64,000 bases of DNA from Cupriavidus pinatubonensis. GTDB lineage: Bacteria; Pseudomonadota; Gammaproteobacteria; Burkholderiales; Burkholderiaceae. This document shows, piece by piece, positions 1 through 64,000 of the stretch. Position 1 is the stretch's first letter. Every line of letters begins with the position of its first letter. Both the position numbers and the translations under genes were made by a program. The notes beneath the pieces are model-generated. The model had not been told where the DNA came from. It ran no database searches and worked only from the letters and a program-made list of their open reading frames with translations. Location: positions 992,001 to 1,056,000 of the forward strand of contig NZ_CP080766.1 of assembly GCF_019602855.1 (NCBI RefSeq), read 5' to 3'.

Positions 1-229
1 TCGCATAGGTGCGACCCTGGACCTGGCTGAGCAGACGTTTTTCGTCCTGCCCAAGAAAGGAAAGCGCGTCGACCTTCGAGAGCGCATCGGGCAGGAACTT
101 CTTCGAATAATCGAAGCTTCGACCGCGAATCACATCGCGGTCGATATCCCAGCGCACGCGCTTGGACGCAGCGATGCACTTGGCGTAGCGGTTGATAGTC
201 GCACCATCGAATTCGGTCATGATTTCCAT
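1..229 (-). CDS. Ferritin-like protein, N-terminal part (cut by window edge)
   Basis: The reverse strand reads as an open frame from an ATG at 229 to the window edge, giving the first 76 residues. It starts MEIMTEFDGA and contains LLSQVQGRTYA near the edge. A second ATG lies at 220. The first is preferred because an AGGAGA sits about nine bases upstream. The text resembles the N-terminus of uncharacterised ferritin-like (possibly di-iron) proteins of Cupriavidus and Ralstonia, but the metal-binding helices would lie outside the window. This family call is from memory of the sequence pattern and is only moderately secure. Confidence 0.55.
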   Translation of the reverse strand, partial: MEIMTEFDGATINRYAKCIAASKRVRWDIDRDVIRGRSFDYSKKFLPDALSKVDALSFLGQDEKRLLSQVQGRTYA

Positions 230-652
230 TTGGCACATCTCCTTCCATATCTCACACACCCCGTGGCGGCCGTGGGCGTCAACCGTCTTCCCACCCGCAC
301 GGATCAAACGCCGGGCTGTCCGGCATCCTGCGACGGTAGTACTCGCCTTTCGCAGCGCTTCGAAGGGGAAGTCCACGTTGGAAATGCAGCACCATCACGC
401 TTCCGACTATCGGCGCCTGACGTCATGAATCCGTGATCAGGGGTCGGGTCCGCGTAAAAACGCCGTAAAAAATGCTCATGCAGTTGGGCTCGTGCCTCAG
501 CGCAACGAGGCACGGACATCTGGCCTGACCGGGACGCTTCAATCGGCGCCGTAGAAAGTGACCCATGAAATACGGCGCTGCCGCAGGGGCGCATGAAAGT
601 TGCGCCGGGCGGTCTAGACTCTTTGAGAGCAACGCTTCACCTCACGAACGAC
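230..652. other. Intergenic region between divergent genes
   Basis: About 420 bases separate the ferritin-like gene (minus) from the large regulator (plus). Both promoters should lie here. Short frames on both strands show no recognisable protein and no good ribosome-binding site. No repeat or RNA gene was seen. Confidence 0.5.
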
Positions 653-3600
653 ATGACCCGGCTCAAGATCAACGTTCTCGGCGGCCTGCAGATCCGGCTG
701 GCCGGGCAACAGGGATCGCCGGCTTTTCCCACCCGGAAAAGCAAGGCCATCCTGGTCTACCTCGCCTTGTCGCCGGGCATGCTGCGGTCGCGAGCGCAAC
801 TGGCAAGTGTGTTCTGGGAGCGCAGCGCGGAAGAGCAGGCAAGAGCGAGCCTGCGCCAGACGCTCTCGAGCTTGCGCCGGATCCTGCCGAACGCGCCGCC
901 ACTCCTGCGCGCGGAGTCTGATGCCGTCTGGCTCGACGAGCCCTCCGTGGAAGTCGACGCGCTGCAATTCCGGCGCCTTGCAACTGACCGGTCTGCGGCT
1001 TCCCTGGCAAACGCGGTGGCACTCTACCGGGGCGTCCTGCTCGATGGCTTCGGTCTTCGTGAAGAACCGTTCGAGCAGTGGATGACCCTTGAGCGCCGCT
1101 GGTTTCATGAACGTGCCGTGGACGTGTTGACCGAGCTTGCCGGCCACTATGAACGATCTGGCGAGATGGACCACGCCATTGCTGCCGCAAGCAGAGTATT
1201 GACCCTTGACCCGACCCTCGAATGGGCTCATGCGGTGCTCATGAAACTCTATGCGAGGACGGGACACCGCAACGCTGCCGTTCGCCAATACCAGGAATGC
1301 GTACGCGCCCTCAATATTGAACTCGGGATTGCCCCGGCGGAGAGCACGCAGCGGCTGGCCGCTCAGATCCAGCGGGATGCGGATCGCGAGCCTGCAGGTT
1401 CGGCCGTGGTGATCCAGAATCTGGACACGCAGACAGCGAGTGCGTCGCGCACTGGCTACGAGGCAGGCAACGCAACGATCTTGCCAGCGGAGCGAAAGCA
1501 CCTGAGTGTGCTGTGCGCCCGCGTGCGCCAGCCAGTCAGCGTGACGGATCACGAAACGGCACTGGAGCGCGTCGACGCCGTGCTGAAAGCGATGGCCGAT
1601 GCCGTTCAGCGATTCGGCGGCCTGGTCACCCAGGTCAGGAGCGATGGTGTGACTGCCCTGTTTGGCGCCCCTGTCGCGCAGGAAGAGCATGCGGTAGAAG
1701 CCTGCTATGCCGCGCTGGCGATGCGCGAGCGCATCTCGGAGCTGATTGGCCGGTCCCTGGAGGTGCGCATTGGCGTACATTCCGGCGAAGCTGTCGTTCG
1801 CGCGATTGGGGAAGGCGGGTCGCAGCACTATGACGCACTCGGCGCCGTTCCGCAGGTCGCGAATCAGATCGATGTCGCGCTCGCTGCCGGAGAAATCGGC
1901 GTCAGCGCCGACACCGTCCGGTGTGCCGAAGGTTTCATCCAGCTATCGGACGATCGTGCGAGACCGCTCCCCGGTGCGGCGCCTCCCATCGATATCTTCC
2001 TGTTGCGCACAAAGTCCGATTTGCGCCTGCGCTGGAATGCCCGCGCGGTGCGCGGCCTCACGCAATTGGTCGGTCGTGACGCGGAGATGTCTGCTTTGCG
2101 GGGAATGCTGGGGCGCGCCGGACGCGGCGCAGGCCAGGTATGCGCAATCGTCGGGGATCCCGGCGTCGGAAAGTCCCGCCTCGTGCATGAGTTCGTCAAC
2201 TCGGAACAGGCGGCCGGGTGGACCATAGTCGAGACAGGCGCGACATCGCGCGACACGAGGGCGATCTACCTTCCGCTAGCCAATTTGCTCCGGACATGGT
2301 TCCGGATCGCGGCCCGCGACTCCCTGGACGAGGCAGCCGGCAAGCTTCGTCGCGGCGTCGAGGCGGTCGACCCCGCGCTCGCGTCGGCCTGTCCCGCATT
2401 GTCCGCCATGCTGGACTTGCCTCCGGATGATCCGCAATGGGACATGGCGAGTCCACCGCAAAAACGCAAGCTGACGCTCGAAGCGGTTGCAGCTTTCGTG
2501 ATTTGTGCGAGTCACACCCATCCATTGATACTCGTTGTCGAGGACCTGCATTGGATCGATGAGGGCACGCAGGCGGTTCTCGATCATCTCGTCGACTTTA
2601 TCGGTGCATCACGCATCCTGCTTCTCGTGACCCATCGCCCCGAGTATCGGCACACATGGTTCGGAAAGAGCTATTTTACGCAGCTTCACGTTGATAACCT
2701 CGACGCCGAAAGCGCGAAGGTGCTGCTGCAGATGCTCCTCGGCGACGCCAGCGAGCTTTCCACCCTGAGGCGTCGCCTGATCGAGCGTACGGGGTGCACG
2801 CCGCTCTTCCTGGAGGAGTCCGTTCGCGCGCTTGCAGACACGGGCGCACTGGTTGGCCGGAAAGGCGCATATCAAATGGCGCGGACGATCGACACGCCCG
2901 ACATTCCATCAACGGTGCATGCCGTGCTCGCTTCGCGGATCGATCGCCTGCCGGCGGAGGAGAAGTCGCTGATGCAAATGGCGGCCGTGATTGGTCAAGA
3001 GTTCTCCGTCGATGTGCTGCAGCCGATCGCCGATCTGGACCGCGAACGGCTGCTCGATCTGCTCACTAATCTGCAAGCAGCGGAGTTTTTGTATCAGACC
3101 CAGCGTTTGCCGCATCAGCAATACACCTTCAAGCACGCGCTCACGCACCGCGTCGCCTATGCAAGCGTGCTCAAGGAGCGAAGGCGCTCCATGCATATAC
3201 GGCTCGTGGATGTCATCGAGCAACTTTACGCGCAACGTCTTGACGAGCATGTTGAACGCCTCGCGCATCACGCCATTGCCGGCGAGCTGTGGGACAAGGC
3301 CATCCATTACCTCTACCAGTCTGCCGGCAAGGCGCTCCAGCGGTTCTCCTACCAGCAGGCGCTTGATCACCTGATCCAGGGACTCGGGATCATCGGTACG
3401 CTATCTCCTTCTCCTGCGCTGCTAAGGCAAGAGCTCGAATATCAAAAGGTACTCGGCGTGACCATGATGGCGGCGAAGGGGTGGGCGGCAAAGGAAGTCC
3501 TCGACGCCTATACGCAGGCCAGAACGCTCTGCGAGGCGCTTGGCGACAAGGGCGAGCTGTTCACCGCACTGCGGGGCGAAGGGCAGTACCGAATGATCCG

Positions 3601-4594
3601 TGGCGAATCGGAGATCGCCCGTGAACTTGGCAATCGATGCATCGCTCTGACCGCGGATTCCCATGACCACGGGATGCAGATCGAGACGCATCACCTGTTC
3701 TGGACCAACAGCTTTTTCATGGGCGAGTATGCGACGTCGGAGTTTCACAGCAGCAAAGGAATAGCGCTTTACGAGCGGGAGCGGGACCATGCGCTGACAT
3801 TCAAGTACTCCGGACATGATCCTGGCGTGTGCTGCCGATGCTTCACCGCGTTGGCTGTGTGTTTGCGCGGATACCCCGACAAAGCACTGTCGGTTTGCCA
3901 CGAGGCGTTGGGACTCGCGCAGGATCTCGCTCATCCGCTGACTACGGCACTGGCGTACTGGGCCTGCAGCTTCGCGCATATCCTGCGCGGCGAGCCGGAG
4001 CAGGCGAAGCACTGGGCTGAGCGGGAGATTTCAATCTGCGATGAGTACATGTTGCCCCTGCTGCTGTCGCAAGGCCAATTTCAGCTTGGCTGGTCAGTGG
4101 CACAGACCGGCGACCTCGACGAAGGGATCGAGCGGATGCGGGAGGGCATCTCGGCAATCAGTGCGACCGGTGCAGAAATGGGGCTGCCCTTCTTCAATGC
4201 GCTGCTGGGCGAAGCGCTGGGCCGCGCAGGCAAGCCGGAGGCAGGGCTTGCAGAGATCGAACGTGCGCTTGCGATTGTCAACCAGCGCGGCGGACGCTTC
4301 CAGCTATCGGAAATCTTGCGTCTGAAAGCCGAACTGCTCGCAACCGGGGACTTTGCACAACAAGACGAAATACTCGCGATCCTCCTTGAGGCGATCGCGA
4401 TTGCACAAAGACAGGGTGCAAGTCTGCCCGCGCTTCGCGCGGCGTTGAGCCTCGCCCGCCAGCTGGCAGCAACCGGCGACATGCGGAATGCATACGCCGT
4501 GTTGCAGCCTGCCTGCGACAGCATCATGGAGGGCGGCAACCTCGCCGATATAGGTACGGCGCGAAGGCTCCTCGCTGAGATCAAACAGCGCTAG
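653..4594 (+). CDS. Large BTAD / degenerate nucleotide cyclase / AAA ATPase / TPR regulator
   Basis: A 1,313-residue multidomain protein, probably a cytoplasmic transcriptional regulator of the SARP/MalT-like (STAND) type. Residues 1-95 resemble a SARP winged helix and 95-245 a BTAD domain. About 279-422 is class III cyclase-like, about 490-760 an AAA module with Walker A GDPGVGKS (near 500) and Walker B VVEDLHWID (near 627), and the rest is TPR-like helices. There is no C-terminal LuxR helix-turn-helix, so DNA binding would be N-terminal. In the cyclase-like part the usual first metal Asp (FAD motif) is replaced (LCARVRQ), while SDGVTALFG keeps the second, so catalysis is doubtful. ATG 653 is preferred because it begins the SARP fold directly. 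An in-frame ATG at 593 would add 20 residues. No obvious target is adjacent; the divergent ferritin-like gene and the downstream amino-acid genes are candidates. Confidence 0.85.
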   Translation: MTRLKINVLGGLQIRLAGQQGSPAFPTRKSKAILVYLALSPGMLRSRAQLASVFWERSAEEQARASLRQTLSSLRRILPNAPPLLRAESDAVWLDEPSVEVDALQFRRLATDRSAASLANAVALYRGVLLDGFGLREEPFEQWMTLERRWFHERAVDVLTELAGHYERSGEMDHAIAAASRVLTLDPTLEWAHAVLMKLYARTGHRNAAVRQYQECVRALNIELGIAPAESTQRLAAQIQRDADREPAGSAVVIQNLDTQTASASRTGYEAGNATILPAERKHLSVLCARVRQPVSVTDHETALERVDAVLKAMADAVQRFGGLVTQVRSDGVTALFGAPVAQEEHAVEACYAALAMRERISELIGRSLEVRIGVHSGEAVVRAIGEGGSQHYDALGAVPQVANQIDVALAAGEIGVSADTVRCAEGFIQLSDDRARPLPGAAPPIDIFLLRTKSDLRLRWNARAVRGLTQLVGRDAEMSALRGMLGRAGRGAGQVCAIVGDPGVGKSRLVHEFVNSEQAAGWTIVETGATSRDTRAIYLPLANLLRTWFRIAARDSLDEAAGKLRRGVEAVDPALASACPALSAMLDLPPDDPQWDMASPPQKRKLTLEAVAAFVICASHTHPLILVVEDLHWIDEGTQAVLDHLVDFIGASRILLLVTHRPEYRHTWFGKSYFTQLHVDNLDAESAKVLLQMLLGDASELSTLRRRLIERTGCTPLFLEESVRALADTGALVGRKGAYQMARTIDTPDIPSTVHAVLASRIDRLPAEEKSLMQMAAVIGQEFSVDVLQPIADLDRERLLDLLTNLQAAEFLYQTQRLPHQQYTFKHALTHRVAYASVLKERRRSMHIRLVDVIEQLYAQRLDEHVERLAHHAIAGELWDKAIHYLYQSAGKALQRFSYQQALDHLIQGLGIIGTLSPSPALLRQELEYQKVLGVTMMAAKGWAAKEVLDAYTQARTLCEALGDKGELFTALRGEGQYRMIRGESEIARELGNRCIALTADSHDHGMQIETHHLFWTNSFFMGEYATSEFHSSKGIALYERERDHALTFKYSGHDPGVCCRCFTALAVCLRGYPDKALSVCHEALGLAQDLAHPLTTALAYWACSFAHILRGEPEQAKHWAEREISICDEYMLPLLLSQGQFQLGWSVAQTGDLDEGIERMREGISAISATGAEMGLPFFNALLGEALGRAGKPEAGLAEIERALAIVNQRGGRFQLSEILRLKAELLATGDFAQQDEILAILLEAIAIAQRQGASLPALRAALSLARQLAATGDMRNAYAVLQPACDSIMEGGNLADIGTARRLLAEIKQR

Positions 4595-4618
4595 CTTTCT
4601 CCGTGTGGGGGTGACCGC

Positions 4619-5716
4619 TCAGTTCGGCGCGATGCCGCGCGACAACACCTCGTGCGCCCATGTCACTGCCGCGCGTGCGGGCGCCTGGCGCGTCGACTCC
4701 ACGCGCTGCGCCAGTCCGAGTACACGATCGCGGATACCAGCGACTTCGTCGCGCAGGGCGGAATCGTCGACGCCACCGAGGTATTCCCGCGCGCAACTTA
4801 CGATGCCGCCGGCATTGATCAAGAAATCGGGCGCATAGAAGACGCCGCGCTGATGCAGGGTGTCGCCCTCGGCCAGCGCGGCAAGTTGGTTGTTTGCGCC
4901 GCCGGCGATGATCTGGAAGCGGCAGTTTTCGGCCACGGCCGCGGTGATGACGGCACCCAGCGCGCAGGGCGCGAATATGTCGGCATCCACTGCCGTAATG
5001 GCTTCCGGCGATACGACGCGTGCGCCAAATTGCTGTTGCGCCCGCGTCGTGCGCCCTGCGTCGATATCGGCCACGGTCAGGATGGCGCCCGCTTCATGGA
5101 GGCGGCGGCAGAGTTCCCAGCCTACCGACCCCAGACCCTGAACCGCCACAGACAGGCCGGTGAGCGACTTGCGGTCCAGACGGTACTGCGCCGCCGCTTG
5201 AATACCGACGAACACGCCGTAAGCCGTCCACGGCGAAGGGTTGCCACCGAATCCGCCGTCGCGCGGCATGCCGCTGACATAGCGGGTCTCGGCCTGGACA
5301 GCGCGCATGTCGTCCACCGTCGTACCCACATCTTCAGCCGTGATATAGCTGCCGCGCAGTGACTCGACCATGCGGCCGAAAGCGCGGAAGAGTTGTTCGC
5401 GGTCTGTCTGCGCAGGCGAGCGCAGGATCACCGCCTTGCCGCCGCCGAACGGGAGCCCGGCGAGGGCGTTCTTGTAGGCCATGCCCTGCGACAGGCGCAG
5501 GGCGTCGGACAGCGCCTCGGTCTCGGCTGCATAGGTCCAGTACCGGCAGCCGCCGAAGGCAGGACCGAGTCTGGTGTTGTAGATCGCGATGATGGCCTGC
5601 AGGCCGGATTCCGGATCGGTGGCGAGCGTCACGCGCTCGTGAGACAGGCCTTCGCCGGTGCCGAACAGGCGGACAGCGGCCGCTGCGTGGGTACAGTCGT
5701 TCAACTTCTTCTCCAT
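4619..5716 (-). CDS. Leu/Glu/Phe/Val dehydrogenase family protein
   Basis: A 365-residue NAD-dependent amino-acid dehydrogenase, matching the length of leucine/valine dehydrogenases. These oxidatively deaminate branched or aromatic amino acids to 2-oxo acids and ammonia. The N-terminal half carries the substrate-domain motif LPFGGGKAVI with the catalytic-type lysine, and NPSPWTAYGV follows. The Rossmann fold shows VQGLGSVGWELC. ATG 5716 (MEKKLND) is chosen; an in-frame GTG at 5758 has no better ribosome site. An amino-acid permease gene lies immediately upstream on the same strand (about 200 bases away), suggesting uptake plus deamination. It is convergent with the large regulator. Exact substrate cannot be read from sequence. 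Confidence 0.88.
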   Translation of the reverse strand: MEKKLNDCTHAAAAVRLFGTGEGLSHERVTLATDPESGLQAIIAIYNTRLGPAFGGCRYWTYAAETEALSDALRLSQGMAYKNALAGLPFGGGKAVILRSPAQTDREQLFRAFGRMVESLRGSYITAEDVGTTVDDMRAVQAETRYVSGMPRDGGFGGNPSPWTAYGVFVGIQAAAQYRLDRKSLTGLSVAVQGLGSVGWELCRRLHEAGAILTVADIDAGRTTRAQQQFGARVVSPEAITAVDADIFAPCALGAVITAAVAENCRFQIIAGGANNQLAALAEGDTLHQRGVFYAPDFLINAGGIVSCAREYLGGVDDSALRDEVAGIRDRVLGLAQRVESTRQAPARAAVTWAHEVLSRGIAPN

Positions 5717-5924
5717 GACGTGGGGAATGCAAAGCTGTAGCTCTGCCTTCCTTGGCACACCGCCTGGGTCGCAGTGCGGTGCGGCTTTGACAGGGCGCGG
5801 AGCCCCATCGCGTCCGGCGCGGGCGATCGTGTCGCGCCAGCGCCGGGTTGGCGTCCTACCGGGATTCCATCGTTGCCAGGCAAACGGTGGCGTCCATGTG
5901 TGCGCTTACAGGTGGCCCCGCGCG

Positions 5925-7322
5925 CTACCTGCTGCCTTCGTGTAGCACCGCATTGCGGCGCGCGTACAGGAAGTAGACCGATAGTCCGATCGCCAGCCAG
6001 GTGAGAAATGCGATCCAGGTCAGCGCTTGAAGGTGTGCCATCAGAAACAGGCAGAAGCCCACCGATAGCAGCGGAACCACCGGCACGCCGGGGCATCGGA
6101 AGGCCCTATGCAGTTCGGGACGGATCCGGCGAAGCACCAGCACCGCGATCGAAATCAGCGTGAAGGCGGAGAGCGTGCCGATATTGATCAACTCGGCCAG
6201 CACATTGAGCGGCACGAATGCGGCGATCATCGCGAATACGATACCGACAGTCCAGGTGGCAAAGAATGGCGTGGCGTGTACCGGGTGTACTGACGACAGC
6301 CTGGCGGGCAACAGGCCGTCGCGCGACATGGCAAAGATGACGCGAGTCTGGCCAAAGGTCATGACCAGGATCACAGTGGTCATGCCGAGAATCGCGCCCA
6401 GGTCGACAAAGCCGGCCACCCAGTTCTGTCCCGCGTACTGCAGAACCAGCGACACCGGATGGTCGATGCCGGCGAACTTGGCGAAGGGAACGACGCCGGT
6501 CATGATGGCCGCGACAATCACGTATAGCACTGTGCAGACCGCCAGCGAGCCGATGATGCCGACCGGCAGGTCGCGGTGCGGATTGCGTACTTCCTCGGCG
6601 GCCGACGTCACCGCGTCGAAGCCGATGAAGGCGAAGAACACCAGCGCTGCAGCATTGAAGATGCCGGATACCCCGAACGGCGCGAATGGCTGCCAGTTGG
6701 CCGGTTTGACGTGCCAGACGCCGACTGCGATGAACAACACGACCACTGCAACCTTGATCGCCACCATCACGTTGTTGAGGCGCGCCGACTCACGCACGCC
6801 GCAGGACACCACCCACGTGGTAATCAGCATGATCAGGAAGGCCGGCAGGTTGAACAAGGTCTGCACGCCCGGCACTGCGCCTGGAGCTGCTGTCAGCGCC
6901 GCCGGCAAATGCAGGCCGAAACCTGCGGCCAACGACTGGAAGTATCCCGACCAGCCCACTGACACCGCCGAGGTAGCGAGGCCGTATTCGAGCAGAAGAT
7001 CCCAGCCGATCATCCACGCGATGATTTCGCCCAGCGTCGCATAGCTATAGGTGTAGATCGATCCCGACACAGGGATGGCGGAGGCGAACTCGGCATAGCA
7101 CAGTGCGGCGAAGCCGCAGGCCATGGCGGCAATGACGAAAGATATGGTGAGTGCGGGACCGGCGGTCAAGGCGCCCGTTCCGGTAAGCACAAAAATGCCG
7201 GTCCCGATGATGGCACCGATGCCCATCAGTACAAGGTCCACCGGACCCAGGACCTTCTTCAGGCCGCCAACGTGGCTGTTCACCAGCATGGCGTCAATGT
7301 CTTTGGTTCGAAACAAGCTCAT
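5925..7322 (-). CDS. APC-family amino acid permease
   Basis: A 465-residue inner-membrane transporter of the amino acid/polyamine/organocation superfamily. About twelve hydrophobic segments are visible. The N-terminus reads GVGAIIGTGIFVLTG-like (LMGIGAIIGTGIFVLTG), the hallmark of the first APC helix, and GFDAVTSAAEEVRNP follows in the middle, typical of the cationic amino-acid (CAT/YfnA-like) subgroup. ATG 7322 is preceded by GGAGACACC at good spacing. It probably forms a unit with the downstream Leu/Glu-type dehydrogenase. Substrate specificity is inferred only at family level. Confidence 0.9.
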   Translation of the reverse strand: MSLFRTKDIDAMLVNSHVGGLKKVLGPVDLVLMGIGAIIGTGIFVLTGTGALTAGPALTISFVIAAMACGFAALCYAEFASAIPVSGSIYTYSYATLGEIIAWMIGWDLLLEYGLATSAVSVGWSGYFQSLAAGFGLHLPAALTAAPGAVPGVQTLFNLPAFLIMLITTWVVSCGVRESARLNNVMVAIKVAVVVLFIAVGVWHVKPANWQPFAPFGVSGIFNAAALVFFAFIGFDAVTSAAEEVRNPHRDLPVGIIGSLAVCTVLYVIVAAIMTGVVPFAKFAGIDHPVSLVLQYAGQNWVAGFVDLGAILGMTTVILVMTFGQTRVIFAMSRDGLLPARLSSVHPVHATPFFATWTVGIVFAMIAAFVPLNVLAELINIGTLSAFTLISIAVLVLRRIRPELHRAFRCPGVPVVPLLSVGFCLFLMAHLQALTWIAFLTWLAIGLSVYFLYARRNAVLHEGSR

Positions 7323-8201
7323 ATAGGTGTCTCCTGCATGTGCTGCCGCACGATCGCACTGCCCGCGCCGGAGATGGCCACGGGTCATGCGGGTGTGACG
7401 GCATCCGGGCAGCGTGCTGCCGGGGTCGACGGCACGCTTGCCGGCACGCGGGTAGCGCACCGGTCCCGGTAGTTGTTGGAATTTATCCAGACCGCGATTT
7501 GAGAACCGCGGCCAGCCTGATTGCGTCAGACCTATTGCTGGGTCAATGGCTGCGAACAGGTGGTGTTCCTTCTTTTGTTCGGAGGAGTGTAGGAAGCGCC
7601 CTCGTCATCGTAAAATCAAAAATTCCGACACCTGATATCCGGGAAACAGATAGCGCAAAAGTGGTCACGGCCGAGTCTCTGGACGCCCATTTTCACCGTC
7701 ATTCTTTTGTTGATGGAGCCGCCTCCACCGCGCGCAATCCAGTTGCCAGCCATGGTGGCGGTGCGCGCAACGATGATGGTCTCGTTGTTAGGGAGATCGA
7801 CCTGCTCCTTCCATTTCATGGTGGTATCGCCGCATCCAGAAATAGGAAGCATGAACAACGCCAAAAGGAAGCTCCAAGAGAAAGACGCGCGTATCGAACC
7901 AAACGTATTGATTATCGAACCGCCCATAATCGCCGCCACAAGCTAAACCGATTTGCTGGAAGAGGACAATTTAGCAACGAAACTCGCACGTCCGCGTTGC
8001 GCGAAGGGGGTGTCATAGCGCAACAACACTGCGGTCCACCACGAAGGAATTGCGCCTGCGTTGCAAAACTCTTGACTCCGAATCGCTGCCCTGCACGGTC
8101 GAGCCCCGCAGTGTCGGCGAAATGATGGTGTAACGGGCTTCTCTCCTGGCCCCGTCAGCCGCCAGCGAACCAGCCGCTGCCGCGGACTCAGCGCACCATC
8201 G
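7323..8201. other. Long low-coding intergenic region
   Basis: Almost 900 bases between the permease start and the next convincing gene. It should hold the permease promoter. The only protein-like text is a 107-residue lipoprotein-like frame (described separately). The rest shows no convincing coding, RNA or repeat signal. Confidence 0.45.
7616..7939 (-). CDS. Short lipoprotein-like hypothetical, possibly a decayed gene
   Basis: A 107-residue frame from a GTG at 7939 (alternative ATG at 7927). It has a hydrophobic stretch FLLALFMLPISGCG whose end matches a lipobox (I-S-G-C), followed by DTTMKWKEQVDLPNN and TIIVARTAT. The MKWKEQV-type text after the lipidated Cys resembles a family of small Burkholderiales lipoproteins of unknown function. 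The last 30 or so residues look random, so the frame may have lost its original C-terminus by deletion or frameshift. No good ribosome site was seen. Treat as a hypothetical protein or pseudogene. Confidence 0.4.
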   Translation of the reverse strand: MAAIMGGSIINTFGSIRASFSWSFLLALFMLPISGCGDTTMKWKEQVDLPNNETIIVARTATMAGNWIARGGGGSINKRMTVKMGVQRLGRDHFCAICFPDIRCRNF

Positions 8202-9239
8202 CTACAACCCCATTGCCCGGCTCAGGAACGCTTTCACGTCGGCCTCTGACTTCTTCCCCTGCTCGGGACTGGCACCGGCTGAGACGCCTCGGCTAATGCA
8301 GCGCTTGTATTCGGCATCCATCGCTTGGACGCTGGCGTATTTCTCGCCGCCCGGCAGGCGGTAATACCTGTCGTGCCGAACGTCGAGGAGAACCTGGGGG
8401 CAATCGCGGAGCGTCGTGGCACCAGGAAAATACTTGAAGTAGGCGCGCGTATTATCGAAATCGTGATAAGCCCCGGGGTAGACGTGCACCACTACCGGCT
8501 GACCATCTCGTTTCATGGTGTCCGCGGCACTGAAGCACGGCTGCGCTGGCGTGTAGTCATCCTTCTCGCCCACAGCCAACATCAACGGTGCGCCACTCAG
8601 CGGGGGTTGCGGAACTTCCCACCAGAGTTGGGTGCATGAGGGGTAGAAACCGATCAATGCGACGAACCGTGCATCGTCGTCAATGACACCCTTACGGAAC
8701 GATTCGAGCACCAGATCCATCGCCACGTGCCCGCCCCGCGAAAACCCGATCTGTCCAATTCGTTGCGGATCGATACGCGGATCCGTACTCAGCAGTTTCA
8801 GGGCAAATAGTGCATCGGCGTCGTTGGCGGCAGGGCTCAGCTGCGACTGGTTATCCATGGTGTTGGCAATCCCGCGCCCGCCAAACGAATCGACCACGAA
8901 CGCTGCCACTCCCATCTGGTTGAACACACGTACCCAGCGGTCGGTGTCCTTGTCCTGTACGCCCGCCGACCCATGGGAGATCACCATGGCGGGAACCCTG
9001 CCTTGGACGTTCTCGGGCAGGTACAGCATGCCCCAGATGGTTGTCGGCTTCGGGTCGTACTTGCGATGGACCAGTTCCCATTTGCTCTTCGGGGTGACGC
9101 TGTTGAAATAGATCCTCCCGGACGGCCTGGACGCGAGGTCGTTGTAGATTTCCTGCGCCAGTGCCGGCAACGAAATTGCTGCGGCGAGGCTGATCGCGAG
9201 CAACTGGCGCAGCAAGCTGGCTTTAAATAGGGGCCTCAT
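8202..9239 (-). CDS. Secreted dienelactone hydrolase-like alpha/beta hydrolase
   Basis: A 345-residue alpha/beta hydrolase with a clear Sec signal peptide (residues 1-29, ending SLPALAQ), so probably periplasmic. The body shows VPAMVISHGSAGVQ for the oxyanion region, the nucleophile elbow GQIGFSRGGHVA with Ser instead of the Cys of classical dienelactone hydrolases, and HVYPGAYHDFD carrying the likely catalytic His. ATG 9239 is chosen because the signal peptide starts there; a TTG at 9257 would add six residues. It stands alone between an intergenic region and the convergent end of the transporter operon. Likely an esterase or lactonase; the substrate is unknown. Confidence 0.8.
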   Translation of the reverse strand: MRPLFKASLLRQLLAISLAAAISLPALAQEIYNDLASRPSGRIYFNSVTPKSKWELVHRKYDPKPTTIWGMLYLPENVQGRVPAMVISHGSAGVQDKDTDRWVRVFNQMGVAAFVVDSFGGRGIANTMDNQSQLSPAANDADALFALKLLSTDPRIDPQRIGQIGFSRGGHVAMDLVLESFRKGVIDDDARFVALIGFYPSCTQLWWEVPQPPLSGAPLMLAVGEKDDYTPAQPCFSAADTMKRDGQPVVVHVYPGAYHDFDNTRAYFKYFPGATTLRDCPQVLLDVRHDRYYRLPGGEKYASVQAMDAEYKRCISRGVSAGASPEQGKKSEADVKAFLSRAMGL

Positions 9240-9356
9240 GGGTTTTCCGCGTGGCAAGGTCGCCCACTCTACCGCAATTGAGGGCGACCGAATGCTCCAA
9301 GCGGATTCATCTGCCGGTTGGATGAACTTGAGCGCTGGATGGCGTTATCGCCCTAA

Positions 9357-10679
9357 TCAGTCCGCGACACGCTGCTCAGCAAACGCCAGCAGCGCCAGCA
9401 GGCTCGCCGTGCCGCAGCCGAGCACATACCACGCGGGTGAAAGCGGGTTCCCTGTCACGCTCAGCATCCACGTGACGATAAACTGAGCAAAGCCTCCGAA
9501 CAGCGTCACGCCGCAGGCATAGATGATCGCCAGCCCGGTGGCACGCACGCGGCGCGGGAAGCTTTCCATGATGAATAGGAAGCCGGCCGGCGCCCCCAGC
9601 GTAGCCAGCATCATGACACCGCACACCAGCACCAGTGCCGACCCGAGTGACGGCGCATTCTGCACCAGCAGGAATCCCGGCAGTATCCCTAGCAGCGACA
9701 CCATGCGCAGCGTCAGCAGCAACGGCTTGCGGCGGCCCAGGCGGTCAGCGAGCACGCCCGCCAGCGGCGATACCAGGAGCATGATCGCCCCGGCCGCGCA
9801 ACCGGTGAGCAGCGACGTGGCGGCCGGCATGTGGAAGGTCTTGACCAGCCAGGCAGGCGTGAAGAATACGACTACGTACATTTCGGCAGTGCCGCCGAGG
9901 ATCAGCAGCGTGCCGAGCAGCAGCTTGCGGCCGTGCTGTTGCACCGCCTCAGACAGCGCGCTGCGCTCGCGCGCTACGTCCTGGTGAGTCTCGTCGAGGT
10001 GGCGGCGGATATAGAAGCCGACCGGGCCAATAAGCAGGCCGAGCAGAAAGGGCACACGCCAGCCCCAGCTTTCCAGCGCGGCCTGCGGCAGGCCGTGGAT
10101 CAGCAGGGCACCGCACAGGGCGCCGGCCAGCGCCGACGCACCCTGCCCGGCCATCTGCCAGCTCACCATGAAGCCGCGGTTGCTGCGCGTGCCGGACTCC
10201 ATCAGGAAGCTGGTAGCGGCGCCGATCTCGCCGCCGGCCGAGAAGCCCTGTAGCAGCCGGCCCGTGACGACCAGCAGCGGCGCGGCGATGCCGATCTGTG
10301 CATAGGTGGGCGCCAGACCGATGATGGCCGTGCCGAGCGCCATCAGGCCGATCGTCAGCGTCAAGGCCGGCTTGCGACCGGCGCGGTCGGCGTAGTTGCC
10401 GATCACCACGCTGCCCACGGGCCGCATGACAAAGCCGATGCCGAACGTCGCCAGCGCCAGCAGCAACGGGCCATATTCGCCTTCTACCGGAAAGAACAAC
10501 TTGCCAATCAGCCCGGCGAAGAAGCTGAACACCGTGAAGTCGAACAACTCCAGCGCGTTGCCGAGCGAGGCCGCCACTATGGCGCGGCGCTGCCTGGCGA
10601 ACGTTGTGGCGTCAGCCCGCGCGGTCGGCGAGCCAGGTAAGACAGGGCCCGTCAGGGCCGCATCGAGTCTTTGCTCCAT
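9357..10679 (-). CDS. MFS transporter, metabolite:H+ symporter (MHS) type
   Basis: A 440-residue, twelve-helix transporter. The N-terminus reads ASLGNALELFDFTVFSFF and the first loop has GSVVIGNYADRAGRK, the MFS signature after helix 2. GRLLQGFSAGGEIGAA follows, typical of the MHS/ShiA/ProP branch that imports organic acids. The start at 10679 has GGGAGG upstream. It begins 16 bases after the stop of the M20 amidohydrolase gene, so the two form an operon: the transporter would bring in the amide or peptide that the hydrolase cleaves. Confidence 0.88.
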   Translation of the reverse strand: MEQRLDAALTGPVLPGSPTARADATTFARQRRAIVAASLGNALELFDFTVFSFFAGLIGKLFFPVEGEYGPLLLALATFGIGFVMRPVGSVVIGNYADRAGRKPALTLTIGLMALGTAIIGLAPTYAQIGIAAPLLVVTGRLLQGFSAGGEIGAATSFLMESGTRSNRGFMVSWQMAGQGASALAGALCGALLIHGLPQAALESWGWRVPFLLGLLIGPVGFYIRRHLDETHQDVARERSALSEAVQQHGRKLLLGTLLILGGTAEMYVVVFFTPAWLVKTFHMPAATSLLTGCAAGAIMLLVSPLAGVLADRLGRRKPLLLTLRMVSLLGILPGFLLVQNAPSLGSALVLVCGVMMLATLGAPAGFLFIMESFPRRVRATGLAIIYACGVTLFGGFAQFIVTWMLSVTGNPLSPAWYVLGCGTASLLALLAFAEQRVAD

Positions 10680-10695
10680 ACAGCATCCTCCCTTT

Positions 10696-11880
10696 TCAGG
10701 CGGCGACGAGGTAGCGCTCAACCAGCCGCGCCCACATGCTTGCGCCCAGCGTCAGCGCCTCGTCGTTGAAATCGTAGCCGGGGTTGTGGACCATGCAGCC
10801 GCCCTGCGAGCCGCTACCGTTCCCGAGCAAAACGTAGCAGCCTGGCACTTCGTCGAGCATCCACGAGAAATCCTCGCTGCCCATTGCTCCCTTTTCCATG
10901 TCCTGCACGCAATCCGGGCCGACGAGGTCCTGGATGACACCGCGGATGAAGCGCGTTTCGTCTGGCGTATTGACCACCACGCTGGTGACCTTGTGATAGT
11001 GAATTTCCGCACTCGTCCCGAGGCTGCGGGCCTGCAGGTCGACCACTTCGCGCAGGCGGGCCTCGAGCGTGTCGCGCACAGTGCGGTCGAGTGCGCGCAC
11101 GGTCAGGAGGATTTTCGCTGTCTCGGGAATAACGTTGTGCGCGGCGCCGGCCTGCAGTGCACCCACAGTAATCACTCCGGCATCGGTGGCCGACAGGTTG
11201 CGCGCGACGATTGTCTGCAGCGCCATGACAATGGCGGCAGCCGCCACCACGGGATCGCGTCCGTACTGCGGCATGGCGCCGTGCGCGCCTTTGCCGGTCA
11301 GCGTGATGGTGACGGTATCGGCCGAGGCCAGCGTCGGCCCCTCATGCACCACGAAGTGCCCGAGCGGCACGCCGGGCGCATTGTGCAGGGCGTAAACCGC
11401 GTCGCACGGGAAACGCTTGAACAGGCCATCCGCCACCATGCGCTGCGCACCGCCCTGCCCCTCCTCAGCCGGCTGAAAGATCAGGTTGAGTGTGCCGTCG
11501 AACCGGCGCGTGGTGGCGAAGTAGTGCGCGGCGGCAAGCAGGATAGCGGTGTGGCCGTCGTGGCCGCAGGCGTGCATTTTGCCGTGGTGGATACTGGCGT
11601 ACGGCAGGCCGGTAGCCTCGACGATGGGAAGCGCGTCCATATCGGCGCGGATGCCGATGCGGCGCGTACCGTTGCCGAGCTTCAGTTGCCCGACCACGCC
11701 GGTTCCGCCCACGCCTGTCGTCACGTCGTAGCCCCACTCCGCCAGCTTGTCGGCCACCAAGCGGCTGGTGCGGACTTCCTCGAAGCCGAGTTCCGGGTGT
11801 GCGTGGATATCGCGGCGCAGCGCGACGAAGTCCGCCTGATGGGCGTGAATTTCGGGAATAATGGCGGCGCCTTGCGACAT
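10696..11880 (-). CDS. M20 family amidohydrolase (hippurate hydrolase / aminoacylase type)
   Basis: A 394-residue cytoplasmic metallohydrolase of the M20D group, which cleaves N-acyl or N-aminobenzoyl amino acids. Metal-site motifs are complete: RADMDALPI, HACGHDGHTA with metal His/Asp, PAEEGQGG with the catalytic Glu pair, and MGSEDFSWML near the C-terminus. ATG 11880 has AGGAACCC upstream. Partners are a downstream MHS transporter and a divergently transcribed LysR regulator, the layout of the E. coli abg (p-aminobenzoyl-glutamate) locus, although only one hydrolase is present here. Substrate remains a guess. Confidence 0.9.
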   Translation of the reverse strand: MSQGAAIIPEIHAHQADFVALRRDIHAHPELGFEEVRTSRLVADKLAEWGYDVTTGVGGTGVVGQLKLGNGTRRIGIRADMDALPIVEATGLPYASIHHGKMHACGHDGHTAILLAAAHYFATTRRFDGTLNLIFQPAEEGQGGAQRMVADGLFKRFPCDAVYALHNAPGVPLGHFVVHEGPTLASADTVTITLTGKGAHGAMPQYGRDPVVAAAAIVMALQTIVARNLSATDAGVITVGALQAGAAHNVIPETAKILLTVRALDRTVRDTLEARLREVVDLQARSLGTSAEIHYHKVTSVVVNTPDETRFIRGVIQDLVGPDCVQDMEKGAMGSEDFSWMLDEVPGCYVLLGNGSGSQGGCMVHNPGYDFNDEALTLGASMWARLVERYLVAA

Positions 11881-11964
11881 TTGTGGGTTCCTGTGGAGAT
11901 GGATGCAGAAGGCCCATGGTAGGGAATCCCACGCCACAGCAGCAAAGCACGAAAGTTGATAACC

Positions 11965-11979
11965 ATAACCGGGGGTTAT
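11965..11979. promoter_or_regulatory. LysR-type operator palindrome
   Basis: ATAACCGGGGGTTAT is a perfect 6-bp inverted repeat with a 3-bp centre and fits the LysR rule T-N11-A. It lies between the divergent M20 hydrolase (start 11880) and LysR (start 12010) genes. A second, overlapping inverted repeat (GGGGTT at 11972-11977, AACCCC at 11987-11992) extends it toward the LysR gene. Probably the binding site of the adjacent LysR protein. Confidence 0.65.
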
Positions 11980-12009
11980 TCAGGTAAACCCCTGACCGGG
12001 TAGACCCGC

Positions 12010-12921
12010 ATGAAACACCACCACCTGCGCGCCCTCGTCGCCATTGCCGATCACGGCAGCATCAACGCCGCCGCGCGCGCCCTTTGTCTAACCCAGCCGG
12101 CCATCACCAAGGCCATGCGCGAGCTGGAGACCGAGGCCGGCGTGCCGCTGCTAGCGCGCAACTCCTGGGGCGTGACGCTAACGAACGATGGCCAGGCGCT
12201 GCTAGCGCGAGCTCGGCTGATCGTCTGCGAGATCGAACGGGCCGAGGCCGAGCTGGCGCAGCGGCGTGGCATCAACGAGAGCCGACTGCGGATCGGGGTG
12301 TCGCCGCTGCCCGGCATCTCGCTGCTGCCGCCGGCATTCTCGCGATTTCGACGTGTCATGCCTGACGTGAGCGTCGACTTCCTTGAATTCGACCCGCCGC
12401 GACTGCAGGAACACTTGCGCAACGGCCAGGTCGACTTCGGCCTCACCGCCACGCAGGTTCTGGCCGCCGATCCGTTCCTGGAGTACTCCGAACTGTCGGT
12501 CTATCCGACATCGTTCGTAGTGCGCGCCGGCAGTCCGCTGGCCGGCGCCACCTCGCTGGCGGACCTACAGGACGCGGAATGGCTGCACCAGGATGCGAGC
12601 AACAGCTACCCCGTATATCTCGCTGGCCTGTTCGGCCGGCACGGACTGCCGCCGCCGCGACGCGTCACACGCAGCACGTCGAACGTCCTGTTCAGCACGC
12701 TCATGCTGGAGACTGACGCGGTGGTGCCACTGTCGCTGGCGTCGGTACGCTCACCCTATATCGCCAGCCTGTTGACGCCTCTCGCGCTGCCGGAGAATCC
12801 TCCGGATATCCAAGTGGCCTTGGTGCTTCGCGAAGGTGCGATCCTCACTCGCACGGCGGACTACTTCATCCACTGCATCCGCGAATCCACCGGTCTTGGG
12901 AACGGCTCGGAGCCCAAATGA
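12010..12921 (+). CDS. LysR-family transcriptional regulator (AbgR-like position)
   Basis: A 303-residue LysR regulator. Residues 1-60 form the winged helix (MKHHHLRALVAIADHGSINA, then LCLTQPAITKAMRELE). The effector domain starts near residue 90 (RLRIGVSPLPG). It is divergent from the M20 hydrolase/MHS transporter operon with an intergenic T-N11-A palindrome, so it very likely controls that operon and itself. No unusual features were seen. Confidence 0.92.
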   Translation: MKHHHLRALVAIADHGSINAAARALCLTQPAITKAMRELETEAGVPLLARNSWGVTLTNDGQALLARARLIVCEIERAEAELAQRRGINESRLRIGVSPLPGISLLPPAFSRFRRVMPDVSVDFLEFDPPRLQEHLRNGQVDFGLTATQVLAADPFLEYSELSVYPTSFVVRAGSPLAGATSLADLQDAEWLHQDASNSYPVYLAGLFGRHGLPPPRRVTRSTSNVLFSTLMLETDAVVPLSLASVRSPYIASLLTPLALPENPPDIQVALVLREGAILTRTADYFIHCIRESTGLGNGSEPK

Positions 12922-13442
12922 CCACCTGCCGTCCAGTGGACGTCGAAACTTGCAGTCCGAACGACCGCAATACCCAGGACTCCTGACGGTGGTCCGTCCA
13001 TACCTCGACACTAGGCACGCCGACGTTCGCGACCAACGCCGGGGGGGAGAACAGACTGCAATGGGATCCTAGCCGCAGGCTCTTACGCCGCAAGGCTCTC
13101 GACAAAGAGAACGGCAATGGGGCCCAGCTCCGCGATCAAGCGCGAGACAAGACACGGGCGTCCGATGTCCCGTGCCTCAGTCGCCATGACCGAAGCTGCA
13201 AAATTGTTCCTGGAGTTACCGCTCGCGGACAAAAAATAAGGGCGCGCTGCAAGCCGGAATGAGTTCTGTCCCAATCGAAGGCCATTGAATGCGCGTCACG
13301 AAGAACAAGGTTGGCCTCGCTGTCCGCAACTTTTGTCATTCTGCGCAAAAAATGAACGACCCTGTTGGCATAATCCTTGCCGTGCGGGTATAACCGAATC
13401 GCAAAACCCAACATTCTTGCAAGACAGGAAAGGACCGCTGAC
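12922..13442. other. Intergenic region without a recognised gene
   Basis: About 520 bases between the LysR and IclR genes. Short minus-strand frames (for example 13083-13274) show no known family and no ribosome site. The right end holds a probable promoter for the IclR operon (see next entry). It may be a scar of a lost gene, but nothing identifiable remains. Confidence 0.45.
13365..13394 (+). promoter_or_regulatory. Probable sigma-70 promoter of the IclR gene
   Basis: TTGGCA at 13365-13370 and TATAAC at 13389-13394 are separated by 18 bases and lie about 50 bases upstream of the IclR start. Both hexamers are four or five matches to consensus. No experimental support. Confidence 0.45.
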
Positions 13443-14237
13443 ATGGCAACGGATCGCGCGCTCGGCGTGCTGACACTCTTCTCCCTGGACAAGCCAATGT
13501 GGACGGTTGACGAAATCGGCGAGCAGCTAGGGGTTTCGTCCAGCAGCGCCTATCGGTACCTCTCCAATCTCTTGGAACTTGGGCTCGTTGCAAGTGCAGG
13601 TGCGAAGCGCTATGTGCTGGGCCCTGCGATCATTCAACTGGATCGGCAGATCCAATTGACCGACCCGATGTTGCAAGCTGCGCGCCCGGTCATGGCCGAA
13701 CTTGTTGATTTCGCGCCGAGTGGATCCGTGATGTTGCTATGCCGGGCCTTTGGTGATTCCGTCCTGTGCGTCCATCAGGTACTCGGTAAAGGACCTCAGC
13801 CAATCGTGAGCTACGAACGAGGGCGTCCCATGCTCATGTTCCGGGGCGCGACGTCTCGCATCATTCTTGCCTTCCAGCAGACGCGAATGCTGCAAGCAAT
13901 CTACGAAAAACACCATGTCGAGATTGCCGCTGCAGGGCTCGGAGATGATTGGAGCACCTTCCGCCTTGGCCTGAGCCGTCTCCGGCGTATGGGTTATGCC
14001 GTCTCGCACGGCGAAATCGATCCAGGCCGGGTCGGTATCGCGGCGCCTATTCTTGGCGAGGATGGTCGCGCGGCTGGCAGCTTGAGCTATGTGGTGGCGG
14101 AAGCCAGCGTGGATCAAGGCTCCATCGCAAGGTTGTCCCACATTCTGATGGGAGCTGCGCACGAAATCTCGATCTCGATGCTTGCCCAAGGCAAGGACGG
14201 TACAAGCGCCGCCGACGCACAGTCTGCCGGACACTAG
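13443..14237 (+). CDS. IclR-family transcriptional regulator
   Basis: A 264-residue IclR regulator. The N-terminal winged helix (residues 1-65) contains TVDEIGEQLGVSSSSAYRYL. The effector domain from about residue 80 ends with the usual RRMGYAVSHGEIDPG and GIAAPIL text. ATG 13443 follows AGGAAAGGA. It sits about 380 bases upstream of, and in the same direction as, the FAH hydrolase/flavin hydroxylase/extradiol dioxygenase operon, so it is the likely regulator of that ring-cleavage set. Confidence 0.9.
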   Translation: MATDRALGVLTLFSLDKPMWTVDEIGEQLGVSSSSAYRYLSNLLELGLVASAGAKRYVLGPAIIQLDRQIQLTDPMLQAARPVMAELVDFAPSGSVMLLCRAFGDSVLCVHQVLGKGPQPIVSYERGRPMLMFRGATSRIILAFQQTRMLQAIYEKHHVEIAAAGLGDDWSTFRLGLSRLRRMGYAVSHGEIDPGRVGIAAPILGEDGRAAGSLSYVVAEASVDQGSIARLSHILMGAAHEISISMLAQGKDGTSAADAQSAGH

Positions 14238-14615
14238 CACACCTACTTCCCATTCAGGGCCCCGCCTCTTCTTCGAGCCACCGGCAAAGACGCATGGGGA
14301 GATCCCCTCCGTCTTAACCAATGCGCCCGAGCGCCTGACGTGCTGTGCCAATGCTCGCGCGCGCACCTCGTAGATGAGAGGAGCGCTGCAGCGAACTGCT
14401 ACGGACCAAGCCCTTCGCGGCGCCTCTTCCATGACGAACCATCCTCAGGTCTCGCGCGGCTCAAGCGGCGCATGCGCAATATTCATTTTCACCACACATA
14501 TCTCTTATTCCGCAACTCTTAACATAGTACTTTATCTTTTTTCTCACTATATGCGAAACTAGAACACATAAAGACGCTGCACTTCTGCTAGCGTCTCCTC
14601 GCAAAGGAGAGAAAA
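14238..14615. other. Intergenic region, AT-rich at its right end
   Basis: About 380 bases between the IclR gene and the FAH-family gene. The last 110 bases are clearly more AT-rich than their surroundings, with runs such as CTTTATCTTTTTT, and should contain the operon promoter and IclR operator. I could not fix a convincing -35/-10 pair or palindrome. Confidence 0.45.
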
Positions 14616-15464
14616 GTGAAACTCGTAAGCTTCGAACATGCCGGAAGGGCCTCTTTCGGAGTCGTCCTCGGAGACGCAGTGCTGGATCTGGCCCCCCACG
14701 CTGCTGCCGTCGGTCAAAGCCTTCGCGAAGCCCTCAGCAAAGGTGCATTGGGCTCGATTGCCGAAATCGCGAAGGATGGAGGGACTACGATTGCGTTGGA
14801 CAAAGTCCGCCTGATGCCCGTAATTCCCGACCCGGCGAAGATTCTCTGTGTCGGCATCAACTACGCGTCTCACGTCAAGGAAACAGGTCGCGAGATGCCG
14901 AAGTACCCCATGTTCTTCACACGCTTCGCCGACTCGCAGGTCGCGCACGACCAACCCATTATTCGCCCCCGTGCCTCGCAAAAGCTGGACTTTGAAGGCG
15001 AGCTGGCCGTGGTGATCGGACGCACGGCCCGCCATGTCCCTGCGGAGCAGGCATTGAACTATGTTGCCGGCTATTCCTGCTACAACGACGGAAGCGTTCG
15101 CGACTGGCAAAAGCACACCATTCAGTTCACACCGGGCAAGAACTTTCCCCAGACCGGCGCGTTTGGCCCATGGCTCGTAACAACCGATGAGATTCGCGAT
15201 CCGTCCGCGCTGTCGCTGACCACGCGGCTCAACGGCGAAGTGGTGCAGGCCGCCACGACGGACGACCTCATCTTCAGCGTAAGCGAAGTGATCGCCTATT
15301 GCTCAACCTTCACGGAGCTACGCGCTGGCGACGTCATCATTACCGGAACGACAGGCGGCGTCGGCGCATTCCGTGAGCCTCCGCTATGGATGAAGCCCGG
15401 CGACGTGGTGGAAGTGGAAATCTCCAAGATTGGCGTGCTGCGCAACACAATCCAGGACGAATGA
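14616..15464 (+). CDS. Fumarylacetoacetate hydrolase-family protein
   Basis: A 282-residue FAH-fold enzyme. Members hydrolyse C-C bonds of acylpyruvates or hydrate/decarboxylate meta-cleavage products. The start is a GTG at 14616 with AAAGGAGAG upstream. After an N-terminal cap, the catalytic domain begins DPAKILCVGINYASHVKE, and the metal ligands are in FEGELAVVIG and the later GTTGGVGAFREPP. It is the first gene of a three-gene operon with an MhpA-like hydroxylase and an extradiol dioxygenase. Inferred role: processing the ring-fission product of that dioxygenase. Confidence 0.88.
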   Translation: MKLVSFEHAGRASFGVVLGDAVLDLAPHAAAVGQSLREALSKGALGSIAEIAKDGGTTIALDKVRLMPVIPDPAKILCVGINYASHVKETGREMPKYPMFFTRFADSQVAHDQPIIRPRASQKLDFEGELAVVIGRTARHVPAEQALNYVAGYSCYNDGSVRDWQKHTIQFTPGKNFPQTGAFGPWLVTTDEIRDPSALSLTTRLNGEVVQAATTDDLIFSVSEVIAYCSTFTELRAGDVIITGTTGGVGAFREPPLWMKPGDVVEVEISKIGVLRNTIQDE

Positions 15465-15519
15465 CGCAGCCGTGGGCGAACGCCGCACGATCCAGCGGTC
15501 GTCCACGAAGGAGACAACC

Positions 15520-17178
15520 ATGCAAGACGCGAACGCGCTCAACACATCCGTGTTGATTGTCGGCGCCGGCCCAACCGGGCTTACCCTCGCCAATATCCTC
15601 GGCCAGCAGGGCATTGACACCATCATCATCGATCGCAAGCCATCCACTGTAGGGGAACCGCGAGCGGTTTCGATCGACGACGAATCTCTGCGAACCATGC
15701 AGGCAATCGGCCTCGCTGACGACGTATTGAAAGACGTGGTCAAGGGCTACGGCGTGCACTACTACACCCGCCCTGGCGGCATCTGCTTCGGCAAAGTGGA
15801 GCCCACGGCAAGCGAGTACGGCTTCCCGCGCCGCAACGCATTTCGCCAACCGCTGCTGGAGGCCACGCTCCGCAAGGGACTTGACCGCTTTGCCTGTGTT
15901 CGCGTTCTGTTCGAGCACACGCTAGTTGACTTTACGCAGGATGCAAACGGCGTCCGTGCAAACGTCGCGTGCAGCGATGGCCCGAAAACCATTGCGGCAG
16001 CCTATGTCGTAGGCACCGACGGAGGCCGCAGCGGAGTTCGTCAGCAGATCGGCTCGACGCTCGTCGGCTCATCGTTCAACGCAAGATGGCTGGTGATCGA
16101 TATCGAGAATGACGACGACTCGTTCTGGCAAACACGAGCGTTCTGCGACGCGGACCGTCCCGTGGTCGACGTCCCGGGCCCCAACCGCACGCGCCGCTAC
16201 GAGTTCCTCCTCAAGCCCGACGAGACGGACGACGCCATGCTGAAACCAGAGCGCATTCGCGAATTGCTTCGGCCTTTCAAAGATGACAGGCCCGTAGACG
16301 TCGTCCGCAAGACCGTCTATACGTTTCACGCGCGCGCGGCTGACAAATGGCGCGTCGGCCGGGTGTTCCTTGCCGGAGACGCTGCACATCTGACCCCGCC
16401 GTATGCGGGTCAAGGCATGAATAGCGGGGTTCGCGACGCACACAATCTCGGCTGGAAGCTTGCTGCTGTGCTCAACGGCATGATTGGGCCAAATGCACTG
16501 GACACCTACCAGCAGGAGCGTCGCATTCACGCCTGGGCGTTAATTCGTCTTGCGTTACAACTGGGTTTCGTCATGGCGCCCTCAAGCCGCTTTCAGGCAT
16601 GGAGCACCTCCGCATTCTTCCGAGCGACGGCCATCGTCCCGCCGGTGCGTGATTTTTTCCTCAAGATGAAGTTCAAGCCGAAGCCGCGCTTCCGCGAAGG
16701 GCTCGTTGAAATTGAACATAGCAAACATCCGCGACTAGTCGGCTCCATGGCGCCCCAGCCGTTGGTTCGGGTAGAGGGCGGCGAAACCGTCCCCCTCGAC
16801 GATCTCATCGGGCACCACTTCGGTCTACTCGCCATCGATGTCCCCACCGTGGCACTGCGATCTGTCTGCGACCTCCCTCTCTGGACGCAACTGCAGGCAA
16901 GCAAGATTGTGCTTTGCGCGAATGGGATTCGTACCGGTGCAACCTTGGGTGGTTTCTCAACTGCGGCTGTCGACGAATTGCCAGCGAGTCTGGCGACTGC
17001 AAAGGGTTGCTTCATCCTGCTGCGTCCCGACCGATATATCGCTGGTGTTTTCGATGCAGACGGCGCCGAGCCGTTTGCGAAAAGCTACCAGCAACGAGCT
17101 CAGTCCAGACAGCAAGCTCCAGACCTCATTTCGACTTTTCCACCAGCTCGCCAACCGCAATTGGTTGTGGCCGACTGA
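15520..17178 (+). CDS. FAD-dependent aromatic hydroxylase (MhpA-like)
   Basis: A 552-residue class A flavoprotein monooxygenase, which uses NAD(P)H and O2 to ortho-hydroxylate a phenolic substrate. Motifs: GxGxxG (LIVGAGPTGLTLANIL, near residue 15), the DG motif VGTDGGRSGVR, and the GD motif FLAGDAAHLTPPYAGQG. A C-terminal thioredoxin-like domain of the phenol-hydroxylase/MhpA subgroup follows. ATG 15520 has AAGGAGACAACC upstream. It lies 55 bases after the FAH gene and 11 bases before the extradiol dioxygenase gene, so it should make the catechol that the dioxygenase opens. Substrate could be a hydroxyphenylpropanoate or similar; not decidable here. Confidence 0.88.
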   Translation: MQDANALNTSVLIVGAGPTGLTLANILGQQGIDTIIIDRKPSTVGEPRAVSIDDESLRTMQAIGLADDVLKDVVKGYGVHYYTRPGGICFGKVEPTASEYGFPRRNAFRQPLLEATLRKGLDRFACVRVLFEHTLVDFTQDANGVRANVACSDGPKTIAAAYVVGTDGGRSGVRQQIGSTLVGSSFNARWLVIDIENDDDSFWQTRAFCDADRPVVDVPGPNRTRRYEFLLKPDETDDAMLKPERIRELLRPFKDDRPVDVVRKTVYTFHARAADKWRVGRVFLAGDAAHLTPPYAGQGMNSGVRDAHNLGWKLAAVLNGMIGPNALDTYQQERRIHAWALIRLALQLGFVMAPSSRFQAWSTSAFFRATAIVPPVRDFFLKMKFKPKPRFREGLVEIEHSKHPRLVGSMAPQPLVRVEGGETVPLDDLIGHHFGLLAIDVPTVALRSVCDLPLWTQLQASKIVLCANGIRTGATLGGFSTAAVDELPASLATAKGCFILLRPDRYIAGVFDADGAEPFAKSYQQRAQSRQQAPDLISTFPPARQPQLVVAD

Positions 17179-17189
17179 CGGAGCCAATC

Positions 17190-18029
17190 ATGTCAACACT
17201 CCAGACTGACACGCCGCTCTCCCTGCATCATCTGCACGTCACCAGTGAAGCGCCGCAAGCCTTGGCCAGCTTCTATGCCGATCTCTTCGACCTCCGGCTT
17301 GTGCCATATGCCGGAGATGCAATCGCACTGGGTGGTGGCTCTCGAGCCATCGTGATCCACGAGGGTCGTTCCGGTGAACTTGCCGCCGCCGCCTACGCAG
17401 CCGGCGACGAAAGCGCCCTCGCACGGCTGACTGCACGCCTCGGGGACACGGCGATTCCCGCTGGCCCGGAAGCGATGATCTTCTTCAAACGAGGGGCCAT
17501 CGCCGTCGAGGATCCTCAGGGCCGTCGCCTGATTCTAGGTGTTCCTCGTGAGACTCGCAGTGACGATCCCCTTCCCGCCCGGCTACAACATACCGTGTTC
17601 CAGACAACCGAACTCGAAAATGTGCTTGATTTCTACGTGCATCGACTTGGCTTTGTCGTCTCTGATGAAGTCGTCGACGATGAAGGGCGCCTGACAACGT
17701 GCTTCCTGCGCTCGGACGACGAGCATCACTCGCTCGCATTCTTCCACGGATCGCAGAACGCGTGGGACCATCATTGCTATGAGACGAGTTCCTGGAATGA
17801 CATCCGGGACTGGGGCGACCGATTTGCCCGGGTACGCCGATCTATCTTCTTCGGCCCCGGTCGACATGGCCCCGGAAACAACCTGTTCTTCATGGTCACG
17901 GATCCTGACGGCAACCGGCTCGAGCTGTCCGCCGAACTCCAGAAGGTGAAGGCGGACCAACAACCGGGCTTGTGGCCGCACGAGGAATACACGCTCAATT
18001 CCTGGGGCCGCGGCTGGATTCGCACCTGA
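17190..18029 (+). CDS. Type I (VOC) extradiol ring-cleavage dioxygenase
   Basis: A 279-residue two-domain vicinal-oxygen-chelate protein. The C-terminal module holds the 2-His-1-carboxylate iron triad: His in LQHTVFQT (about 133), His in EHHSLAFFHG (about 182) and Glu in GNRLELSAEL (about 246). These are the signature of catechol 2,3-dioxygenase-type enzymes that cleave catechols meta to the hydroxyl. The shorter N-terminal module lacks the triad, as usual. ATG 17190 follows CGGAG by seven bases. Last gene of the IclR-linked operon and convergent with the TRAP binding protein gene. Confidence 0.88.
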   Translation: MSTLQTDTPLSLHHLHVTSEAPQALASFYADLFDLRLVPYAGDAIALGGGSRAIVIHEGRSGELAAAAYAAGDESALARLTARLGDTAIPAGPEAMIFFKRGAIAVEDPQGRRLILGVPRETRSDDPLPARLQHTVFQTTELENVLDFYVHRLGFVVSDEVVDDEGRLTTCFLRSDDEHHSLAFFHGSQNAWDHHCYETSSWNDIRDWGDRFARVRRSIFFGPGRHGPGNNLFFMVTDPDGNRLELSAELQKVKADQQPGLWPHEEYTLNSWGRGWIRT

Positions 18030-18035
18030 GTCTGA

Positions 18036-18056
18036 CGGCGCGACAATGATGCGCCG
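18036..18056. terminator. Hairpin between convergent genes
   Basis: CGGCGC and GCGCCG (6-bp stem, 9-base loop) lie between the convergent dioxygenase and TRAP binding-protein genes. No U-tract follows in either direction, so it is at best a weak terminator or a pause hairpin. Confidence 0.3.
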
Positions 18057-18084
18057 GATGACCGGCCGCCCAAGTCGGGCTCGC

Positions 18085-19185
18085 TCAATGAAGCATACGA
18101 ATCTTGTCGAGTTCGGCCTTATACAAGTCAATAACGGAAGCGTCATAGTCGCGGGCAATGCGCGCAAGCACCGGTCGGGCTCGCTCGCCTAACTTCCTGA
18201 GTTCGGCGGGCTCCATCTCATTGATACGCATGCCTTTGGCTTCAAGCTCCGCACGCATCCTGGCATTCTCAGCGCGAATCAGGCGCCGCTGATACTGGCC
18301 GGCCTCCGCCGCGGCGTCGCGCAACAGTGCCTGGTCAGCCGGCGCCAACGTGTCCCAGAAGCGCTTGCTCGCGATCAATGTCATGGCACCGTACGAGTGG
18401 TGGGTGACACTCAGGTAGGTCTGGACCTCATACAGTTTGCCCGTCACTATCTGGGAATAGAAATTGTCCTGCGCTGCGACGCTCCTGGATTTCAACGCGG
18501 CATGCAGTTCAGAAAATGGCAAAGGGACGGGATCCGCCCCAATTTCCTTGAAGCTTTCCATGAACAAAGGCGAAGGGATGACACGAATCTTCAAGCCAAT
18601 GAAGTTGTCCGCATGGAGGATGGGACCAGTAGAAGTCGTCACATGCCGGAAGCCGTTCTCCCACCATGCGAGTCCGATCAGATTACGGCTTGCCAGACGA
18701 TCCAACAGGGTGGCGCCGAAAGGTCCGTCGAGCAATGCATTGGCCTGATTTTCATTGCTGATCGTGAACGGAAGATCAATCAGACCAAAGCCCTTCTCGA
18801 CATCAGCCAGCCCGATCGTAGCTTGAAGCATCAATTCTGGCGTTCTGCCATCTCCTGCCTGCAAGGATGCGATCTGGACTGATGGAGATTCCGGCATGGA
18901 ATCTGCGGAGGCCTGCACGAGTATGCGGCCACCACTTCGGGCTGCCACCAGTTCTGAAAACTTGTTCATGCCACGGCGCACGGGGTGATCCGCCGAGAGA
19001 TATCCACGGTAATCGGCGATATGGATGATTCTCACCCCCGGCATCGCGGCGGAGAGAGGGTCCGCCACCGCTGCGGTTGCCAGTACGGACAATGGGATGC
19101 AACAAGCGAGTCTGGCAAGACTCCGCCTATACCTTGATGACACCAATAAGGTAAGCAGACCCACTACGGATGAATGCTTGGGCAT
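18085..19185 (-). CDS. TRAP transporter solute-binding protein, DctP type (orphan)
   Basis: A 366-residue periplasmic binding protein of the DctP family, which captures carboxylates for TRAP permeases. A signal sequence spans about residues 20-42 (RRSLARLACCIPLSVLATAA, cleaved near AVA-DP). The family core shows MPESPSVQIASLQAGDG, LDGPFGATLLD and the conserved NFIGLKIRVIPSPLF. ATG 19185 has AAGGAGACAGGA upstream. No DctQ or DctM membrane subunit occurs anywhere in this window. It follows the 3-hydroxybenzoate hydroxylase gene by 93 bases on the same strand, so it may be the last gene of the gentisate operon, working with a permease encoded elsewhere or as a sensor. Confidence 0.88.
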   Translation of the reverse strand: MPKHSSVVGLLTLLVSSRYRRSLARLACCIPLSVLATAAVADPLSAAMPGVRIIHIADYRGYLSADHPVRRGMNKFSELVAARSGGRILVQASADSMPESPSVQIASLQAGDGRTPELMLQATIGLADVEKGFGLIDLPFTISNENQANALLDGPFGATLLDRLASRNLIGLAWWENGFRHVTTSTGPILHADNFIGLKIRVIPSPLFMESFKEIGADPVPLPFSELHAALKSRSVAAQDNFYSQIVTGKLYEVQTYLSVTHHSYGAMTLIASKRFWDTLAPADQALLRDAAAEAGQYQRRLIRAENARMRAELEAKGMRINEMEPAELRKLGERARPVLARIARDYDASVIDLYKAELDKIRMLH

Positions 19186-19278
19186 TCCTGTCTCCTTGTG
19201 ATGCACGACGATGCGCCATCCTGATTTCTTGCAAAGCAGTAAGAAGCGTGACATCCGCTTCTTTCCCCACCTTGCTTC

Positions 19279-20490
19279 TCACAGCCAGGGCGTCTGGCTC
19301 AGGCATTTCTCAGCCCGCCACCCATGCAGCCATTGCAGCGAGTCGTAGAACTGCGACTGCGTGCGGCCCGTCCACAGCGAGTTGCGCACGTGGCGGTCAA
19401 CGCCCTTGGCGTGATAGATGCGGCCCATGTCGCGGGCGGCATACAGCACGCGCGCGGTACGCGGGATGCGGGCCTGTTCGTACAACGTAAACGCGGCCTC
19501 AAAGTCGCCATTGGCTTCCTGCACGGCTGCGCCGAGCGTGACGGCGTCTTCGAGCGCCTGGCAGGCGCCCTGCGCGACGTACTGGGTCATCGGATGCGCA
19601 GCGTCGCCGAGAATGGTTGCGCGGCCGAAGCTCCAGCGTTCGACCGGTTCGCGGTCGGCCGTAGCCCAGCGCTTCCACGACGATGGCCGGTCGAGCATCT
19701 GGTGTGGGAGCGGATGGATAGCCTCGAAGTATGACAACACCTCTTCCTTGCTGCCGTCTTTCACCCCCCATTCTTCCTTCTCGCGGCTGTGGAACGTGAC
19801 GACGAGGTTGTACTGCTGACCGCCGCGCAGCGGGTAGTGCACAAGATGGCAGTTTGGGCCGGCCCAAACCACAGGCGCGTTGACTTGCAAGTCCTTTGGC
19901 ATGTCTTCTACATCGACGACGGCGCGGTACACGACGTGGCCGGTCACGCGCGCCTCATCGCCGATCAGCGTCTGGCGGATAGCGGACTTCACGCCATCGC
20001 AGCCCACCACGGCATCAGCCACGTGGCATTCGCCGCGCTGGTCGATCACCGTCACGCCGCGCTCGCCCTGCTCCAGCTTTTCCACGCGGGTGCTGGTGCG
20101 AAACGTGATGAGCGGATGGTCCTGCACGGCTTCCAGGATTGACAGGTGGATGTCGGCGCGATGAATGACCGCATACGGGTTGCCGAAGCGCTCTCGGTAC
20201 CGTGCGCCCACATTGACGACGGCCACGTCGCCAGTGTCGATCGCATCCTTCAGGATCATCTGTTCAGTGAACACTGCCCGATCGCGCGCAGCCTGGCCAA
20301 CGCCCAGCGCGTCAAGCGCGGCAAAGGCATTGGCGGCCAGTTGGATACCGGCGCCAATCTCGCCGATCTGGTCAGCCTGCTCCAGCAGCTCGATGCGGAT
20401 GCCCTGCTTCGCGAGCGCCAGCGCCGCGGCAAGACCGCCGATGCCGCCGCCGATGATCAAGACTTTCCTGTCGGATTGATTCGATTGCAT
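19279..20490 (-). CDS. nagX: 3-hydroxybenzoate 6-hydroxylase
   Basis: A 403-residue class A flavin monooxygenase that converts 3-hydroxybenzoate to gentisate (2,5-dihydroxybenzoate) with NADH and O2. Motifs: LIIGGGIGGLAAALALAK (FAD, residues 10-27), VGCDGVKSAIRQ (DG) and ATILGDAAHPMTQYVAQGA (GD). The length and GAGIQLAANAF text match the NagX/MhbM/XlnD group. ATG 20490 has AGGAGACGAC upstream. Downstream in the same operon as gentisate dioxygenase, fumarylpyruvate hydrolase and maleylpyruvate isomerase, which strongly supports this substrate. A salicylate 5-hydroxylase-like specificity is less likely because those are Rieske enzymes. Confidence 0.88.
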   Translation of the reverse strand: MQSNQSDRKVLIIGGGIGGLAAALALAKQGIRIELLEQADQIGEIGAGIQLAANAFAALDALGVGQAARDRAVFTEQMILKDAIDTGDVAVVNVGARYRERFGNPYAVIHRADIHLSILEAVQDHPLITFRTSTRVEKLEQGERGVTVIDQRGECHVADAVVGCDGVKSAIRQTLIGDEARVTGHVVYRAVVDVEDMPKDLQVNAPVVWAGPNCHLVHYPLRGGQQYNLVVTFHSREKEEWGVKDGSKEEVLSYFEAIHPLPHQMLDRPSSWKRWATADREPVERWSFGRATILGDAAHPMTQYVAQGACQALEDAVTLGAAVQEANGDFEAAFTLYEQARIPRTARVLYAARDMGRIYHAKGVDRHVRNSLWTGRTQSQFYDSLQWLHGWRAEKCLSQTPWL

Positions 20491-20522
20491 GTGTCGTCTC
20501 CTATGCCCGGGCGCTCTTGCGC

Positions 20523-21164
20523 TCAGGCGGTGTAGTCGGGCTGCCGCGCCGGGGCGGCCAGGGCGAAAGCGGGGTGCGCGCTGGCGTGGGCATACACTGC
20601 CATCGCCTTCGGGTAACCGGAAAGATCGCAGCCCATGCGTAAGGCATTGGCGATCTGCGGCACGAGGCAAACGTCTGCCAGCGTGGGCTGGGAGCCGAAG
20701 CACCACGGCCCTTCCCCATACCGGGAAAGCAGGCGCTCGACGCCGGCCATGCCTTCATCGATCCAGTGGCGATACCACGCGTCCTTCTGCTCGGGAGACA
20801 CCTTCAGCTCGCTTTGCAGATACTTGAGGATGCGCAGGTTGTTCACCGGGTGCATGTCGCAGCTCACCAGATATGCCAGTTCGAGCACCCGCGCGCGGAG
20901 ATGGCCGCTCGTCGGCAGCAGGCGCGGCTCCGGATGGCGCGCGTCGAGATAATCCACGATCGCCAGCGACTGCCCGAGCGCGAAGTCGCCATCGATCAGC
21001 GCCGGTACCGATGCCGACGGGTTGATTGCGTTCACGTAATCCCCGTCGTGATGTTCGCCGACGCGGATGTTCACCGGCAGGTACTCGTACGACAGGCCCT
21101 TGAGCGCGAGGGCGATGCGCACGCGGTACGACGTGGAACTATTGAAAAAACTGTAGAGCTGCAT
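20523..21164 (-). CDS. nagL: Maleylpyruvate isomerase (zeta-class GST)
   Basis: A 213-residue glutathione S-transferase-fold enzyme. The zeta-class active-site motif SSTSYRVRIALALKG lies near residue 9-23, and NPSASVPALIDGD and LGQSLAIVDYLD follow. In gentisate pathways this GSH-dependent isomerase turns maleylpyruvate into fumarylpyruvate. Its gene lies 21 bases after the fumarylpyruvate hydrolase gene and 32 bases before the hydroxylase gene, so pathway context favours maleylpyruvate over maleylacetoacetate. Confidence 0.92.
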   Translation of the reverse strand: MQLYSFFNSSTSYRVRIALALKGLSYEYLPVNIRVGEHHDGDYVNAINPSASVPALIDGDFALGQSLAIVDYLDARHPEPRLLPTSGHLRARVLELAYLVSCDMHPVNNLRILKYLQSELKVSPEQKDAWYRHWIDEGMAGVERLLSRYGEGPWCFGSQPTLADVCLVPQIANALRMGCDLSGYPKAMAVYAHASAHPAFALAAPARQPDYTA

Positions 21165-21185
21165 GTCGACTCCCGTGAATTTCCG

Positions 21186-21884
21186 TCAGACCACGCGCAC
21201 GGTCAGTTCGCCGAGCCCGTCCACGCCCGTCACCATCGTCTCGCCGGCCTTTACCGCACCCACGCCTTCCGGCGTGCCGGTAAAAATCACGTCGCCCGGC
21301 TCCAGCCGGAAGAACTGCGACAGGTACGCCACCGTCTCGGCCACCGACCAGATCAGGTGCGTGATATTGCTGCGCTGCTTGTCTTCGCCGTTGACGGTCA
21401 GCCAGAGCGCAGCCTCTTGCGGGTGGCCGATATCGGCAGCGCGATGGATCGGCGCGACCGGTGCCGAGGCGTCGAAGGCCTTGCCGATCTCCCACGGGCG
21501 GCCCATCTCGCGCATCTTCATCTGCAGGTCGCGGCGGGTCATGTCCAGGCCCACGGCGTAGCCCCAAACATGCTCGAGCGCCTGGTCGACGGGGATGTCG
21601 GAACCGGCCTTGCCGATCACGGCCACGAGTTCGGCTTCGTAGTGATAGTTGGTGGTCTGCGCGGGATATGGCAGTTCCAGCACCTGGCCGTCCTGCACCG
21701 GCATGATGGCGTCGGCGGGCTTGCAGAAGAAGAACGGGGGCTCGCGGTCGGGATCAAAGCCCATCTCGCGCGCATGGGCGGCGTAGTTGCGGCCGACGCA
21801 GTAGACGCGGCGCACGGCGAACTGGTCGTCGCTGCCCGCGACAGGGATGGAGACAGTTGCAGGCGGCGTGAAGATGTAGGACAT
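21186..21884 (-). CDS. nagK: Fumarylpyruvate hydrolase
   Basis: A 232-residue FAH-fold hydrolase that splits fumarylpyruvate into fumarate and pyruvate. Visible motifs: VRRVYCVGRNYAAHAREMG, the metal-ligand segment NYHYEAELVAVIG, and IFTGTPEGVGAVKAGE. The short length is typical of NagK-type rather than full fumarylacetoacetases (over 400 residues). It is followed 21 bases later by the isomerase gene. Start ATG 21884. Confidence 0.92.
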   Translation of the reverse strand: MSYIFTPPATVSIPVAGSDDQFAVRRVYCVGRNYAAHAREMGFDPDREPPFFFCKPADAIMPVQDGQVLELPYPAQTTNYHYEAELVAVIGKAGSDIPVDQALEHVWGYAVGLDMTRRDLQMKMREMGRPWEIGKAFDASAPVAPIHRAADIGHPQEAALWLTVNGEDKQRSNITHLIWSVAETVAYLSQFFRLEPGDVIFTGTPEGVGAVKAGETMVTGVDGLGELTVRVV

Positions 21885-21983
21885 GACAGTCTCGGTTAAA
21901 GATTTGGCAAACGCAGGTTGAGCGGGTCCGAGGCAGCGCCTGTGGCGGCGCGGCCTGTTGGCTTTTATCGAAAGGAAATCGGA

Positions 21984-23030
21984 TCAGGTGCGCGATTCGC
22001 GCAGCAGGTTGAGCGCGGACAGCACGGGGCGGTCGGAGTAGCTGAACAGCACGGTTTCGTCCAGCGCGGCGAGTTGCACCGGAGCCCAAGAGGGAACCAC
22101 GAAGGTATCGCGCGGTTCGAACTGGAATTGTTCGTCGCCAATACGTACCGTGCCGCGCCCCTCGACCACGCTGTAGACGGTTGCGTCCGTGCTGCGGTAC
22201 GTGCGGCCCTGGAAGCCCGCCGGCAGGTATTGCATGAAGGTCGCGATGGTCGGCATTGGCCAGCCGCCCGTGGCCGGGTTGACGTAGCGTAGCTTCACGC
22301 CGTCCCAGGCATCGAGTTCGCCGTTGCGGTAGAGCTGGTCGAGCGCCTCGCGGGAGCGGTCGTACGGGTAGCTGAAAATCGGCGAGGTCGGGTCGGAAAC
22401 ATTGTGGCGCACCGGCACCATGTTGTGACCAAAGCGGGCAAAGCTGTCGCCCTCGGGCCGCGTGACCGGCTGCTGCGCCTCGGGGTAGTTCTCGGCAAAG
22501 CCGCCGTCGAAGAATTGCACCAGCGGAATATCGAGTCCATCGAGCCAGACCACCGGCTCACCGCCGTTCTCGACGGCCGGATTGCCGTGGTCGTGCCACG
22601 TCCACGAGGGCGTAATGATGAAGTCGCCGGGGCGCATGGTGGTACGCTCGCCATTCACGGCGGTCCAGGCACCTTGCCCCTCCACGATAAAGCGCAGCGC
22701 CGACTGCGTATGGCGATGACTCGGCGCGACCTCGCCCGGCAAGATCAGTTGCAGCCCGGCGTAGAGCGAGCCGGTGATGCTCGATTTGCCAGGCAGGCCC
22801 GGATTCTCCAGCACCAGCACGCGGCGCACGGCTTCCTGGGCACTGATGAGATTGCCAGCCTGCATCACCAGCGGACGGACCTGCCTGTACTTCCAGATGG
22901 CCGGCAGAATCTTCGGCTGGGGCTGCCGCGGCACCAGCGTGTGCAGCGATTCCCAAAGGGCGCTCATGTGGCTTCGGCCGATATCGGTGTAGTAAGCAGC
23001 ACGATCGGCGCCGGATTGGCGTGCGTCCAT
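21984..23030 (-). CDS. nagI: Gentisate 1,2-dioxygenase
   Basis: A 348-residue bicupin iron dioxygenase that opens gentisate between C1 and C2 to maleylpyruvate. The N-terminal cupin holds the metal His cluster [12 protein letters not shown] and the later His in [10 protein letters not shown]. The second cupin (from about residue 250) contains [17 protein letters not shown] 23030 follows CGGAGATACT. It lies 62 bases after the ABC permease gene, all on the minus strand, so importer and catabolic genes probably form one transcript. Confidence 0.92.
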
Positions 23031-23092
23031 AGTATCTCCGTAATGATTGTTGTACATGGCGGCGCGCATCGGCCGCATTGGGACCCATGCGT

Positions 23093-23965
23093 TCAGGGCC
23101 GCCCTCGCCTATGCCCACGAGCGACCACGCGCCACGGCAGCAGCGCCCGCTCCAGCATGTCGAAGCCAAGCGAGAACAGGAATCCCAGCATCGCGCTCGC
23201 GGCCAGTCCCACGTACATCCTTTCGACTTCAAACACCTGCCAGCTATTCCAGATCAGGAAGCCGATGCCCGACTTCGCGCCGACGAACTCCGCCGCGACG
23301 ATGACCAGCAGCGCTACACCAAGGCTGATTCGCAAGCCCGCAAGAATCTGGGGAAGCGCCCCCGGAAAAGCGATGTCCCGAAACATCATCAGGCGGCTCG
23401 CTCCGAAGTTGTGGCCGACGTCGAGATGCAGCGGACTGATGTCGCGCACTCCCTCGTATGTATTGATCAGCACCAGGTACACCACGGTGACGGCGATGAT
23501 GGCGTACTTCGACAACTCTCCCATGCCGAACATCAGGATGAACAGCGGCAGGATCGCCACCTTTGGAATGGGAAACGTCGCGTTCACCAGCGGCTGGACC
23601 AGCGCGCGGACGACCGGCGACAGACCCATCGCTAGCCCGATCAGCACGCCCGGGACCGCGCCGAGCAGGAAACCCGCGAGAATCCGGGTCAGGCTGATGC
23701 CGACGTGCACGAAGATCTCGCCCGTCGCGATGAGGTGCGTCAGTTCCTCCAGCACGGCCGAAGGCGGAGGGAAGAAGCCCGTGTTCACCCAGCCCGCGCG
23801 GCACGCACCCTCCCATATCGCCAGCAGCAGCAGCGGGGACGCGATCGACAGCTGCGCGTAGCGGCCTGGCATCAGCGCGCGCAGGCGTCGCCACGGCGGC
23901 GGCTGGTGCGCCGTTGCAGGATCACCGGATTGCATGGCGTCGGCCATGTTTCGCTGCGCCTTCAT
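23093..23965 (-). CDS. ABC transporter permease (SsuC/TauC-like)
   Basis: A 290-residue inner-membrane permease with about six helices and the binding-protein-dependent loop motif in [18 protein letters not shown], where the EAA-type coupling helix should be. ATG 23965 overlaps the stop of the ATPase gene (ATGA), indicating translational coupling; GGGAGATGGGG lies upstream. An in-frame start at 24016 would lie inside the ATPase gene and is not preferred. Family members move sulfonates, taurine, nitrate or aromatic carboxylates. Context suggests 3-hydroxybenzoate or a related aromatic acid. Confidence 0.9.
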
Positions 23966-24816
23966 TTCCCCATCTCCCGGCCGTGGGCCATGACTTCCTC
24001 GCGCAGGCATCCCCAAATGCGCCCGAAGAGATTGCCGTATTCGGCGCTGCTCTTGACCTGCTCGACATGGCGCGGGCGCGCGAACACCTCGCTGATATCG
24101 ATGACCTCCTTCACGCGTCCCGGCCGATTGGTCATCACCAGCACGCGATCGGCCAGCACGATGGCCTCGTCAATGGAATGGGTGACGTACACCACGGTCT
24201 TGCGCGATGCTTCCCAGATATGGAGCAGTTCCGCCTGCAGGACCAGCTTGGTCTGCTCGTCCAGCGCCGCGAACGGCTCGTCCATCAGCAGGATCTCGGG
24301 ATCGTTGGCGAACGCGCGGGCGATGCTGACGCGTTGCTTCATGCCGCCTGACAGTTGGTGCGGATAGGCGTCGCGGAACATCTGGAGACCGACCTTGGCG
24401 ATGAAGTCCTCGGCGATGCGGTAGCGGTCCTGCTTGCCCATGCCGCGTGCCTTGAGGCCGAACGCCACGTTGTCCCGCACTGTCATCCACGGAAACACGC
24501 CGTGTTCCTGGAACACCATCGAATTCAGCCTGCGCTTTCCCTTTTCCTCCGACGTGGCATTGCGCGTCACCTCCACGTCACCGGCCGATGGCGTCTCCAG
24601 ATCGGCCAGGATACGAAGCAGCGTCGTCTTGCCGCATCCGGACGGTCCGACGATGCAAAGGAACTCGCCTTCCCGGATGTCAAAGTCAAACGGCGCCAGC
24701 ACGGGCACCTGGCGTCCGTTCAGCGGAAACGACTTGCTGACGCCGCGCAGCCTGACCTTGGCCGATGTACCTGTGGGCGTAGTTTCCCGGGCTGGCAAGG
24801 AAGCCGTAGCCGTCAT
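23962..24816 (-). CDS. ABC transporter ATP-binding protein (SsuB/TauB-like)
   Basis: A 284-residue ATPase with Walker A GPSGCGKTT, signature LSGGMKQR and Walker B ILLMDEPFAALD. The C-terminal extension VFARPRHVEQV is common in the nitrate/sulfonate/taurine group. ATG 24816 has GGGGAGAAT upstream. An alternative ATG at 24858 would overlap the binding-protein stop (ATGA) but has a weak ribosome site. It energises the neighbouring permease. Confidence 0.93.
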   Translation of the reverse strand: MTATASLPARETTPTGTSAKVRLRGVSKSFPLNGRQVPVLAPFDFDIREGEFLCIVGPSGCGKTTLLRILADLETPSAGDVEVTRNATSEEKGKRRLNSMVFQEHGVFPWMTVRDNVAFGLKARGMGKQDRYRIAEDFIAKVGLQMFRDAYPHQLSGGMKQRVSIARAFANDPEILLMDEPFAALDEQTKLVLQAELLHIWEASRKTVVYVTHSIDEAIVLADRVLVMTNRPGRVKEVIDISEVFARPRHVEQVKSSAEYGNLFGRIWGCLREEVMAHGREMGK

Positions 24817-24854
24817 GCCGGATTCTCCCCGGAGTATCGCCGTGTGGCCGCCTG

Positions 24855-25904
24855 TCATTTCGCACGCCCAAGCCGGCCGATCGCATAGTCAACGTAGGCG
24901 GGATCGAAGACCTTCGCTGGCTCGACCACCTTCTTCTGCACTCCGCTCGCGATAAAGAATTTCTGCACCTCGGCGAGCGCCGCCGCATTGCTGGCGCCGT
25001 TGGGTTCGGCATTCGGCAGGCCGATGGCACGCAGGAGGTTCACGTCCTTCACCGGCGTATGCGCCTGCAGCGACCGGATCAGTTCCTCCTTCGCCGGTCC
25101 GCCGCTCGCGCTCGCCCGAATGAATTCGCGTTGTCCGCGCAGCAATGCGGTGACGAATCGGCTGACCGCTTCCTTGTTGGCCATCGCGAAATCGCGATTG
25201 GCGAACAGCACGATGGTGGGGAGCGGCGGCGACGTCTGCCCCTGTGGAATCGCCATCACGGCGGCGCCGCGCGCTTTAGCCAGGCTGATGAACGGCTCGA
25301 CCTGGAAGGCGGCGTCCAGCGACTTGTTCGTGAGCGCAACCACGGCGTCGGGAAACGACAGCGTCGTAATATGGACGTCGGTTTCGGACAGGCCCGCCTG
25401 TTGCAAGGCGCGCAGCACATTGAAGTGCGCATTGCCGCCGAGCGTCAGCACGCCGATCCGCATGCCGCGCAGGTCCTGCGGCCGCTTGTACTTGCCTGAC
25501 TCAACCAGATCACGGCGCACGGCGATGCCGCTCGAATGATCGTTGGGTCCGACCGTGTTCAGTGGCAGCAGCCCCACCACGCCGATGCCTCGGTTCAGCG
25601 CATTGAACAGCGCGGCGCTGAGCGACATCGAGCCGAGATCGAGTTCGCCGCCGGCAAGCTGCGCCAGCGTATCGGAGCTTGAGTTCGCGCTGGCTGTGGC
25701 GACCAGTTGGACATCGAGCCCCTCCTCCTTGAAGTAGCCCTTATCGTAGGCCAGGAACAGACCGCTTTCGGCGAACAGGCCGGCGGTATTGATGCGGATC
25801 TTCACGGGAGGATGAAGAGCCTGCGCGTGGGCGCCGCCAAGCGCGGCACCGAGCGCCACTCCAACCATGCACGCGAGGCGCCGCAACATGCCGCGTCTTG
25901 TCAT
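24855..25904 (-). CDS. ABC transporter substrate-binding protein (SsuA/NMT1-like)
   Basis: A 349-residue periplasmic binding protein. A Sec signal peptide covers residues 1-28 (MTRRGMLRRL, ending GGAHAQ). The mature protein shows GLFAESGLFLAYDKGYFKEE and LDVQLVATASA, typical of the SsuA/TauA/NMT1 fold. ATG 25904 follows CGGAGACGGAT. It is the first gene of the importer plus gentisate operon; its promoter region carries the ATTCA/TGAAT repeat described below. Ligand inferred from context as an aromatic carboxylate. Confidence 0.9.
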   Translation of the reverse strand: MTRRGMLRRLACMVGVALGAALGGAHAQALHPPVKIRINTAGLFAESGLFLAYDKGYFKEEGLDVQLVATASANSSSDTLAQLAGGELDLGSMSLSAALFNALNRGIGVVGLLPLNTVGPNDHSSGIAVRRDLVESGKYKRPQDLRGMRIGVLTLGGNAHFNVLRALQQAGLSETDVHITTLSFPDAVVALTNKSLDAAFQVEPFISLAKARGAAVMAIPQGQTSPPLPTIVLFANRDFAMANKEAVSRFVTALLRGQREFIRASASGGPAKEELIRSLQAHTPVKDVNLLRAIGLPNAEPNGASNAAALAEVQKFFIASGVQKKVVEPAKVFDPAYVDYAIGRLGRAK

Positions 25905-26350
25905 ATCCGTCTCCGTTCGGTGGCCTTGATGGGGAAGCAGCGGGGTGGCCAAACCTGTTTTGTAGGCTAGATATTATTCAATTATGAATTCTTAATCAAG
26001 AACTGCTGCGTGAACAGGGTGCAGCATGAACAGAGATGCTCGCGCATCGAGGCGGCCCATGCAGTACGCAATGGCCGATCGCCGTGGCGGGGGAGAAGTC
26101 AATCAGCCGATGTTGCCCAGTCGGGCGCGGCATGCTGTCAGCAGGCGGGGAGCTGGGGGACCGAGGGACATCTCGCTGACAGCGTCTGGTACATGAGCGC
26201 GAGCGTACGCGCCCAGGGCAAGCGCGACTCCAGACAAGAGTGCGGGCCGCATCGGCAACCTGGTGCTGCGGCCTTCGAGCCGTACTACGACAGCTTCCTG
26301 TTCGAGAACCGCGGTCTACCCGCGCGGCATCACGCGGGTTCTCAGGCGAG
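25905..26350. other. Promoter region of the importer/gentisate operon
   Basis: About 450 bases between the binding-protein gene and the end of the GntR gene. The left part (25960-26010) is AT-rich and holds the shared 13-mer and inverted repeat. The right part (26010-26350) has no recognised gene, RNA or repeat. Confidence 0.5.
25971..25989. promoter_or_regulatory. Candidate GntR operator upstream of the importer/gentisate operon
   Basis: ATATTATTCAATT (25971-25983) is identical to a 13-mer at 38357-38369, upstream of a porin operon. Here it overlaps an inverted repeat ATTCA-N4-TGAAT (25976-25989). It lies about 70 bases upstream of the operon's first start codon, a plausible operator position. 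FCD-type GntR proteins bind short AT-rich palindromes, so one of the three GntR paralogs is the likely binder. Confidence 0.5.
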
Positions 26351-27016
26351 CTACAGCCCGCGCGCGTCGATCCTCGCCAGCATCGACGTCAGAATCTTCT
26401 CGCGCTCGCGTTCGAAACCGCGGATGAGTTGCGCACGGTCCCGTTTCGACATGGCGGCCAACAGCGTATGTTCAAGGTGCGCGGTCCGTTGTTCGCCCGG
26501 TACCCTCACCTCCGAGGCCAGTGCCCGGTAGCGGTCGGTCAGCCTGATCAGGCGAATCGCCTCGCGCCGCAGGATCTTGTCCGGTGACAGGTCAAACAGC
26601 AGTGCATAGAAATCCTGGTATTCGTCGATCCACTCTGCGCGTTGGCCGCTATCGAGGTAGCTGTCGAGCCGTTCCAGCATCGCCTTCAGTGCCTTCATCT
26701 GCGTGCTGTCCGGCCATTCGACGGTCTTCAGCAACTCCCGCTCCAGCAGGAACCGGTAGCGGTAGAGCTGGCGGGCTTCGTCTGTCGAAAGCGGAGCAAC
26801 GAAAAAGCCGCGGTTAGGATCATGTTCAATGATGCCCTCGGCCGCCAGCAGCTTGAGCGCCTCTCGCACCGGCACCCGGCTGATGCCGAAGCGATCGGCC
26901 AGGTCTGACTGGCGCAACTGGAGCCCCGGGGCAAGGGTGCCGCGATTGATCAGCTTGCGGACCTGTTGGGCGATCTGGGCCGGAAGATCTACGCCCTTGA
27001 CTTCTACATGGTTCAT
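26351..27016 (-). CDS. GntR-family (FCD) transcriptional regulator 1
   Basis: A 221-residue regulator with an N-terminal winged helix (LADRFGISRVPVREALKLLA, residues 41-60) and an all-helical FCD effector domain. ATG 27016 matches the N-terminus of its close paralog at 54192-54857. An earlier ATG at 27055 overlaps the stop of the upstream MFS gene (ATGA) and would add 13 residues, so translational coupling is possible. It lies downstream of an MFS gene and faces the promoter region of the importer/gentisate operon. The two paralogs are nearly identical through the DNA-binding part. Confidence 0.9.
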   Translation of the reverse strand: MNHVEVKGVDLPAQIAQQVRKLINRGTLAPGLQLRQSDLADRFGISRVPVREALKLLAAEGIIEHDPNRGFFVAPLSTDEARQLYRYRFLLERELLKTVEWPDSTQMKALKAMLERLDSYLDSGQRAEWIDEYQDFYALLFDLSPDKILRREAIRLIRLTDRYRALASEVRVPGEQRTAHLEHTLLAAMSKRDRAQLIRGFEREREKILTSMLARIDARGL

Positions 27017-27051
27017 GTTCGGCAGCGGATGGACAGACGGGACGCCTGCAA

Positions 27052-28299
27052 TCATGACAGGTTCATGCGACTGTACACCGGTTGAACCTGCTCGCGCATG
27101 GCGGCGACGTTCGTCATGTACAGCGCCGATGCCAACAACAACACCACGCCGCAGGTCGTCAGCGCAGCCGGCGTGCCGACGTACTCCGCCGTCCAGCCCC
27201 AGAACAAGGCGCCCACGGGTGAAATGCCCAGGAACGCCACGACGTACAGCGACGCGACCCTGCCGCGAAAGCCATCTGGCGCCGCGAGCTGGATCAGGGT
27301 ATTGACTGAAGCCGCTGCGAGCATGGTACCCATGCCGACGAGAAACAGCATCACGAACCCCATCCAGACCACCGGCGCCTGGGCGAACCCGATGGCGGCG
27401 CAGGCAGCCATGACGGAGGCGAAGCCGATCGTCGCCAACAGCCAGCCGACACCGCGCCGCATCGCCAGATACAGCATCCCGGCCAGCGCGCCAAGCCCCG
27501 CCGCGCCAAGCAGCATGCCCAGCGTGCGCGAGTCCCCGTGGAAGCGCTCCCGCACGAACCACGGCATCATTGCGGCATGGGTCTGGATGGTAAAGCTCAT
27601 CGTTGCCAGCAGCCACAGGCTGTTGCGGCAGGGCGTGAAGCGATTCGCATAGCGCAGCCCAGCCGCGAACTGCCTGAGCCAAGGCTCCGGCTGCGCCGCG
27701 CGCTGCGCCGGCGCCACGCGCATGGCGCGCAGCGCCGCGATGATCGAAAAGCGCAGGATCGCGTTGGCCGCGAACGCCCACACCTGGCCGAACGTGGCGA
27801 TGATCGCCCCAGCGATCGTCGGGCCGACGAATCGGGCACCCGCCATCATGCTGGAATTGAGAGCGATGGCGTTGGCGAGATCTTCCTTGCGCTCCACCAT
27901 CTGCGACAACAGCGATTGCCGCGCCGGCGAATCAAACGCATTCACGATGCCGAGCACCAAGTTCGCCACCACAATATGCCAGGGCCGCAGCAGGCCGGTT
28001 GCCACCAGCGACAGCATCGCCACCGACTGCATGCACGCGACGGCATTCGCTACCATCAGCACGCGCCGGGTATCGAGACGGTCCAGCAGCGGCCCCGTCA
28101 CCGGGGCCATCAGCAGAAAGGGAATCTGCAGCGCGAAGGCGGCCAGGCCAAGAACCAGCGTCGAACCGGAGAGCGCATAGGCCAGCCAGGACGTGGCAAT
28201 CAACTGCTGCCAGTTGCCCACTTGCGCGGCACCCTGCCCCGCCATGAACAGGCGGAAGCTGCGGGAGGAGAGTGCGCGGAGGCCGTGGGGTAACTGCAT
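27052..28299 (-). CDS. MFS transporter (EntS/DUF894-like)
   Basis: A 415-residue major facilitator with about twelve helices. Text such as GNWQQLIATSWLAYALSGS, APVTGPLLDRLDTRRVLMV and AFDSPARQSLLSQMVERKED is characteristic of the exporter-like EntS group. The start is uncertain: ATG 28299 and ATG 28311 are close and neither has a strong ribosome site. It follows the small-membrane-protein gene at 28376 and overlaps the GntR gene region by ATGA. Could import or export a metabolite of the island; export would protect against toxic intermediates. Confidence 0.85.
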   Translation of the reverse strand: MQLPHGLRALSSRSFRLFMAGQGAAQVGNWQQLIATSWLAYALSGSTLVLGLAAFALQIPFLLMAPVTGPLLDRLDTRRVLMVANAVACMQSVAMLSLVATGLLRPWHIVVANLVLGIVNAFDSPARQSLLSQMVERKEDLANAIALNSSMMAGARFVGPTIAGAIIATFGQVWAFAANAILRFSIIAALRAMRVAPAQRAAQPEPWLRQFAAGLRYANRFTPCRNSLWLLATMSFTIQTHAAMMPWFVRERFHGDSRTLGMLLGAAGLGALAGMLYLAMRRGVGWLLATIGFASVMAACAAIGFAQAPVVWMGFVMLFLVGMGTMLAAASVNTLIQLAAPDGFRGRVASLYVVAFLGISPVGALFWGWTAEYVGTPAALTTCGVVLLLASALYMTNVAAMREQVQPVYSRMNLS

Positions 28300-28375
28300 G
28301 TGGGACACCATAAGAAAAAAAGAGCGACAGCCGTTTCCAGGCGCCGCCCAACTCTCGAGCACGAGAAGTCAATAA

Positions 28376-28600
28376 TTAATGATCAGGCATCGGCGTTGCC
28401 ACGCTTCGCCCCGCGGAACGGCTTGCGCGGCTATCCTTGACGAACATCACGAAGACGTAGAGCCATGCCGCTATCAGCGCAAAGCAGTCGCGATAACGCA
28501 GCGGACGATAATCCGCATAGCCCAGCCCGGTCGACCCGATGCACGCGGCGAGCGTGATGAGCAGACAAATACCGACAGCAATCCACATAGGCTTCTTCAT
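28376..28600 (-). CDS. Small two-helix membrane protein, cassette copy 1
   Basis: A 74-residue protein with two hydrophobic segments (about residues 5-25 and 38-56) separated by GSTGLGYADYRPLRYRD. It is clearly paralogous to the 62-residue protein at 29231-29419 (shared CIGSTGLGYADYRPLR), with a longer charged tail. ATG 28600 has GGGAGACTGCG upstream. It starts 14 bases after the end of the DoxX-like gene 28615-29109, as in the other copy. Function unknown; the pairing suggests a small subunit of a membrane complex. Confidence 0.8.
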   Translation of the reverse strand: MKKPMWIAVGICLLITLAACIGSTGLGYADYRPLRYRDCFALIAAWLYVFVMFVKDSRASRSAGRSVATPMPDH

Positions 28601-28614
28601 CGCAGTCTCCCGGT

Positions 28615-29109
28615 TCAGGCGTCAGCCTGCTGAACCACGCGCGCCCGACCGGCGCCTTCGCGCGATCGCACTAGCGTCTTCCATCCGTCCCACAGCCATA
28701 CCGGCTCGGCCTTGGCCTGCAGGATCGTCGCGTAGTGCCCGCCATACGCTAACAGGAGCGAGACGTTCATCAGCAGTTCCTGCGGGCCGGAAAACAACTG
28801 GCGCGGCGTGCCCACGATAAACGTGTTCATCCAGAAGATGTTGAAGGTGGTCGGCATCTCCAGCACCAGGGCCAGCAGCACGTTCCGATTGGTCACGAGC
28901 AAGATCCCACAGAAGCATTCGAGAAACTTGATGCCCTGGTAGATGTAAATGGCCTTCGCCGCATCCACATAGACGCCCGCGGCTCCCGGAATCTCCGGAA
29001 TGAACCCCGTGGCGATGTAGCGAACGCTTGAATAAATCAGGTTGGCGCCATAGTAAATCCGCAACCAGGCGACCACGTATTTCCAGGGGGATTGCGCGTC
29101 CCTGCTCAT
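28615..29109 (-). CDS. DoxX-like four-helix membrane protein, cassette copy 1
   Basis: A 164-residue inner-membrane protein with about four helices. The start SPWKYVVAWLRIYYGANL and the block PRQLFSGPQELLMN then LLLAYGGHYA are shared with the paralogs at 29445-29942 and 31440-31907. Similar to DoxX-type proteins, some of which are subunits of quinone-linked oxidoreductases, but the family assignment rests on topology and pattern. ATG 29109 follows AGGAGACATC. It is followed by its small partner. Confidence 0.78.
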   Translation of the reverse strand: MSRDAQSPWKYVVAWLRIYYGANLIYSSVRYIATGFIPEIPGAAGVYVDAAKAIYIYQGIKFLECFCGILLVTNRNVLLALVLEMPTTFNIFWMNTFIVGTPRQLFSGPQELLMNVSLLLAYGGHYATILQAKAEPVWLWDGWKTLVRSREGAGRARVVQQADA

Positions 29110-29230
29110 TTGATGTCTCCTCTGCTTACCCTATTGTTCCCGTCAATGGCTTACCGTCGCTTGTTCGCCGCCGGCAACTGCTGAGCCGGCGGGCGTCAAG
29201 GTCACACCGGCGTGCCGATGCGACTGCTAC

Positions 29231-29419
29231 TCACGATTTGTTGCTGCGGCGATCCTTGATGAGGGTCACGATCAGGAAGAGCCACGACACTCCCAGCGCG
29301 AAATAGTCGAAATTGCGCAGCGGGCGATAGTCCGCATAGCCCAGCCCTGTCGAGCCGATGCATGCCGCCACGGACAAGAACACGCACATGGCCACGCCAA
29401 TCCACATCTCTTTCTTCAT
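29231..29419 (-). CDS. Small two-helix membrane protein, cassette copy 2
   Basis: A 62-residue protein with helices at about residues 5-25 and 38-56. Shares MKK-MWI, CIGSTGLGYADYRPLR and a charged C-terminus with copy 1. ATG 29419 follows CGGAGACTGCA, the same ribosome site as copy 1, pointing to duplication of the whole gene including its leader. It lies 25 bases after the DoxX-like gene at 29445. Function unknown. Confidence 0.8.
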   Translation of the reverse strand: MKKEMWIGVAMCVFLSVAACIGSTGLGYADYRPLRNFDYFALGVSWLFLIVTLIKDRRSNKS

Positions 29420-29444
29420 TGCAGTCTCCGGTTCAAGCTTTTGT

Positions 29445-29942
29445 TCATGCTTCGATCTGTTGGACCGAGGTGGGAGCGCCGTCACCGCGTTCACGCGCGC
29501 TTGCGACCTTCTTCAGTCCATCCCACAGCCACATCGGCTCGACCTTCGCCTGCAGGACCGACGCGTAGTAACCACCGTAGGCAAGCAGCAGCGCGCCATT
29601 CATGAAGAGCTCCTGCGGGCCCGTAAAAAGTTGGCGCGGCGTCGCGACGATGAAGGTGTTCAGCCAGAAAATGTTGACCGTGGCCGGCATCTCAAGCATC
29701 AAAGCCAGCAACACGCCGCGATTGGTCAGCAGCATCAGACCAAGCACGCATTCCATGTACTTGATTAGCTGGTAGATGTAGATGTCCGACGCGGCGGCAA
29801 CATAGGCGCCGCCAATGCCCGGTATCTCGGGAACGTATGACGTCAGGATGAAGCGGGAGCCCGAATAGAAAAGGTGCGCTCCAAAATAGATACGCAACCA
29901 CAGGATCGCGTACTTCCACGGTGATTGATTGGCCCTGCTCAT
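29445..29942 (-). CDS. DoxX-like four-helix membrane protein, cassette copy 2
   Basis: A 165-residue integral membrane protein with about four helices. Closely similar to copy 1 along its whole length (SPWKYAILWLRIYFGAHLF, PRQLFTGPQEL, LLLAYGGYYASVLQAK). ATG 29942 follows AGGAGACAGAC. It begins 52 bases after the enolase-superfamily gene, so it is probably in the same transcript. Confidence 0.78.
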   Translation of the reverse strand: MSRANQSPWKYAILWLRIYFGAHLFYSGSRFILTSYVPEIPGIGGAYVAAASDIYIYQLIKYMECVLGLMLLTNRGVLLALMLEMPATVNIFWLNTFIVATPRQLFTGPQELFMNGALLLAYGGYYASVLQAKVEPMWLWDGLKKVASARERGDGAPTSVQQIEA

Positions 29943-29994
29943 GTCTGTCTCCTAGATCAACACGAATTGAAATCCTGGCGGGGTCGGGGGCGCC

Positions 29995-31167
29995 CTACAG
30001 GTTGACCACCCGCGCAGGACGGCCCTCGGTGCGAATCTGCCCGAGCAGTGCCTCGTTCAGTTCCACGCCAAGGCCCGGACCGTCGCCGGGGGATACATGG
30101 CCGCGATGGAATCGCGCGCCTTGCAGGGCAAGGTCCGCGCCCTGCGGGATGTCTTCGCTATTCCAGACGCCATGCACAGCCAGCGGCCCCGTACTCTCGC
30201 TGATGAACTGGCAAGCCCACTGGTTCGCCACCCACAGATGCGCGGTCGGACAGGCCTCCACGCCAGAGCCGATCAGCGTGCTGCACATCACTGGCAGGTC
30301 GAACATCTGGGCCACGGCGAGGAAGCGCTGGGCCTTCAACAGGCCACCGACCTTCTGCACCTTGAGGATGACGCCGTCGGCCGCGCGCCGCTCGGCGATT
30401 TCCTTCAGGTGATGCAGCTCCTGCGCTGCCTCGTCGGCGTACACGGGCGTGTCGATGCGCTGTCGCAGGCGCGCCATGCCTTCGATGTCCCAGTGCGGCA
30501 GGGGTTGCTCGACGAAGTCGAGTCGATACGCATCGAGCCGTCGGATCGTGCGCAGGGCCTGCTCGTAGTTCCATGAGCCATTGGCGTCCAGGCAGATGCG
30601 CGCGCTATCGCCCAGCGCCTTGCGCACGGCTGCGGCGGTCGCCACATCGTTGTCAAAGGTGCCGCGCCCCACCTTCAGCTTGAAGGCGACAAAGCCCGCT
30701 TCCCGGGCCGATAGCGCGGCCTCGGCCACTTTGTCCGGCTCGCCGGCCGACAGCACCCAGCCAAGCGGCGCCGATTCGCGTGTGCGTCCGCCGAGCAACT
30801 GGTAGACCGGCACGTTCAGTACCTTGCCCTTCAGGTCGTGCAGCGCGCAGTCGACGAGACCCTTGGCCTGGTTGTTGTCACGCGCCAACGTGTCCATTGC
30901 GCCGACAATTTTTTCAATGTTGCACGGGTCTTCACCGAGAAGAATGCGCGGCGCAAATATGTCGCAGATCATGCTGACCATCGAGGCCTGGCTTTCGCCG
31001 CGGTACCACGAAGACGTATCGCCGGATTCGGCGATGCCCACCAGGCCCGTTTCGGTATGCAGCCGCAGCAGCAGCGTATCAAGCTTGGTAATGGTGACAT
31101 TCGGCAATCGCAGCGGCTTCTTCAGCGGCATCGATACCGGAATGCATTCGACTTTGGTGATTTTCAT
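29995..31167 (-). CDS. Mandelate racemase / muconate lactonizing enzyme family protein
   Basis: A 390-residue enolase-superfamily enzyme. The capping domain is N-terminal; the barrel carries the KxK-type motif (FKLKVGRG), metal ligands in CLDANGSWN, VEQPLPHWD and YADEAAQE, and a second catalytic Lys in GVILKVQKVGG. This pattern is that of the muconate-cycloisomerase subgroup, which abstract a proton alpha to a carboxylate. ATG 31167 is eight bases after the stop of the small membrane gene at 31175. It lies between two copies of the membrane cassette. Reaction could be cycloisomerisation, racemisation or dehydration. Confidence 0.88.
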   Translation of the reverse strand: MKITKVECIPVSMPLKKPLRLPNVTITKLDTLLLRLHTETGLVGIAESGDTSSWYRGESQASMVSMICDIFAPRILLGEDPCNIEKIVGAMDTLARDNNQAKGLVDCALHDLKGKVLNVPVYQLLGGRTRESAPLGWVLSAGEPDKVAEAALSAREAGFVAFKLKVGRGTFDNDVATAAAVRKALGDSARICLDANGSWNYEQALRTIRRLDAYRLDFVEQPLPHWDIEGMARLRQRIDTPVYADEAAQELHHLKEIAERRAADGVILKVQKVGGLLKAQRFLAVAQMFDLPVMCSTLIGSGVEACPTAHLWVANQWACQFISESTGPLAVHGVWNSEDIPQGADLALQGARFHRGHVSPGDGPGLGVELNEALLGQIRTEGRPARVVNL

Positions 31168-31174
31168 GGCGGCC

Positions 31175-31348
31175 TCACTTCCTTCTGGCGTCACGGAGCA
31201 GCGCAACCACGGCAACCACGCCCGCGGCCAGCGGCGGGCCGTAGTCGTAGATTCTCAGCGGTCTTGCGCCGAAGCTGGTGGAGACAGCCATGACGATGAG
31301 TATCGTCACCACGATCACTGCCACAACAATGACTAGATCCTTAATCAC
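31175..31348 (-). CDS. Small two-helix membrane protein, cassette copy 3
   Basis: A 57-residue protein starting with GTG at 31348, preceded by GAGGAGATAAAC. It starts with a hydrophobic helix (LVIVVAVIVVTILIVMAV), then GARPLRIYDYGP, a second helix (about residues 36-51) and a charged tail LLRDARRK. The order and the PLR-x-(Y/F)-D-Y core match the small proteins at 28376 and 29231, although identity is low. It sits between the third DoxX-like gene and the enolase-type gene. The non-ATG start and short length make it easy to miss in automatic annotation. Confidence 0.7.
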   Translation of the reverse strand: MIKDLVIVVAVIVVTILIVMAVSTSFGARPLRIYDYGPPLAAGVVAVVALLRDARRK

Positions 31349-31439
31349 GTTTATCTCCTCGCACCAAATCGGCGATGCATGCCAATCGGGGGGTTATATG
31401 AATCGAAGTGTTGACGACATGCCCGCCTGCCGGCCGCTT

Positions 31440-31907
31440 TTACTCTCCCGCCTGAGCGCGTGACGCGTGCGACAACCCGTCCCAAAGCCAGAACGGTCTG
31501 GTCTTGATGCGACAAAAGTTCGCGTAGTACCCGCCGTAGGCGAGCAAGAGTGCGCCGTTGAGAAGCAGCTCCTGGAGCCCCGTGAACAACTGCCGGGGCG
31601 CGGGGGAAATGAAGAGATTCAGGTAGATGATGGTGACGCTGATGCCAGCCATCACAATCAGCGCGAGCGGCACTGCCAGGTTGAAAAGCAACATCGTCCC
31701 AAGCACGACCTCGAGGTATTTGATTACCTGGTAAAAGCCGATATCCGCCATGGCATGAAGATACGGCCCAACCCTTCCGGCATGACTGAAATCCGGAACG
31801 AAGTTGAAGATGACGTAATTCAAGCCTGAAGCCAGATAGTGAATGGCGAAGTACAGCCTGAGCCACAGGACAATATATTTCCATGGCGATTTTTCAGCGG
31901 CATGCAT
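31440..31907 (-). CDS. DoxX-like four-helix membrane protein, cassette copy 3
   Basis: A 155-residue integral membrane protein, more divergent than copies 1 and 2 but sharing SPWKYIVLWLRLYFAIHY at the start and PRQLFTGLQELLLN with LLLAYGGYYANF near the end. Four helices are expected. It is followed by a small two-helix gene, preserving the pair order. It begins 68 bases after the upstream MFS gene. Function unknown. Confidence 0.75.
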   Translation of the reverse strand: MHAAEKSPWKYIVLWLRLYFAIHYLASGLNYVIFNFVPDFSHAGRVGPYLHAMADIGFYQVIKYLEVVLGTMLLFNLAVPLALIVMAGISVTIIYLNLFISPAPRQLFTGLQELLLNGALLLAYGGYYANFCRIKTRPFWLWDGLSHASRAQAGE

Positions 31908-31975
31908 TGGCAGTTTCCCTTTTTGCGGTCAGACAAAAGCGGAGGCGTGGGCGTGGCGCGGCATGGCGCCGCGGA

Positions 31976-33340
31976 TCAGGAGGCGCGACGCTGCGTGGCA
32001 ACCTGGAGCGCTCGCGAGACGCGCACCAGCAGGCACACGGCTATGCCGACAGAGACCACGTAACACGCCACAAATGCATGGCCGAGCGCGTTTGGGCCAT
32101 TGAAAAGCAGCCGCGCCACCAGCGCACAGACGGTGGGGCCGAGCGCCAGTCCGAGCAGGTTGGTGATGAGGTAATAGAGGGCCGTCAGCTTGCCCATCAT
32201 GTTGCCTGGCGTGAAATTGGCCATGGTGGCGCCGCCAGCGACCGCAAAAATCGCGAAGAAGAACGTCTGCGCGCCGTAGGCGATGGCGCCGAGTTGGGCG
32301 CTGTGAATCAGCGGAAAACAGGCGGTGATAAGCGCGGCCACGGCAGTCGAGCCGATCGCGACGCGAACCGGTGCGTCACTCCAGCGCTTCTGCAGTTTGT
32401 CCGCCACACTGCCGAAGAACAGCAGCCCCAGCGGCGAAGCCACCAAACTGATCGCGCCAAGCGTCTTGCCGATCTCGGGGCGTGCGATACCCATCGAGCG
32501 GTTGATGATTTCGGGCAGCCACGCCAGTTGGCTGCCGATGGCGATACCGTAGAGGCAGATGGCGATCCACAGCGGACCGTATACGGCACGCTGCTGCCAT
32601 GCAAAACGCAGTGCAGCCGGATAGGTGACGCGGTCCGCGTGAACGACGGCATCGCGTCGCGGCGGCTCGCGCAGCAGCAGCGTCAACGCGGCGAGCGGCA
32701 CGCCAAGCAAGCCCGGAACGATCAGGACGAATTGCCAAGGCTTCAGCGCTCCCAGCAACGGCACGCCCGCCAGCTTTCCGCTGGCCGCAAACGTCAGCAG
32801 GAAGCTGCCGAGCACCAGCGCCAGCCCGGTGCCCAGCAGCGGTCCGATGTTGTAGATACCGAATGCGAGCCCGCGCCGCTCGGGCGGAAAGGCGTCCCGG
32901 ATCATCGACGATGCCGCGGGCGGCAGCATGGCTTCCCCTACGCCGAGACCGATACGCGCGAGGAACAGGTGCCAGTACGTATTGCTCAGTCCGCACAGCA
33001 TCTGCACGCCGGACCACATCAGGATGGCGCCGCTCAGCAGATACTTTCGCCGGTACAGATCGACGAGGTAGCCGGCAGGAATGCCCAGCACGCTGTACAG
33101 CAGCATGAACGACAGCCCGAGCAGCCAGCTCACTTCCAGGTCGGTGGCCCCGAGATCCTGCTTGATGGGGCCGACCACCAGCGAGATGGCCCCACGGTCT
33201 ATGAACGACACGATATAGACCAGGGTGAGCACGCACAGCAAAGCCCAGCCGCCTGGCGCCACCGCCGATTTCGCCGGCGTCGGCGCGGCCACCGCGGAGC
33301 TGCGGGGCGGCGACTGGATTGTGGTGGGGCTTTCCAACAT
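31976..33340 (-). CDS. MFS transporter (Spinster/ACS-like)
   Basis: A 454-residue twelve-helix transporter. The opening TLVYIVSFIDRGAISLVVGP is typical of sphingolipid/organic-anion (Spinster-like) and aromatic-acid symporters. LLYSVLGIPAGYLVDLYRRK is the MFS loop motif and GVGEAMLPPAASSMIRD the helix-4/5 motif. ATG 33340 follows CGGAGACAATC. It lies between the KstD-like flavoprotein gene and the third DoxX-like gene in a long minus-strand series and is the likely importer for that set. Confidence 0.88.
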   Translation of the reverse strand: MLESPTTIQSPPRSSAVAAPTPAKSAVAPGGWALLCVLTLVYIVSFIDRGAISLVVGPIKQDLGATDLEVSWLLGLSFMLLYSVLGIPAGYLVDLYRRKYLLSGAILMWSGVQMLCGLSNTYWHLFLARIGLGVGEAMLPPAASSMIRDAFPPERRGLAFGIYNIGPLLGTGLALVLGSFLLTFAASGKLAGVPLLGALKPWQFVLIVPGLLGVPLAALTLLLREPPRRDAVVHADRVTYPAALRFAWQQRAVYGPLWIAICLYGIAIGSQLAWLPEIINRSMGIARPEIGKTLGAISLVASPLGLLFFGSVADKLQKRWSDAPVRVAIGSTAVAALITACFPLIHSAQLGAIAYGAQTFFFAIFAVAGGATMANFTPGNMMGKLTALYYLITNLLGLALGPTVCALVARLLFNGPNALGHAFVACYVVSVGIAVCLLVRVSRALQVATQRRAS

Positions 33341-33385
33341 GATTGTCTCCGTTTATCGGTTCTTCGAACTCTCGTTGCCTGGGAC

Positions 33386-34957
33386 TCAGCGGTCCCAGGC
33401 GTCTTCTTCCAGGGCCGCGCGCGCGGCGGTGCGGCCCGACACGATGAACTCCGCGATGTCGCCCATCGAGTTGTAGTAAGGCCCCCACAGCGAGCCGCAT
33501 TCGCCGATGGCGTACAGCCGTGGGATGGGCGCGCCGCGCTGGTCGAGCACGCGCTGGCGGGCGTCGTGTCGGGGGCCGCCGTGCGTGTTCAGGAAGGTCG
33601 GCAGCATCGGGCCGATGGCGTAGTACGGACCTTTATCGAGCGGCACGAGGAAATTCTTGCGGCCGAAGTCGGTGTCCTCGCCGGCTGCGCATTGCGCGTT
33701 GTAGCGCGCCACGGTGGCCTTCAGCGCTTCAGGGTCGAGATGGCCGGCGGGCCAGGCGCCGGGCTCCGCATCCCAGCGGCACTTCAGCGCCAGCTCCTCC
33801 AGCGTGTCCGCCTGGAGGATCCAGCCTTTCTCCAGTTCGGCGAGGTTGTCCTGGCTCCACGGCGGGGTGCGCGAGTTCAGCGTCGTCATGGCTGCGCCGC
33901 CCGAGCGCACCTTCTCGTCGAAGATGTGGAAGGCAGGCACATTGATGAACTCGGGCACATCGGGGTTGGTGGCCAGCCAGGTGGCGCGGTTGCTGAGGCC
34001 GTGGCGGACATCGGCCGTATCGGTGGTCTCGTTGTGGAAGCGTGCCGCCTCACGGTTCACCCAGATCAGGCTGCCGCCGTCCTTGAACGCGCCCGAGTTG
34101 TAGCCGAAGCCCGCTACCTTGTTGAGGTCGTACGTCACGTACACCCTGCCGCCGTCCACCCTGATGCCCCAGTTCAACGGCCCTGCCACGGCATTCATGT
34201 GCCAGAGCTGGGCACCGACCTCCTGCGCCATGCGGATGCCGTCGCCGGTCAGGTTCGGGCTGCCAAGGAAATGGATCGGGCACGGTGTCAGGTACTGCCG
34301 GCACATCTCGGCATCGAACTCGAAGCCCCCGCTGGCAAGCACTGTCGCCTTGCGTGCCTTCACGGCGATGGTGCGGCCTTCAGCGGTGCGGGCGAGCACG
34401 CCCAGGATGCCTCGCGACGCCGGATCCTGCACGAGCTGCGTCACCGTCGTATTGCACTGAACGCGCGCACCATGCTTTTCAGCTACCGCCGCGATGGCGT
34501 TGTATAGCCCTGCCCCGCCGGGCGCGGCCACCACGCTCATACCGTGGATGCTCGCGGCGCCTGGCGCGCCCGGAAACTCAGGAAAGAATCCCGGCGCGCT
34601 GAAGGGCCTGGGGTTGTCCTTCAGCGGCAGCTCCAGCTTGTGCTGGAAGGCCGGGATGTCCTTCAGGCCTGTGACAAAGTTGCGCAGGACCGGCTCGTCG
34701 GTCTGGCCGGCGCACAGCCAGTTCATGTAGTCGAACGTGGCTTCCTCGTCGGACGAGGTCATGATGAGCCCGCCCGCGACGCAAACCGAATTGCCGCCGC
34801 CGCGATCGCCCTTTTCCAGCACCAGCACGTCGGCGCCGGCCTCTGCGGCTGCGAAGGCAAACGTTGCGCCAGCGCCGCCGTAGCCGACCACGACCATGTC
34901 GGCCTCGTCGTCCCAAGCCGGCGGCGACCAGTTCACTGCATGCGTCTTCTGTTCCAT
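33386..34957 (-). CDS. FAD-dependent oxidoreductase (fumarate reductase / KstD-like)
   Basis: A 523-residue flavoprotein of the FAD_binding_2 family. The N-terminus shows ADMVVVGYGGAGATFAFAAAE and the acceptor EKGDRGGGNSVCVAGG; the C-terminus LYAIGECGSLWGPYYNS closes the FAD site. Family members catalyse 3-ketosteroid 1-dehydrogenation, fumarate reduction or similar alpha,beta-desaturation or reduction. No signal peptide, so cytoplasmic. It follows the Rieske oxygenase gene (34992-36041) by 34 bases and precedes an MFS gene. Inferred role: re-aromatising or reducing an intermediate made by the Rieske enzyme. Confidence 0.82.
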   Translation of the reverse strand: MEQKTHAVNWSPPAWDDEADMVVVGYGGAGATFAFAAAEAGADVLVLEKGDRGGGNSVCVAGGLIMTSSDEEATFDYMNWLCAGQTDEPVLRNFVTGLKDIPAFQHKLELPLKDNPRPFSAPGFFPEFPGAPGAASIHGMSVVAAPGGAGLYNAIAAVAEKHGARVQCNTTVTQLVQDPASRGILGVLARTAEGRTIAVKARKATVLASGGFEFDAEMCRQYLTPCPIHFLGSPNLTGDGIRMAQEVGAQLWHMNAVAGPLNWGIRVDGGRVYVTYDLNKVAGFGYNSGAFKDGGSLIWVNREAARFHNETTDTADVRHGLSNRATWLATNPDVPEFINVPAFHIFDEKVRSGGAAMTTLNSRTPPWSQDNLAELEKGWILQADTLEELALKCRWDAEPGAWPAGHLDPEALKATVARYNAQCAAGEDTDFGRKNFLVPLDKGPYYAIGPMLPTFLNTHGGPRHDARQRVLDQRGAPIPRLYAIGECGSLWGPYYNSMGDIAEFIVSGRTAARAALEEDAWDR

Positions 34958-34991
34958 CTTTCTATCTCGAAATCCTGTCGGTCACAACGAT

Positions 34992-36041
34992 TCAGGCCGG
35001 TTCGGCAACCGGCTTCTCGACGGCCAGCAGACGCGCATAGATCTCGTTGTAGCGGACCACCGGCTGGTCCATCGGGAGCAGCACGAACTTGCGGCCGGGC
35101 GAACGATGGATCATGTCCTGTTGCGCCTCGATGATCCGCTTGTCTTCCTGGAAGGCAGCGTCGGCGATGCCGAAGCAATGCTGCTTCAAGTCGGCGGCGG
35201 CGGCCCACGGCCCGAAGTTGAAGAAGAAACGCGACTTGTTCTTGCTGATCGGCGTGATCATCTGGCAAGTGCAGCGCTTGAAGATCGGCGTCTCGGTTAC
35301 GTCGCCGCCCTCGCTGCGCTCGAGCACGCCCGGCTCGTAGGAAGTGATGGTCAGGATAAAGACGCCGGGCACCAGGAACAGGCTGACGACGTGGTCGTCG
35401 CATGGGCGCGCGCCGAAGTACGGGTTGGACTGGCGGCCCAACTGCCAGCGGTCGGCCAGCACGCCGCGCTCCAGTTGGGTGACGCCACGCTTCGTTTCAC
35501 TTTCTTTCATCATCTTCAGCGCGACAGGATCGCTGGCGCCGAAGGTGGCCTCGTGCACGAACGGCGCGTGCGAAAGGTCGAGCAAATTGTCGGAGATCAG
35601 CTCGGCATTTACGTCCATGTCAAAGGTCGAGCATTGCATCGCCCATTCGGCGTTGTCCGGCCCGATGATGGGGGGAACCAGCGCCTCATCCGCCTTCTCC
35701 GCCTCGCCCATCCAGACCCAAGCAGCGCCGTGCTTCTCCACGATCGGGTAGGCCCGCACGCATACGCGCGGCGAGATGCGGTCCTGGCCCGGCACTTCCG
35801 TGCAACGCCCATCGGCGGCAAACTTCAAGCCGTGGTACATGCAGCGCAGTTCGTCACCTTCCTTGCGGCCAACCGACAGCGGCGCGAGGCGGTGGCAGCA
35901 ACGGTCTTCCAGCGCAGCCAGGCTTCCATCGGTCTTGCGATAAATGGCCAGCGGCTCATCCATCACGGTAAAGGGCACGATGGCATCGGCCGTGAAATCC
36001 GTGGACCATCCAACCATGTACCAGCAATTGCGAAGGAACAT
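34992..36041 (-). CDS. Rieske aromatic oxygenase (VanA/DdmC-like demethylase group)
   Basis: A 349-residue terminal oxygenase. Rieske cluster ligands are C48-x-H50 and C67-x2-H70 (RCCHRLAP, LRCMYHGLK). The mononuclear-iron segment NLLDLSHAPFVHEATF supplies the two His; the distal carboxylate should be near residue 300. The opening MFLRNCWYMVGW and length match the vanillate O-demethylase/dicamba-type group, which often remove methyl groups from aryl ethers. ATG 36041 follows GGAGTAAAG. No reductase gene adjoins it; the closest is at 46473-47435. It is the second Rieske oxygenase of the island. Confidence 0.88.
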   Translation of the reverse strand: MFLRNCWYMVGWSTDFTADAIVPFTVMDEPLAIYRKTDGSLAALEDRCCHRLAPLSVGRKEGDELRCMYHGLKFAADGRCTEVPGQDRISPRVCVRAYPIVEKHGAAWVWMGEAEKADEALVPPIIGPDNAEWAMQCSTFDMDVNAELISDNLLDLSHAPFVHEATFGASDPVALKMMKESETKRGVTQLERGVLADRWQLGRQSNPYFGARPCDDHVVSLFLVPGVFILTITSYEPGVLERSEGGDVTETPIFKRCTCQMITPISKNKSRFFFNFGPWAAAADLKQHCFGIADAAFQEDKRIIEAQQDMIHRSPGRKFVLLPMDQPVVRYNEIYARLLAVEKPVAEPA

Positions 36042-36093
36042 TTCTTTACTCCAGTTTGTGTTTTGAGGAACGGCTACCCGTGCTGCGTGCGGG

Positions 36094-36633
36094 TCACGCA
36101 CTTCGTTGTTCTTCCGGGCTTGTAGCGAAGACAGCAGCCGGCAGGCGCCTGAAGTCATCGAGACGCCCCGGTGATGTGCGGCACGCCAGCATCGGCAAGT
36201 AGTAGCGCAGGTACGCGAGAATCAGGATGACGTTCAAATACAGGCACCACACGCTCATGGACGTGCTGACCAGCATTGCAAACCGCAGGTTAAGGACAAT
36301 GGCGTTGAAGAAGACCATGAACGAGATCGGCAGCGTCATCGCCAGCGCGAAGGGGACGAACAGGTCAAGCAGGAGGAGTAAGCCTGCTATCAGTTCGCAA
36401 GCCTTGACGATATCGAACACACCGGTTTCGATCAGCGTGACCAGCATCGCGTTGGAAGCGGGCAGGGTGCCAAGCGGCTGAGGGAAGATCGGCGGGAACC
36501 CAAAGTTCGTCAGCCAATGGCTCAGGCCGCTGTTGATCATCCAGGCGCCAAGGGCGAGCCGCATCAGGGTGATGACCAGACGGCCGGCGCAGGCAGCGTC
36601 CAGCCTCCGCTTCGCAGGGGACGTTGTATTCAT
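36094..36633 (-). CDS. DoxX-family membrane protein
   Basis: A 179-residue membrane protein with about four helices (RLVITLMRLALGAWMINSGL, then CELIAGLLLLLDLFVPFALA). More canonical DoxX-type than the cassette proteins, and a distant relative by topology. ATG 36633 overlaps the stop of the SnoaL-like gene (ATGA), indicating translational coupling. It lies between that gene and the Rieske oxygenase gene. DoxX-like proteins often accompany oxidoreductases; role unknown. Confidence 0.8.
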   Translation of the reverse strand: MNTTSPAKRRLDAACAGRLVITLMRLALGAWMINSGLSHWLTNFGFPPIFPQPLGTLPASNAMLVTLIETGVFDIVKACELIAGLLLLLDLFVPFALAMTLPISFMVFFNAIVLNLRFAMLVSTSMSVWCLYLNVILILAYLRYYLPMLACRTSPGRLDDFRRLPAAVFATSPEEQRSA

Positions 36634-37121
36634 TTGGCATCTCCGGAATGGGTGGTCTTGGCGGCCTCGCCGGCCGGCGGGAATTGGACGAAACGCCGCC
36701 TTTCGGCGATCCGGCCCGTATAGGCGCCTGTCTTGAACACGTCAAGCACATCGACAGCCGGCTGGCCCCGCGCCGCCTCCACACGGTGGTAGACAGCGAC
36801 GACCAGGCCTTCGGCGATAACCTGCCGGATCTCATGGCGGATCGGTTCACCGTCGCGAAGCTCGATCGAGCCGGGATTGTGGTCGACCATCTTCGGCGAG
36901 AAGTACCCCTTTGCGGCCTCGGCGCCCCGACCCGTGTCGTAGGCCTGCTTCATATAGTCCAGCACGATCGTGCGTGGAAGCTTTCCCACGCCGGGGCCGT
37001 TATCGCCATACCAGCGCGGATTGAAATGCAGGCTGTAAGCAAACGATAGTGCGATCGCAATCCCGACTCCGATGGAGGCCGCGCGGGTCATGCAGGCATT
37101 CGTTGCAGTACTCGTTTTCAT
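36630..37121 (-). CDS. SnoaL/NTF2-like protein with N-terminal signal anchor
   Basis: A 163-residue protein with an N-terminal hydrophobic segment (residues 12-30, RAASIGVGIAIALSFAYSL), so exported or membrane-anchored. The rest has NTF2-like text (VLDYMKQAYDTGRGAEAAK, YFSPKMVDHNPG, VYHRVEAARGQPAVDVLDVF) typical of SnoaL-like predicted-ester-cyclase proteins. ATG 37121 has GGAGTC upstream. It starts 18 bases after the porin gene stop and is coupled to the DoxX gene. Exact activity unknown. Confidence 0.78.
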   Translation of the reverse strand: MKTSTATNACMTRAASIGVGIAIALSFAYSLHFNPRWYGDNGPGVGKLPRTIVLDYMKQAYDTGRGAEAAKGYFSPKMVDHNPGSIELRDGEPIRHEIRQVIAEGLVVAVYHRVEAARGQPAVDVLDVFKTGAYTGRIAERRRFVQFPPAGEAAKTTHSGDAK

Positions 37122-37139
37122 CGATAGACTCCGGCTGCG

Positions 37140-38216
37140 TCAGAAACGGTGATAGATGCCCGCGCCAAGCGCGTTCACGTTTTCGTGCAACTGGGTCGGC
37201 GCAGCGAGCCCGCCCGGCGGATAGATGGTTTGCTTTGACGAACCGCGGTTTTCGAGGCGCTTGAAGAAGGCGTAGAGCGTCGTGCGCTTGGATAAGTCGT
37301 AGGTGTAGCCGATGGCCCAGGCGGCCACGTCCGCCGTCGGCGTGTTATCCGGGAGGCCGTTCGTCACTCCGCTGTCGCGCATGCCGTAGGCAAGCTTCAG
37401 ATTACCCGCCGCACCAACCGGAATGGTCGTACCGACTTGCCACGCCGAGTCATGCGCTGCGCCCAGCCGATAGCGCAATTGATAGTTCACGTAGAGCGTT
37501 GCCCAGGGCGTCTCGTAAGATGCCGCGAACGCGTGCTCAAGCTGACGGCTGGTGTCCGGTGTCAGGTTGGTCGTTCCCGTGGCGCGCGCAAAGCCGTAGC
37601 CGGCGTTCAGCTTATTGGCCGAGTAGAGGAACGTGACGATGTCGTAGTTGCGATTGACCGGCGCGCCCGCATTCTCGCTAAACACATGCGCTGCCGAAAC
37701 CGTCACGCCGCCGAAGGATGGCGAGTTGTAGCGGACCGCGTTATCCGAGCGGGCCGGATCATTGAGCGGGTTGAACATCCACGGATTGCTCGACTCGCCG
37801 GTGAGCGACGCTGCCACCGAACCCGGAGCCATCAGTACGGGATCGAAAATCGCGGCGAAGTCGTAGCCCGGCGTGGGCTGTCGTCCCAGCGCGATCTCGC
37901 CATAAGTATTGCTGCGCATACCGACAGTTGCGCGACGTCCGAACAGACGGCCGCCCTGCGCGTTAGTACCGGTATCCATGTTGTAGCCGCCCTCAAGCAC
38001 AAACACGGCCTGTAGATCCGCCGACAGGTCTTCCGTGCCGCGCATCCCCCAGCGCGAGCCAGCCAGGCCACCGCTGTTCAGACTCGTGACGCTCTTCTCC
38101 GAATTGCTGAAATAGCCGATAAAGCTGTCTGCGACCCCATACAGGGTTACGCTGGCGGCAGATGCGGCAAGGGGGAAAAAGCCGGCAACCGCTACTCCGG
38201 CAAGTCTTTTGTCCAC
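37140..38216 (-). CDS. General porin (Gram-negative OmpC/OpcP type)
   Basis: A 358-residue outer-membrane porin. The signal peptide ends near ASAASVTLYGV, the typical N-terminus of betaproteobacterial porins, and the chain ends in Phe (GIYHRF), the beta-barrel assembly signal. Start is GTG 38216 with AAGGAGACGAC upstream. First gene of the porin/SnoaL/DoxX/Rieske operon, so it should provide outer-membrane entry for the substrate. The promoter region carries the shared 13-mer. Confidence 0.9.
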   Translation of the reverse strand: MDKRLAGVAVAGFFPLAASAASVTLYGVADSFIGYFSNSEKSVTSLNSGGLAGSRWGMRGTEDLSADLQAVFVLEGGYNMDTGTNAQGGRLFGRRATVGMRSNTYGEIALGRQPTPGYDFAAIFDPVLMAPGSVAASLTGESSNPWMFNPLNDPARSDNAVRYNSPSFGGVTVSAAHVFSENAGAPVNRNYDIVTFLYSANKLNAGYGFARATGTTNLTPDTSRQLEHAFAASYETPWATLYVNYQLRYRLGAAHDSAWQVGTTIPVGAAGNLKLAYGMRDSGVTNGLPDNTPTADVAAWAIGYTYDLSKRTTLYAFFKRLENRGSSKQTIYPPGGLAAPTQLHENVNALGAGIYHRF

Positions 38217-38356
38217 GTCGTCTCCTTCTAGTCGTTATGTTCTTGCCAGTGGGCTGGCATTGGGGCTACATACTCTGGCCAACGGCGTCCGTAGCCGTTG
38301 TGTCCGAATGTGCTTTTGATCCGAAAGGCGGATCGCTCCTGGTCCTCTCAGTCCAA

Positions 38357-38369
38357 ATATTATTCAATT
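38357..38369. promoter_or_regulatory. Candidate GntR operator upstream of the porin operon
   Basis: ATATTATTCAATT is identical to the element at 25971-25983. It lies about 140 bases upstream of the porin start codon in an AT-rich stretch. Two exact copies in promoters of two catabolic operons suggest a shared regulator, most simply a GntR-FCD protein. Confidence 0.45.
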
Positions 38370-38425
38370 TAGTATTGCGAATCTTATACAGCGAAAAGCG
38401 CCACTTCAATCTTTTCTTTGGCTTT

Positions 38426-38441
38426 ACGGGGTAAACCCCGT
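38426..38441. promoter_or_regulatory. Perfect palindrome ACGGGG-N4-CCCCGT
   Basis: A 6-bp inverted repeat with TAAA centre, about 90 bases downstream of the GntR 2 stop (minus strand) and upstream of the porin operon. It could be the GntR transcript terminator, although no U-tract follows, or an operator. It shares GGTAAACCCC with the LysR-region repeat at 11983-11992. Confidence 0.35.
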
Positions 38442-38528
38442 TCCACCCTCACTGCACCCAAAAAGCGGGCGAGCGCCGTCCCCGAGCGCGTGGTGACGAA
38501 CAAAGGATTCCAGCGTAGAGATATGACT

Positions 38529-39224
38529 TCAGAGAGCGCGCGCGGTCAGCGACGCCAGCAAGCGCTTTTCCACCGCGCTGCGGTCGCGGCGGTAGGCATC
38601 CAGCAACGCCTCGCGGTCTTGTGCGGCGAGCGTCTCGACGAGATGATGTTCCGGATCGGCGGGGAAACGATAGCCGGCAATATCTGGCGCGGCCATGGCG
38701 CGATATCGATCCGTCTGCCGCATCAGTCGCATCACTTCACGCCTTAGCACCGCGTCGGGCGACAAGGCAAAGATGGCACCGTGGAACTCCCGGTGTGCGC
38801 GCACCCACGCGGCCCGGGCGCGCTCCGTCAGATGGTGGTCGAGCAGCGCGAGCCGCGCGCGCAGGTCCGCCAGTTCGCTGGCGTCGGGCCATCTCACCGT
38901 CGACAGCAGTTGCGTCTCGAGCAGATGTCGTATGCGATAGAGTTGCCGCGCCTCGCTACTCGACAGCGGCGCAACGTGGAAGCCGCGATTGGGGTCGTGG
39001 CAGACCGCAGCCTCGGCAACCAAAAGGCTCAGCGTTTCCCGCACCGGCACGCGACTGATGCCGAATCGCCGGGCCAGGTCCTGCTGCCGCAACTGCTGTC
39101 CGGGCGACAGTTTCCCTTCGTTGATCATTTCGCGGATATCGGCCGCGAGCCGCGACGGCAAGTCGGTATCGGTGGCGCGTGGCGTCAGGCCCACAGCAGG
39201 ATCGAACACTTCGCGCCGGCCCAT
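38529..39224 (-). CDS. GntR-family (FCD) transcriptional regulator 2
   Basis: A 231-residue regulator. Winged helix LARRFGISRVPVRETLSLLV, then CHDPNRGFHVAPLSSSEARQ and an FCD effector domain. Related to GntR 1 and 3 but less similar, with a longer N-terminus. ATG 39224 is one base after the stop of the amidohydrolase gene (TGAGATG), so translation is coupled. Downstream is the porin operon promoter. Likely regulator of the minus-arm operons. Confidence 0.88.
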   Translation of the reverse strand: MGRREVFDPAVGLTPRATDTDLPSRLAADIREMINEGKLSPGQQLRQQDLARRFGISRVPVRETLSLLVAEAAVCHDPNRGFHVAPLSSSEARQLYRIRHLLETQLLSTVRWPDASELADLRARLALLDHHLTERARAAWVRAHREFHGAIFALSPDAVLRREVMRLMRQTDRYRAMAAPDIAGYRFPADPEHHLVETLAAQDREALLDAYRRDRSAVEKRLLASLTARAL

Positions 39225-39225
39225 C

Positions 39226-40077
39226 TCAGCGCGTTCCCCAGTACACAGCATGCGCGGTGTCGTGCAGAACCTTGCGCTGGTCGGTTTCAGACAGCAGCGA
39301 CACCGACTCCTTCGCCAGCGCCACCATCTGCGCGTAGCTACCTTTGGATTGCGCGACGTCGGACCCCCACATGACGCGATCCGCGCCGAACTCGCGTACC
39401 ACACGCTCGACCATCGGCGCCGCCGCCATCTGCGCGGCGGCGAGTTTGCCGAGGTTGATCATGGAGTACAGCAGGTAGACGTTGGAATGCTCCACCATCT
39501 CGAGCAGCGTCGCGTCGACGCCGTGGTCCGGGGCGCCGCTTTCGCCGACGATATTGGAGAAATGATCCAGTACCACCGTAGTCTGCGGAAACCGCTGCAG
39601 TACCGGCTTGAGCGCCTTCAGGGCAGCCTCGCGATTCCAGCGATAGAAGTGCAGTCGCACCGAACCGCCCAGTTCCGACACGGTTTCCCAAGCTGCCATC
39701 GCCTCAGGCGAAGCGAACCAGGACGGGTCAGCACCCTTGAACGGTTCAGTCAGGCGGATGCCGACCGCGCCGCGCTCGCCGACCCAGTGCCGCACTTGCT
39801 CACGGATGTTCTGGTCAAGCGCGTCCACCATGCCAAGCGCGCGCAGGCGTTCCGGGTAGCGCTGGGCGGCATCGCACACATAGGCGTTATTGAAGCCGTA
39901 GATATGCGCCCGTTGCACGGCCAGCGCGCGCTCAATGCCTTGCTCGTCCATCAGCGCAAGAAGGCGCTCCGCTGTCACCGGATTGTCGAGAGCGCCGGGC
40001 TCCAGCTCGCCGCTCAGTGGAGAAGTCGGATAGCGTTCCACATCGGCGGAAATCAGGTGTGCATGACTGTCGATCAT
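39226..40077 (-). CDS. LigI/PDC hydrolase-like amidohydrolase 1
   Basis: A 283-residue amidohydrolase-superfamily enzyme (amidohydrolase_2/COG3618-type). Metal motif DSHAH at residues 3-7; other likely site residues are in VLDHFSNI and MWGSDVAQSKG. This family includes 2-pyrone-4,6-dicarboxylate hydrolase (LigI) and sulfomuconolactone hydrolase. ATG 40077 follows CAGGAGACAAAG. It precedes the GntR 2 gene and follows the alcohol dehydrogenase gene by about 90 bases. Likely opens a lactone intermediate; which one is unknown. Confidence 0.82.
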   Translation of the reverse strand: MIDSHAHLISADVERYPTSPLSGELEPGALDNPVTAERLLALMDEQGIERALAVQRAHIYGFNNAYVCDAAQRYPERLRALGMVDALDQNIREQVRHWVGERGAVGIRLTEPFKGADPSWFASPEAMAAWETVSELGGSVRLHFYRWNREAALKALKPVLQRFPQTTVVLDHFSNIVGESGAPDHGVDATLLEMVEHSNVYLLYSMINLGKLAAAQMAAAPMVERVVREFGADRVMWGSDVAQSKGSYAQMVALAKESVSLLSETDQRKVLHDTAHAVYWGTR

Positions 40078-40164
40078 TGACTTTGTCTCCTGTAAGTAAT
40101 GAAGTGAAGTGATGTCTGACGCCTTGCGCTCCGCTCGCTCAACCTCGAGAGGAGCGCGAGCCGT

Positions 40165-41268
40165 TCACTTCCAAGGATCCACCGTAACGTGGACGGCGCC
40201 CTCCACGCCGCGACCGGCAGTGGCAAGGATCGCCTCGTGCGTCTGTGCCAACCCGAAGGTATGCGAACACACTTCATCGAGCGGATAGCGGCCTGAGCCG
40301 ATGTAGCGCAGGGCGAGTTCCACCGCCGCGTAGCTGCGCCCGCGCGGAGCACGCACGGTCAGGTAGCGCTTCTTGATCTCGCCGATCGGTACGCTCTGCG
40401 CCAGGCCGTTCAGGCTCAGGTACGCGCCCTTGGCAGCCAGGCCAATGGCAAGCTGCGCCACTTCGCCGGTCGGATCGCCAGTGGTATCCACCACCACGTC
40501 GACGCCGCGACCATTGGTCAGGCGCATGACTTCGGCATGGAGATCCTGGTTCTGCACGTCGATGGCATGGTCCGCACCGAGGCGCAGCGACAGGTCGAGC
40601 CGGCTGCGATCGCGGGTCATGCCGGCGAGGATCACCATCAGGGACCCTGCGGCCTTGGCCGCCAGCACGCAACCCAGTCCCTGCTGTCCGGGACCGAATA
40701 CCAGCACTGTCTTGCCGGGCCCGGCGCCGCCGTCATTGCATGCCCACTGCACGCCGTTGCCGAACGGCACCGCGAGGGTGGCGTGGACGGCGGGCATATC
40801 GGGCGGGATCACGTGCATGACCGTATTCAGCGGCAAGTGCATGTACTGCGCGTAGCCACCCCACAGGTGCGGTGCAATGGTGCAGGTCGACATGCCGAAA
40901 CGCAGCGTGTTGAGCCGGTCCTTCACATTGAAGAAGTCCACCTCCATGCACAGTCGGAAGTCGCCCTTCATGCACCATTCACAGTGCCAGCACGGCAGGT
41001 ATTCGTGCAGCGCCACGCGGTCGCCGGCCTTCACGCCCCAGCGTTGCTGCGCAATGGGGCCAAGCTCGACGATGGTGCCGACATTCTCGTGCCCCATGAT
41101 GACAGGAGCGTGCTCGGACTTGCGATACAGCTCCGGATCGCTGCCGCCAACGCCGCTAGCCTCCACCTTGAGGATGCCTGAGTCCGGCTGCACTAGTGGG
41201 TAGTCGAACTCCCTCAGCTCGGTCGTCTCGACACCAGTCTTGACTGCCGCGAGTACTTTCCTTGTCAT
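40165..41268 (-). CDS. Zinc-type alcohol dehydrogenase, catalytic Cys missing
   Basis: A 367-residue medium-chain dehydrogenase. The structural-zinc cysteines are present (CWHCEWCMKGDFRLC), the cofactor fold shows VLVFGPGQQGLGCVLAA, and MGHENVG carries the usual His/Glu. The expected catalytic-zinc motif GxCGSD reads GVGGSD, so the Cys ligand is Gly (about residue 38). Activity may not be a classical zinc ADH. ATG 41268 follows AAGGAGATTTG. It lies between the two amidohydrolase genes with almost no gap on the upstream side (one base), so it may oxidise a hydroxy or hemiacetal intermediate, a role like LigC. Confidence 0.82.
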   Translation of the reverse strand: MTRKVLAAVKTGVETTELREFDYPLVQPDSGILKVEASGVGGSDPELYRKSEHAPVIMGHENVGTIVELGPIAQQRWGVKAGDRVALHEYLPCWHCEWCMKGDFRLCMEVDFFNVKDRLNTLRFGMSTCTIAPHLWGGYAQYMHLPLNTVMHVIPPDMPAVHATLAVPFGNGVQWACNDGGAGPGKTVLVFGPGQQGLGCVLAAKAAGSLMVILAGMTRDRSRLDLSLRLGADHAIDVQNQDLHAEVMRLTNGRGVDVVVDTTGDPTGEVAQLAIGLAAKGAYLSLNGLAQSVPIGEIKKRYLTVRAPRGRSYAAVELALRYIGSGRYPLDEVCSHTFGLAQTHEAILATAGRGVEGAVHVTVDPWK

Positions 41269-41269
41269 A

Positions 41270-42067
41270 TCAAATCTCCTTCCAAAATATACGGCGCGCG
41301 GTATCGCCAAGGATGGCCTCGCGAACCACTGCCGGATGGTCGAGGAGGCATTCGCGCACTAGCGCCAGGGCATTGCCATAGCCTTCACGGCTGCTCACCA
41401 CCGGAAAATCGCTACCCCACATCAGGCGCTGCGCGCCGAACGCTGCAATGGCGGCCTCCAGCAGCGCTGCCGCCTCACCGCCGAACGTGGGGCCGTCCCG
41501 CAGCGCGCCGGGCGCACGAGGCGCCAGTTCCCCGAGGCCGGGAACCTTGAGGCACACATTGTTGAAGCGGGCCAGCCGCAGCACCGTGTAGCGCAATTCG
41601 CCATCGGCCACGGTCTGCATCGGCTTGCTGGTGTCGCCGAGATGCTCCAGCACGACCGTCAGGCCCGGCACCGCCTGCAGCAGATCGGCAAAGGCTGGCG
41701 TGGTAAACGCTTCGGCATTGCCGACGCAACTGACCGGCAGGCCGCAAGCTTCTGCGGCCCGCCAGATCGCCAGCGGATCGTCGCCGGGCGAGCGGGCTCC
41801 CGGGCGCAGGCGCACGCCGGCGGCACCTTCGTCCGCCAACCTTGCAAGCGCGCGCGGAGCGTCCGGCGCGGCCGGGTCAATCCAGACCACGCTGGCGAAT
41901 CGGCCTGGATGCGCGCGTACGCAATCCGCCTGGTAGCGGTTGTCCGCCTGCCCGATCATCTGCGTCAGCACCGCACGCGCCACGTCGTGACGCTTCATCT
42001 GGCAGAGCAGCGTCTCCACCGGCTCGTACCAGACCTGCGAGACATGCGCGTGGCTATCGATCAGCAT
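41270..42067 (-). CDS. LigI/PDC hydrolase-like amidohydrolase 2
   Basis: A 265-residue amidohydrolase_2 protein. DSHAH at residues 4-8, VVLEHLGDTSKP and LMWGSDFPVVSS supply the barrel metal and acid residues. Same family as the protein at 39226-40077 but only distantly similar, so they probably act on different lactones or on successive steps. Starts 7 bases after the Rieske oxygenase gene stop and ends one base before the alcohol dehydrogenase start; clearly one operon. Confidence 0.82.
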   Translation of the reverse strand: MLIDSHAHVSQVWYEPVETLLCQMKRHDVARAVLTQMIGQADNRYQADCVRAHPGRFASVVWIDPAAPDAPRALARLADEGAAGVRLRPGARSPGDDPLAIWRAAEACGLPVSCVGNAEAFTTPAFADLLQAVPGLTVVLEHLGDTSKPMQTVADGELRYTVLRLARFNNVCLKVPGLGELAPRAPGALRDGPTFGGEAAALLEAAIAAFGAQRLMWGSDFPVVSSREGYGNALALVRECLLDHPAVVREAILGDTARRIFWKEI

Positions 42068-42074
42068 CGCCGCG

Positions 42075-43328
42075 TCAGGCCGTCAGGGCCACGTCCGGAT
42101 TGAGTGGGACCTCCTGCTTCCACGTGCGCTCGTTGCTGAAGATCACCGTCGCCGCGCGAATCTGCGGGAACGGAATCGGCGCGGTCAGCACGCTGGGCGC
42201 CTCGCCGCGTTCGGCCAGCGCGCGGGCAGTGCGGATCATCTGGCGGCGCCAGGCCACCACGGCCACGTCGGACGTGCCGAGGTGTTCCTTGGTACGGTCC
42301 AGGATGCGGCCCTGCGTTTCGCTGACCGCGTGGTCCTGCGTCAGGATGCCCTTGATGCCCGACATCGACCCGGTCTTCATCCACTCGCGGTCCTGCTGGT
42401 ACCAGTTGTCGATATTGAGCTTCTTGCGGAAGTTCTCGTCGACCCAGTGGCCGCCCTCCTCGATGCGATAGGCAACATCCACCGGTTGGGTGTCGTCGAA
42501 GAACCACTGGACGTGCCACGTGGATTCGTCGTCGCGCGGCACGAAGGCGTTGGCCATGCGGCGGTTCTTGCGCACGCCGAAGCCGTCGGGCGGGATCAGC
42601 GTAAAGAAGGGCAGCACCACTTCGGTCACGCGCGCATGCAGCTTGCCTTCTTCGCGGAAGTTGCGCACGCCCGCGTAGCGCAGGCCGTACTTGGTGTATT
42701 CGACTTCGATCTTCGGTTGCAGGTCGCGCTCATGGTCGTACTTCGCGGGCGCGCTCCACGGCTGCTCGCGGTGCAGCACACCGGCATGGGCCGAGTCGAT
42801 GGTACCTTCCACCGCCTGCGCGTAATTGCAGTCTTCCAGCACCTTGAAAGGCACGGCGTTGACGGCCGGGTACGACAGCCACTCGAATTCCGGGAATTGC
42901 GGCTCCTCGGCGGCGGGGCCCATGTAGGTCCAGATCACGCCGCCCGCTTCCCGCGTCGGGTAAGCCTGCGCGCGAATGCGCGAGCAGAAGGCGGAACCGG
43001 ACGGCTCGGTGGGCGTGTCCAGGCAGGTGCCGTCGGTGGCGAACTTCCAACCGTGGTAGAGGCAGCGCAAGCCGCCGTCGGAGTTGTCGCCCAGCGCCAG
43101 CGACGCGCGGCGGTGCGGGCATTGCTCGTCGAGCAGGCCCACCTTGCCATCGGTATCGCGGAAGGCCACGAGATCTTCGCCGAGCAACCGCACGCGCACC
43201 GGCTTGCCACCGGGCTCTGCAATCTCGGATGCCAGAAGCGCCGGAATCCAGAAGCGCCGGATCAGTTCGCCCATCGGGGTGCCGCGGCCAACCTGGGTCA
43301 GCACATTGTTGTCTTCGCGAGTGAGCAT
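42075..43328 (-). CDS. Phthalate 4,5-dioxygenase-type Rieske oxygenase
   Basis: A 417-residue terminal oxygenase. The Rieske ligands are C70/H72 and C89/H92 (EQCPHRRAS, LRCLYHGWK). The mononuclear iron site is in EGTIDSAHAGVLHREQPW. The opening MLTREDNNVLTQVGRGTPMG is typical of the phthalate/3-chlorobenzoate dioxygenase group, whose reductase partner is a PDR-type fusion as encoded at 46473. ATG 43328. It hydroxylates or demethylates an aromatic acid; the exact substrate is unknown. Upstream gene is the 102-residue hypothetical, downstream amidohydrolase 2. Confidence 0.9.
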   Translation of the reverse strand: MLTREDNNVLTQVGRGTPMGELIRRFWIPALLASEIAEPGGKPVRVRLLGEDLVAFRDTDGKVGLLDEQCPHRRASLALGDNSDGGLRCLYHGWKFATDGTCLDTPTEPSGSAFCSRIRAQAYPTREAGGVIWTYMGPAAEEPQFPEFEWLSYPAVNAVPFKVLEDCNYAQAVEGTIDSAHAGVLHREQPWSAPAKYDHERDLQPKIEVEYTKYGLRYAGVRNFREEGKLHARVTEVVLPFFTLIPPDGFGVRKNRRMANAFVPRDDESTWHVQWFFDDTQPVDVAYRIEEGGHWVDENFRKKLNIDNWYQQDREWMKTGSMSGIKGILTQDHAVSETQGRILDRTKEHLGTSDVAVVAWRRQMIRTARALAERGEAPSVLTAPIPFPQIRAATVIFSNERTWKQEVPLNPDVALTA

Positions 43329-43388
43329 AGGTCCTCCTATCTTGAATCGGTGTATCGTCTTTGTGGGAAAAAACGGCCTGCGCCGGCT

Positions 43389-43697
43389 TCAGTCCAGAAG
43401 CGCGATGGCGCGGCCGAGTCGTTCACGGGCGGCAACGGTGTCTCCGTCGTTGCCAACCAGGTCATGTGCTTCGATCACCAGCGAGCGCATCGCCTCCAGG
43501 CGCTGCAATTGCTTTGCGCTGCAACCGTCGCGAGCAGCATTGGCGACGTCGGCGTCGAGCAGGCGCCAGACCTCGTCCAGTTCGGATTCCCGGTAGATCA
43601 TGTGTTCCACTTCGCGGGAGACCGCCATCCGCTCGCAGATCGACGACAGCGTGGCGGCCGAGTAGTCGTCGATGGAAGTCAGTTCGTCGGCATGCAT
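43389..43697 (-). CDS. Hypothetical helical protein of the Rieske operon
   Basis: A 102-residue acidic protein, largely helical by composition (ERMAVSREVEHMIYRESELD, LQRLEAMRSLVIEAHDL). No transmembrane segment, signal or known motif was recognised. ATG 43697 has a weak GGAAAG upstream. It sits 23 bases after the monooxygenase gene and 60 bases before the Rieske oxygenase gene in the same direction. Conserved operon position would argue for an accessory role in oxygenase assembly or as a small subunit; this is inference only. Confidence 0.6.
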   Translation of the reverse strand: MHADELTSIDDYSAATLSSICERMAVSREVEHMIYRESELDEVWRLLDADVANAARDGCSAKQLQRLEAMRSLVIEAHDLVGNDGDTVAARERLGRAIALLD

Positions 43698-43720
43698 GGG
43701 GCTTTCCACTCGGCGCGCCG

Positions 43721-44938
43721 TTACCGGCCCTTCGGGCCGAATTTCGAGGGCTGCAGGCCAATGACCGCACGTCCGTAGCTGGTCATGGCGCTGTCCCACG
43801 TAAAGGCGAAGTGCTGGGCGGCGGAATTTACGTCGCGCCAGATTCTCTGCAACTCGGAACTGTTGTAGATACCGGACCCGCCGGCTGCTTCGAACAGCGC
43901 GTTTACCGCGTAGCGCGCCTTCTGCGCGGCATAGGCCCAATCGCGTGGAATGCGTGCCCAGTCCAGGTCGCTGATCGAGCGCGGATCGTCCGCACTGTCT
44001 ACACGTCGCGCATCCTCGCGCACCACGGCCAGCGCCGCGTCGATCTCGGCCACCGATTCCGCCACCCGTGCGAACGTGGCCGATTGCTCGGCTGCCTGTT
44101 CACTGCTGAACGTGGCCAGGCGCGCCGCCAGCCCGTCGGAGAATGACCGCACCGCCGCACGGGCCATGCCTAGTGGCGCGCCCACGAGCGAAAACGGCGT
44201 GACGTTCTGGAACGGCATCCGGTAGATCGGTGCGCGCACCGATCCGGTTTCATCGGCCATGCCCGACATCATGTCCTTCACCGATACCGAGCGATGCGCC
44301 GGGATGAACGTATCGGCGATTCGGATCGAGCGGCTACCGGTGCCGCGCATGCCTGCCGTGAACCAATCGTCAACGATCTCGATATCCTCGCGCGGCACCA
44401 CGAAGAAGCGCGGCTCCGGCGGTTGGCCCTCACGCTGCACCGCATTGCCGACAATGACCCATTGGACATGGTCGATGCCGGAACAGAAGCGGCCGTCGCC
44501 GTTGACCAGCCGATAACCGCCGTCCACTTCCGTGACGGTGCCGCCGAGACGGAACACGGTCGCGGTCAGCACGCGGTCGGCGCTCATCACTTCGCGCTGC
44601 GCCTGCAGCGGGAACAGGTTCAGCATCCAGCTATGGCCGGCCAGGACACCATAGACCCAGCCGGTCGAGCCGCACGCGGAGGCGATCTCGGCAGTCACGT
44701 CGACCAGCGTCGCGAAGCCCAGCTCCGAACCGCCAAACATGCGCGGCGTCACGACGCCGAACAGGCCGGCTTCCATCAGCTCGCGGATGGTCTCGGCAGA
44801 TACGATGCGCTCGCTTTCGGTACGGTCGGCGCGCGCGCGGATCTTGTCGTGCAGCGCACGCGCCGCGGCAATCGCGGCATCGTGGCTGGCCAGTACGGGG
44901 AGGCTACCGGAAGCGGTTGCCAAGGGGGATGTGCTCAC
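43721..44938 (-). CDS. Acyl-CoA-dehydrogenase-fold flavin monooxygenase (HsaA/DszC-like)
   Basis: A 405-residue group D flavin-dependent monooxygenase, which uses reduced flavin delivered by a separate reductase. It shows the ACAD-like fold (LFGVVTPRMFGGSELGF, ACGSTGWVYGVLAGHSWML, GRFCSGIDHVQWVIVG, GMRGTGSRSIRI). Absence of a catalytic Glu pattern and the aromatic context point to hydroxylase rather than acyl-CoA oxidation. Start is GTG 44938 with AAGGAGACAAGAC upstream. The likely flavin reductase is at 52320-52871, at the far end of the divergent plus arm. Confidence 0.82.
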   Translation of the reverse strand: MSTSPLATASGSLPVLASHDAAIAAARALHDKIRARADRTESERIVSAETIRELMEAGLFGVVTPRMFGGSELGFATLVDVTAEIASACGSTGWVYGVLAGHSWMLNLFPLQAQREVMSADRVLTATVFRLGGTVTEVDGGYRLVNGDGRFCSGIDHVQWVIVGNAVQREGQPPEPRFFVVPREDIEIVDDWFTAGMRGTGSRSIRIADTFIPAHRSVSVKDMMSGMADETGSVRAPIYRMPFQNVTPFSLVGAPLGMARAAVRSFSDGLAARLATFSSEQAAEQSATFARVAESVAEIDAALAVVREDARRVDSADDPRSISDLDWARIPRDWAYAAQKARYAVNALFEAAGGSGIYNSSELQRIWRDVNSAAQHFAFTWDSAMTSYGRAVIGLQPSKFGPKGR

Positions 44939-45040
44939 GTCTTGTCTCCTTTGTGAGGACGTACGCCTCCGCGCCGCGCGCCGGTGACGCCGCGGCGAGG
45001 CATGGTTCGTCGTTTCTGAATGGTTCGGCCGGGGCGGCCG

Positions 45041-46198
45041 TCAGGTGCCGGTGCGCATGCGGTCCTCTACCTTCTCGCGCTCGTCGGCTTGCAGGAACCA
45101 GCGATAGTGGCCGCCCTTCGAGATGGGGGGCAAGTTGTCGGCAACCGTGTACCAGTTCTCGCCACCGTCTTCGCTGGCGTAGGTTTCGCCGGTCGCGGTG
45201 CCGGCCAGCAGCATCACCTGGTCGGCCCAGTGATACAAGCCCATGCCTTCGATATTGCCGATAACTTCTGCCGGCAGGCCGTTGCGGATTTCCTGCCACG
45301 TTGCGCCGCCATCGCGGCTGCGCAGCACGGTGGCATCGGCGCTGCGCTTGGAGCCCCAATCACGCGGCGCGTTGCCCGGCCCGCCGAGGTACAGCACGTT
45401 CTCGTCGCGCGGGTCGATAAACATGGCATCGGGGTAGCCAATACGGTCCGCACGCGTCATCAGGTGTGTCCAGGTCTCGCCGGCGTCGGCGCTGTAGTGC
45501 AGGCCTTCGCCACCGCACATGAAAAGCTGTGCAGGGTTCGACGGACGGATCAGAACGCGGTGGTTGTCGTGATAGAACTTGTCCTGCGCGGACTCATAGC
45601 TGCGCGGCTCGGTCCAGGTGGCCCCATCGTCCGTCGTCTTCAGCAACGCGCCCTGCTCGATGCATACGTACAGCGTGCCCGGTTGCGCCGGATGAAAGGC
45701 CACGTTCTTGACATGTGCGACGTGCGGCGGCGGCGGGAACGTCCACTTGTCCTGGTCCGGCACAGACAGCATGGCCGAGACTTCCTCCCAGTTTTCGCCA
45801 AGGTCGTCGCTCCGATACAGGGCTGAGGGCTCGGTGCCCAGATAGAGCACCACACGGCCGTCGCGCTGCTGTGCCGCCAACGTGTAGACGTGTTCGCTCT
45901 TCAGGCCATTGCCACGCGGTTCCCACGTGACGCCGAGGTCGCGACTGACCCACATGCCCCCCTTGCCGTGCGCGCCGGCAAACAGCAACCCTGATTGCGG
46001 CTCGAACAGCAGCGCGCTCACGTGACGGTCTTCCAGCGCCGAGCGGGTCCGCTGCCAGGGCGCGCCTTGCCCTGTCCGCTCGAATACGTGCATGCCACGC
46101 AAAGTGGCGACGAAAAGTCGGGTGGCCGGGCCGCTGCCGTGTGTGACCGTGCCGCCGTTGCAAGAGAGGACTGCGATCAATTTGTTCTCCATTTCCAT
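45041..46198 (-). CDS. BNR/Asp-box repeat beta-propeller protein (sialidase-like fold)
   Basis: A 385-residue protein with at least six Asp-box motifs (SRDLGVTWE, SDDLGENWE, TDDGATWT, SADAGETWT, SRDGGATWQ, SEDGGENWY), so a beta-propeller. No signal peptide was seen, so it is probably cytoplasmic. Asp-box proteins include sialidases, photosystem assembly factors and substrate-binding scaffolds. No sialidase active-site Arg triad could be confirmed. It is the first gene of the minus arm, 103 bases upstream of the monooxygenase gene. Role in aromatic degradation is unexplained. Start ATG 46198; no strong ribosome site. Confidence 0.78.
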   Translation of the reverse strand: MEMENKLIAVLSCNGGTVTHGSGPATRLFVATLRGMHVFERTGQGAPWQRTRSALEDRHVSALLFEPQSGLLFAGAHGKGGMWVSRDLGVTWEPRGNGLKSEHVYTLAAQQRDGRVVLYLGTEPSALYRSDDLGENWEEVSAMLSVPDQDKWTFPPPPHVAHVKNVAFHPAQPGTLYVCIEQGALLKTTDDGATWTEPRSYESAQDKFYHDNHRVLIRPSNPAQLFMCGGEGLHYSADAGETWTHLMTRADRIGYPDAMFIDPRDENVLYLGGPGNAPRDWGSKRSADATVLRSRDGGATWQEIRNGLPAEVIGNIEGMGLYHWADQVMLLAGTATGETYASEDGGENWYTVADNLPPISKGGHYRWFLQADEREKVEDRMRTGT

Positions 46199-46472
46199 GT
46201 GACGCGGACGGTGCTACTGCGCTGCACGATGCCGCTGCCGGTTTCCGCCAGTGATGTGCCCTTCGGGCCGATGCCCGGGAAAGTCCACGCATCAAGATGC
46301 TTTGACTTTTTTCTTGTTAGTCGAAATAATATGCAAAAAAGAATTTCGCGTCAACGACGAAGCGAGCGACAGCGGGCCTCTCCTTATCGGTCCCACGCCG
46401 CACGCTTCGGACACCAGGCGCCGGCAGGCATATGCCTCGCCGCATCACTGAACGTCGTCACTGGAGACACAC
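46199..46472. promoter_or_regulatory. Divergent promoter region of the two arms of the island
   Basis: About 270 bases between the minus-arm (46198) and plus-arm (46473) starts. The AT-rich core near 46310-46345 contains AATAATAT (46325-46332), the complement of the ATATTATT start of the 13-mer found at 25971 and 38357. It is the natural control point for both arms. Confidence 0.5.
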
Positions 46473-47435
46473 ATGAACGACCTGCCCCAGTTCACGGGCG
46501 CCCTCCTTGAGTTGCGCCTGGAGTCGATTCAATTCCTCGCCCGCGACACGCTGCTCTACGCCTTCGCGTCTCCCGTGGGCGCCGCGCTGCCGCCGTGCGA
46601 GCCGGGTTCCCATATCGGCTTGCACCTGCCCAATGGCCTGGTGCGCCAATATTCGCTGCTCGAAGGTGGCCGCGAGCCGCGGCGCTACCAGGTAGGGGTG
46701 AAGCGCGACCCCAAAAGCCGCGGCGGTTCCAGCTTCATGCACGAGCAGTTGCGCCCCGGCGCGGTGATCCAGGCGGAGCCGCCGCGCAACAATTTCCCGC
46801 TGAATGAAGAGGCCGAGCATTCGGTGCTGGTCGGTGGCGGCATCGGCATCACGCCGATCCTGTGCATGGCGAGGCGCCTGAAGGCGCTGGGCCGCTCGAT
46901 GACACTGGTGTACTCGTGCCGCGACCGCGTCGACGTCGCCTTCCTCGAGGAACTGCGCAGCTACGAGAACCTGCACCTGCACATCGACGCAGAAGCGGGC
47001 GGCGTGCTCGACATCGCCGAAGTAGTGAAGGCGCATCCGGCCAACACGCACTTCTATTGCTGCGGCCCGGGCCCGATGCTGGCGGCCTTCGAAGCAGCCA
47101 CGGCCCACCTGCCTGCGGCGCAGGTCCACGTCGAGTATTTCACCGCGAAGCAGGAAGCCGCGCTGGACGGCGGCTACACGGTCGAACTGAAGCGCAGCGG
47201 CAAATCTCTGCAGGTACCGGGTGGCAAAACCATCCTGCAGGTTCTCAAGGATGCCGGCGTGGAAGTGGCGCACTCCTGCGAGGAAGGCGTGTGCGGCGCC
47301 TGCGAGACGCGCGTGCTATCCGGCATTCCCGATCACCGCGACGCCATCCTTTCCGAACCGGAGAAGGCGGCCAACAACACCATGATGATCTGCTGCTCGG
47401 GTTGCAAGGGCGAGCGGCTGGTCCTCGATCTGTAA
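46473..47435 (+). CDS. Phthalate dioxygenase-type reductase (FMN, NAD, 2Fe-2S)
   Basis: A 320-residue single-chain electron donor for Rieske oxygenases. Order: FMN-binding barrel with RQYSLLEG, NAD-binding part with LVGGGIGITPILCMA and CCGPGPMLAAFE, then a C-terminal plant-type ferredoxin with CEEGVCGACETRVLSG and a final Cys in MICCSGCKG. It passes electrons from NADH to the oxygenase Rieske cluster. ATG 46473 follows GGAGACACAC. First gene of the plus arm, divergent from the arm encoding two Rieske oxygenases; only one reductase is seen, so it may serve both. Confidence 0.93.
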   Translation: MNDLPQFTGALLELRLESIQFLARDTLLYAFASPVGAALPPCEPGSHIGLHLPNGLVRQYSLLEGGREPRRYQVGVKRDPKSRGGSSFMHEQLRPGAVIQAEPPRNNFPLNEEAEHSVLVGGGIGITPILCMARRLKALGRSMTLVYSCRDRVDVAFLEELRSYENLHLHIDAEAGGVLDIAEVVKAHPANTHFYCCGPGPMLAAFEAATAHLPAAQVHVEYFTAKQEAALDGGYTVELKRSGKSLQVPGGKTILQVLKDAGVEVAHSCEEGVCGACETRVLSGIPDHRDAILSEPEKAANNTMMICCSGCKGERLVLDL

Positions 47436-47463
47436 GTCATTTCATCCCAACCGGAGACATCCC

Positions 47464-48477
47464 ATGATCATTGACTGCCACGGCCACGTCAGCCCGCCCG
47501 CCGAACTCTGGGTCTACAAGGCTCACATCCTGTCGCATCGCGGCGAGCACGGGCGCAAGATGCCCGAGGTGACGGACGAGGAGATCCTCCACTACGCCAA
47601 TCGGAAGGAGATGGGGCCGGCCGGGCACATCGACCTGCTTGACCGCGTGGGCACCACCGTCCAACTGCTGTCGCCGCGTCCGTTCCAGATGATGCACAGC
47701 GCGAAGCCGGGCAAGCTGGTGCACTGGTTCACCGAGGAGACCAACAACATCATCGCCCGCACGGTAAAGCTGCTGCCCAAGCGCTTCATCGGCGTGGGTG
47801 GGCTGCCCCAGGTGGCTGGCGATCCGATTGAAGTGGTGCTCCCGGAACTGGAACGCTGCGTGAAGGAACTGGGCTTCCGCGGCGTGCTGCTCAACCCGGA
47901 CCCATTCGAGAACAACGGCGCTGAAGCGCCACCGCTGGGCGACCGTTACTGGTATCCGCTCTACGAAAAGCTGTGCGAGCTCGACATTCCCGCGCACATC
48001 CACGCCACCGGCTCACACTCCGCACGGTCGCCGTACACCGTTCACTTCATCAATGAAGAGACCATCGCCGTGTTCGGCCTGGTGAACTCCGACGTGTTCA
48101 AGGACTTCCCGTCGCTGAAGATCCTGGTGTCGCACGGCGGCGGCTCGATCCCCTACCAGATTGGCCGCTTTCAGTCGGGTGCCGCGCGCGCGGGCCGCGA
48201 CTTCCTGGCCGGAATGCGCAACCTCTACTACGACACCGTGCTGTATTCAGAGGAGTCGCTGCGCCTGCTGATCAAAACCGTCGGCGCGGACCGCTGCCTG
48301 TTCGGCGCCGAGTGCCCAGGCGTCGGCTCGCAGACCAATCCGGCTACCGGCCGCACCTTCGACGACATCAAGCCGTTCATCCAGGGCTTCGACTGGCTGT
48401 CGCCGGAAGAGAAGGACCAGATCTTCTTCGGCAATGCGCAAAAGTTGTTCAACCTCGACCTGGCGGCGTACCGCTAA
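47464..48477 (+). CDS. ligJ: LigJ-like 4-oxalomesaconate hydratase (amidohydrolase superfamily)
   Basis: A 337-residue amidohydrolase_2 enzyme. The metal site begins DCHGH (residues 4-8); LNPDPFENNGAEAPPLGDRY, HATGSHSARSP and SHGGGSIPYQIGRF match LigJ of the protocatechuate 4,5-cleavage pathway. LigJ hydrates 4-oxalomesaconate to 4-carboxy-4-hydroxy-2-oxoadipate. ATG 47464 has CCGGAGACATCCC upstream. The next genes encode an extradiol dioxygenase and RraA-family aldolases, supporting the assignment. A decarboxylase of the ACMSD type is the main alternative. Confidence 0.8.
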   Translation: MIIDCHGHVSPPAELWVYKAHILSHRGEHGRKMPEVTDEEILHYANRKEMGPAGHIDLLDRVGTTVQLLSPRPFQMMHSAKPGKLVHWFTEETNNIIARTVKLLPKRFIGVGGLPQVAGDPIEVVLPELERCVKELGFRGVLLNPDPFENNGAEAPPLGDRYWYPLYEKLCELDIPAHIHATGSHSARSPYTVHFINEETIAVFGLVNSDVFKDFPSLKILVSHGGGSIPYQIGRFQSGAARAGRDFLAGMRNLYYDTVLYSEESLRLLIKTVGADRCLFGAECPGVGSQTNPATGRTFDDIKPFIQGFDWLSPEEKDQIFFGNAQKLFNLDLAAYR

Positions 48478-48507
48478 ACGCGCGACGACGCCCGGAGGAG
48501 AGCAAGC

Positions 48508-49524
48508 ATGGCAGAAATCGTACTCGGCATGGGCACCTCGCATGGTCCCATGCTGGTCACGCCGCCGCACACATGGGGCTCGCGCCTGCCCGACGACCGC
48601 CGCAGCCTGCATCACTACCAGGGCCGGACATGGACGTTCGATGAGCTGGTGCAGCATCGCGCGTCGGAAAACCTGGCCGCGCAGATTACGCCGGAAGTGT
48701 GGGAAGCCCGGCACACCCGCTGCATGCAGGCCATCGAACGCATGTCGCGGGTGCTCGCGGAAGCCCGCCCCGATGTGGCAGTGATCGTCGGCAACGACCA
48801 GATGGAAATCTTCGACGACATGCTCGTGCCCGCGTTCAGCGTGATGTGGGGCGAGACCATCGTCAACAACATGATCAGCGACGAGAAGCTGTCGCGGCTG
48901 CCGCCGGGCGTGGCCCACGCCATGCCCGGCTACATGCCCCCGGAAGCGACATATGCCGGCGTACCGGCGCTTGGCCGCCACCTGATCGAACGCACCGTGG
49001 CCGACGGCTTCGACATCACGGCATTGAAACACCTTTCCGCCACGGAGACGCCGCACGCCTTTGGCTTCGTATTCCGGCAACTGATGAAGGATCAGGTGAT
49101 TCCCACCGTGCCGGTGCTGATCAACACGTTCTATCCGCCCAATCAACCGACGGTTGGCCGTTGCCACGCGTTCGGACGCTCGTTGGCGCGTGCCATCCGG
49201 TCATGGGACAGCGACGCACGTGTGGCCATCATCGCCTCTGGCGGCCTGACCCACTTCGTCATCGACGAGACCGTCGATCAGTTGATCCTCGACAGCATGC
49301 GCGCGCATGACTTCGCGCCCGTGGAGGGGCTGGGCGAGGCGATCTTCCAGGCCGGGACCTCCGAGGTCAAGAACTGGATTCCCGTGGCCGGCGCGATGGA
49401 CGAGCTCGGCTTCGGCATGGAAGTGATCGACTACGTGCCGTGCTACCGCAGCGAAGCGGGCACGGGCAATGCGATGGGCTTCGCCTGCTGGCGGCCCGAC
49501 AACAACAAGGAAGCCATTCGATGA
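48508..49524 (+). CDS. LigB-type extradiol dioxygenase
   Basis: A 338-residue class III extradiol ring-cleavage dioxygenase. GTSHGPML near residue 10 carries the first metal His and ASGGLTHFVID near 250 a later site; VIVGNDQMEIFDD is also typical. The family includes protocatechuate 4,5-dioxygenase beta (LigB) and gallate dioxygenase. No separate small alpha subunit (LigA) is visible, so it is probably a single-chain enzyme like gallate dioxygenases. ATG 48508 follows GGAGGAGAGC. The stop overlaps the next start (ATGA). Confidence 0.85.
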   Translation: MAEIVLGMGTSHGPMLVTPPHTWGSRLPDDRRSLHHYQGRTWTFDELVQHRASENLAAQITPEVWEARHTRCMQAIERMSRVLAEARPDVAVIVGNDQMEIFDDMLVPAFSVMWGETIVNNMISDEKLSRLPPGVAHAMPGYMPPEATYAGVPALGRHLIERTVADGFDITALKHLSATETPHAFGFVFRQLMKDQVIPTVPVLINTFYPPNQPTVGRCHAFGRSLARAIRSWDSDARVAIIASGGLTHFVIDETVDQLILDSMRAHDFAPVEGLGEAIFQAGTSEVKNWIPVAGAMDELGFGMEVIDYVPCYRSEAGTGNAMGFACWRPDNNKEAIR

Positions 49525-50183
49525 GTACCCCCGACGAATATGTGCGCCGCCTGCGCCGGCTGGATTGCTGCGCGGTGTCCGACACGCTCGACAAGCTCGG
49601 CCTTCCGGGCGTGGTCAGCGGCGTGCGGCAGGAAGCCGGCGAGGGCCGCATCGCCGGTCGCGTGATTACCGTGCAGCTCGGCACGGGCGCGCCGCCACCG
49701 GGCGAGCCCCGCCACTTGGGCACCACCGCCATTGAGGCCGGCGGCGCCGACGACGTGATCGTCGTCGAGCAGCGCACCGGCGTCGAGGCGGGGAGCTGGG
49801 GGGGCATGCTGTCGCTCGGCGCGAAGGTGAAGGGTATCGCGGGCGTGGTGGCCGATGGTCCCGTGCGCGACATCGACGAAGCGCGCGCGATGAACTTTCC
49901 CATCTTCGCCTCTTCCCTCACCGCCCGTACCGCGCGCGGCCGCATCGTCGAGAAAGGTACCAACGTGCCGATCCGCGTGTGGGGCATTGACGTCGATGCC
50001 GGGGACTACGTTCTCGCCGACCGCAGCGCTGTCATCTTCATCGCCGCGGCGAACATCGACCGGGTGCTCGAGGCCGCGGAAGGCATCGTCGCCCGCGAAG
50101 CTCGCATGGCCAAGGCCGTTCTGGCCGGTACACCGATCAGCCAGGTCATGGGCGGCAACTACGAATTCATGCTGAAGGATTAA
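49521..50183 (+). CDS. RraA/LigK-family aldolase-like protein 1
   Basis: A 220-residue RraA-fold protein. The family includes 4-carboxy-4-hydroxy-2-oxoadipate/HMG aldolases (LigK) that release pyruvate. Core motifs: DTLDKLGLPGV, LGAKVKGIAGVVADGPVRDIDE (the RD pair carries the aldolase metal site) and IRVWGIDVDAGDYVLADRS. ATG 49521 overlaps the LigB stop by ATGA, so it is translationally coupled. First of three adjacent, non-identical paralogs. Confidence 0.82.
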   Translation: MSTPDEYVRRLRRLDCCAVSDTLDKLGLPGVVSGVRQEAGEGRIAGRVITVQLGTGAPPPGEPRHLGTTAIEAGGADDVIVVEQRTGVEAGSWGGMLSLGAKVKGIAGVVADGPVRDIDEARAMNFPIFASSLTARTARGRIVEKGTNVPIRVWGIDVDAGDYVLADRSAVIFIAAANIDRVLEAAEGIVAREARMAKAVLAGTPISQVMGGNYEFMLKD

Positions 50184-50186
50184 GTC

Positions 50187-50864
50187 ATGTCAGAACAGAT
50201 CGAAGACCGCAACGTCGCTCGCGCCGGCAGGCTCGACACCGCCACGCTTAGCGACGCCATGGACCGCCTCGGCATCGTCGGCCAATGCCGCGCCATCAAG
50301 CCGCGCGATGCCGGCTTCCGCATGGCCGGCCGCGCCTTCACCATCCTCTACGGCCCCGCCGCCAGCCCGCCGGGCACCGTCGGCGACTTTATTGACGACG
50401 TGCCACCCGGTCACGTGATCGTGCTGGACAACGGTGGCCGCACCGATGCCACGGTCTGGGGCGACATCATGACGGAGATCGCCCATCGCCGCGGCATCGC
50501 CGGCACGGTAATCGACGGCATCAACCGCGATGTGCATCTTTGCCTGTCGCTCGGCTACCCCGTGTTCTCGCGCGACAACTGGATGCGCACCGGCAAGGAC
50601 CGCGTGCAAGTGGAGGCCACTAATGTGCCGGTAAATATCGGCGACGTGCGCGTGGCACCGGGGGACATCCTGCGAGGTGACGCAGACGGCCTGGTATCGA
50701 TCCCACGTGATCACGAGGAGCGCATCCTGGCGGCCGCCGAAGAGATCGAAGCTGCGGAGAACGCCATTCGCAAGGCAGTCGCCGGCGGCATGCGTCTGGA
50801 CGAGGCCCGCGCCGAGTACCGCTACCATCAACTGCAGACGCGCGCCGAAGGAGCGAAAGCATGA
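50187..50864 (+). CDS. RraA/LigK-family aldolase-like protein 2
   Basis: A 225-residue paralog with LSDAMDRLGIVGQCR, GIAGTVIDGINRDVHLCL (RD present) and VRVAPGDILRGDADGLVSI. Sequence differs widely from copies 1 and 3, so the duplication is old or the genes were recruited separately. It starts 3 bases after copy 1 and its stop overlaps the start of copy 3 (ATGA). Could be an alternative aldolase, an oxaloacetate decarboxylase or a heteromeric partner. Confidence 0.8.
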   Translation: MSEQIEDRNVARAGRLDTATLSDAMDRLGIVGQCRAIKPRDAGFRMAGRAFTILYGPAASPPGTVGDFIDDVPPGHVIVLDNGGRTDATVWGDIMTEIAHRRGIAGTVIDGINRDVHLCLSLGYPVFSRDNWMRTGKDRVQVEATNVPVNIGDVRVAPGDILRGDADGLVSIPRDHEERILAAAEEIEAAENAIRKAVAGGMRLDEARAEYRYHQLQTRAEGAKA

Positions 50865-51535
50865 CATTGTCCATCGACCGCATCGATCCGCGCGACACCA
50901 CGCAACTGGATTTCGCGCGTACCGCTCCGCAGATCGTCGACGCCGCCCGTGCCGTCCCAACGGCCACGCTGCACGAGGCCGGCGGGAAGATCGGAGCGTT
51001 TCCGTCCGCGATCAAACCCGTCGCACCGGGATTCAGGCTGTGCGGCCCCGCCGTCACAGTGCATGCGCCGGGCGGCGACAACCTGTGGCTGCACCGCGCC
51101 ATCTATGCCGCGCAACCAGGCGACGTGCTGGTGGTGTCGGTCAGCGACGCTTTCGAGCACGGCTACTGGGGGGAGGTCATGTCCACCGCCAGCCAGGTGC
51201 GCGGCCTCGCCGGCCTGGTCATCGACGGCTGCGTGCGTGATGGCGTGCTGCTGGAAGAGATCGGCTTCCCGGTGTTCGCCCGCGGACTTTGCATCCGCGG
51301 CACCGGCAAGGATTTCGGCGCGCGCGGCTGGATCAATGCACCGACCGTGTTTGGCGACGTCACCGTCCATGCTGGCGACCTGATCGTCGGCGACGGCGAC
51401 GGCGTGGTCTGCATTCCGCGCGACAGTGCGGGCAAGGTGGTGGACGCCGGCCTTGCGCGAGAAGTGAACGAGGCTGATCAGTGCCGCCGACTCCGTGCGG
51501 GCGAGGCCACGCTCGACATCTTTGGCTGGCGCTGA
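50861..51535 (+). CDS. LigK-like 4-carboxy-4-hydroxy-2-oxoadipate aldolase (RraA-family protein 3)
   Basis: A 224-residue RraA-fold protein with the fullest LigK pattern: ATLHEAGGKIGAF, LWLHRAIYAAQPGDVLVV, HGYWGEVMSTASQVRG, GLVIDGCVRDGVLLEEIGF and VHAGDLIVGDGDGVVC. Expected reaction is cleavage to pyruvate plus oxaloacetate. ATG 50861 overlaps the stop of copy 2. Of the three, this is the best candidate for the LigK step; the others are uncertain. Confidence 0.84.
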   Translation: MTLSIDRIDPRDTTQLDFARTAPQIVDAARAVPTATLHEAGGKIGAFPSAIKPVAPGFRLCGPAVTVHAPGGDNLWLHRAIYAAQPGDVLVVSVSDAFEHGYWGEVMSTASQVRGLAGLVIDGCVRDGVLLEEIGFPVFARGLCIRGTGKDFGARGWINAPTVFGDVTVHAGDLIVGDGDGVVCIPRDSAGKVVDAGLAREVNEADQCRRLRAGEATLDIFGWR

Positions 51536-51552
51536 GGAAGGAGGCAGACGAC

Positions 51553-52299
51553 ATGAAGGAAAGCATCGACGACAAGACGACGATCCGCACGAGCTGGATC
51601 GACATCCCCGCAGCCGATGGTCGCGCGTACCAAGGCTATCTCGCGCTGCCGCCAGCGAGAACGGGCCCCGGGATTGTCCTCTTCCAGGAAATCTTCGGCG
51701 TGAACCGCCATATCCGGGCCGTAGCCGAGCAGTACGCGCAACTGGGCTTTGTCGTGCTCGCGCCCGACGTGTTCTGGCGGCAGGCGCCGCGCGAATCGTT
51801 CGGCTATGTGGGCGATGAAGCCGCTCGCGCGCGTGACATGCTCATTCGCGCCGACATGGCAGAGATCGAGAGCGAACTGGAAGGCACCGTGCGATCGCTG
51901 CGCGAGCGTCCCGAAGTGACGGGCGGCGTGGGGGCGCTCGGCTTCTGCATCGGTGGCCGCCTGGCCTATCTGGCCGCCGCTGCGGGACTGGTGGACACCG
52001 CCGCGTGCTACTACGGCGGCGGCATTCAGGACCAGTTACAGAAGGCGTCGGCTGTGCGTTGCCCGATGCTGTTCCACTACGGCGAGACCGATCCCATGAT
52101 CCCGGTCGCCGCAGTCGAGCGGGTCAAGGCAGCCTTTGCCGACCGCGACACGGCGAAATTCTTCGTCTATCCCGGCGCAAGCCACGGCTTCAACTGCTGG
52201 GAGCGTGCCAGTTATCAGCGGCTCGCCGCGATGCAGGCGCACGGTCGGACGGTGCTGCACTTCGCCCGCCATCTCGCCGCAGCCCCCACGGTCGCATAG
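51553..52299 (+). CDS. Dienelactone hydrolase
   Basis: A 248-residue cytoplasmic hydrolase with the classical Cys-Asp-His triad: nucleophile GFCIGGRLAYL, Asp in YGETDPMIPVAA and His in PGASHGFNCWE. VLFQEIFGVNRHIRAVAEQYA is the standard N-terminal motif. It opens dienelactones to maleylacetate-type products. ATG 51553 follows AAGGAGGCAGACG, 17 bases after the third aldolase stop. Its presence beside a meta-cleavage lower pathway suggests a lactone formed from the ring-fission product, or a side reaction. Confidence 0.92.
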   Translation: MKESIDDKTTIRTSWIDIPAADGRAYQGYLALPPARTGPGIVLFQEIFGVNRHIRAVAEQYAQLGFVVLAPDVFWRQAPRESFGYVGDEAARARDMLIRADMAEIESELEGTVRSLRERPEVTGGVGALGFCIGGRLAYLAAAAGLVDTAACYYGGGIQDQLQKASAVRCPMLFHYGETDPMIPVAAVERVKAAFADRDTAKFFVYPGASHGFNCWERASYQRLAAMQAHGRTVLHFARHLAAAPTVA

Positions 52300-52319
52300 C
52301 CTCCGGACGGAGAACTCGC

Positions 52320-52871
52320 ATGAGCATCGACGCCAACCAGTTCAGGACAGCGATGCGCTGCCTCGCCGGACATGTCTGCCTGATTACCACGTTGTCGGCG
52401 GACGGCTCGCGTGCGGGGCTAACAGCCACGGCCGTCTGCTCGGTCTCGGCCGATCCGCCCACGCTGCTCGCCTGTGTCAACCGCAACAGTGCGTCGTTCC
52501 ACGCGATCCAGGCGTCAGGGATCTTTGCGGTGAACGTGCTGGCGGTGGAAAGCCGCCGGCTGGCGGACCGCTTTGCCAGCCCCATACCGGCAGAGGAAAA
52601 GTTTGCCGACGGCGTATGGGGACGCGCCAGCACCGGCGCGCCAGTTCTCCGCGACGCGTTGGTCAGCTTCGATTGCCGAGTGGCCAGTGCGTTGGACGTT
52701 GGCACGCACGGCATTCTCTTCGGCGCCATCGACACCGCAACGCCCCGCGCCGACCGCGCCCGGCCGCTGCTGTACGCGCACGGCAGCTACGGCGAATTTT
52801 CATCGACCGACGCTGCCGCAGCTCCAGAACTGCTCTGGATTCCGACATGGGACCCGGAGCCTGCTAGCTGA
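52320..52871 (+). CDS. Flavin reductase (HpaC/HsaB-like)
   Basis: A 183-residue small flavin reductase domain protein. Core text: RCLAGHVCLITTLSADGSRAG, LTATAVCSVSADPPTLLACV and the later GVWGRASTGAPVL. Such enzymes reduce FMN or FAD with NAD(P)H for group D monooxygenases. ATG 52320 follows GGACGGAGAAC. No monooxygenase partner adjoins; the ACAD-fold monooxygenase at 43721-44938 in the divergent arm is the obvious candidate. Confidence 0.85.
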   Translation: MSIDANQFRTAMRCLAGHVCLITTLSADGSRAGLTATAVCSVSADPPTLLACVNRNSASFHAIQASGIFAVNVLAVESRRLADRFASPIPAEEKFADGVWGRASTGAPVLRDALVSFDCRVASALDVGTHGILFGAIDTATPRADRARPLLYAHGSYGEFSSTDAAAAPELLWIPTWDPEPAS

Positions 52872-52966
52872 GGCGGACCCTCGCAAATCTGCCGGTCGAC
52901 CGAAACCGGCCTGCTCCCCTGCAGGGCAGGCACCACAACAATAAATTCCAACGACGGAGACACGGA

Positions 52967-54157
52967 ATGGCTTTTCGGAAGAAAAAGCTGGCAATGGCAC
53001 TTCGCCATCTGTCATTTGGCATTGCAATGACAGCCGCGACCACAGTGACGCACGCGCAGGGCAGCGTCACCATCGGCGGCCTGCTGGACGAAAGTGTCGC
53101 GCTCTATCGAGACAACGGCGGCCATTCGAACGTCCGCATGCAGGATTCCGCGATCTACCCATCGAAGTTCTACGTGCGCGGCACCGAGGACCTCGGTGGC
53201 GGCCTGCAAGCATCGTTCAGCCTGGACTCGATGATTTCCCTCAGCACCGGGGCGCTCGATCCGCAATCGCGCGGCGCATTGTTCGAGAACTCGGCTTGGG
53301 TCGGCATGCGAAAGGTTGGAATCGGCGGCTTACGCCTCGGGCAGCAGAACGACTTCGCGTTCGACTACTTCCTGATCGGCGCGATCGACCCCGCCACCGG
53401 CATCGCGGGCGGCATGCTGAACTTCCGCACCGGGAGCTTCGGTGCGGACCTGCTCGGGCTCAAGGGCCCTGCGCAGATCGGCGCCGGTCTTGCCGCCGGT
53501 GGGCCATACGCGCCCTACACCAATGCCGCTGGCGTGCCGGTGGGCATGTCGGCCATCAACTGGGACCGCGTGGGCGGCAAGCGGATGTCAAACGCCGTCA
53601 AGCTGACGACCGACGAGATCGCCGGCTTTTCGGCCGGCTTGATGTACAGCTTTGGCGAAGTGGCGGGAGACTTCCAGAACGGGTCCGGCAAGAGCGCGGC
53701 GATCGGGTATCACCACGGAGAAACGCGCGCCGCCATGGTCTATACCGAGCAGAACTACGGGGCGGTAAATGGAGGACAGAGTGGCATCGCCAACTTCCTC
53801 GCCGGCGCCCGCACCAAGGTATCGCGCTTCGATTTCTCGGGCATGTACAGCCAGGCGCGCAACACATTCACCGGAGCGAGGATCTACGCGGTGGCCGGCG
53901 GCATCGGTTATGAACTGACGCCGGACCTGATTCTCGGGGGCGCCTATACCTACGAGAACGGCAACGAGCAACTGAAGAACGTGATCATTCACCAGGGCGC
54001 GCTCCAGTTGACGTATACCTTTTCCAAGCGGACCGCCGTCTATCTGGTGGGCGTGTATCAGCACACTAACGGCGCCTATGCCGCGGAAATCGGCAACATC
54101 CTGGCCAGCGGGAAGATTCAATCCGTGGCGGCAGTCGGCATGATGCACCGCTTCTGA
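52967..54157 (+). CDS. General porin (Gram-negative)
   Basis: A 396-residue outer-membrane porin. Signal peptide about residues 1-30, mature start QGSVTIGGLLDESVA. The chain ends MMHRF, the terminal Phe needed for barrel assembly. RGTEDLGGGLQASFSL is a typical barrel turn. ATG 52967 follows CGGAGACACGG. Second porin of the island, at the distal end of the plus arm; probably entry of the substrate. Confidence 0.9.
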   Translation: MAFRKKKLAMALRHLSFGIAMTAATTVTHAQGSVTIGGLLDESVALYRDNGGHSNVRMQDSAIYPSKFYVRGTEDLGGGLQASFSLDSMISLSTGALDPQSRGALFENSAWVGMRKVGIGGLRLGQQNDFAFDYFLIGAIDPATGIAGGMLNFRTGSFGADLLGLKGPAQIGAGLAAGGPYAPYTNAAGVPVGMSAINWDRVGGKRMSNAVKLTTDEIAGFSAGLMYSFGEVAGDFQNGSGKSAAIGYHHGETRAAMVYTEQNYGAVNGGQSGIANFLAGARTKVSRFDFSGMYSQARNTFTGARIYAVAGGIGYELTPDLILGGAYTYENGNEQLKNVIIHQGALQLTYTFSKRTAVYLVGVYQHTNGAYAAEIGNILASGKIQSVAAVGMMHRF

Positions 54158-54167
54158 CAGCGGTGCA

Positions 54168-54189
54168 CGGGGGGCTAGAGCGCTCCCCG
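54168..54189. terminator. Hairpin between convergent porin and GntR 3 genes
   Basis: CGGGG at the left and CCCCG at the right of a short inverted repeat lie between the convergent porin and GntR 3 stops. No U-tract on either strand. A weak bidirectional terminator at best. Confidence 0.3.
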
Positions 54190-54191
54190 CT

Positions 54192-54857
54192 TCATACGCC
54201 GCGCGCCGCGAGGATCTGCATCAGCCCCTCGGCCACCATCTTGCGGCCTTCGGCGTAGGCATCCAGCAACATGTCCCGATTCTTGGTACTCAACGCTTTC
54301 ACAAGCTTCTGTTCGATGTTGGCGTTCAGGTGCTGGTCGCGCAGCGTGATATCGGCGGCCAACGCGCGGTAGCGGTCGGTCAGCCGCATGAGCCGCAGCG
54401 CCTCGCGCTTGAGCACCTTGTTCGGGGACAGCTCGAACACCGCGTCGTGGAACGCGCGATGGTGCTCGATCCATTCCGAGCGGTTGCCGGCCGAGAGCAG
54501 TTCGTCGAGTTCGGTCAGCATCGTCTTGAACTGCTTGAGTTGGGCGGGCGTGGGCCACTCGATCGTGGACAGCAGTTCCGCTTCCAGCAGTTGACGCATC
54601 AAGTAAAGCTGGCGCGCTTCGTCAGTCGACAACGGCGCGACGAAAAAGCCCCGGTTCGGATCGTGTTCGATGATGCTTTCAGCCGCCAGCAGCTTCAGCG
54701 CCTCGCGCACGGGAACGCGGCTGATGCCAAAGCGGTCGGCTAGGTCGGATTGCCGTAGCTGCAACCCGGGCGGCAACTGTCCGCGGTTAATGAGCTTGCG
54801 GATTTCCTGGGCTATCTGCGCGGGAATGTCGATGCCTTGTAGTTCTGCGGTGGACAC
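54192..54857 (-). CDS. GntR-family (FCD) transcriptional regulator 3
   Basis: A 221-residue regulator almost matching GntR 1 in its first 90 residues (AQEIRKLINRGQLPPGLQLR, then LADRFGISRVPVREALKLLA and DPNRGFFVAPLSTDEARQLY), diverging in the FCD effector domain. ATG 54857. Convergent with the plus-arm porin gene. Its own upstream region has an ATTG-N4-CAAT repeat. Shared DNA-binding residues imply that GntR 1 and GntR 3 see similar operators but respond to different ligands. Confidence 0.9.
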   Translation of the reverse strand: MSTAELQGIDIPAQIAQEIRKLINRGQLPPGLQLRQSDLADRFGISRVPVREALKLLAAESIIEHDPNRGFFVAPLSTDEARQLYLMRQLLEAELLSTIEWPTPAQLKQFKTMLTELDELLSAGNRSEWIEHHRAFHDAVFELSPNKVLKREALRLMRLTDRYRALAADITLRDQHLNANIEQKLVKALSTKNRDMLLDAYAEGRKMVAEGLMQILAARGV

Positions 54858-55415
54858 GGTAGGGCTAAGTCGGAATTAGATATGCAATATTGAATGCAAT
54901 CATACCTCCAAATTGCCTTTTTAAGGCACGATCCGCAGTTCTTTCGGTAGCAATGCGCGCTCATGGCCGCACCTCGTCAAACGCTCCCGCGCTCTGCGGA
55001 TGAAGTAAGCACGCACCCTATTGGACGCGCTTCAGCTTCGACGTAGAGCCGATGCAACCTTCCCGCATGCACTGGGAAGCCTGCGGCGGAACCTCGACTG
55101 TCGCCCCCCGAAGTGTCTTGAAAGCAGAATAGGATGAGTGTGCGGATGGCAGCTATGGGTCGGCGGTAGTTGCCTTCGGCGTCCAACAGCCGGCGCCGAA
55201 AGGGAGGAGGGCAGAGTTCGGCCAGATTCTGTCACTCGCCTTCGGCCGGCAAATGACCGTACCGGCCAATGATCTGCCTGTCGAGTTCGGCGAGGGCCAC
55301 GCCGCCCGACTTCAGTCGATCCTGTATCGCCCTCGGGAGCCACACAGGAACACATGAGCGGTTCTACGCAGCCGTGGCCCACTTCGCTTGCTGCCCGGCC
55401 GACGTTAGTGGCGAA
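54858..55415. other. Intergenic region with two inverted repeats and a possible gene remnant
   Basis: About 560 bases. The left end holds the ATTG/CAAT repeat and a perfect TGCCTT-TTT-AAGGCA repeat (54914-54928). On the minus strand, 55345 down to 55232 reads as a plausible 37-residue protein end (VWLPRAIQDRLKSGGVALAE, then LDRQIIGRYGHLPAEGE) without a good ribosome site. It may be a remnant of a deleted gene. Nothing else was recognised. Confidence 0.4.
54889..54900. promoter_or_regulatory. Candidate operator upstream of GntR 3
   Basis: ATTGAATGCAAT is an inverted repeat (ATTG-N4-CAAT), typical of FCD-GntR operators, 32 bases upstream of the GntR 3 start. Its complement contains ATTCAAT, also part of the 13-mers at 25971 and 38357. 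Probable autoregulatory site. Confidence 0.5.
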
Positions 55416-56732
55416 TCAAGCTGCGCCCGCGATCGTACCGGCGCGATCGATTCTGCCTCCCATGGCCTTCAGCCCGATGCCGGCAGCCAGTGCAATAACG
55501 GCGACACCCGTCAGGTAGAGGCCAGGCGCGGCCGGAGATCCCGTCGCGTGCAGGAGTTGTGTCACCAGGAAGGGCGTGGCGCCCGTGAATATGACCGTGG
55601 CAAGGTTAAGCGAAAGCGCAATGCCACTGAAGCGGACTTCAGTGGGGAAAAGATCCGCCAACAGGAAGGCGTAGGACCCATTCACCAGTCCGCCTATGGC
55701 CCCAATGATCGTGAAGGCCGCGATCACGTCGAGCCTCTGGGCGGTGAGCAGTGCATAGAATGGGTAGCTTCCTGCCAGCATCAGGATTGTCCCGAGCCGA
55801 TGCCAGTGTCGAGACGCGATGCGGTCACCCAGGCAGGCAAAGAGAAGCAGCGACACGCACATCGTGGCAATCCCGATGTTCTGCCCCTCGCTGACAAGAC
55901 GCGGATCCGCATGCAGTACAAGCGCCATGTACGACGGCAGCACCACGAACAACAAGCTATTCGACGCGTTAACGATCCCAGCCACTCCCACGCCAACAAC
56001 GATTTGCTTCGGATATTCAGCGAGCACACGGCGGAAGGGGCGCTTGACTTTGTGGCTTCTGAGTTGCTGGAACTCGCTGGACTCCTCGAGCGAGGTCCTC
56101 AGCCAGTACGACAAGAGGCCGATGACGCCGCCAAAAAGGAAGGCAATGCGCCACCCGTATGTCAGGACATCATCCGCCGACAGTGTTGAATGAATGACCA
56201 GGCTGACGAGCGTCGCGATCAGGATACCCGCAGCGGCACAGAAAATGACAAGCCCACTGACCGTGCTCGCGCGGCCGGGTACCTCCTCTACCACATACGT
56301 GATCGAGCAGGGCAATTCCCCCGCCAGGAAGAATCCTTGCAGGAGGCGGAGCATCACGAGCAACACCGGTGCGGCCATGCCAATGGCCGCATAGCCGGGG
56401 ACCAGGCCAATGCCGATGGTCGTGGCCGACATCGCCAGCACCGAGACCAGGAAGACCACGCGCCGGCCGAATCGGTCGCCCAGGCTGCTCAGGATGACAC
56501 CGCCCAGCGGCCGGGACATGTATCCGAGCGCGAAGACGCCGAAGGCGCCGATCAGCGAAGCGACGGGATCTGTCGCGGGAAAGAATTGCGTGGCGATCTC
56601 CCGCGCGAAGACGCCGTAGATGATGAAGTCGTACAGTTCCAGCGAACCGCCAAGGCTCGCCAGGATAACGGTTTTCCACTTCTGCCTGAGCATGGGATGG
56701 TGCGCTTGCAACGCGAGGTCGATTGACGTCAT
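55416..56732 (-). CDS. MFS transporter, MHS type (SfaB/ProP-like)
   Basis: A 438-residue twelve-helix MHS transporter. Opening LASLGGSLELYDFIIYGVFA, loop GGVILSSLGDRFGRRVVFLV and QGFFLAGELPCSITYV are MHS hallmarks. ATG 56732 follows TTGGAGACAAG. Last gene of the sulfatase operon, 194 bases after the Bug gene. Probably imports the substrate or product of the sulfatase/hydroxyacid dehydrogenase set. Confidence 0.88.
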   Translation of the reverse strand: MTSIDLALQAHHPMLRQKWKTVILASLGGSLELYDFIIYGVFAREIATQFFPATDPVASLIGAFGVFALGYMSRPLGGVILSSLGDRFGRRVVFLVSVLAMSATTIGIGLVPGYAAIGMAAPVLLVMLRLLQGFFLAGELPCSITYVVEEVPGRASTVSGLVIFCAAAGILIATLVSLVIHSTLSADDVLTYGWRIAFLFGGVIGLLSYWLRTSLEESSEFQQLRSHKVKRPFRRVLAEYPKQIVVGVGVAGIVNASNSLLFVVLPSYMALVLHADPRLVSEGQNIGIATMCVSLLLFACLGDRIASRHWHRLGTILMLAGSYPFYALLTAQRLDVIAAFTIIGAIGGLVNGSYAFLLADLFPTEVRFSGIALSLNLATVIFTGATPFLVTQLLHATGSPAAPGLYLTGVAVIALAAGIGLKAMGGRIDRAGTIAGAA

Positions 56733-56926
56733 CACTTGTCTCCAATCGGTATGGTGCCGCGCTCTCCGTCGCGTCGCTAAAAACTTGTGGCGCACGGCCA
56801 ACATCGAGGTCCGACCGTTACCCTCAGGCTAGGGTGCCGAGAGCACGCAGACCAGATACGCGGGTGCGGGCTTCGAGAACCAGTAGGCCGTGAGCCAATC
56901 ACAACGCCAGCCTTGGCTGGCGGGAG

Positions 56927-57904
56927 CTACGCCCCCTTGATGCCCAAGCGCCTGATGATGTCTCTGTAACGCGTCGACTCGCTGCGCATCCGTTCTGCGA
57001 ATTGCGCGCCCGGCATGCTGACCAGATCCGTCCCGAGGGCCAGGAACCTCGCCCTGGTGTCCGGGCGCTTGAGCACTGTGAACGCTGCCTTTTCAAGCTG
57101 GGCGACGACGTCCGCGGGCGCGCGCGACGGCACGAGCAGGCCGTACCACGTCACGAAGTCGTCCTCCCGCATGACGCCCATCGCCTCGCCGAGCGTCGGC
57201 ACGTTCGGCAGCAGTGGCGAGCGGCGGGGCTGCGTGGTCGCCAGCGGCACCAGCTTGCCGGACGCGATATGCGGCAACAGCGGGGGCGCGCCGACGAGCG
57301 CGAAGGTCACCTCTCCGCCCAGCGCGGCCACGGTTGCAGGGCCGGCCCCCTTGTAAGGAACGTGGACGATGTCGAGCCCGGTACGTGCCCGCAGCAACTC
57401 CAGCGCAATGTGCTGCGGTGAACCGTTGCCAGGTGTGCCGACAGTAATACCGCCGGGGCTGCGTTTTGCCGCGTCGAACGCCGCGTGCAAGGTCTTCGCG
57501 CCGATCGAGGCATTGGCGACGAACACGTTTGGCGACTGCGAGATCAGCACGACCGGCGTGAAGTTGGTGATCGGCGCATACGACCTCTTCGCCTGCAGCC
57601 ACGGCGTAATGGTCAGTTCCGGATTGCCGGCAACGAGCACCGTGTAGCCGTCCGGGGAGGCCTTGGCGGCTGCCTCGGCGCCCATCATTCCGCCAGCCCC
57701 GGGACGGTTGTCAACCACGAAGCTCTGCCTGAGTTCGTTGCCCATCCCCTGCCCGAGCAAGCGGGCGATGGCGTCCGCCCCGCCCCCGGCCGCGTAGGGC
57801 ACAATCATCCTGACCGGCGCGTTGGGATAGCCCTGCGCCCAAGCCGGTTCGAGCGTGGCGAGCAGCGACGCGCCCAGCGCACCCATGAAGGTTCTGCGAT
57901 GCAT
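56927..57904 (-). CDS. Bug-family tripartite tricarboxylate transporter binding protein
   Basis: A 325-residue periplasmic binding protein of the TctC/Bug family, very abundant in Cupriavidus and Bordetella. The N-terminus MHRRTFMGALGAS has a twin-Arg-like start before the signal, cleaved near AWAQ. Mature motifs: VRMIVPYAAGGGADAIARLL, NRPGAGGMMGAE, HVPYKGAGPATVAALGGEV. ATG 57904. No TctA/TctB membrane subunits are seen, usual for orphan Bug proteins. It lies 13 bases after the FAD dehydrogenase gene, so it probably binds that pathway's carboxylate. Confidence 0.92.
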   Translation of the reverse strand: MHRRTFMGALGASLLATLEPAWAQGYPNAPVRMIVPYAAGGGADAIARLLGQGMGNELRQSFVVDNRPGAGGMMGAEAAAKASPDGYTVLVAGNPELTITPWLQAKRSYAPITNFTPVVLISQSPNVFVANASIGAKTLHAAFDAAKRSPGGITVGTPGNGSPQHIALELLRARTGLDIVHVPYKGAGPATVAALGGEVTFALVGAPPLLPHIASGKLVPLATTQPRRSPLLPNVPTLGEAMGVMREDDFVTWYGLLVPSRAPADVVAQLEKAAFTVLKRPDTRARFLALGTDLVSMPGAQFAERMRSESTRYRDIIRRLGIKGA

Positions 57905-57917
57905 GTGGATCTCCAGG

Positions 57918-59261
57918 CTAGTCGAATATCCGGCCGGGATTCAGTATGCCGGCCGGATCCATCGCCTGCTTGATGCACCGCATCAGCGCGATCTCTTCGG
58001 GCTTGCGCGATACCAGGAGGTATTCCTTCTTCAGCCGGCCAACGCCATGTTCGGCGCTGACGGTGCCCCCGCGGCCCTTCAGTGCAGCGTAGGCCAGTTG
58101 GTCGACGAGGTGCACGCCGGCGTCGTCGACGGGGCCGCTGATCAGGTGGATGTTGTTGTCGCCCAGATGCCCGAGGAACAGGTGTTCCGCATCCGGCAGG
58201 CGATCCCGCAGCGCGGCTTCCAGTTGCCCGATGTAGCTGGCAGTCTCGCTCCACGGCAGGCCGAGATCGAGCGTCGCAGCCGGCTTGAGATGCGTGAGGA
58301 CTTCCGGGATTGACTCGCGCAGACGCCAGAACGCTTCACGATGCGACAGCGATGCCGCAAATGCGCAGTCGGTGATCTCGCCGGCTTCCAGCGCATCGGA
58401 CAACGCTGCTTGCAGCGCATCCTCCATCGATTGCCCGACATTGCCGGCCGCCTCGATCAGGACATGCCATGGCGCTGCAGCGACTGGCGCCGGCTGCCCG
58501 GTCAGGCGCGACGCAAGACTGACGAAACGGTCGGACATGAATTCGAACGCGCACATCGCCGAACCCAGGCGGCGCTTGAGCGCACGCAGCAGTTGCGGCA
58601 GTGCCTCGAAGCGGGCGGCCGACACCCACGCCGCCGCCAGATCGCCCATCGGCGGATGCAGCCGCAGGGTTAGCCGTGTGATGATGCCCAGCGTGCCTTC
58701 GGTTCCGATGAACAGGAACCGTGGATCCAGTCCCGTGCTGTTCTTTACCAGGCGGGAGAGCGAAGAGACAGCAGTGCCGTTGGGCAGCACGGCCTCGACG
58801 CCGAGCACGGAGTCGCGCATTGTCCCGTAGCGCATCACGCGGATACCGCCGGCATTGGTCGATGCATTGCCGCCGATCTGGCAACTGCCGCGTGCGCCGA
58901 GGTCGACCGCGAACATCCAGCCCTGATCTGCCGCCGCCTCCTGGACCTGCTGGAGCGTCGCGCCAGCCTGGACCTGCATCACGCCTTCAAGAGCGTCGAT
59001 CTCTTCGATCCGGTTCATGCGTTCGAGGTTGATCACCACGTCACCCTCGCCGGGCACCGCACCGCCGGCCACCCCGGTCAGGCCGCCCTGCACCGTGATC
59101 CGGCGCCCTTCCTCGTGGCAGCGGCGCACGATGGCCGCGACTTCCGCGGTCGTGGTTGGGCGATACACTTGGGCGGGTCGTCCAACGGCGAGTCCGCTCC
59201 AGTCCCTTAGAAAGCGCTCATCGATCTCGGTCGACGATGCGAGTTGAAGCTGGTCGTCCAT
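57918..59261 (-). CDS. FAD-linked 2-hydroxyacid dehydrogenase (GlcD/DLD-like)
   Basis: A 447-residue FAD_binding_4/FAD-oxidase_C flavoprotein. FAD-binding text: YRPTTTAEVAAIVRRCHEEG, TVQGGLTGVAGGAVPGEGD and GGNASTNAGGIRVMRYG. C-terminal motif LFLGHLGDNNIHL and GTVSAEHGVGRLKKEYL supply substrate and metal residues as in D-lactate and D-2-hydroxyglutarate dehydrogenases. ATG 59261. It lies 16 bases after the sulfatase gene and 13 before the Bug gene. It probably oxidises the hydroxyacid released by the sulfatase. Confidence 0.9.
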   Translation of the reverse strand: MDDQLQLASSTEIDERFLRDWSGLAVGRPAQVYRPTTTAEVAAIVRRCHEEGRRITVQGGLTGVAGGAVPGEGDVVINLERMNRIEEIDALEGVMQVQAGATLQQVQEAAADQGWMFAVDLGARGSCQIGGNASTNAGGIRVMRYGTMRDSVLGVEAVLPNGTAVSSLSRLVKNSTGLDPRFLFIGTEGTLGIITRLTLRLHPPMGDLAAAWVSAARFEALPQLLRALKRRLGSAMCAFEFMSDRFVSLASRLTGQPAPVAAAPWHVLIEAAGNVGQSMEDALQAALSDALEAGEITDCAFAASLSHREAFWRLRESIPEVLTHLKPAATLDLGLPWSETASYIGQLEAALRDRLPDAEHLFLGHLGDNNIHLISGPVDDAGVHLVDQLAYAALKGRGGTVSAEHGVGRLKKEYLLVSRKPEEIALMRCIKQAMDPAGILNPGRIFD

Positions 59262-59277
59262 GATGTCGCTCCCTGTC

Positions 59278-60726
59278 TTATGCAGCGGTCTTTGCCGTCA
59301 CGGGCGTGGATGTGGACGAGCCGAGCGTATGGGCCATATCGGGGCCGCCGTAGTGCTCGATCAGGGCGGCTTGATCACACTTGGCCTGCCGATCAACAGC
59401 ATCGGGGTCGCAGATCGCCAGCAGGGCCTCGTGCATGCTGGCAAGGACCGGGGCGTATGCCGGATCGCCAGCCAGATCGGTCAGTTCCTCGGGGTCTGAC
59501 TCCAGGTCGAACAACTCCGGGCGGAAGCCAACGTAATGGTGGTACTTCCAGCGTCCCTTGCGCAGCATGAAGCCACCCGCATTGCTGCCTGCCGCGTGGT
59601 ACTCGCTGAGGATGACCCGATCCGGTTCCGGCGCCGAGCGCGCAAGCTCGAACAGGGAGCGGCCGGGCCGTTCATCGATCTCCGTCGCCGGATCGACACC
59701 CGCGCCTTGCAGGATCGTCGGGAACAGGTCCAGCAGGTCGACAGGGGTGTTGCACACACCGGGCGTGACAATCGGGCCGGCCAGCAGCATCGGCACCTTG
59801 ACGCTCTCTTCATAGAGGGTCGACTTGCCCCAGACACCACGCGCGCCGAGGTTGTCCCCGTGGTCGGAGGTGTAGACGATGTGCGTGGTGTCTTCCAATC
59901 CGTTGTCGCGCAGCGCCCCGAGGATCTGGCCGACGTTGTGGTCGAGCCAGGTGCAGAGCCCGTAGTACGCGGCGAAGGCGCGCAGGCGTTCGTCAGCATC
60001 GGCGAACTGCCGTTCCGACGCCATGAAGTCGCAATACTCCCTGACCCAGGGATGCTGTTCGTAGCCGGTACGTGGGTGCAGCTTCGGCTCCGGCAGGCCG
60101 TCGGTCGGGTAGAGGCTGTAAAACTCTTCAGGTACGACGAAGGGGAAATGCGGCGCGACCAGGCCGACGTACAGCACAAAGCCGGCTTCCTGGCGCTGTG
60201 CCGCCTCCTGCAGCCATTGCACCGCCCGTTGCGTTACCGCCCGGTCGTATTGCGTGTACGACGACTCGCCGGGGCCGATGTGCTCGCCCAGCATACGCGG
60301 GCCGTTTTCGCGTGGACGAAACGGATTGCGGATCGACGCCCAGACCATGCCGTGGCCACCGACCACGTGCATCGGCAGGTGCTCCGCATCGAAGCCCGCC
60401 GGATCTTCTTCATTGCGGTAATGCAGCTTGCCGATACTTTCGACGCGGATGCCCCGGTCCTGCAGCACATGGCCCCAGCCGCGCTGCTCGCCCGTATACG
60501 GCATGGCGTTGTCCCAAAGCCGGACCTGATGTACCCGCCGGCCGGTGGCAAAGGCTGCACGGGCCGGGACGCAGATCGGGCTGGGTGTGTAGGCGCTGGA
60601 GAAGCGCACGCCGCGGGCGGCCAGTGCATCCAGGTTGGGAGTTTTCACGAAGGGATGCCCGGAGCAGCCCATCATTCTCGGGTCGTGCTCATCGGACATG
60701 ATGACCACAACATTCTTGCTTGCCAT
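59278..60726 (-). CDS. Type I sulfatase (alkaline-phosphatase superfamily)
   Basis: A 482-residue cytoplasmic sulfatase-type hydrolase. The formylglycine motif is C52-V-P-A-R in SPICVPARAAFATGRR; metal ligands include SDEHDP (residues 11-16) and YTSDHGDNLGARG. ATG 60726 follows GGAGACAAGC; ATGs at 60738 and 60768 are alternatives without better sites. No signal peptide. A formylglycine-generating enzyme must act from elsewhere in the genome. First gene of the operon sulfatase/FAD dehydrogenase/Bug/MHS, behind a LysR gene. Substrate could be a sulfate ester or a phosphonate monoester. Confidence 0.88.
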   Translation of the reverse strand: MASKNVVVIMSDEHDPRMMGCSGHPFVKTPNLDALAARGVRFSSAYTPSPICVPARAAFATGRRVHQVRLWDNAMPYTGEQRGWGHVLQDRGIRVESIGKLHYRNEEDPAGFDAEHLPMHVVGGHGMVWASIRNPFRPRENGPRMLGEHIGPGESSYTQYDRAVTQRAVQWLQEAAQRQEAGFVLYVGLVAPHFPFVVPEEFYSLYPTDGLPEPKLHPRTGYEQHPWVREYCDFMASERQFADADERLRAFAAYYGLCTWLDHNVGQILGALRDNGLEDTTHIVYTSDHGDNLGARGVWGKSTLYEESVKVPMLLAGPIVTPGVCNTPVDLLDLFPTILQGAGVDPATEIDERPGRSLFELARSAPEPDRVILSEYHAAGSNAGGFMLRKGRWKYHHYVGFRPELFDLESDPEELTDLAGDPAYAPVLASMHEALLAICDPDAVDRQAKCDQAALIEHYGGPDMAHTLGSSTSTPVTAKTAA

Positions 60727-60820
60727 GCTTGTCTCCATCGAAGGCGTCTCAGTGCGCTCTGGAGACAACTCTAATCAACCCGCTGCGCCGAAACCAATAC
60801 TGTCTCGGACTAGGAAGGTT

Positions 60821-61771
60821 TCATTTTTTCTTATAGGTCGCCCCGACCGTCCGGCCGGGCAGCGCGCCGCGCTCCACGAGGTCACCGACAATGTGGGCGA
60901 TGAGGTCACGGATTGCCGCGGCAGCAGGAGACAGGGGCCGGTCCCCTGGCCAGACCAGCGCCTGGATGCGGGTCAGGTCGGGTTCCGTCACCGGGCGTCC
61001 GACAATGGATTTGGCCGCGACGGCCTCGAGGCAGGCGCTGGGCGGCATCACAACGTACGCGAGTCCGTCACGTGCCAGCGCGATCAGCATCTGCGGGCTG
61101 TTGAGTTCGTACCGGACATCAAGGGAACGGCCGATGGCATGGGCCGCACGCTCGATGATCTTGCGCAGGTCATGCGCGCCATCCGGCGCGGCCAGTGGCA
61201 GTTCTGCCACCTCCGCGAATGTCATCGTTTCTGGCTTGCGGCGCATAGCGGCACGCGTGCCGTACAACATGAAGCGCTCTTCGTAGAGAGGTATAGAGGC
61301 CATTCCCTGGATTTCCGAGGGGCTCGGCATGAGGGCCAGATGCGCCTGCCCCGACTCGACGAGCGCGCGCGATTCGAAGGACATGCTTTCGCGCACGGTC
61401 ACTTCGATGCCGGGATACTCGCGTGCCACGGCGCCAAGCAGCGGCGCAATGACGGCGCCGGCAATGGATCCGGCAATCGACAGACGCACACTCCCGGTCG
61501 GAAGGCTTGCGCGTCCGTCGATGTCGTCCTTCAAGGCGTCGGTACGAGCGAGAATGTCGATGGCACTCGTCAGTAGCCGCTCACCGGCCGGCGAGATTTC
61601 GACGCCACGAGCATGGCGCTCGAACAGCTTTGCGCCCAGGCTGTCTTCCAGTGAGGAGATATTCTGGCTGAGAGCGGGCTGGGCTACCCGCAACCGCTCC
61701 GCGGCGCGCGAAAAGCTGCGGCTCTGCGCGATCTCCACGAAGTACCTGAGTTGACGCAGCGTGATGTTCAT
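60821..61771 (-). CDS. LysR-family regulator of the sulfatase operon
   Basis: A 316-residue LysR regulator with MNITLRQLRYFVEIAQSRSF and LRVAQPALSQNISSLEDSLG in the helix-turn-helix. The effector domain begins near residue 90 (SVRLSIAGSIAGAV). NAC/CynR-like by pattern. It lies 94 bases upstream of the sulfatase start on the same strand, unusual for LysR genes, which are normally divergent, but plausible as its controller. Confidence 0.88.
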   Translation of the reverse strand: MNITLRQLRYFVEIAQSRSFSRAAERLRVAQPALSQNISSLEDSLGAKLFERHARGVEISPAGERLLTSAIDILARTDALKDDIDGRASLPTGSVRLSIAGSIAGAVIAPLLGAVAREYPGIEVTVRESMSFESRALVESGQAHLALMPSPSEIQGMASIPLYEERFMLYGTRAAMRRKPETMTFAEVAELPLAAPDGAHDLRKIIERAAHAIGRSLDVRYELNSPQMLIALARDGLAYVVMPPSACLEAVAAKSIVGRPVTEPDLTRIQALVWPGDRPLSPAAAAIRDLIAHIVGDLVERGALPGRTVGATYKKK

Positions 61772-62181
61772 ATGGCCCGTCCCTCCCGTGTCAGCCGGTA
61801 CTCTTTCGCCAGCCTCTGGCGTGCCATTTTAAGCACTTATTGCGGTGAACTGACGAGAAGAAAGGCAAGTACATTGGAAGGCGCACACTGGGCCGAAGTC
61901 TTCCCAGAACTCAAGGCTCGGGCCTTGACCCTCGATCGACCGCAGCGACGCTTTACGGGTTTCACAGACTCACGCCGTCATCCGAACGACACCTTCTCCC
62001 ACGATACCGGCCAATGGCTTACGAAGCGCGAGTGGCCGACACGGGTCGTGGATTCAACCCGTCGATGCAACACTAGACGCTGCGTGAGCAGTGGAGGTGT
62101 TGCAAATGAAACAGAGGCGCAGGATCTACTACACCGAGACTCAAAAGGCACTGATGTGGGAGCGGTGGCGAAGTAAAGGCG
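61772..62181. other. Intergenic region with transposase remnant
   Basis: About 410 bases between two LysR genes. The left part shows no coding signal; the right part carries the IS30-like remnant. It should include the sulfatase-LysR promoter. Confidence 0.5.
62106..62180 (+). mobile_element. Remnant of an IS30-like transposase gene (N-terminus only)
   Basis: ATG 62106 opens MKQRRRIYYTETQKALMWER and runs to WRSKGAS, then text becomes the complement of the LysR gene end. The first 26 residues resemble the start of IS30-family transposases of Cupriavidus-type elements (the K-Q-R-R-R-I-Y-Y start and MWERW), from memory. GGAGG lies about eight bases upstream. The rest of the element and its inverted repeats are missing, so this is a deletion scar abutting the LysR stop. 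Confidence 0.55.
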
Positions 62182-63090
62182 CTAGCGTAGCGTTTCCCTC
62201 AGCGCAACCCGCAAAAATTCCCGCAGGCTTTGCGTCTGCGGGTCTGCTCCGGCATCGAGCCGCCAGATCAATCCGACGTCCATGGACGGCACCCTGTCAG
62301 AAAGGCCGCGCCGCAGAATGCGCTGCCCTTCAAGCGACCAGGGTCGGTAAACGAGATCGGAGAGGATCGATACGCCGCGCCCCGACGCCACCAGACTGCG
62401 CACGGCCTCGATCGAACAGCTTTGCAGCCGCACGCTGGGCGAAAGCCCGTACTGTCCCCAATACTTGATCACGGTGGCGATATGTTCGTCCATGTCCAGC
62501 AAGATATAGTCGTGCTGCGCCACGTCGGACAGGCTTATCTCTTCCTGCTGCATCAGCGGATGGTCCGGATGCCCCCAGAGCTGACGCGCCGAGCGCAGCA
62601 GCGTTTCGCAGCCAACGTGCTGCATTTCAGGCAGGTTGGAAACCAGTAGCAAAGCGAGGTCGAGCTTGCCTGTCTCGATATGCGCCTCGATATCGCCGCG
62701 CGGTCGCTCCAATATCTGCAGTTCCAGTTGCGGAAACTTCTGTTCGAGGGCGGGCAACAGCTTGGGCAGAACGTATGCCGTGATGGTCTCTGTGACGCCG
62801 AGGCGGACGACGCCTGTCAGCGTTGCAGGGGCGACCGCGGCCGCACTGACTGCCTCGCGCACGGCCACGTCGATCTGCTGCGCATGGCGCAAGAAGCGAA
62901 TGCCCGCAGCAGTCAGCTTTACCCCGGCGGCGTGCCGCGAGAACAGCGGCGCGCCCACGACCTCCTCCAGCGCCTTGAGCGATGCCGTCATCGAGGACTG
63001 CGAAACGTGGCAGCGCTGTGCGGCGCGCGACACCTGTCCGGTCTCGGCAATGGCAACAAAGTGCTGTATCTGTTTCAGTGTCGGCAGCAT
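62182..63090 (-). CDS. LysR-family transcriptional regulator
   Basis: A 302-residue LysR regulator. Winged helix: IQHFVAIAETGQVSRAAQRC, VSQSSMTASLKALEEVV. Effector domain from residue 90 (GVVRLGVTETITAYV). ATG 63090. Divergent from the molybdopterin oxidoreductase with 97 bases between, so it is the likely regulator of that gene. Confidence 0.9.
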   Translation of the reverse strand: MLPTLKQIQHFVAIAETGQVSRAAQRCHVSQSSMTASLKALEEVVGAPLFSRHAAGVKLTAAGIRFLRHAQQIDVAVREAVSAAAVAPATLTGVVRLGVTETITAYVLPKLLPALEQKFPQLELQILERPRGDIEAHIETGKLDLALLLVSNLPEMQHVGCETLLRSARQLWGHPDHPLMQQEEISLSDVAQHDYILLDMDEHIATVIKYWGQYGLSPSVRLQSCSIEAVRSLVASGRGVSILSDLVYRPWSLEGQRILRRGLSDRVPSMDVGLIWRLDAGADPQTQSLREFLRVALRETLR

Positions 63091-63141
63091 CGATTTTTCC
63101 GATATTGCAATGTCAAAACTATGAATTAGCTATAACGCTCC

Positions 63142-63155
63142 ATGCTAGCTAGCAT
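63142..63155. promoter_or_regulatory. Perfect 14-bp palindrome upstream of the molybdoenzyme gene
   Basis: ATGCTAGCTAGCAT is its own complement and lies about 33 bases upstream of the oxidoreductase start, in the divergent LysR/oxidoreductase promoter. A TATAAC hexamer at 63131-63136 precedes it. Could be a LysR operator or a transcript hairpin. Confidence 0.4.
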
Positions 63156-63187
63156 CCAGCTCGAAGACAAGTTGCTGGGATCTGGCG

Positions 63188-64000
63188 ATGAGCGAAGTAG
63201 AAAAGAAGGGGTTCTGCACGTTGTGCCGTTCCCGTTGCGGTACGGTCAACGTCGTCGACGGCGAGACGCTGGTCGCGGTCCGCCCCGACGGCGATCACCC
63301 CACCGGCAAAGCGATGTGCCTGAAGGGCAAGGCTGCCCCGGAACTGGTGCACAGCGCCGATCGGATCCTGTACCCGATGCGCAGGACCCATCCGAAAGGG
63401 GCGGACGACCCGGGCTGGGTACGCATTTCCTGGGACGAGGCGCTCGATGAAATCGCCGCGCGCCTTCTGCACGCGCGCGCCACGCGCGGCGCCGAGTCCG
63501 TCGCGTTCGCGGTGACGACGCCTAGCGGTACAGCGCTGTCGGACAGCATCGACTGGATCGAGCGCTTTGTCCGCCTTTATGGCAGCCCGAACATCTGCTA
63601 CGCCACCGAGATCTGCAACTGGCACAAGGACTTCGCACACGCCTTCACCTTCGGCCGCGGGATGCCGACGGCGGACTACCGCAATGCCGGGCTAATCTTG
63701 CTGTGGGGGCACAATCCGACCAATACGTGGCTGTCGCAAGCCGAGGCAATCGGCGCCGGTCGGGCGGGCGGGGCCAGGCTTATCGTGGTGGACCCGCGGC
63801 AGACAGCCCTGGCGGAGGACGCCGACCAGTGGCTGCGCGTCAAGCCCGGCAGCGATGCTGCGCTGGCCATGGCGCTGGCCAACCTGATGATCGAAGCCAA
63901 TGCTTTCGATATCGATTTTGTCAGGCGCTGGACCAATGGCCCGTTGCTCGTGCGCCAGGACAACGGTGCCTTCCTCCGTGGGGGCGACATCGGCCTGGCG
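63188..64000 (+). CDS. Molybdopterin oxidoreductase, N-terminal part (cut by window edge)
   Basis: The first 271 residues of a bis-MGD (DMSO reductase family) enzyme. The 4Fe-4S motif is C-x2-C-x3-C then a fourth Cys near residue 45 (FCTLCRSRCGTVNV, AMCLKG). The Mo-ligand region is ATEICNWHK, suggesting a Cys ligand. LILLWGHNPTNTW and RLIVVDPRQTALAEDADQW are MGD-binding text. No Tat signal, so cytoplasmic. ATG 63188; ribosome site weak. The C-terminal half, and so the substrate class (nitrate, formate, thiosulfate or other), lies outside. Confidence 0.88.
   Translation, partial: MSEVEKKGFCTLCRSRCGTVNVVDGETLVAVRPDGDHPTGKAMCLKGKAAPELVHSADRILYPMRRTHPKGADDPGWVRISWDEALDEIAARLLHARATRGAESVAFAVTTPSGTALSDSIDWIERFVRLYGSPNICYATEICNWHKDFAHAFTFGRGMPTADYRNAGLILLWGHNPTNTWLSQAEAIGAGRAGGARLIVVDPRQTALAEDADQWLRVKPGSDAALAMALANLMIEANAFDIDFVRRWTNGPLLVRQDNGAFLRGGDIGLA

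Follow-up and report, generated by a model that had tools for sequence, protein, structure and literature searches.

A divergent gene cluster in Cupriavidus pinatubonensis that probably encodes a LigX/LigZ/LigY-type pathway for a biaryl carboxylate

The DNA analysed here is a 64-kb stretch of the Cupriavidus pinatubonensis genome (the window), in which an aromatic catabolic locus spans approximately 27 to 55 kb and consists of two divergent arms plus an outer arm. The genes of the two divergent arms, recognized in the initial annotation, were confirmed; however, the interval given there, 42075..52871, leaves two amidohydrolases and a dehydrogenase outside, and its gene list lacked a beta-propeller gene, a 102-aa ORF and the whole outer arm (27052-37121, minus strand). 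The inner minus-strand arm codes for a BNR/Vps10-type beta-propeller protein (45041..46198, assigned by Pfam), an ACAD-fold two-component flavin monooxygenase resembling HsaA and HpaH-C2 (43721..44938; HsaA model, PDB 3afe/2rfq), a conserved 102-aa protein predicted to form four helices (43389..43697; 49-97% in 10 relatives), a Rieske oxygenase with a LigXa-type C-terminal domain (42075..43328; LigXa_C 160.4 bits, and Rieske), the cog3618-like amidohydrolase AH2 (41270..42067; Amidohydro_2), an MDR (zinc) alcohol dehydrogenase (40165..41268; ADH_N/ADH_zinc_N) and a second cog3618-like amidohydrolase, AH1 (39226..40077; Amidohydro_2), both amidohydrolases being lactonase-like by distant family. 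They are followed on the same strand by a GntR/FCD regulator (38529..39224; Pfam GntR and FCD), the start codon of which is uncertain, and a porin (37140..38216), so named by sequence judgement. On the plus strand lie a PDR/VanB-type reductase with NAD-binding and [2Fe-2S] domains (46473..47435; Fer2 and NAD_binding_1), a LigY-type meta-cleavage C-C hydrolase (47464..48477), a LigZ-like class III extradiol dioxygenase (48508..49524; Pfam LigB), three RraA-fold proteins, RraA1 (49521..50183), RraA2 (50187..50864) and the CHA/HMG-aldolase-like RraA3 (50861..51535), a dienelactone-hydrolase-fold protein (51553..52299; Pfam DLH), a flavin reductase (52320..52871; Flavin_Reduct, with matches to RutF, HsaB and HpaC) and a porin (52967..54157; Porin_4). 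A second GntR/FCD regulator (54192..54857; Pfam GntR and FCD) is encoded on the minus strand. All parts listed in the initial annotation (Rieske oxygenase, MDR dehydrogenase, ACAD-fold enzyme, reductase, LigB-superfamily dioxygenase, three RraA-fold proteins, dienelactone-hydrolase-fold protein, flavin reductase and two Amidohydro_2 proteins) are thus present, but several of its labels had to be changed.

The outer arm contains genes for a SnoaL-like (36630-37121) and a DoxX-like (36094-36633) small protein, both with weak Pfam matches below the cut-off, a VanA-type Rieske oxygenase (34992..36044; Pfam VanA_C and Rieske), a dehydrogenase/reductase-like FAD_binding_2 flavoprotein (33386..34957; PF00890, 138.6 bits), an MFS transporter (31976..33340; Pfam MFS_1), a further DoxX-like small protein (31440..31907; no Pfam match), an enolase-superfamily (MR/MLE) protein (29995..31170; Pfam MR_MLE_C, 177.6 bits), two DoxX-like small membrane proteins (29445-29942 and 28615-29109, the latter with no match in a Pfam scan) labelled by their resemblance to 36094-36633, and an MFS_3 exporter-like protein (27052..28362; Pfam MFS_3), all on the minus strand. 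Four outer flanks (L103-L106) were compared, and the flavoprotein (77-95%), the MR/MLE protein (72-95%), the MFS transporter (62-95%) and the 29445-29942 gene occur in all of them. The 28615-29109 gene is present in L103 and L106, and 95% copies of the 31440..31907 gene and of the porin at 37140..38216 were found in L106, for the former in L106 only. The exporter-like gene has copies in G591 (59%) and in C. necator UYPR2.512 (88%), with none seen in the remaining two flanks.

The protein encoded at 47464-48477, initially described as a LigJ-like hydratase, is LigY-like. With LigY of SYK-6, the C-C hydrolase of the pathway by which Sphingobium degrades 5,5'-dehydrodivanillate (DDVA), a two-ring lignin fragment, it shares 65% identity across 333 columns; it scores 500 bits against LigY and 213 bits against LigJ, and matches PDB 5vn5 with an E value of 3.6e-149 (the LigY structures being 5vn5/6e6i); the LigY used for comparison, which stems from a ddv cluster, is identical to the PDB LigY over 332/332 residues. 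Eight positions, which we take to be catalytic or zinc-binding sites, are invariant in 32/32 aligned LigY-type rows, and the protein is among the best-conserved members of the gene set (86-99% in betaproteobacterial copies except G773 with 59%, and 72-74% to sphingomonads). The LigB-family dioxygenase shares 44.6% identity over 336 columns with SYK-6-type LigZ. In a tree of 30 dioxygenase rows, a branch with 99/95 support separates the 14 sister-type rows from the ddv-type LigZ rows. This split ignores 14 rows of neither group and involves just two ddv rows, with 17/500 shuffles giving a value as low; the sister type may or may not be one closed clade. The Rieske oxygenase at 42075-43328, which carries the motifs CxH-X16-CxxH and NxxQ..D..H....H, is 33% identical to SYK-6-type LigXa and 59% identical to the Rieske oxygenase of a related cluster in a genome that also carries a ddv cluster. 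Based on the LigY-, LigZ- and LigXa-type assignments, the core of the locus corresponds to LigX/LigZ/LigY-type biaryl meta-cleavage, as known from DDVA degradation, rather than to protocatechuate 4,5-cleavage, and the earlier statement that the genes match no biaryl pathway does not stand. With a SYK-6 LigW query, itself putative and assigned from position and family, the only matches in the window were the LigY-like gene (27%) and, by blastp, AH2 (23%, E value 9e-5), and its best own-genome match (43% over 291/345 positions) lies outside the cluster. The lack of LigW in the cluster speaks against such a pathway here, as it leaves no account of how a 5-carboxyvanillate-like product would be decarboxylated.

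A search for the same gene set elsewhere, as had been suggested, revealed 14 related sets in Cupriavidus, Paraburkholderia and sphingomonads, that is, in two proteobacterial classes. AH2, the Rieske oxygenase, the ACAD-fold oxygenase, the BNR protein, LigY, the LigB-family dioxygenase, RraA1 and RraA2 are present in 14/14 of these sister sets. Gene order is conserved among the betaproteobacterial copies, whereas G773 and the sphingomonads show rearrangements, and the sphingomonad copies have no reductase gene nearby. The recurrence of the gene content in two classes indicates that the arrangement is not due to chance. In the literature covered, which leaves most subscription journals outside, no description of the gene set was found, in agreement with the initial view that it is possibly undescribed. 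The two inner arms are separated by a 55-bp block (46300..46354) that is kept in an alignment of 11 loci and contains two interlocked promoter-like sites (plus strand 46302-46330, minus strand 46354-46326; 2 found versus 0.1 in shuffles). A 22-mer of this block is unique within the window, and a 21-mer was absent from the three more distant loci in which it was sought (G773 and the sphingomonad copies). Judged from its sequence, the block probably acts as a shared divergent promoter driving both inner arms in the close relatives.

In our view, the locus probably serves to degrade a biaryl carboxylate that carries hydroxyl and, probably, methoxyl groups, by way of a LigX/LigZ/LigY-type pathway that would be a sister of the DDVA pathway with a different substrate. 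In such a pathway, the Rieske oxygenase and its reductase could perform an O-demethylation and/or the ACAD-fold monooxygenase and the flavin reductase an ortho-hydroxylation, yielding a 2,3-dihydroxybiaryl. The LigZ-like dioxygenase would open the dihydroxylated ring beside the biaryl bond, and the LigY-like zinc hydrolase would cut the C-C bond to give an aromatic acid and 4-carboxy-2-hydroxypenta-2,4-dienoate (CHPD). The three RraA-fold enzymes, of metal/enolate type, could then convert CHPD by hydration to 4-hydroxy-4-methyl-2-oxoglutarate and further to two pyruvates. AH1, AH2, the MDR dehydrogenase and the VanA-type Rieske oxygenase, flavoprotein and enolase-superfamily enzyme of the outer arm may serve in substrate preparation or in processing of the aromatic acid. 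Candidate substrates include ellagic acid or other lactones; a literature search on ellagic acid returned no paper containing the term.

The locus shares with the SYK-6 DDVA system a LigXa_C-type Rieske oxygenase, a LigZ-like dioxygenase, a LigY-like hydrolase and an RraA1-RraA2 pair beside LigZ/LigY. It differs in the divergence of its dioxygenase (45%) and Rieske oxygenase (33%), in the lack of LigW from the cluster, in the location of the reductase gene, which is within the operon whereas LigXc/LigXd of SYK-6 are encoded elsewhere, and in its additional genes (ACAD-fold oxygenase and flavin reductase, RraA3, two amidohydrolases, MDR dehydrogenase, BNR propeller and outer arm). One might argue that it is simply the DDVA pathway of Burkholderiales, with the same substrate, divergent enzymes and other enzymes of the cluster replacing LigW on 5-carboxyvanillate. 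The identity of the hydrolase to SYK-6 LigY would fit this, as would the presence of two Rieske enzymes from families resembling O-demethylases, of which the VanA-type gene is found at 69-93% in 9/14 sister sets (29-31% in two sphingomonad sets). However, a genome with a LigY identical to that of SYK-6 (G917) contains both an ordinary ddv cluster (L092) and a sister set (L085, L095-L097), which looks like a distinct sister pathway, the dioxygenase is placed across a supported branch from LigZ, and the ACAD-fold oxygenase, AH1, AH2, the MDR dehydrogenase and the BNR protein have no counterpart in the stretches around the ddv cluster. We therefore regard this explanation as unlikely. It is still less probable that the compound degraded is not a biaryl but, for example, a polyphenol, an aryl ketone or a diaryl ether, broken down by C-C or ester hydrolysis, with the LigY-type hydrolase acting on another ring-fission product. 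LigY relatives do co-occur with many different upstream oxygenases, and the presence of the lactonase-like AH1 and AH2 and of an ACAD-fold hydroxylase would fit a substrate that is a lactone or a phenol, but the strong conservation of LigY and its closeness to genuine LigY argue for a similar ring-fission product. The initial proposal, in which an upper pathway leads into protocatechuate 4,5-cleavage by hydrolase, LigJ hydratase and LigK aldolase, can be rejected as highly improbable, since, although LigY and LigJ are related and RraA3 scores as a CHA aldolase, the hydrolase scores far higher against LigY, the amidohydrolases are just remote LigI relatives and the host genome codes for a protocatechuate 3,4-dioxygenase (beta chain 360.5 bits, cut-off 296.4). 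A riboflavin/lumichrome pathway with a Rieske and an extradiol dioxygenase was likewise rejected; in the accessible text of PMC12746152, RraA and LigY terms occur 0 times and ring cleavage, hydratase and aldolase are named otherwise.

For the biaryl pathway that we favour, the RraA trio deserves particular attention. RraA proteins are known as aldolases and decarboxylases, and the metal/enolate motif of HMG/CHA aldolases is presumably D-X20-RD or G-X20-RD-X2-E/D. RraA1 carries G-X20-RD-X2-E in 30/30 rows and RraA2 D-X20-RD in 29/29, whereas RraA3 has E or D-X20-RD in 24/24, with the variant E form in 20 and D in 4. The existence of two motif types in RraA-fold aldolases is described in the available part of PMC5065237. 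The locus proteins thus share fold family and R-D motif with HMG/CHA aldolases and RraA proteins, but differ in forming three paralogous clades (99-100% support each), whose genes mostly keep one order and whose motifs are clade-specific and nearly invariant. The label of three LigK-like aldolases holds only in part: RraA3 passes one CHA-aldolase model (NF006731, 186.8 versus 179 bits) and fails another (TIGR02798, 173.1 versus 304.5), and RraA1 and RraA2 fall below both cut-offs. RraA1 and RraA2 are 56% and 73% identical to their ddv-cluster namesakes. When sets with a LigY at least 59% identical were collected and RraA counted as presence, given that identities are diluted by paralogue matches, both shared a stretch with LigY in 30/31 sets, including the SYK-6-type ddv cluster; the exception was a second copy in one genome (G718, L061) with no RraA gene near LigY. 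Outside these 31, no RraA genes were found in the stretches of LigY relatives of 44-50% identity (e.g. L068, L069).

None of the cluster genes codes for a member of a known hydratase family, which counts against the proposed scheme. Table 2 of PMC12673573 gives the CHPD hydratase of SYK-6 as 'NI' (not identified). We tentatively propose, at somewhat less than even chance, that RraA1/RraA2 supply the hydratase activity, or both the hydratase and the aldolase activity, that LigY-type biaryl pathways, the DDVA pathway of SYK-6 included, have so far lacked an enzyme for, and that the locus represents a second such pathway, acting on a substrate not yet described and common to Cupriavidus, Paraburkholderia and SYK-6. 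If true, the RraA fold would gain hydration as a new activity, and in any case these proteins are concrete candidates for the step listed as not identified. In Paenibacillus sp. B2, extradiol cleavage, C-C hydrolysis, hydration and an HMG aldolase are likewise proposed for DDVA breakdown by the mhqPOD route, but, according to the accessible text of PMC12673573, MhqP is an azoreductase, MhqO has <15% identity with LigZ and the proposed hydratase is UxuA, which is not RraA-like. In the parts of these sources available, DDVA degradation is reported in 2025 (PMC12673573) outside the earlier-known group that includes aromaticivorans (PMC8027834). The occurrence of a LigXYZ-type set in Paraburkholderia and Cupriavidus extends the known range, and the SYK-6-like genome holds a second, apparently unstudied copy; a literature search with SLG_197 to SLG_202, weak in that these tags were estimated from position, found no relevant description.

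Among the accessory proteins, the ACAD-fold oxygenase resembles HsaA and p-hydroxyphenylacetate hydroxylase C2 in family and in having a flavin reductase gene, its likely partner, in the locus, but differs in scoring below both NCBIfam cut-offs (HsaA 278.3 versus 450 bits; second model 228.6 versus 650). AH1 and AH2, previously called LigI-like, do belong to Amidohydro_2, but their kinship to LigI (PDC hydrolase) is remote, with best E values of 1.5e-7 and 7e-15. The MDR dehydrogenase is found at 71-98% in 13/14 related sets. The AF2 models of the 102-aa and beta-propeller proteins have pLDDT values of 91.8 and 87.6; a fold search with the former gave 0/256 matches at E<=0.001, and the latter matched propellers of general type as well as a Ralstonia eutropha protein that is itself uncharacterised (Foldseek, 3b7f, E 9e-21, 23% identity). 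When the ACAD, flavoprotein, MR/MLE and Rieske proteins were used as queries against plasmids, nothing appeared among the matches listed. The dienelactone hydrolase was rejected as a core step, as in-operon copies (92-94%) occur in just 3/14 sister sets, all from Cupriavidus. A 29% dienelactone-hydrolase match in P. atlantica lies on the opposite strand, past the genes for the flavin reductase and GntR.

ORF and profile searches bore out the two divergent arms proposed in the initial annotation, showing an operon pair around 46.2-46.5 kb. Going outward, the minus arm encodes a beta-propeller protein (BNR), an ACAD-fold flavin oxygenase (ACAD), a conserved 102-aa protein and a LigXa_C-type Rieske oxygenase (42075-43328, minus strand), followed by an amidohydrolase (AH2), an alcohol dehydrogenase (MDR), a second amidohydrolase (AH1), a GntR regulator and a porin. 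Beyond the originally noted stretch it continues with SnoaL-like and DoxX-like small proteins and a VanA-type Rieske protein, and farther out with an FAD flavoprotein, an MFS transporter, an enolase-superfamily enzyme and an exporter; the order of this outer arm (VanA-type, flavoprotein, MFS, enolase-superfamily, DoxX2) is kept in 4/4 loci for which that flank was fetched (L103-L106). The plus arm runs from a reductase through a LigY-like hydrolase (47464-48477), a LigZ-like dioxygenase (48508-49524) and RraA1, RraA2 and RraA3 (49521-51535) to a dienelactone-hydrolase-fold protein (DLH), a flavin reductase and a porin, after which a second GntR gene lies on the minus strand. For the conserved four-helix 102-aa protein (43389-43697), a fold search gave no relative at E<=0.001. 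Elsewhere in the window, an IclR-type regulator, a fumarylacetoacetate-hydrolase-like gene and an FAD monooxygenase-like gene were seen by eye at 13377-17175, possibly a separate aromatic cluster.

An intergenic 55-bp block (46300-46354), which starts with CTTTGACTTTTTTCTT and includes AAATAATATGCAAAAAAGAATT, is kept in all 11 aligned loci (the window, three Cupriavidus, six Paraburkholderia and G591); the DNA on either side of it is not conserved. The block carries two promoter-like sites that overlap, one on each strand (2 found versus 0.1 in shuffles). A 22-mer from the block occurs once in the window, up to 3 mismatches allowed, and a 21-mer of it is present in 21 of the 125 fetched loci, all of them copies of the same intergenic region and some representing one and the same piece of DNA. 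Searches of the more distant copies, those of G773 and of the two sphingomonads, which lie outside the alignment, found neither this 21-mer nor a 15-mer core of it. Together these observations support a predicted single regulon with two arms in close relatives.

The plus-arm hydrolase had initially been read as a LigJ-like hydratase. Its best match is instead LigY, the meta-cleavage compound hydrolase of 5,5'-dehydrodivanillate (DDVA) degradation (499.6 bits, E 3.6e-149, residues 1-333 covered), compared with 203-213 bits for 4-oxalomesaconate hydratases. Residues H6, H8, R72, H180, Y191, H224, R235 and E283 in window numbering, reportedly catalytic or zinc-binding in the LigY structure, are unvarying in 32/32 aligned LigY-type proteins; these eight alone would not tell LigY from LigJ, for which the score serves. 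Because genome G917 encodes a protein identical to PDB LigY over 332/332 residues, it was treated as Sphingobium SYK-6 or a strain almost identical to it. With this LigY the window protein shares 65% identity.

The locus shares its hydrolase family with the LigX/LigZ/LigY biaryl pathway, and like workings are predicted from sequence. In the DDVA (ddv) cluster of G917 (L092), whose genes were named by means of the LigY identity and of locus tags tabulated in a review (PMC12997858), the order is LigZ, RraA1, RraA2, LigY, with a Rieske gene farther along. The window dioxygenase is 44.6% identical to this LigZ over 336 columns and the window Rieske protein 33% identical to LigXa. A search of the window's own genome with a putative LigW decarboxylase assigned by position and family found no close LigW. 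As the locus differs from the DDVA pathway in missing LigW, and clear orthology is lacking for its relatives of LigZ and LigXa, it would not, on these comparisons, be filed as that pathway. A second set in G917 (C1, about 2.08-2.11 Mb) resembles the window more than the ddv cluster does, both in the plus arm (LigY 74%, dioxygenase 59%, RraA1 66%, RraA2 74%, RraA3 62%) and in the minus arm (Rieske 59%, ACAD 63%, BNR 59%, MDR 71%, AH2 46%, AH1 38%). That a single genome holds both argues for two substrates. In a tree of 30 dioxygenases and another of 32 LigY proteins, a branch (99/95 and 100/99, respectively) separates the 14 sets resembling the window locus (sister-type) from two ddv-type rows. 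These counts skip the rows that belong to neither type (14 and 16, respectively), some of which fall within the sister type, and, given just two ddv rows, 17/500 shuffles were equally good. The G773 LigY forms a long branch outside the others. In the N-terminal 115 columns of the LigZ-like proteins, His12 is unvarying (30/30), and no conserved second histidine was found in these 30, LigZ itself included, near residues 55-70, where LigB-type enzymes carry an iron ligand. Since the window's genome has a protocatechuate 3,4-dioxygenase and VanA_C-type matches in five places, one being the window locus, a product at the level of vanillate or protocatechuate could be channelled into these enzymes.

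The locus is real and conserved, and no description of it was found in the literature searched. A contig scan with the window dioxygenase gave nine loci, all Cupriavidus or Paraburkholderia, and the gene set is present at 9/9, bar the gene losses given below. LigY was searched for in 398 genomes from the phylum, 398 from the family and 298 from a sphingomonad-like family; eight of the 398 family genomes, the window's own counted, have a LigY at least 86% identical. From the matches, 31 gene sets were picked for their long flanks and a LigY at least 59% identical, 14 sister-type and 17 other; relatives at 44-50% fall outside this count, and the only ones with long stretches (L068, L069) had no RraA genes. 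The sister-type label was set by gene content, so that co-occurrence is partly by definition, and absences may stem from limited flanks: all 14 sets contain AH2, Rieske, ACAD, BNR, LigY, LigB, RraA1 and RraA2, 13 contain RraA3 and MDR (neither in G966), flavin reductase (not P. ferrariae) and AH1 (not G773), 12 the 102-aa protein (not G773 or the SYK-6-like set) and the reductase (not the two sphingomonads), and three an in-operon DLH; the 17 others hold no BNR or AH2, MDR and AH1 twice each, and one ACAD at 31%. L059 (G591) is unevenly diverged from the window (LigY 96% and Rieske 92%, but AH2 53% and dioxygenase 82%), perhaps by transfer or differing constraint. G718, which matches Cupriavidus lacunae S23, has five LigY-like places (99%, 76%, 50%, 50% and 50%). 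The window's genome has a LigY-like paralogue (50%) at G000:C1:2154589-2155563 (L029, L068), near Rieske, reductase and TctC genes and with no RraA gene in the fetched stretch; similar pairings of a LigY-like with a Rieske gene turn up repeatedly elsewhere in the family.

RraA1 and RraA2 share a stretch with LigY in 30 of the 31 sets, usually adjoining LigY or its dioxygenase (about 7-8 kb off in G561 and G527); the sole set lacking the pair is the second copy in G718. In a tree of 83 RraA sequences, for which the program warned of long branches, RraA1, RraA2 and RraA3 form one clade each (99/99, 100/98 and 100/99). Each clade keeps its own motif: RraA1 carries G-X20-RD-X2-E (30/30), RraA2 D-X20-RD (29/29) and RraA3 E (20) or D (4)-X20-RD (24/24). 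Because hydration of 2-hydroxydienoates goes via an enolate-type intermediate, an RraA-fold metal enzyme would be chemically plausible as a 2-hydroxydienoate hydratase. One paper (PMC12673573) gives the SYK-6 enzyme for alkene hydration as not identified. For the HMG/CHA aldolase, Arg-123 is described as essential for stabilising the enolate and Asp-124 and Glu-199 as metal ligands, and homologues are said to fall under two motifs (PMC5065237). On Aminobacter aminovorans plasmid pAA01 (L101, 13995-18061), LigY-like, LigZ-like and three RraA genes follow one another, and different oxygenase genes lie upstream of them; this LigY-like gene is found on six Aminobacter plasmids, the gene row being seen on the one examined. 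At L060 (2770-8791), a LigY-RraA cluster was seen by eye beside feruloyl-CoA-synthetase-like and enoyl-CoA-hydratase-like genes, which suggests a diferulate-type substrate.
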